IMG/VR virus record: IMGVR_UViG_3300020448_000039
Span: 1 to 24,022 of that record
DNA from: a virus
Length of the DNA: 24,022 bases
Direction: 5' to 3' (one strand)
Shown here: in pieces, positions 1 through 24,022 of the stretch
Position numbering within the stretch: the stretch's first letter is position 1
Layout of the letters: the number at the start of each line of letters is the position of its first letter
Program-made: the position numbers and the translations under genes
The notes under the pieces: model-generated
Told to the model about the DNA's origin: nothing
The model's input: the letters and a program-made list of their open reading frames with translations, nothing else
The model's database searches: none

Positions 1-1750
1 ATTCTTAGATTCAGCAACTGTTCGTGAAAATGTTGTATCATTAGCTAGAAATATAGGTTATGTACCTAGATCGAGAACTGCTGCTCAAGCAACTGTTTCT
101 TTTAATGTCACTACTGCAAGCAATACACCAACACTTACTCTTCAGGCAGGTCTAGTATGTGTGGGGACATCAGATAACTCATCTTATGTTTTCTCTATTC
201 CAGAAACGATTACAACTGTTACAACACAACAAACTGATGCAAGTGGTAATATAATAAGTAGTACAGGTTCATTTAACAACATAGTTGTATATCAAGGAAC
301 TTATTTAACAAAATCATTTACAGTTGATGGATCTCTTGATCAAAGATTCATACTTGAAAATTCATTTATTGATACTTCAACCATTAAGGTTTATATTAAA
401 GGGTCATCTGATACTGGTTTAGGAAAAGAATATCGCAAAGTTGATAATATATTGAATATTACTGATATATCAGAAACGTATCTTATACAAGAAATAACCG
501 ATGAAAGATATGAACTTCTTTTTGGTGATGGTGTATTTGGTAAAAAATTAGAAAATGATTCGATAATTACTGTTTCTTATATCACCACAGATGGTGTAGA
601 TGGTAACGGTCCTGCTTCTTTTACCTATGCAGGTAGTGTTGTATCATCCACTAATCAAATTTCTTTACCAACAATCACTCCAACCATCACAACGGAATCA
701 GCGGCAGCTAATGGAGGTAATATTGAGTCAATTGATTCTATTAAGTATTTTGCACCTAGACTCTATTCTTCACAGTATAGAGCAGTTACAGCAAGGGATT
801 ATGAGTCAGTTATACAACAAATATATCCAAACACTGAATCAGTATCGGTTGTAGGAGGAGAAGAATTAGATCCTCCAGAGTTTGGAACAGTTTTTATAAC
901 AATCAAACCAAAAAATGGTGAATTTGTATCTGATTTTGATAAACGTGCAATATTATCAAGTTTAAAAGGATATTCACTTGCTGGTATAAATCAAAAAATA
1001 CTTGATTTAAAGTTATTATACGTTGAAATTGAATCTTTTGTATATTATGATGTATCTAAAGTAACAACTGTTTCAGAATTAAAGACAAGTGTAACGAATG
1101 GATTATTGACTTATGGTTCAACAACAGATATTAACAAATTTGGTGGAAGATTTAAATATAGTAAAGTTTTAAATGTTATTGATAATATAGACGATGCTAT
1201 TACATCTAATATAACAAGGGTTATTATAAGAAGAAATTTAAGGGCACTTACTAATCAGTTTGCACAGTATGAACTTTGCTATGGAAACAGATTCCATATC
1301 AATCCAGAGGGTAAAAACATAAAGAGCACTGGTTTTACCATTCAGGGTCAAACTGACATGGTATATTTTACCGATATTCCAAATAAGAGTAATGATGGAA
1401 CTTTAGATGGAAGTGGTAAAGGTGTTATCGCAATAGTTAAAGGTGATGCAGAATTATCTCAAGGTCAATTAGTTGTTGCATCTGCAGGGATCGTTGATTA
1501 TGTTCATGGTGAGGTTATAATTTCAACTGTTAATATTACTTCGACACAAAGATCAAATAATATTATTGAAATTCAAGCATTTCCTGAGTCGAATGATATT
1601 ATTGGGTTAAAAGATTTATATTTGAGTTTTGCTGTTGGAGATAGCTCTATAAATATGGTTAAAGACACAATTACGTCTGGAGAGCAGATATCAGGTGTCG
1701 GTTATAAAGTCACATCAAGTTATACAAACGGAGCTTTGGTAAGAGGATAG
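1..1750 (+). CDS. gp6: Baseplate wedge protein gp6 (baseplate J-like), 5' partial
   Basis: This is the 3' part of the T4 gene 6 homologue; gp6 forms the inner ring of the baseplate wedge. The frame is open from base 2 to the TAG at 1748-1750, giving about 582 visible residues against roughly 660 in T4 gp6, so only a short N-terminal piece is missing. The first visible residues, LDSATVRENVVSLARNIGY, followed by VPRSRTAAQA, are the conserved gp6 segment. Further on are FGDGVFGKK (about 520-546), GGNIESIDSIKYFAPR (about 715-762) and an AVTARDYESV stretch (about 783-812), which are hallmarks of baseplate J/gp6 proteins. The GTG at 161 is internal and is not the start. The stop is followed after one base by the ATG of the giant gene, so the two are probably co-translated. 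An exact TATAAATA lies inside its 3' end. Family assignment is secure; the true start is outside the window. Confidence 0.93.
   Translation, partial: FLDSATVRENVVSLARNIGYVPRSRTAAQATVSFNVTTASNTPTLTLQAGLVCVGTSDNSSYVFSIPETITTVTTQQTDASGNIISSTGSFNNIVVYQGTYLTKSFTVDGSLDQRFILENSFIDTSTIKVYIKGSSDTGLGKEYRKVDNILNITDISETYLIQEITDERYELLFGDGVFGKKLENDSIITVSYITTDGVDGNGPASFTYAGSVVSSTNQISLPTITPTITTESAAANGGNIESIDSIKYFAPRLYSSQYRAVTARDYESVIQQIYPNTESVSVVGGEELDPPEFGTVFITIKPKNGEFVSDFDKRAILSSLKGYSLAGINQKILDLKLLYVEIESFVYYDVSKVTTVSELKTSVTNGLLTYGSTTDINKFGGRFKYSKVLNVIDNIDDAITSNITRVIIRRNLRALTNQFAQYELCYGNRFHINPEGKNIKSTGFTIQGQTDMVYFTDIPNKSNDGTLDGSGKGVIAIVKGDAELSQGQLVVASAGIVDYVHGEVIISTVNITSTQRSNNIIEIQAFPESNDIIGLKDLYLSFAVGDSSINMVKDTITSGEQISGVGYKVTSSYTNGALVRG
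1648..1655 (+). promoter_or_regulatory. Candidate T4-type late promoter inside the end of gene 6
   Basis: An exact TATAAATA, the T4 late promoter -10 element recognised by gp55-programmed RNA polymerase, lies about 100 bases before the giant gene start. It sits within coding sequence (Ser-Ile-Asn-Met), so chance is possible in such AT-rich DNA. Only three exact copies were seen on the + strand, each near a gene start, which raises its credibility. Confidence 0.4.
1741..1746 (+). promoter_or_regulatory. Ribosome binding site of the giant gene
   Basis: AAGAGG at the very end of gene 6 ends five bases before the ATG at 1752. It supports that start codon even though the two genes are separated by one base only. 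Confidence 0.6.
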
Positions 1751-1751
1751 T

Positions 1752-4700
1752 ATGATAACTACTGGAATTGATAAAAGAGTCAAAGTCCAACAGATAATTG
1801 AAAACCAAATACCAGAGTTTTTATTATCTGAAAGTCCAAAGGCAGTAGATTTCTTAAAACAGTACTATATCTCTCAGGAATATCAGGGAGGTCCTATTGA
1901 CCTGACTGATAATTTAGATCAGTATATAAAATTAGATAATTTAACACCAGAAGTAGTTGTAGGAGAGACAAAATTAACAAGTGGTATTACAACCACTGCA
2001 ACAACCGTAAATGTTAGTAGTACCAAGGGATTTCCTAAAGAATATGGTCTTTTTAAAATTGAAAACGAGGTAATAACTTATACAGGTATCACCACTAATA
2101 GTTTTACTGGATGTATTCGTGGTTTTAGCGGTATAACAACTTATCATGCACCTAATAATCCGACAGAATTAGTATTTACTAATTCATCGGCAATAAATCA
2201 TGATAATGATGCTACAGTCATAAATTTAAGTGCTTTATTTTTAAAAGAATTTTACAAAAAAACAAAAAAACTACTTACACCTGGTTTAGAAAACTCAAAA
2301 TTTGTTAATAATCTTGATGTAAGTAATTTTATTAAAAATTCTAAATCTCTCTATCAATCAAAAGGCACAGAGGAGTCATTTAGAATTTTATTTAATGTTT
2401 TATACAATGAAACACCTAAAATTGTTGATTTAGAGCAATATTTAATAAAACCGTCATCTGCAGAGTATATACGTAGAGAGATTATCCTTGCAGAAGCTAT
2501 ATCAGGAAATCCAGCAAATTTAGTTGGACAAACAATAATTAAATCGACTGATAGTGCAACAAGAGCATCAATTTCCGAAGTTGAACCACTTACAAGAAAA
2601 GGTAAGGTATATTATAAAATTGGTTTGTTTGTTGGATTCAATGATGTTGACCTAATAGAAGGAACTTTTAATATTCCTGGTAAAACGAAGGTTATTGGTG
2701 ATGTTGCGATTGGATCCTCTGTTATAACAGTTGATTCAACAGTTGGTTTTGGTGCTACAGGTACTTTAGTATCTGGAATGAATACAAATATTTACTATAA
2801 TAGTAAATCTGTCAATCAGTTTTTTGAATGTGAAAATATTGTTGGAATAATATCTACAACTAATGACGTTAGATCAGATGAATTTTATTTTGGATATGAA
2901 GGTGGAGATTTAAGTAAAAAAGTTGAATTAAGATTAACTGGTGTTCTATCAAAATTTGTTCCAACAACAGATATTCGTCTTTTAACAGAAGGTGAAAAAA
3001 TAACTGTTAGAAATGTTGGTGAGAAAATACTAAATCCAACTGAAAATAAGTCTAGAAAACAAATATTCGCAAATTCATGGATATACAATACATCTTCCAG
3101 ATTTTTAATTGAAAATATATCAGGATCTAATGTAGTTTTATTCACAGATGATATTGATAAATCTAGTTTAAAAGTTGGAGATAATATAGAAATTTTATTC
3201 AGAAATGAAGAAACAAAAGTTGCGACTGGTATAGTTGCAAACATTGATAAACCAACTAAAACAATATCTCTTAATAATTTAATTAATCAACCAAATATAA
3301 CACTATTACCAGACCCTAATCGTGAATATGATTTGAGAAGAGTTATAAATCGTGCTTCAACAACAATTGCTGATATAGATTTTGGTCAAAATATATTAAC
3401 ATCAGATATAACAAATGTATATAATGATTCTGATGTGGATTTTTATGTAGCATCCAATTCATTACCATCCTATCAAATAACTGCTTCTTTACCTAAATCC
3501 ATTTTACCTCAAGCAGGAGCAGGAGTTGAATTACCACAATCTGGTTACGATCCAAACACACTTAAATATAATATTTTATCTTTTCCAAATCCTGTTCCAT
3601 TTATAACTGGAGATGAAATATTTTACACAGCACAAGGAACTGTATTGCCAGGTTTACCAGAGGGTAATTATTTTGTTGAAGTTTTATCGAATGCAAACCA
3701 GATAAGATTATATCTATCTCGTTCATTCATACCCATTGCTGATTACGAAGAGTTTGAGTCATTACCTGCAGGATCTGGAACTCATACTTTTTCATTAGTT
3801 GGAACTGTTGAGCAACAAGTTGCAGCACAAAAATTACTTAAAAAGTTTCCATTAAATCCGAGTATAACTAACTCTTCTAATGTAAAAACTACACCAGGCA
3901 CAACTGGCATGTTGATAAATGGTGTTGAGATAAGAAATTATAAATCAGACGATAAAATATTTTTTGGACCTTTAGAAGATGTAAAGATATTAAATGGTGG
4001 TTCAAATTATGATGTAATAACACCACCAATTATTAGTTTATCAGGACCTGGTGCTGGTAGTACCACATCTTTAATTAGACCTGTTATTACTGGTACAGTT
4101 GTTGATGTTCAGGTAGATCCACAAGATTTTGATATACAAAAAGTTGTTTCAGTAACGATAGAGGGTGGAAATGGAAGTGGAGCAATATTAGAACCAATAT
4201 TATCTGAGAGAAAAAGAGAAATTACCTTTGATGCTAGATTATTGACAGAATCTGGTGGTGTAGATAATGTAAATGAAACCATTACATTTCAAGACAGACA
4301 TAATATCGTAAGTGGTCAACCTTTAGTTTATGATCGTAATAATAATCCACCTTTAGGTATTGGAACAGTAGGAAATGATGCAGGTACTTCAATTGTAGGA
4401 GTTGGTACTACAACTCTTGTAAATGCTGCAACATACTATCCTGAAGTTGTAAATACAAGCACAATAAAACTATTCCAAACATTATCAGACTATAACTCTG
4501 GTATTAATACGGTTGGATTTACTACAACTAATAAAATTGGAATACATAAATTTAAATTATTCAATAATGAAAAAACTCTAAAAGATATAAGAGTTATTGA
4601 TGGAGGAACTGGATATGAAAATAGACAAGTATTTGTTAAACCAACAGGAATTAATACTATAACAAATACAATTCATTTCGATGATCATGGATTTAATAAT

Positions 4701-7700
4701 GGTGATAGAGTTGTATATTCTACAGCAGTTGGTATTGGATCAACTTTACCAACAACTATCTCAGGATTATCCACATCTACAGGTATCACTACAACTTCAA
4801 ATTTTTATCATATTCTTAAAATAAATGATGATTCATTTAGATTAACAAATGCTGGTCTTGGTGGAACTATAACAACTGAGTTTGATAGAAAAGATTATAT
4901 TAAGTTTACTGACCAAGGCACTGGATTTCAAGTATTTAAATATCCAGACGTTAAGTTAAATTTAAAATATGAATTAGCAAATACTTCAGTTGGAATAATA
5001 ACAGCTACACCAGTTGTAAGAGGTCCTATAACTGATGTATTATTATATGAAAAAGGTTCAGGATATGGATCTAACATTTTAAATTTAGAAAAATCAATAA
5101 CTGTATCTGTAAAAACAGGTAAAGAAGCAGAGTTAAAACCGATTATAACAGACGGTAAAATAAGTTATGTAGAAATACAAACAAAGGGTAGAGAATACTC
5201 CTCTGCACCTGATTTAGAGGTCGTAGGAATAGGAACTGGACTCGGTGCAAAACTTAGGGCAGTTGTAACAGATGGAAAAATCACAGATGTAATAATTTTA
5301 GAGGGTGGACTGCAATATCAACAAGATAAAATTAATATTAAAGTTATCCCACCAGGTTCTGGAACAAAATTAGACGTTAGTACTAAAGGTCTTACTGTTA
5401 ATACATTTGCAAGATATGGTAATGAAGCATTAATTGAAACGAATAATAAATTAGAATATTCTATTGTAGGATATTCAACTCAAATAGGTAATGATTCTTT
5501 TGGTGATACTGGAAGTGGACACTCACCTATAATAGGTTGGGCTTATGATGGAAATCCAATTTATGGTCCTTATGGTTATAGTGACCCAACTGATGATAAT
5601 TCTCCTGTTAGAATATTAAATTCTGGTTATGTTTTAGATCCAGATAATGTAGTTGATAGACCATTTGGTTTTAGTAATGGATTTTTTGTTGAAGATTACA
5701 GATTTACTAATGCAGGTGATTTAGATGAACATAATGGTAGATATGGCAGAACACCTGAATATCCAAATGGAACTTATGCATATTTTGTAGGTATAGCAAC
5801 TAATTCATTACTACCAGTTTTCCCTTACTTCATAGGTGATACTTATAGAACAGATCCATCAACAGAAAACTTTAATATAAACCAGACAACTTTTGATTTT
5901 GATAATTCAAGTTTAATAAGAAATAGCTATCCATATAAAGTATCTGATCAATTTGCAGATAATGATTTTATTATTGAATCAAATGAAATAACATCTCAAT
6001 CAACTATTGTTGAATCAACTACTTCAGGTTCTATAAACTCTATTGATATTATTAATGTTGGTGATAACTATGAAGTTGGAGACTCTGCTGTATTTGATAA
6101 TACAAATACGAATGGTGGTGGATTGAGTGTATCAGTAAATAGTGTATCTGGAAAAGAAATAACTTCGATTGACACTACAGTTGATACTTTTGAAAACACA
6201 GTATTTGTTTGGAGAGACCCATCTCATATCTCAGCATATATTTCTACTGCTCCTGATTTAAATGGTGGTGATAATGTTGTAATATCAGGACTGAGCACTA
6301 CTTCAATAGAGGGTTTAACTGGTTCTCATGTAATTGGAATTGATACAGGACACACAGTTGTTTATCAAGAAATTCCAAACACATCTACAACTGGTGTCGT
6401 AACTGATATCTACGTTACCTCTATACCTGAAAACATTTCTGTTGGTAGTAGTATAGGAATCGGAACAGAAAAATTATTAGTTTTAAATACTTTTAATCAA
6501 AATAATATTTTAAGAGTTAAAAGAGGTTCTGTCGCAGGAGTTCATACTGTTTCTACACAAGTTTCTTTAATACCAAATTTCTTTAATATTCCATTAAGAA
6601 CAAATGTATTTGACTCTAGTGTAAAAGATCAAGTATTTTTCAATCCACATGAATCAGTAGGAGTTGGTACAGTTGTCGGATTAGGTTCAACTTCAACATC
6701 AACTTTAGGTGATTTAATAAGTGTCGTTCCCACACCAACTCACAGTATTTTCTTACCAAATCATCCTTTTAAAACTAATCAAAGAGTAACACTAACTAAA
6801 CCAGCTGCTGGTTATGGTTTAACTGTATCTAAAGATGATGGTGTTACTACATTTACAATACCAAAATCTGGTAACACTGAGGATGTTTTCATAATTAAAA
6901 AATCGAAAGATTATGTTGGTATCGTAACTCAAGTTGGATTAACGACAAGTTCTGTTGGTCTCGCATTTGTGGGAGATAGTAAAGTTGGTTCAAGTAGTTT
7001 TGAATACTTATTTGAATCAAATCCAACTCAGGTAACTGGTAAACTACAGAGAATAAATGCTGTTGTTTCAGTTTCAACATCTCATAATTTAGTGGATACA
7101 GATGTTATTAATTTAACAGTTAATCCTAATCAATCTGTTGGTATTGGAACTTCAACAAAAATAGATTTAAGATTTGATTCAAACACTCAAACCCTTTTAA
7201 TAAATCCAATTACAATTTCTTCTAGTGGGGTAACAACTGCTTCTAATAACTTTAATTTAACTGAACATAATTTAGAGACAGGTGATAAAGTTCAGTATAT
7301 TTCAACATCAGTTACAGAGGGATTATCAAATCAAGAATCATATTATGTGTATAAAGTTGATGATAATAATTTTAAACTTGGAGAAACATATTCTGATGTA
7401 ACAAGTAGTCCCATTAATATAATTGAACTTAGTTCAACTGGTGGTGCGACTGGAAGTAATCATGAATTTTCATTAATTAATCCACCAATATCTGTGCTGA
7501 GAGATAATAATTTAGTGTTTGGTGTCGGTCATACATCATTAGCTGGTTATGATTTTAACATTTATTATGATAAAGATTATAAAAACGAATTTGTATCTGT
7601 TGGAAATACAAACAATTTACAAGTAACTGGTGTTGGAACGGTTGGTGTCACATCAACTGCAACCGTAACACTTGGATATTCTCCTGATAATCCATCTAAT

Positions 7701-10700
7701 TTATTCTATAATATTAAAAAGTCAGGTTTTATAAGCACATCCGATACTGATGTAATTAATTACACAAAAATACATTACTTAAATAGTAAATATAGTGGTC
7801 AATATCCAATATTTAATGTACCACCAGTTGTTGGTGCATCATATACAAGTTTCAGTATAGCACTCCCAGAGGTTCCAGAAAAATTATCTTATGCCTCAAC
7901 TGAAACTAGTGTGCTTAAATACTCTACAAAATCACCTAGAGCTAAGGGTGCTGTAAACACTGTAAATATTAATTTTGGTGGAGTAGGATATGATAGTTTA
8001 CCATCATTTGTAAGTATTGCATCTACTCAAGGAGTTAATGCAACTTTACTTCCAGATTCAACCACAATAAACAGAGTTGATGATGTTAGAATACTAAATC
8101 CAGGTTTTGAATATTCATCAGATCCAACTTTGAAACCAGAGGCATTTGTTTCCCCTGTCATCACAGTAATTAATTCAAATACTATTTCAAATATAGAGGT
8201 AATTGATGGTGGTCGTAATTATACAACATTACCAGATTTAGTAATTGTAAATCCTATAACTGGTCTAGAAGATATATCAGGCGCAATTATTGGTGCGAGT
8301 ATAACTGGAAGTTCATTAAGTGATGTTAAAATTATAGTAGAACCAAAAGGATTACAGTCAATTACTCATGAAATATTTGCAATAAACAATAGTAATGGTT
8401 CAACAGTAAGTCAATTACAATACAATCCATCAACAGGTATTGCTACTTGTACACTCGTAACACCTGTATTAGGATTTTCAACAGCACCATTTAATATTAA
8501 TGAAGAAATATATGTTGAGGGTTTACAACAGTATACGGATAGTACACTAACTGGTGGTGATGGATTTAATTCAGCAGATAATGGTTTTAAATTCTTTAAA
8601 GTTAGTGCTGTAACAAATTCAAATCCCGCAACAATCGAGTTTAATTTAAATTCTGTTACAACTAATCCTGGTGTTGCGAAGACCTCTCAAAATTCATTTG
8701 GTGTTATTATTAGTAAAGGTGATTATCCTAAATTTAAAGTTACTCAAAAAGTTTCAAACTTTAGTATTGGTGAAAAATTACTAGCATTTGTAGGTTCCTC
8801 ATATGTTCCTGTTGAATTAAAAATATCAGAAGCAACTAATGAGTTTATTAAGATTGAAGAAATAGTTCCTGGTGCATTTAATCTTAATTCTGGACAATTA
8901 ATAAAAGGATTTGTAACTGGTAATGTTGCTACTGTAAATACAATATCAAAAAATACAGGTTTATTTGAAATCAGTTATTCATTACGTCAAGATCAAGGTT
9001 GGATTGATAATATTGGAAAACTAAATCAAGATTACCAAGTTACACCTGACAATGATTATTATCAAAATCTATCCTATAGTGTTAAGAGTTCAATTACATA
9101 TGATAATTTAATTAATCCTGTTAATAGATTACTTCATACAAGTGGGTTGAAAAATTTTGCTGACGTTGGTATATCGTCAGTTACAAGTGCAGGTATTACA
9201 ACATCAAGTTTCTTAGATACTCTTGCATTAGACTTTATTGATCAAAAACGAGTTGACACTATTAACAATTTTGATTTTGCATTAGATATTGACACCGTTA
9301 CAGGAAAATCTAAATTCTTAAAATTAAAAAATACAAAACTATCACCATATCTTGAATGTAGAACAAATCGTGTTTTAGAAATTGATGATATAAGTGGTTT
9401 ATTCTCTAATACTGCTTCAACACTATCACAATTCCTAGATTTATCAATTAATACTCGTTATGCAACATTTTTAATTCAAGTTAGAGATCCAAATACTGGT
9501 AATGTTCAAATATCAGATATAATATTATATAAAGATGATGAGGATGTGTTCACAGCAGAAAGAGCTAAGATTCATACCACAGAATCTGAATTGGGTGAGA
9601 TAGTTGCTGAAATAGATTCATCACAAGATATCAGTCTTAAATTTACACCAGATGATCCAGATAATAATGATTATGATCTTAAAATTCTTGAAACATCATT
9701 CAATACTAATTTAACTGGTATCGGAACTCAGTCCATCGGATTTATTAATTTATCTGGAATTAATACAACTGTTTCTACAGCAACAACTTCAAATATAATA
9801 TCCACAAATATTGTAAACACAGATGCTTTCTTTGCATCAGTTGAAGTAAATAATGTCACCACAGATCAAACAAATTTTGTTGATTTATATTTAACTCATG
9901 ACGGAACAAACACCTTCATGTCTGAATTTTATGCAGATACTGAGGATGGTCCAACCTCCAATTTCATAGGAACATTTATATCAAATATAGATTCTGGTGT
10001 CTTATCTCTTCAATTTGAAAATGATCAACCAAATGAGGTTTTAGTTAGATCAAGAATTATCGGTATAGGAACAACTGCATCTGGTATAAGCACTTATAGA
10101 TTCCAGTTACCTGGTCAGCTCGATGGCACAGAAAGAACTGTTAAATTTGAATCAAATTTCTCAAATGTTTCTACTTCATCTACCATAGCATCATTTACAG
10201 AAAATCAAATATCATCCTTAAAAGGTTTTGTAAGAGTATCAAGTGGTTCAACGAGTGCTCTTCACCAAGTTCTTGTTGCTCATGATTCAACTGATTCTCA
10301 CATAACTCAATATCCATTCTTATCAATTGGAAGTACATCTGGTATTGGTACTTTCTCATCAACAATAGTTGGTAACGATTTAAATCTCAATTTCCACCCT
10401 GATCCATTATATACTGGTGGAACAAATAGTGTTCAAGTACAAATCTTTACTGAGTCTTTCTATACAGATATTGACTTATTAAATTTACCACTTGACTTAC
10501 AATATGGTACAGTAACTGAGTCACTCTCACTAGCTCAATATGATGCTATAAACGGTAATAGATCAAATAAAACAAGTTTTGCTCTTCAAAGTGGAACTAG
10601 ACCAATATTCCAAAAACAATTTAATCCATCAGACGGAGCAACTTTAGATGCATCAACAGGAATATTCACTATAGTAGATCATTTCTTTGAAACTGGTGAA

Positions 10701-13700
10701 AGATTAATTTATACACCTGGTTCTACATTTACAGGTATTTCATTATCTGGAATAGCAACTGCTGGAGGCACATTAGGTTCAGAAGTTTATGCAATAAGAT
10801 TAAGTAAAGATACATTCAAAATATCAAAATCACATCCTGATGCATTAGCTGGGATTGCAGTCACATTCACGGGAACTGGAACTGGTAATGCACATGAGTT
10901 TGAAATGTTTAAGAAGAATGAAAAAGCATTACTATCAATAGATGGTGTCATTCAATCTCCCATGGCATTTACCCCTATAACTACAGATTTAGGTATCACA
11001 ATTACTGATAGCACCACTACATTTAGTGTTACAGGAATATCATCAATAACATCTAATGATATTATCAAGATAGATGATGAGTTTATGAAGATAACAAATG
11101 TAGGTTTGGGCACCACTACATCAGGACCTATTTCTGAATCTGGATCTGTTAGTTTAGTTGTTGTTGAGAGAGGTGCAATCGGAACTGCTGCTACTGGTCA
11201 TAGTGCAGGTGCAACAAGTAGATTGTTCTCAGGTGGTTATAATATTGTTGATAGTACAATTCATTTCACAGATCCACCAAGAGGAACTAACTCAACACAA
11301 AAAACACCAGCTAATTTAGACCCTGTTCGTTCTAAGTTTAATGGGCGTGTATATTTAAGACAAGACTATAGCACCAACACAATATTTGATGATATATCAG
11401 ATAGTTTTACAGGTATAGGTGCTACACTTCCTGTTAAAGTTGGTGGAGCAAGCACTGCAGGTATACAAACTGGAAGTACAATATTATTATTAAATGGAAT
11501 ATTCCAAACACCATCTACATTTAATAACTTAGGAAATAATTATGAATTTGTAGAAACAGGTGGTGAAAGTAATGTTGTATTTACAGGTATTACATCATCT
11601 AATGGAACAAAAATAATAAGTGATGTTGACGTTAATCAAAACCAATTACCAAGAGGTGGTGTAATTGTTTCATTAGGTTCAACAGGTGGATTAGGAGTTG
11701 CTAATTTAGCACCAGCAAAAGTAAAAGCAACAACTAATGGAAGTGGAGCTATAGTCGGCATTGTTGGTCTCTCAACAACTGGTGGTTCATTTGGTATAAG
11801 CACCGCATCATTTAATAATTCAACTGGTCAACTTGAAATTACTACATCATCAAATCATGGATTTAGAAATATAAATGAGTTTGTGAGATTAGATGGTTTA
11901 ACATTTAATCCAACATTAAGCATTCCAAATGATAGATCATTTAGTGTAACTGGTATATTATCGGCAACTACATTCACTACTAATGTAGGTACAAGCACTG
12001 TAACTCATGCATACGTTGGTTCTGGCACTGCGTTTGAATATCTTGCTGACTTAACTTTTGGTTCTGGATATCGTAATCCAGTTTCTGTTGCTGTAACTGA
12101 TTTATCTGGTAATGGTTCAAGTGCAGACATTTCTGCAGAAGTTGTCTCTAATACTCATGTCTTCATAAGTGCGTCAACTAATGCTGTCACTGTTACTGGA
12201 GGATCTCCTATTACTCCTACAGGTGCGACATATGATCCAGCAACTGGAAATTTAGTAATTACTAAAGCATCTCATGGTTTAACCACAAGTAACACAGTTG
12301 GTCTTGCAACAAATTCATTTGTATTCAGATGTGCACAGGATAATTTCTCTACTGATCATGCATATCCACGTTCTGGTTCTACCCCAAGTTCAGCAGGAGG
12401 AGATCCTGCACATAATGCTACTTTAGCAATCACTGCAACAACAACCAATACATTCACTGTAAATGTTGGTATCACAAACACAGGTACAGGTGGTGCTCTT
12501 AAATTTACAATTAATAATGCTGGAACTGGTTACACTCAACCTCAAATTCAAGTCTCTGCTCCATCTTATGCTAATTTACCAATAACTGGTGTATCAAGAA
12601 GAGGTATTGGTTCTACCACAGATACAGGAACTGGAGTATCACTAACAATTGAAGTAGGAGCTGCTAATACAACAGTTGGTTTAGGTTCTACATCATATGA
12701 AGTAACTAATTTCCAATTAGAAAATCCTGGTTATAATTTTAAAGTTGGTGATGTATTTAAACCTGTAGGATTGGTAACTGATAGATTTTTAAATACATCT
12801 TCACTTATTAGTGATTTTGAATTAACAGTTCTTGATGTATTCAGAGATCAATATTCATCTTGGAATTTTGGAGAGTTTGATTATATTGATTCTATCAAAG
12901 ATCTTCAAGATGGAACTAGAGTAAGATTCCCATTATTATTCAATGCAAATCTTCTTAGTTTTGAAGTTGATGAAGATAGACCTGATTCATCACTTATTGA
13001 TCTTGACGCTTTATTACTCATATTCATTAATGGTGTAGTTCAAGATCCTGGTGATGCTTACACTTTTGAAGGAGGTACCTCATTTGAATTTTCTCAAGCA
13101 CCAGATCCAGAAGATATTATTGATATATTCTTCTACAAAGGAACAAGTGGTGTAGATACTGTTCAAGTTGCAGCAGGTTCATCTGTGTCACCAACTATAA
13201 AAACTGGTGATATTTTACAAGTATATAAAAATAATTTCGTTGTTGACCAAACTCAGTCAACAAGAACAATATATGCGATATCAGCATCTGATGAAGTAGA
13301 AACCAATCTTTATACTCAACAAGGTATTGATGAAACAACATTTAAACCATTCAGTTGGACAAAACAGAAAGTAGATAAAAAAGTGAATGGTGAAATTGTA
13401 TTCAAAACAAGAGATTCAATTGAATCACAAGTTTATCCAACTGCAAGAATAATTGATGATATAACAACAACTGGCACTGAATTATATGTTGACAATGCAA
13501 AATTCTTTAATTATGAAGAAGACTTCTCAAGTTTAGTAGTAGGTAGTGTTGGTGGACTAATTGTTGGTTCAACTAATCCTGTTGCAGCAGGTTTTACTGC
13601 AGTTGTATCTGCAGCTGGAACGATTTCATCACTTTCGATTACAAATGGTGGAAGTGGTTATGATGGTTCAGCAATTACTGTTTCTATATCTGCTCCTCAT

Positions 13701-14390
13701 GCAATTGGTGTTGGTGTAGGCACAACTGCAACTGCAACTGCGTCCATAACAAACGGTGTTGTAACTGGAACAACAATTACAAATCCTGGTTTTGGTTACA
13801 CATTTACTGCTATTCCTCAAGTTTTGGCACCACTACCAAATGCTATCAAGGAGGACATTGACACTATCACAACAGTTGAGGGATTTGATGGTGATATAAT
13901 TGGAATAGGTGTTACAGATGGTATAGGGCATCCACTTGCACTTAAATTTACTTTAAGTGCTGATTTAACAAATAATCCTAATTCAACATTAAGTGATTTA
14001 AAAGTGGGTTATCCTATATACATATTTGAGACACAAGTTGGTCATGGAGTTACATCAGTTGTAAGTGATAACGGAACAGTCGTTGCGACTGGTACAACAT
14101 GTGTTGATAATATCTACTTTGTTAATGCATTTAATGCAGGTGTTGGTATTATTACATGTAATATAATGACTGGTGTAAATACAACAGGTATTGATACTTC
14201 AGTTGGACTTGGAACTGCTATTGGTGGATTCTCTTGGGGTAGACTCTCAGGATTCACTAGAGGAGCAAATCCAATTTCAATAGGAGTAACTGGATTAACT
14301 ATAGACTCTGGTTTAACGACTTACCCATCCATCCAGAGAAGAGATTTCGGTCTTAGGGACAATGGTTCATTAAGAAAGGATCTTGGGTAG
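1752..14390 (+). CDS. gp7: Giant gp7-like baseplate wedge protein with YHYH domain and repeat modules
   Basis: This single ORF of 4212 residues (about 450 kDa estimated) lies between genes 6 and 8, where T4 has gene 7 (1032 residues). Residues ~20-280 carry motifs of the C-terminal part of T4 gp7: IPEFLLSES near residue 20, SKGTEESFRILFNVLYNE at 203-220 (T4: STKGIEASYKFLFKVLYNEE) and NLVGQTI at 256-262 (T4: DLVGQTI). The rest is Thr/Ser/Gly/Asn-rich, with no signal peptide or evident membrane segment. It has at least twelve GG-x-GY units, several His/Gly-Asp units, three NGVxQxP units and many short G-I/V/L-G-T/S stretches. A YHYH domain lies near residues 1245-1365. The C-terminus, with YPSIQRRDFGLRD, looks like a conserved anchor. 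It probably acts as wedge initiator and builds extra peripheral baseplate mass. The gp7 role is inferred from synteny and the N-terminal motifs; the function of the remaining ~3900 residues is unknown. Confidence 0.8.
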   Translation: MITTGIDKRVKVQQIIENQIPEFLLSESPKAVDFLKQYYISQEYQGGPIDLTDNLDQYIKLDNLTPEVVVGETKLTSGITTTATTVNVSSTKGFPKEYGLFKIENEVITYTGITTNSFTGCIRGFSGITTYHAPNNPTELVFTNSSAINHDNDATVINLSALFLKEFYKKTKKLLTPGLENSKFVNNLDVSNFIKNSKSLYQSKGTEESFRILFNVLYNETPKIVDLEQYLIKPSSAEYIRREIILAEAISGNPANLVGQTIIKSTDSATRASISEVEPLTRKGKVYYKIGLFVGFNDVDLIEGTFNIPGKTKVIGDVAIGSSVITVDSTVGFGATGTLVSGMNTNIYYNSKSVNQFFECENIVGIISTTNDVRSDEFYFGYEGGDLSKKVELRLTGVLSKFVPTTDIRLLTEGEKITVRNVGEKILNPTENKSRKQIFANSWIYNTSSRFLIENISGSNVVLFTDDIDKSSLKVGDNIEILFRNEETKVATGIVANIDKPTKTISLNNLINQPNITLLPDPNREYDLRRVINRASTTIADIDFGQNILTSDITNVYNDSDVDFYVASNSLPSYQITASLPKSILPQAGAGVELPQSGYDPNTLKYNILSFPNPVPFITGDEIFYTAQGTVLPGLPEGNYFVEVLSNANQIRLYLSRSFIPIADYEEFESLPAGSGTHTFSLVGTVEQQVAAQKLLKKFPLNPSITNSSNVKTTPGTTGMLINGVEIRNYKSDDKIFFGPLEDVKILNGGSNYDVITPPIISLSGPGAGSTTSLIRPVITGTVVDVQVDPQDFDIQKVVSVTIEGGNGSGAILEPILSERKREITFDARLLTESGGVDNVNETITFQDRHNIVSGQPLVYDRNNNPPLGIGTVGNDAGTSIVGVGTTTLVNAATYYPEVVNTSTIKLFQTLSDYNSGINTVGFTTTNKIGIHKFKLFNNEKTLKDIRVIDGGTGYENRQVFVKPTGINTITNTIHFDDHGFNNGDRVVYSTAVGIGSTLPTTISGLSTSTGITTTSNFYHILKINDDSFRLTNAGLGGTITTEFDRKDYIKFTDQGTGFQVFKYPDVKLNLKYELANTSVGIITATPVVRGPITDVLLYEKGSGYGSNILNLEKSITVSVKTGKEAELKPIITDGKISYVEIQTKGREYSSAPDLEVVGIGTGLGAKLRAVVTDGKITDVIILEGGLQYQQDKINIKVIPPGSGTKLDVSTKGLTVNTFARYGNEALIETNNKLEYSIVGYSTQIGNDSFGDTGSGHSPIIGWAYDGNPIYGPYGYSDPTDDNSPVRILNSGYVLDPDNVVDRPFGFSNGFFVEDYRFTNAGDLDEHNGRYGRTPEYPNGTYAYFVGIATNSLLPVFPYFIGDTYRTDPSTENFNINQTTFDFDNSSLIRNSYPYKVSDQFADNDFIIESNEITSQSTIVESTTSGSINSIDIINVGDNYEVGDSAVFDNTNTNGGGLSVSVNSVSGKEITSIDTTVDTFENTVFVWRDPSHISAYISTAPDLNGGDNVVISGLSTTSIEGLTGSHVIGIDTGHTVVYQEIPNTSTTGVVTDIYVTSIPENISVGSSIGIGTEKLLVLNTFNQNNILRVKRGSVAGVHTVSTQVSLIPNFFNIPLRTNVFDSSVKDQVFFNPHESVGVGTVVGLGSTSTSTLGDLISVVPTPTHSIFLPNHPFKTNQRVTLTKPAAGYGLTVSKDDGVTTFTIPKSGNTEDVFIIKKSKDYVGIVTQVGLTTSSVGLAFVGDSKVGSSSFEYLFESNPTQVTGKLQRINAVVSVSTSHNLVDTDVINLTVNPNQSVGIGTSTKIDLRFDSNTQTLLINPITISSSGVTTASNNFNLTEHNLETGDKVQYISTSVTEGLSNQESYYVYKVDDNNFKLGETYSDVTSSPINIIELSSTGGATGSNHEFSLINPPISVLRDNNLVFGVGHTSLAGYDFNIYYDKDYKNEFVSVGNTNNLQVTGVGTVGVTSTATVTLGYSPDNPSNLFYNIKKSGFISTSDTDVINYTKIHYLNSKYSGQYPIFNVPPVVGASYTSFSIALPEVPEKLSYASTETSVLKYSTKSPRAKGAVNTVNINFGGVGYDSLPSFVSIASTQGVNATLLPDSTTINRVDDVRILNPGFEYSSDPTLKPEAFVSPVITVINSNTISNIEVIDGGRNYTTLPDLVIVNPITGLEDISGAIIGASITGSSLSDVKIIVEPKGLQSITHEIFAINNSNGSTVSQLQYNPSTGIATCTLVTPVLGFSTAPFNINEEIYVEGLQQYTDSTLTGGDGFNSADNGFKFFKVSAVTNSNPATIEFNLNSVTTNPGVAKTSQNSFGVIISKGDYPKFKVTQKVSNFSIGEKLLAFVGSSYVPVELKISEATNEFIKIEEIVPGAFNLNSGQLIKGFVTGNVATVNTISKNTGLFEISYSLRQDQGWIDNIGKLNQDYQVTPDNDYYQNLSYSVKSSITYDNLINPVNRLLHTSGLKNFADVGISSVTSAGITTSSFLDTLALDFIDQKRVDTINNFDFALDIDTVTGKSKFLKLKNTKLSPYLECRTNRVLEIDDISGLFSNTASTLSQFLDLSINTRYATFLIQVRDPNTGNVQISDIILYKDDEDVFTAERAKIHTTESELGEIVAEIDSSQDISLKFTPDDPDNNDYDLKILETSFNTNLTGIGTQSIGFINLSGINTTVSTATTSNIISTNIVNTDAFFASVEVNNVTTDQTNFVDLYLTHDGTNTFMSEFYADTEDGPTSNFIGTFISNIDSGVLSLQFENDQPNEVLVRSRIIGIGTTASGISTYRFQLPGQLDGTERTVKFESNFSNVSTSSTIASFTENQISSLKGFVRVSSGSTSALHQVLVAHDSTDSHITQYPFLSIGSTSGIGTFSSTIVGNDLNLNFHPDPLYTGGTNSVQVQIFTESFYTDIDLLNLPLDLQYGTVTESLSLAQYDAINGNRSNKTSFALQSGTRPIFQKQFNPSDGATLDASTGIFTIVDHFFETGERLIYTPGSTFTGISLSGIATAGGTLGSEVYAIRLSKDTFKISKSHPDALAGIAVTFTGTGTGNAHEFEMFKKNEKALLSIDGVIQSPMAFTPITTDLGITITDSTTTFSVTGISSITSNDIIKIDDEFMKITNVGLGTTTSGPISESGSVSLVVVERGAIGTAATGHSAGATSRLFSGGYNIVDSTIHFTDPPRGTNSTQKTPANLDPVRSKFNGRVYLRQDYSTNTIFDDISDSFTGIGATLPVKVGGASTAGIQTGSTILLLNGIFQTPSTFNNLGNNYEFVETGGESNVVFTGITSSNGTKIISDVDVNQNQLPRGGVIVSLGSTGGLGVANLAPAKVKATTNGSGAIVGIVGLSTTGGSFGISTASFNNSTGQLEITTSSNHGFRNINEFVRLDGLTFNPTLSIPNDRSFSVTGILSATTFTTNVGTSTVTHAYVGSGTAFEYLADLTFGSGYRNPVSVAVTDLSGNGSSADISAEVVSNTHVFISASTNAVTVTGGSPITPTGATYDPATGNLVITKASHGLTTSNTVGLATNSFVFRCAQDNFSTDHAYPRSGSTPSSAGGDPAHNATLAITATTTNTFTVNVGITNTGTGGALKFTINNAGTGYTQPQIQVSAPSYANLPITGVSRRGIGSTTDTGTGVSLTIEVGAANTTVGLGSTSYEVTNFQLENPGYNFKVGDVFKPVGLVTDRFLNTSSLISDFELTVLDVFRDQYSSWNFGEFDYIDSIKDLQDGTRVRFPLLFNANLLSFEVDEDRPDSSLIDLDALLLIFINGVVQDPGDAYTFEGGTSFEFSQAPDPEDIIDIFFYKGTSGVDTVQVAAGSSVSPTIKTGDILQVYKNNFVVDQTQSTRTIYAISASDEVETNLYTQQGIDETTFKPFSWTKQKVDKKVNGEIVFKTRDSIESQVYPTARIIDDITTTGTELYVDNAKFFNYEEDFSSLVVGSVGGLIVGSTNPVAAGFTAVVSAAGTISSLSITNGGSGYDGSAITVSISAPHAIGVGVGTTATATASITNGVVTGTTITNPGFGYTFTAIPQVLAPLPNAIKEDIDTITTVEGFDGDIIGIGVTDGIGHPLALKFTLSADLTNNPNSTLSDLKVGYPIYIFETQVGHGVTSVVSDNGTVVATGTTCVDNIYFVNAFNAGVGIITCNIMTGVNTTGIDTSVGLGTAIGGFSWGRLSGFTRGANPISIGVTGLTIDSGLTTYPSIQRRDFGLRDNGSLRKDLG
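1812..2595 (+). other. gp7-homologous region (N-terminal ~280 residues)
   Basis: This segment holds all the gp7 similarity I can recognise. It begins with IPEFLLSESPKAVDFLKQYY (T4 counterpart around LLQDSNFEAFCEAYIQYL) and continues through FLKEFYKKTK, SKGTEESFRILFNVLYNE and NLVGQTI to SISEVEP. In T4 gp7 the corresponding block lies in the C-terminal third; here it begins almost at residue 20. It is interrupted at residues ~73-133 by an Arg-Gly type module absent from T4 gp7. The comparison is from memory of the T4 protein, not a computed alignment. Confidence 0.7.
1968..2153 (+). repeat. Arg-Gly 'EVITYTG...IRG' module, copy 1
   Basis: Residues ~73-133 of the giant protein read, in outline, TTATTVNVSSTKGFP, then IENEVITYTGI, FTGCIRGFSG and a His. 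Related copies lie at about 6390-6560 (IGTEKLLVLN, VKRGSVAGVH), at 10980-11230 (IDDEFMKITN, VERGAIGTAATGH) and in the DUF4815 protein near 21835-22030 (INSEIIYYDS, GTRGVDGT, TH). The shared plan is a beta strand, an acidic 'E-x-I/M' strand, an R-G-turn and a His. Confidence 0.6.
3981..4065 (+). repeat. GG-x-Y beta module, first copy
   Basis: VKILNGGSNYDVITPPIISL near residue 744 starts a series of units with the plan I-x-[ND]-GG-x-x-Y-x(4-6)-P-x-[IV]-x-[IVL]. A second copy with VIDGGTGYENRQVFVKP lies at about 4584-4650. The units are diverged in DNA sequence, so they are old duplications or independent acquisitions rather than recent tandem copies. Confidence 0.65.
4269..4872 (+). repeat. Two His/Gly-Asp modules in tandem
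   Basis: The two modules run from ITFQDRHNIVSGQPLVYD (about 4278) to IHKFKLF and from IHFDDHGFNNGDRVVYS (about 4668) to DDSFRLTNAGLGG. The shared plan is a strand, then H-x(3)-x-G-[DQ]-x-[VL]-x-Y, a Gly/Thr-rich stretch and an F-[KR]-L strand. Other clear copies are at 7246-7400 (LTEHNLETGDKVQYIS, NNFKLGE) and 10663-10840 (IVDHFFETGERLIYTP, DTFKISKS). Weaker copies are near 6741, 11828 and 12253. Confidence 0.55.
5034..5364 (+). repeat. Cluster of three GG-x-Y beta modules
   Basis: Three units follow each other: YEKGSGYGSNIL, then VEIQTKGREYSSAPDLEV, then VIILEGGLQYQQDKINIKV. They are linked by a repeated connector containing ITDGKISY and VTDGKITD. The near-identity of the connectors suggests this block arose by local duplication. 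Confidence 0.65.
5487..5850 (+). other. YHYH domain within the giant protein
   Basis: Residues ~1246-1366 contain SPIIGWAYDGNPIYGPYGY, followed about 75 residues later by LDEHNGRYGRTPEYPNGTYA and YFVG. This pair is the hallmark of the YHYH family (Pfam PF14240), found in secreted or surface proteins of bacteria and in virion proteins of marine phages. Its function is not established. It is the only recognisable globular domain in the repetitive part of this protein and could be an adhesin or binding module exposed on the baseplate. Confidence 0.8.
7953..8259 (+). repeat. Cluster of three GG-x-Y beta modules
   Basis: The units are INFGGVGYDSLPSFVSI (about 7965), VRILNPGFEYSSDPTLKPEA (about 8085) and IEVIDGGRNYTTLPDLVIV (about 8193). 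They have the same plan as the cluster near 5034-5364, including an aromatic residue after the glycine and a Pro six or seven residues later. Confidence 0.6.
10927..11595 (+). repeat. NGVxQxP modules, copies 1 and 2
   Basis: LLSIDGVIQSPMAFTP (about 10930) and LLLNGIFQTPSTF (about 11485), the latter followed by YEFVETGGESNVVFTGI, share a plan with LIFINGVVQDPGDAYTFEGG at about 13018, which is followed by TSFEFSQAP. In all three a hydrophobic strand leads to N/D-G-[VI]-x-Q-x-P, and copies 2 and 3 end in a GG-x-S turn and an F-rich strand. The first copy also precedes an Arg-Gly module. Confidence 0.5.
12840..13165 (+). other. Conserved non-repetitive module near the C-terminus of the giant protein
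   Basis: Residues ~3697-3805 are more acidic and aromatic than their surroundings (FRDQYSSWNFGEFDYIDSIK, then DGTRVRFPLLFN, LIFINGVVQDPGDAY, IDIFFYKGTSGVD). It is the third copy of the NGVxQxP unit within a longer, apparently single-copy domain. I recognise no catalytic motif. Confidence 0.45.
13623..13848 (+). repeat. Last pair of GG-x-Y beta modules in the giant protein
   Basis: LSITNGGSGYDGSAITVSI (residue ~3960) and TTITNPGFGYTFTAIPQVLA (residue ~4005) are the closest to the consensus. Three further single units lie upstream at about 12039 (FGSGYRNPVSVAV), 12498 (INNAGTGYTQPQIQV) and 12705 (LENPGYNFKVGDVF). Confidence 0.65.
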
Positions 14391-14398
14391 TATAAATA
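14391..14398 (+). promoter_or_regulatory. T4-type late promoter before gene 8
   Basis: An exact TATAAATA starts directly after the TAG of the giant gene and fills most of the 26-base gap before gene 8. In T4 late promoters transcription begins a few bases past this element, which here would give a leader of roughly a dozen bases. An exact match in so short a gap is unlikely by chance. It would let gene 8 be transcribed independently of the 12.6-kb gene before it. Confidence 0.75.
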
Positions 14399-14416
14399 TA
14401 GAAAAAAGCTAATGAT

Positions 14417-15985
14417 ATGGCTGCTATTGTAACAGATCAATTTAGAATTCTAAATGCAAATAATTTTGTAGACACAGTAGATAATTCTGCAAACTCATAT
14501 TATGTTGTGGTTGGTCTCGCTAATCCAGCACTTTCTGTTGGTTTTGGAAGAACAACTACTTGGAATACAAATACACCAAACCCAACTGATAATATCAACT
14601 ATATGAATCACACTGGTGATACTCAGATATTTGGTAAAAAGGTCACAAGTGCGAACGTAAGAAGGTTAATAACAAGAAGAAACTGGACACAAGGAACAAG
14701 ATATGAAATGTATCGTCATGATTACAGTGTAACAAGTCCATCTCCCATAACAAACTCAACCAGATTATATGCTGCGAACTATTATGTAATGAATAAAAAC
14801 TTTGATGTTTATATTTGTATTGATAATGGTTCTTCTGGAATTAGCACAACTGGTAATGCATCACAGGATGAGCCACTATTCACAGACCTTGAACCCACAA
14901 GAGCAGGTGAAAGTGGTGATGGATATATTTGGAAATATCTTTTTACAGTGCCTCCAAGTGATATAATTAAATTTGATTCAACAGAGTATATTTCAGTTCC
15001 TGGTGGTTGGCCAACTTCATCAGAAACTCAAATACAATCTGTTAGAGAAAACGGTGATTCGACCATCAATAATAATCAAATTAAAAAAGTTTATATAGAT
15101 AAGCAAGGATTTGGTTATTCTCAAAATATTGTAGGTCGAGAGGTTGATATAATTGGAGATGGCACAGGTGCTAAAGTTGTTATTGATACTGATAGCAACG
15201 GAAAGATAACAAAAACAAACGTATCTTCAGGTGGGCAAGGTTACACTTATGGTATGGTTGATTTAGGTCCTCTTGGTAATTCTGGAGTATCAGTGGGTAA
15301 CTTTGCGAAACTTATACCAATTATTCCTCCTTCAAGAGGGCATGGATTTGATTTATATAAAGAGTTAGGAACTGATAAACTTTTAATTTATGCGAGATTT
15401 GATGATTCAACAAAGGACTTTCCAACTGATACTAAATTTGCACAAATTAGTATCATAAAAAATCCAACCTCAATCGGTTCAACTGCAACATACACGGCTA
15501 ATGATTTCTCATCAGTAAATGCAATTAAAGTTGTATCTCCTACAGGAACTCCAACTATTGGTGAAAAAATTCAACAGTCAGTAACTGGAGGAACTGCTGA
15601 AGGTTACATAGTTTCATATGATACTGATACTAATGTTATTAAATATTATAACGATAGATCATTATACTTTAATCAAACAACATCTGATCAAACAGATTAT
15701 GTTGGTGTAACCACAGAGGCAAAAGTTTTAGACTTTGAATCTTCTGCAGAAAGTATAATTGCACCAACAAGTGGATTTACTGCTACAGTAGACCAGAATT
15801 TCACTGGTATAAGCACAAATCCCACAGGAAACAAAGTTATTTCTCTAGGAGTTAACTTTACAAATGGTCTTGCATCTCCTGAGATAAATAAAGGGTCAGG
15901 TGAAATAATCTACCTAGATAATAGACCACTAGTTACTAGAAACTCTAGACAAAAAGAAGACATTAAAATCATCTTGGAATTCTAA
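14417..15985 (+). CDS. gp8: Baseplate wedge protein gp8, enlarged
   Basis: This is the homologue of T4 gp8, the wedge subunit that joins gp7 and gp10 in T4. It has 522 residues against 334 in T4. Landmarks match along the chain: AIVTDQFR at the N-terminus (T4 AIVTSKFR), RRNWTQGTRY near residue 87 (T4 RRDWGDTRY), GDGYIWKYLFTVPPSD near 167 (T4 GDGYVWEYLFEIPP), EYISVP near 194 and a C-terminus with SGEIIYLDNRPLV (T4 SGEMIYMENRPPI). The extra length lies mainly at residues ~222-290, which hold two GG-x-Y modules of the kind found in the giant protein, and at ~360-475. The start is supported by the N-terminal match, although no strong Shine-Dalgarno is visible. The stop is followed after three bases by the next ATG. 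Confidence 0.93.
   Translation: MAAIVTDQFRILNANNFVDTVDNSANSYYVVVGLANPALSVGFGRTTTWNTNTPNPTDNINYMNHTGDTQIFGKKVTSANVRRLITRRNWTQGTRYEMYRHDYSVTSPSPITNSTRLYAANYYVMNKNFDVYICIDNGSSGISTTGNASQDEPLFTDLEPTRAGESGDGYIWKYLFTVPPSDIIKFDSTEYISVPGGWPTSSETQIQSVRENGDSTINNNQIKKVYIDKQGFGYSQNIVGREVDIIGDGTGAKVVIDTDSNGKITKTNVSSGGQGYTYGMVDLGPLGNSGVSVGNFAKLIPIIPPSRGHGFDLYKELGTDKLLIYARFDDSTKDFPTDTKFAQISIIKNPTSIGSTATYTANDFSSVNAIKVVSPTGTPTIGEKIQQSVTGGTAEGYIVSYDTDTNVIKYYNDRSLYFNQTTSDQTDYVGVTTEAKVLDFESSAESIIAPTSGFTATVDQNFTGISTNPTGNKVISLGVNFTNGLASPEINKGSGEIIYLDNRPLVTRNSRQKEDIKIILEF
15083..15285 (+). repeat. GG-x-Y beta modules inserted in gp8
   Basis: Two units, VYIDKQGFGYSQNIVGREV and VSSGGQGYTYGMVDLG, are joined by a connector ending DSNGKITKT. 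Unit and connector match the plan seen in the giant gp7-like protein (for example VTDGKITD near 5280). The T4 gp8 I remember has nothing here, so this looks like an insertion between conserved gp8 segments. Confidence 0.65.
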
Positions 15986-15988
15986 AAA

Positions 15989-18900
15989 ATGCCACAAAAA
16001 ACGAATTTAAATATAAGTCCTTATTATGATGATTTTAATAAGGAAGATAAGTTTTACAGAGTCCTGTTCAAACCAGGATTTCCTGTTCAAGCAAGAGAGT
16101 TAACTACTTTACAATCTTCTTTACAAAATCAAATTGAATCCTTTGGTACTCACATCTTTAAAGATGGGTCTATGGTTATACCTGGTAATATAAACTATGA
16201 CTCACAATATCATTCAGTAAGAATCAAAGATGAGCATTTAGGTATTCCAGTATCATTATACTTAGATCAATTAATAGGATTAAGATTAAAAGGGGAAACA
16301 TCAGGTATAACTCTTACTATAGATAGTTTTCAACTAGCAGGAACTAGTGTTGAAGGTAATGATTTTACAATTTACGTTAAGTATTTGGAGTCAGGTTCCA
16401 ATAACGAGATATCTAATCTTGATGATGGAGAGAGATTAATAGTTCAAGAATCATTTATATATGGAAACACAGCTATAAATGAAGGTGAAACAGTATTAAC
16501 ATTAGTAGACACCAACGCATCTGCAATTGGTTCTGCAGTTGGGATATCATCAGGTACATACTTTATTCGAGGAACATTTGTAGATGTATCAACAGACAAG
16601 ATTGTATTAGATCCTTATTCAAATTCACCATCATATAGAGTTGGTCTTAATATTGATGAACAACTCGTCACTGCAAAGGATGAGGATTCTTTATATGATA
16701 ATGCTAGGGGATTCTCAAATTTTGCAGCACCAGGTGCAGATAGATTAAAAATTACAACCACTTTAGCTAAAAAAAGTTTATCAGATTTTAATGATACTAA
16801 TTTTATTGAACTGATAAGATTAGATGATGGTGAAATTAAAAAAATAATAAGTAAATCACAATATAATCTTATAAAAGATTATTTTGCTGAAAGAACTTTT
16901 GATGAATCTGGACATTACACTGTTCAAAAATTTGATGTTCAAGTTGCAAACTCATTAAATGATGGTGTATCAAATGAGGGAATTTTTAGATCAAATGAAG
17001 TAACTGATCAACAAAATACACCAACAGATGATTTAATGTGTGTAAAGGTTTCACCTGGTAAAGCATATGTTAAGGGTTATGATATAGATTTAAGTGGCAC
17101 ATCAATAATTGATGTAGATAAACCAAGAGATAAGCAAACAGTTGATTCTTCTTTAGTTCCATATCAAATGGGCACTATATTAAGAGTTAACAATGCATTT
17201 GGAGTCCCTGCACCAAATATAAATGATGATACTAAATTTATTGAATTATATAATCAGAGAACTAGTACAAACACTGCTGGAACAGGTGAGTTAGTAGGTC
17301 AGGCAAGATGTTATTCTTTTGCTGTCTCTGACGCATCATATACTGGTGACTCAACTGAGTGGGATTTACATCTATTTGATATTCAAACATTTACTCGATT
17401 AGTTATTAATAATGCAGTAAGTAACACAGAATTACCTGATGCATCATATGTGAGAGGTGTAAGCAGTGGTGCAACTGGTTATGCAATCGCAGCTGGTGGT
17501 TCAAGCACTGTTGTAAAATTAACTCAAGTTACTGGCACATTTATTGCTGGTGAACAAATTATTATAAATGAAAATCCTGAATTATCAAGATCCATTACAA
17601 CTGTAAGGACTTTTGGAATACAAGATATAAAATCAGTTTATCAGGATGCATCTTCACTTAGTGGTTATGTTGCTGATTTTGTTGCCGACACAGTTTTACA
17701 AAGAAAAATACCAACTGGTTTTAGTATAACCGATGAATTAAATATTGGTGTTACTGGTATTGCTACAGTTGCAGGAAAGAGTTTTGCTGGTATAAAAACA
17801 GATACAATAATAAGATACCAATTACCAGATGAAGCAACAGAAAGATTTAATAGGGTAGTAGAGGTAGATCCAACTGGATTAAAGATAACTTTAGCTGCTG
17901 TGAGTAGTGTAACAGGTATATGTAATGGTGCATTACCAACTACATTAGCAACCACAACATTTTCATTTGGTGTGCCAAACATTAATTTAAATGAAAATAA
18001 AGGATTATATGCAGAATTAGGTAATAAAAATGTATCAGATATAAATCTATCAACTGCAAATCTTGTTGTTGGCAAGAATATCACAGGTGAATCAACAGAT
18101 GGTTCTGGTGTGTTAACATTTGATCTTATTGCAAGTGGTATTTCAAGTGCTTTCTATGACAGTTTTGATGAGGAGAGATATTCAATTCATTACAGTGATG
18201 GAGCTATTGAAGATTTAACTCAAGACCAATTTGTATTGGGTGCTGATGGTCAATCTGTTACTATAAATGGATTAAGAACTAGTCAGACAAATGTAGTTGT
18301 ATCAACAACTTTGAAGAAACAAGCATTGAAGAGTAAGCAAAAAAATTATATTAGAAGTCAAAAATTAGAAGTTCTTAAAACTGCAGTAGGAATTAATACA
18401 GCTCTCACAGGCATGGATCAAGCAAGTGGCTATGGTCTTAGAGTTGAGGATAGAGAAATTTCTCTTAATGTTCCAGATGTAGCAAGAATTGTTGGTGTCT
18501 TTGAGTCAATTGATTCTGATTCACCTACTCTTGATAGATTAACTTTTCCAGATGGATTAAATTTAAATACAACTGCAATTGTGGGTGAAAAAATAGTTGG
18601 TGCAAGTAGTGATGCTGTAGCACAAATTACGGGTTTAATTTCATCAACTATTGTAGAGATTGCTTATTTAACACCAACTAAATTTACTATTGGTGAGGTT
18701 TGTAATTTTGATGAATCAAATATTTCCACTACTTTACAACTAATTACAATTGGAACAAATTTAAATATAACAAATCGTTTTGAACTTGATAAAGGTCAAA
18801 GAGAACAATTTTATGATTATTCACGACTTGTTAGAAGAATTAATTTTCCACCTCCAACAAGAAAAGTTTTAGTGGTTTTTGATAAGTATGAAGTACCTTC

Positions 18901-21900
18901 AAACGATAAAGGAGATTTTTATACTGTTGCATCTTATGATGAAGAAAGATTCTCGAATGATATTCCAATATTAACTAATGGATTAAGAGCAACTGATACT
19001 ATTGATTTTAGACCAAGGGTTTCGACATATGCTGGTGCAGAATCACCATTCGCATTCCAAAATCGAACTTTTGGTAGTACAATAAATCCATCATTTATAG
19101 TCACTCCAAATGAAAGTTCAATAATTGGTTATAATTTCTATCTACCAAGAACAGATAAACTTGTATTAGATATACTTGGTAATTTAGCAGTCATAAAAGG
19201 AACCTCGTCAACAGAACCTGTTGCACCTCCAACAATTGACAATGGTATGGAGATAGCAACTATCGAATTACCTGCATATCTTTATAATCCCGATGATGCG
19301 ATAATATCTGTTGTCGATAATGTCAGATACACTATGAGAGACATTGGAAGACTGGAAGATAGAATTGAAACTTTAGAGGAAATAACTTCACTAAGTTTAT
19401 TAGAATTAGATACAAAAACTTTACAAGTTCAGGATATTGACGGATTATCCAGATTTAAAACAGGTTTCTTTGTTGATGATTTTAAAGATACGAATCTTTT
19501 AGATGTAAGTGATCCAGATTGTAAAATAAATGTTGATACTGATAAAAGAGAATTAGTCGTTCCTTTAGATTTTTGGTCAATTAAACCAGAACTAGCATTA
19601 AGTTTATCAACAAATGTTGATACTGCTGATTTTTCTCAAGATTTAGAATTATTGGATACAAATGTAAGAAAAACTGGTGATTTAATAACTTTAAATTATG
19701 ATGAAATAGATTGGTTGCAACAACCATTAGCATCAAGAGTTGAAAATGTAAATCCATTTAATATGATTGAGTTTAACGGAACAATTCAATTAAAACCTTT
19801 CACTGATAATTGGGTAAGAAATGTTCAAGTTGATGGTGGGACTGTAAGAAGAACAGGTGGATTCAATGGATCTTACATTGATACTGTTAAAACAAGTAGT
19901 GTTCCTGATACTCATATACGTTCTAGAAACGTTGCGTTCTCAGCTAATTCTTTAAGACCAATTGCAAGATATTATCCATTCTTTGATAGCACTAGTGGCA
20001 TAGATATTGTTCCAAAACTTCTTGAAATATCCATGATCAATGGCATATTTACAAAAGGTGAAACTGTGCAAGCAGTTGATTCTATTGGCAATCAAGTGGC
20101 AATATTCAGAATTGCACAACCAGATCATAAATTAGGAGATACAAATTCACCATCAGAAACATTTAATGCAAATCCATATGATACAGCAAGTAGTTTAGGT
20201 AGTGCTTATTCTGCATCATCCACTGTATTAAATATTGATGTTCTTTCATTAGCAGATGAAGCACAAGGTCGATTCTTTGGATATATTCCAACAAGTGGTG
20301 TGACATTATTGGGTCAAAGTAGTGGTGCACAGGCAAGTGTGACAAATGTTAGATTGGTTGCAGATACTTTTGGAGATCTTTATGGTTCATTCTTCTTTAG
20401 AGATCCATTAACAACTCCACCACCACCATTGAGATTTAGAACAGGTACTAGCACATTTAAACTAACATCTAGTTCAGTAAATGCAGAACCATTACCAGGT
20501 AGTTTATTAATTAGTAGTGGTGAAACAACATATAGGGCAACTGGTATAGTTGATGAGTATACAAATACATTAGTGATTGTTAGAAGACCACCCCCACCTC
20601 CACAGAATAGTGACCCATTAGCACAATCATTTACAGTTGATGAAACTGGAGGATTTATTACTGCTGTTGATTTATTCTTTGGAAGTAAAGATCCAAATGA
20701 AAAACTAATAGTTGAGATAAGAACTATGGAGTTAGGAACTCCTACTACTCAAGTTGTTCAAGATTATGCTCGTGTTATCTTAAATCCAGATGAAATAAAC
20801 ATATCAAATAATGCAGAGGTGGCAACAAAGGTAACTTTCCCATCTCCAGTTTATTTGGAACCAAGCACTGAGTATTGTATAGTTTTACTAGCTCCAACTA
20901 CAAATAATTATGAAGCATGGATCGCTCAGATGGGTGAAAAAACAGTTAATACTCAAAGTTTGCCTGATGCAGAGTCAGTGATTGTTACTCGACAGTATGT
21001 TGGTGGAAGTTTATTTAAATCACAGAATGGTTCTATTTGGACACCATCCCAATTTGAAGATCTTAAATTCAAACTATACAAAGCACAATTCTCAACAACA
21101 CCTGGTTCAGTATTCTTCTACAACCCTAAATTAGATACAAACACAGGGATAATTGAGAGATTACTTCCAAATGCAATCAAAACTTTACCTAGAAAGTTAA
21201 AAGTTGGTATTACAACAACATCTCATGCATCAACTCTTTCAAAGTTAGCTCTTGGTGTTCAGGTAAGTGACTCCACATCAACAACTGCAATTCAGGGTTA
21301 CATTGAACAAATTGGTGGTCCGATTCAGACACTAGCACTTTCAAATGTTGGAACAGGTTTTGATGCAAGTCAAACATACAACAATGTTCCATTATATGCT
21401 ATCACTGGAAGGGGAACAGGTGCTACTGCAACAGTTGCAACTAATAGTTCAGGTCAAGTATCATCAATTAGTTTAACAAGTAACACAGCAGGTTCTGGAT
21501 ACGTTGTAGGAGATGTATTAGGAATTACTACAAGTAATGTAATTAAAGGTTCAAACGCTGAAATAACAGTTACAGCACGTAATTCTATAAGCACATTATA
21601 TTTAAATAATGTTCAGGGTGAAGAGTTTACTTCAGGACAAGCACTTGTTGTTTATGAGGGAAGCACCGCTGCTTCATATGGAAGTACAACGATTACATCA
21701 TCAGCAATTTATGATGATAAGTATGCTGGTAATGTCCTTGAAATTGAACATTATAATCATGGTATGCATGCCGACACTAATTTAGTGACTTTGGCAAATA
21801 TTGCACCTGACTCAAATCCAATTACTCTCACTGATTTCTTGGATGTAGATGACCAAGTTATATCAGTTGCAAGCACAACACCTTATGCAACATTCAATGG

Positions 21901-23050
21901 AATATCGACCTCTAGGGGATTTGTTAAAATAAACAGTGAGATAATCTATTATGATAGTATAGGAGTTGGACAATTAGGTATTGGAACTAGAGGTGTTGAC
22001 GGAACTGTTGTTAGAACACATGATGTGAATTCCATTACTAAAAAATATGAACTTAACGGATTTGATTTAACTTCAATAAATCGTGATCATAATATGTCAA
22101 ATAACGCAACCTTGAGTGGTTTAAAGGATATAGATCGTTATTATCTTGAAATTAATCGAGGAAGTTTAACATCTGGTGACAGTCAGGTAAGTTTTGTTAA
22201 AGAGCAAAATATAGGTGGTGATGATATTTTTGCCTCACAAAATTATCAATTTGATAGAGTGATTCCGCAATTTAATGTTTTTGCACCAAGTGATAAAACT
22301 ACATTAGAGGGACAAGTAAGAACAGTATCAGGAACAAGTGCAGGTGGGGGAGAGGTTCCATTTATAGATCAGGGTTATGAGCCTGTTACTTTAAATCAAC
22401 CAAATAGTTTATCTTCACCAAGATTGGTTTGTTCAAGAATAAATGAAACAACAAGATTAACTGGTTTACCTTTGAATCGTTCATTTACATTGGGTGTTAG
22501 AATGGAAAGCACAGATCCAAATCTATCTCCAGTTTTAGATGTTTTAAATAGCACGATAGTTTATCAGAGAGCAAGATTAAACTCTCCTATTGATAATTAT
22601 TCTAAAGATGGTCGTTCCAATGAAACTTCTGGTGATCCACATTCAGCAGTTTATGTAAGTAATCGTGTTGATTTAAAAAATCCAGCAACCTCACTAAAAG
22701 TTTTAGTTGGTGCATATAGACACGCATCTGCTGACTTTAGGGTTCTTTATCAATTGTTTAGAGAGGACGGAAGTGACACTGAGTTATCTTATGAACTATT
22801 TCCTGGTTTTGACAATCTTCGTGATACGGATGGAGATGGATTCGGTGATACGATAATAGATTTATCAAAAAATAGTGGTAGGGCAGATGCATTTGTACCT
22901 GGCAGTAATATTGATGAATTTAGAGAGTATCAGTTTAGTGTCGATGATTTAGATGAGTTCACAGGATTTAAAGTTAAAATCGTGTGTAGTGGGACAAATG
23001 AAGCATTTGCACCAAGATTCAAAGATTTTAGAGCAATCGCATTAGCATGA
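15989..23050 (+). CDS. DUF4815-type giant virion protein, likely baseplate periphery or fibre
   Basis: This 2353-residue protein occupies the place of T4 genes 9-10. The N-terminus (NLNISPYYDDFNKEDKFYRV, then PGFPVQARELTTLQ) and the PGKAYVKGYDI segment near residue 355 are typical of DUF4815 proteins of marine T4-like phages. Next come DFYTVASYDEERF near 980, a short predicted coiled coil (RLEDRIETLEEITSLSLLEL) near 1115-1140, two proline stretches near 1475 and 1535, and a probable beta-sandwich from DPLAQSF (residue ~1541) to about 1720. Two GG-x-Y units follow near 1780-1850, then an Arg-Gly module near 1950-2015 and KYELNGFDLTSINRDHNMS near 2025. The C-terminus ends FKDFRAIALA. It probably binds gp8 or gp7 and displays or anchors fibres. 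The stop overlaps the next start (ATGA). The family call is good; the structural role is inferred from position and family. Confidence 0.75.
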   Translation: MPQKTNLNISPYYDDFNKEDKFYRVLFKPGFPVQARELTTLQSSLQNQIESFGTHIFKDGSMVIPGNINYDSQYHSVRIKDEHLGIPVSLYLDQLIGLRLKGETSGITLTIDSFQLAGTSVEGNDFTIYVKYLESGSNNEISNLDDGERLIVQESFIYGNTAINEGETVLTLVDTNASAIGSAVGISSGTYFIRGTFVDVSTDKIVLDPYSNSPSYRVGLNIDEQLVTAKDEDSLYDNARGFSNFAAPGADRLKITTTLAKKSLSDFNDTNFIELIRLDDGEIKKIISKSQYNLIKDYFAERTFDESGHYTVQKFDVQVANSLNDGVSNEGIFRSNEVTDQQNTPTDDLMCVKVSPGKAYVKGYDIDLSGTSIIDVDKPRDKQTVDSSLVPYQMGTILRVNNAFGVPAPNINDDTKFIELYNQRTSTNTAGTGELVGQARCYSFAVSDASYTGDSTEWDLHLFDIQTFTRLVINNAVSNTELPDASYVRGVSSGATGYAIAAGGSSTVVKLTQVTGTFIAGEQIIINENPELSRSITTVRTFGIQDIKSVYQDASSLSGYVADFVADTVLQRKIPTGFSITDELNIGVTGIATVAGKSFAGIKTDTIIRYQLPDEATERFNRVVEVDPTGLKITLAAVSSVTGICNGALPTTLATTTFSFGVPNINLNENKGLYAELGNKNVSDINLSTANLVVGKNITGESTDGSGVLTFDLIASGISSAFYDSFDEERYSIHYSDGAIEDLTQDQFVLGADGQSVTINGLRTSQTNVVVSTTLKKQALKSKQKNYIRSQKLEVLKTAVGINTALTGMDQASGYGLRVEDREISLNVPDVARIVGVFESIDSDSPTLDRLTFPDGLNLNTTAIVGEKIVGASSDAVAQITGLISSTIVEIAYLTPTKFTIGEVCNFDESNISTTLQLITIGTNLNITNRFELDKGQREQFYDYSRLVRRINFPPPTRKVLVVFDKYEVPSNDKGDFYTVASYDEERFSNDIPILTNGLRATDTIDFRPRVSTYAGAESPFAFQNRTFGSTINPSFIVTPNESSIIGYNFYLPRTDKLVLDILGNLAVIKGTSSTEPVAPPTIDNGMEIATIELPAYLYNPDDAIISVVDNVRYTMRDIGRLEDRIETLEEITSLSLLELDTKTLQVQDIDGLSRFKTGFFVDDFKDTNLLDVSDPDCKINVDTDKRELVVPLDFWSIKPELALSLSTNVDTADFSQDLELLDTNVRKTGDLITLNYDEIDWLQQPLASRVENVNPFNMIEFNGTIQLKPFTDNWVRNVQVDGGTVRRTGGFNGSYIDTVKTSSVPDTHIRSRNVAFSANSLRPIARYYPFFDSTSGIDIVPKLLEISMINGIFTKGETVQAVDSIGNQVAIFRIAQPDHKLGDTNSPSETFNANPYDTASSLGSAYSASSTVLNIDVLSLADEAQGRFFGYIPTSGVTLLGQSSGAQASVTNVRLVADTFGDLYGSFFFRDPLTTPPPPLRFRTGTSTFKLTSSSVNAEPLPGSLLISSGETTYRATGIVDEYTNTLVIVRRPPPPPQNSDPLAQSFTVDETGGFITAVDLFFGSKDPNEKLIVEIRTMELGTPTTQVVQDYARVILNPDEINISNNAEVATKVTFPSPVYLEPSTEYCIVLLAPTTNNYEAWIAQMGEKTVNTQSLPDAESVIVTRQYVGGSLFKSQNGSIWTPSQFEDLKFKLYKAQFSTTPGSVFFYNPKLDTNTGIIERLLPNAIKTLPRKLKVGITTTSHASTLSKLALGVQVSDSTSTTAIQGYIEQIGGPIQTLALSNVGTGFDASQTYNNVPLYAITGRGTGATATVATNSSGQVSSISLTSNTAGSGYVVGDVLGITTSNVIKGSNAEITVTARNSISTLYLNNVQGEEFTSGQALVVYEGSTAASYGSTTITSSAIYDDKYAGNVLEIEHYNHGMHADTNLVTLANIAPDSNPITLTDFLDVDDQVISVASTTPYATFNGISTSRGFVKINSEIIYYDSIGVGQLGIGTRGVDGTVVRTHDVNSITKKYELNGFDLTSINRDHNMSNNATLSGLKDIDRYYLEINRGSLTSGDSQVSFVKEQNIGGDDIFASQNYQFDRVIPQFNVFAPSDKTTLEGQVRTVSGTSAGGGEVPFIDQGYEPVTLNQPNSLSSPRLVCSRINETTRLTGLPLNRSFTLGVRMESTDPNLSPVLDVLNSTIVYQRARLNSPIDNYSKDGRSNETSGDPHSAVYVSNRVDLKNPATSLKVLVGAYRHASADFRVLYQLFREDGSDTELSYELFPGFDNLRDTDGDGFGDTIIDLSKNSGRADAFVPGSNIDEFREYQFSVDDLDEFTGFKVKIVCSGTNEAFAPRFKDFRAIALA
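20405..20615 (+). other. Proline-rich linker region in the DUF4815 protein
   Basis: Two runs, TTPPPPLRF-like (20411-20433) and RRPPPPPQ (about 20586-20608), lie 50-60 residues apart and directly precede the DPLAQSF domain. Proline runs of this kind usually act as stiff spacers. They probably mark the boundary between the baseplate-bound N-terminal half and the exposed C-terminal half. Confidence 0.55.
20609..21130 (+). other. DPLAQSF beta-sandwich-like domain
   Basis: Residues ~1541-1714 run from DPLAQSFTVDETGGFITAVD through FFGSKDPNEKLIVEIR, YLEPSTEYCIVLLAPTTNNY and AWIAQMGEKT to QFSTTPGSVFFYNPKL. The alternating hydrophobic strands and the order of these motifs recur in large virion proteins of T4-like marine phages. 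The fold resembles carbohydrate-binding or adhesin sandwiches by pattern only; no binding site can be assigned. Confidence 0.5.
21328..21545 (+). repeat. GG-x-Y type modules in the DUF4815 protein
   Basis: LALSNVGTGFDASQTYNNVP and LTSNTAGSGYVVGDVLGI are separated by GTGATATVATNSSGQVSS. They follow the same strand-Gly-turn-aromatic plan and the same 'GxGAxA...DGKI' style connector as the modules in the giant gp7-like protein and gp8. Confidence 0.55.
21835..22105 (+). repeat. Arg-Gly module and conserved tail in the DUF4815 protein
   Basis: ISVASTTPYATF, INSEIIYYDSI, GTRGVDGT and a His form an Arg-Gly module related to the one inserted in the gp7-like region (1968-2153). It is followed by KYELNGFDLTSINRDHNMS, a segment I associate with the C-terminal part of such virion proteins in marine phages. 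It is preceded by IEHYNHGMHADTNLVTL. Confidence 0.5.
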
Positions 23051-23241
23051 TACCAGTAGAGGGTCACAAACACTTATATCGAGATGAAAAATCTGGGGCT
23101 ATCATAAACACTGATAGTCACGGATATTCTCAATACAAAAAATCAAAAAATTTAAAATTAACTCAAAGAGAAGAGTTAGATGGTATGAAGAGAGATATTG
23201 AAGAGATAAAAAATTTACTTAAAATGATAGTTGAAAAATGA
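23047..23241 (+). CDS. Small hypothetical protein with C-terminal coiled coil
   Basis: This 64-residue protein has no assigned function. The N-terminal half (MIPVEGHKHLYRDEKSGAII, then NTDSHGYSQY) is polar and looks like a small conserved motif seen in hypothetical proteins of T4-like marine phages. The C-terminal half (LTQREELDGMKRDIEEIKNL, then LKMIVEK) has heptad-spaced Leu/Met/Ile and should form a coiled coil. Its ATG overlaps the stop of the DUF4815 gene (ATGA), so translation is probably coupled and stoichiometry linked. It could be a chaperone, a trimerising plug or a minor virion protein. It lacks Cys and membrane segments. Confidence 0.75.
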   Translation: MIPVEGHKHLYRDEKSGAIINTDSHGYSQYKKSKNLKLTQREELDGMKRDIEEIKNLLKMIVEK

Positions 23242-23306
23242 CGGGTTATGTTAAATATAAATATACTTTAGATCCTGATATTGTTTTTAAATGGCAGTTT
23301 ACGTAA
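23238..23306 (+). CDS. Possible 22-codon ORF coupled to the coiled-coil gene
   Basis: An ATGA overlap joins the stop of the coiled-coil gene to an ATG that opens a 22-codon frame starting MTGYVKYKYT and ending KWQFT, with a TAA at 23304-23306. It overlaps the first 16 bases of the next gene and contains the TATAAATA at 23256. The ATGA junction copies the arrangement at 23047, which favours translation, but the peptide resembles nothing I know. It may only carry ribosomes to the next start, which has no Shine-Dalgarno of its own. Confidence 0.25.
   Translation: MTGYVKYKYTLDPDIVFKWQFT
23256..23263 (+). promoter_or_regulatory. T4-type late promoter before the small beta-sandwich gene
   Basis: An exact TATAAATA lies in the 49-base gap after the coiled-coil gene, 27 bases before the ATG at 23291. 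Position and exact match fit a late promoter for the fibre-accessory genes that follow. Confidence 0.65.
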
Positions 23307-23629
23307 GTAATCTAACTGTTAATACTGGAACTACATTTTCTCAAATTTTCACTTTGGAAAGTGCAGATACAAATTCTGCTACAGATTTGACTGGTTTCAC
23401 TGCTTCTGCACAGATGCGAAAGCATCCTGGTAGTAGTTCTGCGACTAGTTTTACAACTTCTATTATAAATGCAACTGGTGGAAGAATAAGAGTTGGACTT
23501 ACAACAAGTCAAACTTCTGTTCTCAAACCTGGTAGGTTTATGTATGATGTGTTAGTTACAGATCCATCTGGTGAGGTTACAAGAGTTTTAGAAGGTTCAG
23601 TTTTAGTTAGAGAGGGAGTAACAAAATAA
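23291..23629 (+). CDS. Small beta-sandwich virion protein (putative)
   Basis: This 112-residue protein begins MAVYVSNLTVNTGTTFSQIF and has the pattern DLTGFTASAQMRKHP, GGRIRVGLT, LKPGRFMYDVLV, GEVTRVLEGSVLVREGVTK. Alternating strands, a 'DLTG' turn, a 'G-R-F-x-Y-D-V' strand and a C-terminal 'EGxVxVxxGVT' are shared by small immunoglobulin-like tail proteins of many phages (BppU N-terminal or LtfC/p132-like). This suggests a baseplate or fibre accessory protein. No signal peptide or coiled coil is seen. No Shine-Dalgarno is obvious; the start may depend on the short ORF before it. Its TAA shares a base with the next ATG (TAATG). The fold is an inference from pattern. Confidence 0.7.
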   Translation: MAVYVSNLTVNTGTTFSQIFTLESADTNSATDLTGFTASAQMRKHPGSSSATSFTTSIINATGGRIRVGLTTSQTSVLKPGRFMYDVLVTDPSGEVTRVLEGSVLVREGVTK

Positions 23630-23856
23630 TGGCAGATATCAAAGTCAGAGTTGGTCAGAAAAATGCTATTAAAGTTACATCTTCATTAGCAGGTGCTTCA
23701 GCAGGATCTATCGGTGAACTTAGTGATGTAAATGTTTCCAATCCACAAAATGGTATGGTTTTAGTATATAATAGCACAACTCAACAGTGGACTGGAACAT
23801 TGGAATTAACTCCAGGTGCATCTCAGAATTTGGACATAAACGGAGGTAGCTTCTAG
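23629..23856 (+). CDS. Small fibre-motif protein
   Basis: This 75-residue protein carries LSDVNVSNPQNGMVLVYNST followed by TQQW near residues 32-55. That 'LsDV...G.vL.yn...W' motif is common in phage tail-fibre and neck-whisker type proteins, usually as one element of a much longer chain. Here it stands alone, preceded by a Gly/Ala/Ser-rich stretch (SSLAGASAGSIGE). It could be a small trimeric cap or fibre-associated subunit. The start overlaps the previous stop by one base. A purine-rich AGAGGGAG at 23611-23618 is its likely ribosome binding site. Confidence 0.7.
   Translation: MADIKVRVGQKNAIKVTSSLAGASAGSIGELSDVNVSNPQNGMVLVYNSTTQQWTGTLELTPGASQNLDINGGSF
23842..23847 (+). promoter_or_regulatory. 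Strong Shine-Dalgarno of the last gene
   Basis: GGAGGT lies 11 bases before the ATG at 23859 and is the best ribosome binding site in the window. It decides the start of the last, otherwise partial gene and suggests it is made in quantity. It sits inside the last codons of the gene before it. Confidence 0.7.
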
Positions 23857-23858
23857 AA

Positions 23859-24022
23859 ATGGCAAGTATTATAAGAGTAAAAAGATCGACTGGTACTTCG
23901 GCACCAGGTTCTTTACAATTCGGTGAAGTTGGTGTAACTCTGAGTGGAGGTGGTACACAAGGGAATAGTGGTGATAGACTATTCATTGGAGATAATGCAG
24001 GTAATCCACAGGTAGTTGGTGG
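23859..24022 (+). CDS. Fibre-like virion protein, 3' partial
   Basis: 54 complete codons are visible before the window ends. The N-terminus MASIIRVKRSTGTSAPGSLQ, then FGEVGVT, and NSGDRLFIGDNAGN is the conserved head of a family of large fibre-like structural proteins in T4-like cyanophages and relatives, often annotated as tail fibre or virion structural protein. The 'KRSTGTxxPxxLxxGExxxT' part resembles fibre attachment segments, and the 'RLFIGDNxGNP' part usually precedes repeated collagen-like or beta-helical stretches. The gap to the previous stop is two bases, and a strong GGAGGT precedes the ATG. The rest lies outside the window, so the total length is unknown. Confidence 0.75.
   Translation, partial: MASIIRVKRSTGTSAPGSLQFGEVGVTLSGGGTQGNSGDRLFIGDNAGNPQVVG

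Follow-up and report, generated by a model that had tools for sequence, protein, structure and literature searches.

A giant gp7-type baseplate wedge protein with an apparently split core in a T4-like, probably marine cyanobacterial, virus

The virus fragment analysed here (IMG/VR record IMGVR_UViG_3300020448_000039, positions 1 to 24,022; 24 kb, hereafter the window) carries a giant gene whose product is, judging from sequence comparisons, an orthologue in the wide sense of the T4 baseplate wedge protein gp7. The gp7 core of this protein appears to be split, with about 2,050 residues between its parts and a further ~1,720 behind it, as suggested by profile alignments and by the predicted structure of a compact relative. 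The literature, as judged largely by titles and abstracts, yielded no description of marine phages in which the gp7 core is split.

The gene occupies positions 1752-14390 of the plus strand, on which all of its features given below also lie, as a single open reading frame (ORF) with an ATG start, 4212 residues (predicted mass 450.9 kDa) and zero internal stops. It takes up 12,639 of the 24,022 bases, or 53% of the window, bearing out a first-pass annotation that had described one uninterrupted ORF between genes 6 and 8 filling more than half of the DNA. Pfam and PHROG matches identified the flanking genes: upstream lies the baseplate wedge gene gp6 (2-1750, plus strand; phrog_219, E = 6e-164), whose 5' end is cut by the end of the record, and downstream, after only 26 bases, the baseplate wedge gene gp8 (14417-15985, plus strand; PF09215, E = 2.7e-15; phrog_438, E = 1e-151), giving the order gp6-gp7-gp8. 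The giant protein itself matched phrog_2885 ('baseplate wedge subunit') with 3634 bits, the best stretch aligning residues 2-3339 with profile positions 2-3327 of 4179. An assembly artefact as the source of the long frame was rejected, because 15 of the 17 IMG/VR contigs that cover both gene ends contain one closed gp7 frame of 4087-4212 residues; of the remaining two, one has a frame that runs off the available sequence and the other (L030/L205) has a gap between two pieces. Across these 15 contigs, the median dN/dS was 0.07-0.16 in each of nine segments of the gene, values that are rough since the median dS of 0.7-1.06 is near 1 and partly saturated.

Giant versions of gp7 were already known, and the window protein belongs to this known kind. 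A tblastn search with residues 1-350 retrieved 467 phage records at E ≤ 1e-5, 456 of which bear the name Synechococcus, Prochlorococcus or cyanophage; going by its relatives, the virus is T4-like, related to marine cyanobacterial phages and probably a marine cyanophage itself. The gene that follows gp6 encodes 874 residues in Mosig, 896 in Melnitz, 1915 in S-B68, 3495 in ACG-2014e, 3895 in S-SRM01, 4120 in S-SCSM1, 4212 in the window, 4454 in P-HM2, 4749 in S-T4, 5195 in P-SSM2, 6167 in S-CAM8 (annotated ends and open frame) and 6619 in S-SZBM1, and 1032 in T4. The fourfold excess over T4 that had been pointed out earlier is real, yet it is ordinary for a family that ranges from 874 to 6619 residues among 12 marine proteins.

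The P-SSM2 protein (AAX44489.1), which is annotated as gp7 and as a baseplate wedge initiator and whose gene is likewise flanked by gp6 and gp8, shares its three core blocks and three module families with the window protein, exceeds it by 1,000 residues and is 31-64% identical to it in aligned 100-residue steps. The 6619-residue protein of S-SZBM1, whose gene contains all three core blocks, was detected in CsCl-purified particles with 71 peptides, 13.5% coverage and an emPAI of 0.41, according to the available text of PMC9146016. The compact gp7 proteins of Mosig and Melnitz, from pelagi- and methylophages, have the same blocks as the window protein, but only about 310-330 residues from the beta match to the gamma match, with two or three GGxGY modules ahead of gamma; HGF and RGFSG modules were not found in them by module profile scan. 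Shorter predicted relatives were present in a structure library, with 482 residues in Acidovorax phage ACP17 (Foldseek E = 1.3e-15) and 523 in Pseudomonas phage pf16. The gp7 gene of S-SKS1 is broken into several ORFs in its record (L002, 20001-32387), the first of them unannotated, with alpha and beta in an ORF of 710 residues and gamma in a separate one of 1113, reflecting either a real split or a sequencing error. IMG/VR contig 2974739009 (L086, L087) contains two full-length T4-type gp7 matches, with starts about 13.5 kb apart.

Several comparisons link the N-terminal part of the giant protein to T4 gp7. In pairwise BLASTP, residues 1-350 matched T4 gp7 at E = 4e-6 (193-290 to 727-811), and the motifs SKGTEESFRILFNVLYNE and NLVGQTI, which begin at residues 203 and 256, have their counterparts in TKGIEASYKFLFKVLYNE at 737 and DLVGQTI at 780 of the 1032 T4 residues. 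The N-terminal profile aligned with T4 gp7 by hhalign at E = 6.5e-9 (probability 95.8%), scoring 78.3 as compared to at best 24.8 in 30 column shuffles, and smaller alignments, which share rows with the larger one, gave E = 1e-8. A search of PDB sequences with this profile found two sequences at E ≤ 1 (2e-4 and 3e-4), both gp7, and a search of the T4 genome found a single match, again gp7 (E = 1.3e-6). The KGT block (T4 ~727-760) was recovered in the window protein by BLASTP, hhalign and the PDB profile search alike. In the reverse direction, the T4 gp7 profile matched the giant gene alone in P-SSM2, S-SCSM1, S-SKS1 and S-CAM8, with no match in the other 7 of the 11 marine phage records. No second gp7 was found when these 11 records were searched whole in both profile directions: the extra matches of the N-terminal profile in relatives cover just a recurring module (profile positions 58-133), except for further pieces of the gp7 ORF itself in S-CAM8 and Mosig. 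S-SZBM1, which is outside the 11 records, has a second gene annotated as 'baseplate wedge initiator' (205), and none of the three blocks was found in it. The gp7 orthology proposed in the first-pass annotation is thus upheld by BLASTP, hhalign, PDB and reciprocal profile matches; the T4 motifs do fall within the first 280 residues here and within the last third of T4 gp7, and the absence of a separate gp7 elsewhere holds in the relatives, that is, in the 11 marine records, the window record being a fragment.

The likeness to T4 gp7 has clear bounds. The T4 Pfam domains fn3, helical, V and VI are unmatched by the window protein, and the T4 N-terminal domains, which had been described as lost, are indeed undetectable in it. 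Pfam Gp7_helical, Gp7_5th and Gp7_6th had no match in the window protein at E ≤ 1, and phrog_964 (T4-type gp7) had none at E ≤ 0.1, whereas T4 gp7 itself matches all four; the protein is therefore not filed under the narrow T4-type gp7 family. Whole compact relatives matched T4 gp7 at just E = 0.04 (probability 1.3%), the compact-family profile found nothing among PDB sequences at E ≤ 1, and the full-length window protein gave one match to solved structures, at E = 0.39, which is not meaningful. The T4-like alignment set comprised 22 of 27 loci plus T4 (L109 was dropped for a stop; L087, L089, L090 and L111 were unused) and alignment A4 comprised 18 loci plus T4, while 60 of 80 loci were translated for the compact set and 41 of these 60 aligned. 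S-CAM8 was covered to residue 5493 of 6167, and its row in alignment A1 ends before its true block beta (652-750) and is thus misaligned past alpha.

Three blocks of the gp7 core could be delimited in the window protein. Block alpha (residues 5-62; 1764-1937), a putative core-bundle helical hairpin, has a weak match to T4 645-676. Block beta, with SKGTEESFRILFNVLYNE (residues 155-262; 2214-2537), is equivalent to about T4 gp7 710-787, and the first part of the domain V equivalent, with NLVGQTI, covers about residues 235-330 (2454-2741; boundary approximate). Block gamma, DYYQNLSYSVK...HTSGLKNFADVGI (residues 2391-2484; 8922-9203), is equivalent to T4 gp7 862-904. In T4 gp7 (1032 aa; PDB 5iv5, 5hx2) the same order is seen for beta, gamma and the domain V fold, the last as suggested by a model of a compact relative rather than of the window protein itself, but the beta and gamma matches are spaced by ~75 residues in T4 and by ~2,100 in the window protein. 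All 27 marine-type gp7 proteins scanned (12 named or from the window, 15 from contigs) have alpha, beta and gamma in this order; as 26 of the 27 had supplied rows to the block profiles, S-SZBM1 is the sole outside test, and it matched the three blocks at E = 7.9e-21, 1.3e-26 and 1.0e-27, respectively. A further beta match, weaker than the first, is seen in S-CAM8 at 143-255. In T4 gp7, the block scan detected beta (2.2e-8) followed, as in the marine proteins, by gamma (1.5e-3), and the alpha HMM had no match; a tile over alpha was colinear with T4 but weak (E = 0.012, score 25.0), and the model of the compact relative contains low-confidence helices at 2-15 and 25-38 (hairpin, T4 643-689).

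Because the third block lies at residues 2391-2484, the added mass would consist of two pieces, an insert in the core and a C-terminal extension. The view of the first-pass annotation, in which the core was shifted to the N-terminus and an extension of ~3900 residues added behind it, is not supported; of the vast modular tail described there, the very large added mass stands, whereas the single tail gives way to two separate pieces.

Gamma, which corresponds to residues 583-674 of the 874-residue Mosig protein, has a single good copy in every one of the 12 marine records searched, each time in the gp7 gene, using a profile that contains no rows from S-SKS1 or S-SZBM1; S-SRM01 shows an additional spurious match (0.023) with stops inside. 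Aligned with T4 gp7 by hhalign, gamma gave E = 2e-4, 3.1e-5 with more rows and 2.7e-5 with a hand-picked set (alignment A6, 17 rows), three tests that share rows and are therefore not independent, and every match falls within T4 862-904. The real scores of 35.7 and 40.7 compare to best shuffled scores of 19.3 (30 shuffles) and 30.4 (100 shuffles). Against the T4 genome, gp7 was the sole match of the gamma profile, at the same place (E = 0.0026); against PDB sequences gp7 was again best, at just E = 0.24, with an unrelated sequence next at 0.31. When 52 compact-family tiles were compared to T4, the 12 best scores fell at T4 645-676, 733-790 and 862-917, colinear with the tiles, and 733-790 alone of the three places scores well by itself; the tiles over gamma reached 23-24 (E about 0.02), under the best large-profile shuffle of 30.4.

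A structure model of the compact relative L123 (875 residues, 41-row alignment) had a mean pLDDT of 62.9, with values below 50 at residues 608-687, which contain gamma. The two best Foldseek matches of this model in the PDB were 9f4a_A0 (9.8e-6) and 5iv5_BJ (1.5e-3), which we took as gp7 chains from entry and length; the PDB profile search names gp7 in both entries. Global TM-scores were about 0.1. Using VIA, three chains likewise taken as gp7 matched the model with Z = 10.8, 10.6 and 8.6 over 93, 93 and 78 residues, the next-best match having Z = 7.0. The matched stretch pairs chain residues 763-855 with model residues 244-616, so that domain V appears on both sides of the L123 insert and, in this model, appears to be interrupted by about 280 residues; VIA reports just the first and last aligned residue, which places the insert no finer than within domain V. 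By homology of the flanking blocks, the equivalent gap in the window protein would be about 2,050 residues. The VIA list also has translation-factor and related barrels (Z 5-7, mostly model residues 40-156), which we took to reflect a common barrel arrangement. A C-terminal model, built from 31 of 80 loci plus the window, had a pLDDT of 50.2, and its fold search gave no match at E ≤ 0.001.

An arrangement in which the whole gp7 core is N-terminal and the other ~3900 residues form one C-terminal tail would fit the position of the strongest T4 similarity (residues 190-292) and the weakness of the gamma match to T4 in some of the tests. We nevertheless regard it as rather unlikely, given that gamma is colinear with T4 862-904 and is found as a single good copy in the gp7 gene of every marine record, that S-B68 terminates shortly after gamma, and that, in the model of the compact relative, parts of domain V appear to flank the insert. 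The large size of the chain and the separate genes found between gp7 and gp8 in some relatives could also point to a polyprotein, from which insert and extension would be released for use elsewhere while the core stays in the wedge. One frame is kept, however, in the 15 readable contigs, and with gamma located after the insert, cutting would break the core chain; we consider such processing quite improbable.

It has also been proposed that gp7 is absent from both marine groups and replaced by VrlC (PMC7029224, in its available text), and an older comparison, as far as its text is available, places gp7 among the non-cyanophage core genes (PMC3037559); the giant protein would then be an unrelated virion protein. 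In the window, a VrlC-type protein (DUF4815, 2353 aa; BLASTP 3e-64 to VrlC of phage Mosig) is encoded by a separate gene at 15989-23050 and has no real match to T4 gp7, its candidacy as gp7 having been rejected at a best E of 0.49. By contrast, the giant gene and T4 gp7 match each other reciprocally, and the gene position and the PDB search point the same way, so that a loss of gp7 seems highly improbable. Judging from the gp7 blocks present in both groups, the published absence of gp7 in marine phages is not supported.

The insert within the core would cover about residues 331-2380 (2742-8891, approximate and inferred boundaries), and the C-terminal extension about residues 2485-4212 (9204-14387), in which indels between close relatives of the window protein concentrate at residues 3401-3600. 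The expansions vary independently, as the S-B68 protein combines an insert of about 1,550 residues with an end just 11 residues past its gamma match, without an extension, and S-SZBM1 and S-CAM8 have about 500 additional residues between alpha and beta. Self-BLAST of the giant protein gave no matches, and its repeated modules were mapped by profile tiles. RGFSG modules lie at residues 73-129 (1968-2138), as an insertion between alpha and beta, and at 312-368 (2685-2855), at the near edge of the insert; the module recurs in other genes of relatives and in the VrlC-type neighbour, which has one copy at its residues 1946-2006. Seven copies of the GGxGY module are located at residues 739-794 (3966-4133), 1091-1143, 1135-1189, 1426-1478, 2066-2121, 2143-2202 and 3956-4016, and six copies of the HGF module at residues 841-910 (4272-4481), 971-1034, 1663-1726, 1831-1879, 2969-3027 and 3067-3117. 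The gp8 protein (14417-15985) also has a GGxGY module, at its residues 220-276, of the family found in the giant gp7. Residues 1255-1351 (5514-5804) match the YHYH family (PF14240, profile 91-185 of 193; E = 5.1e-26), and this stretch had no match among solved structures. It contains YAYF at residue 1342, near what we take to be the position of the name-giving YHYH tetrapeptide. The domain in the window protein is possibly a non-catalytic version of its family, whose members are predicted metal-dependent hydrolases (PMC7824862, in its available text).

Building on the orthology, the order of the three blocks and the continuous frame, we consider it probable that the window protein is a wedge gp7 with a three-block core in T4 order and two expansions that form built-in arms. 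The giant gene would thereby encode the gp7 subunit of a (gp6)2-gp7 baseplate wedge, with a wedge-forming core comprising the helical hairpin (5-62), a stretch that holds the KGT block and the beginning of domain V (155-330), and the HxxG block (2391-2484); its place in the wedge would be that of the T4 core. The first expansion, a ~2,050-residue chain with many small repeated modules, would leave the core within the domain V equivalent or directly behind it, and the C-terminal extension of about 1,720 residues would form the second. We infer that each gp7 carries two long modular arms outward, which may stand in for the N-terminal arm of T4 that is lost here and for at least some of the outer ring that T4 has (gp9-gp12). 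Such arms would probably give stability to the rim of the baseplate and make contacts with the host or carry them, and surface contact might be passed through them into the core to trigger contraction. With the six copies of gp7 given for the T4 baseplate in the available text of PMC3004832, there would be twelve arms per baseplate.

A comparable layout may be seen in Vibrio phage XM1, whose gp17, a gp7 orthologue of 242 aa, has an N-terminal core-bundle helix-turn-helix and holds one spike at a core-domain loop and another at its C-terminus (PMC10457771, in its available text). This protein is tiny and the spikes are separate proteins; it is likened to the window protein by analogy only, and on that analogy the two spike-binding places of XM1 may be equated with the two gp7 expansions.

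As for the outer ring, in none of the 12 marine records did T4 gp11 give a match above the cut-off; one match below it was seen in S-SRM01 (E = 0.03). The gp9/gp10 N-domain (PF07880) was not found in 7 of these 12 records and was matched in the other five. In S-CAM8, Mosig and Melnitz the match falls in the gene that directly follows gp7, and in S-SCSM1 and S-SZBM1 in the one after that; Mosig has one more match elsewhere. In several relatives, genes intervening between gp7 and gp8 gave weak PF07880 matches (L117, 16090-17829; L116, 16709-17593; L118, 21084-21863; L280, 16110-17606). Since five of the 12 marine records keep a gp9/gp10-like N-domain, the T4 outer ring is not always replaced, and replacement fits P-SSM2, S-SRM01, S-T4 and S-SKS1, the nearer kin of the window virus, better than these five. 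The proposal that a single polypeptide combines wedge core and built-in outer baseplate, with six copies providing twelve independently growing arms in place of the T4 adaptor and short-fibre proteins, is a tentative one, possible but in our estimate doubtful.

For T4-like marine phages, the comparisons and the compact model together suggest an identity for the giant gene between gp6 and gp8, in which gp7 would be split and not missing. The three-block signature should be usable for finding gp7 in other phages, and a split core predicts the points at which the additional mass has to emerge from the baseplate. If the tentative proposal of a built-in outer baseplate is true, the arms would account for protein lengths of up to 6,600 residues in some phages, and their two points of growth would be the same as the spike attachment sites of the simple phage XM1.
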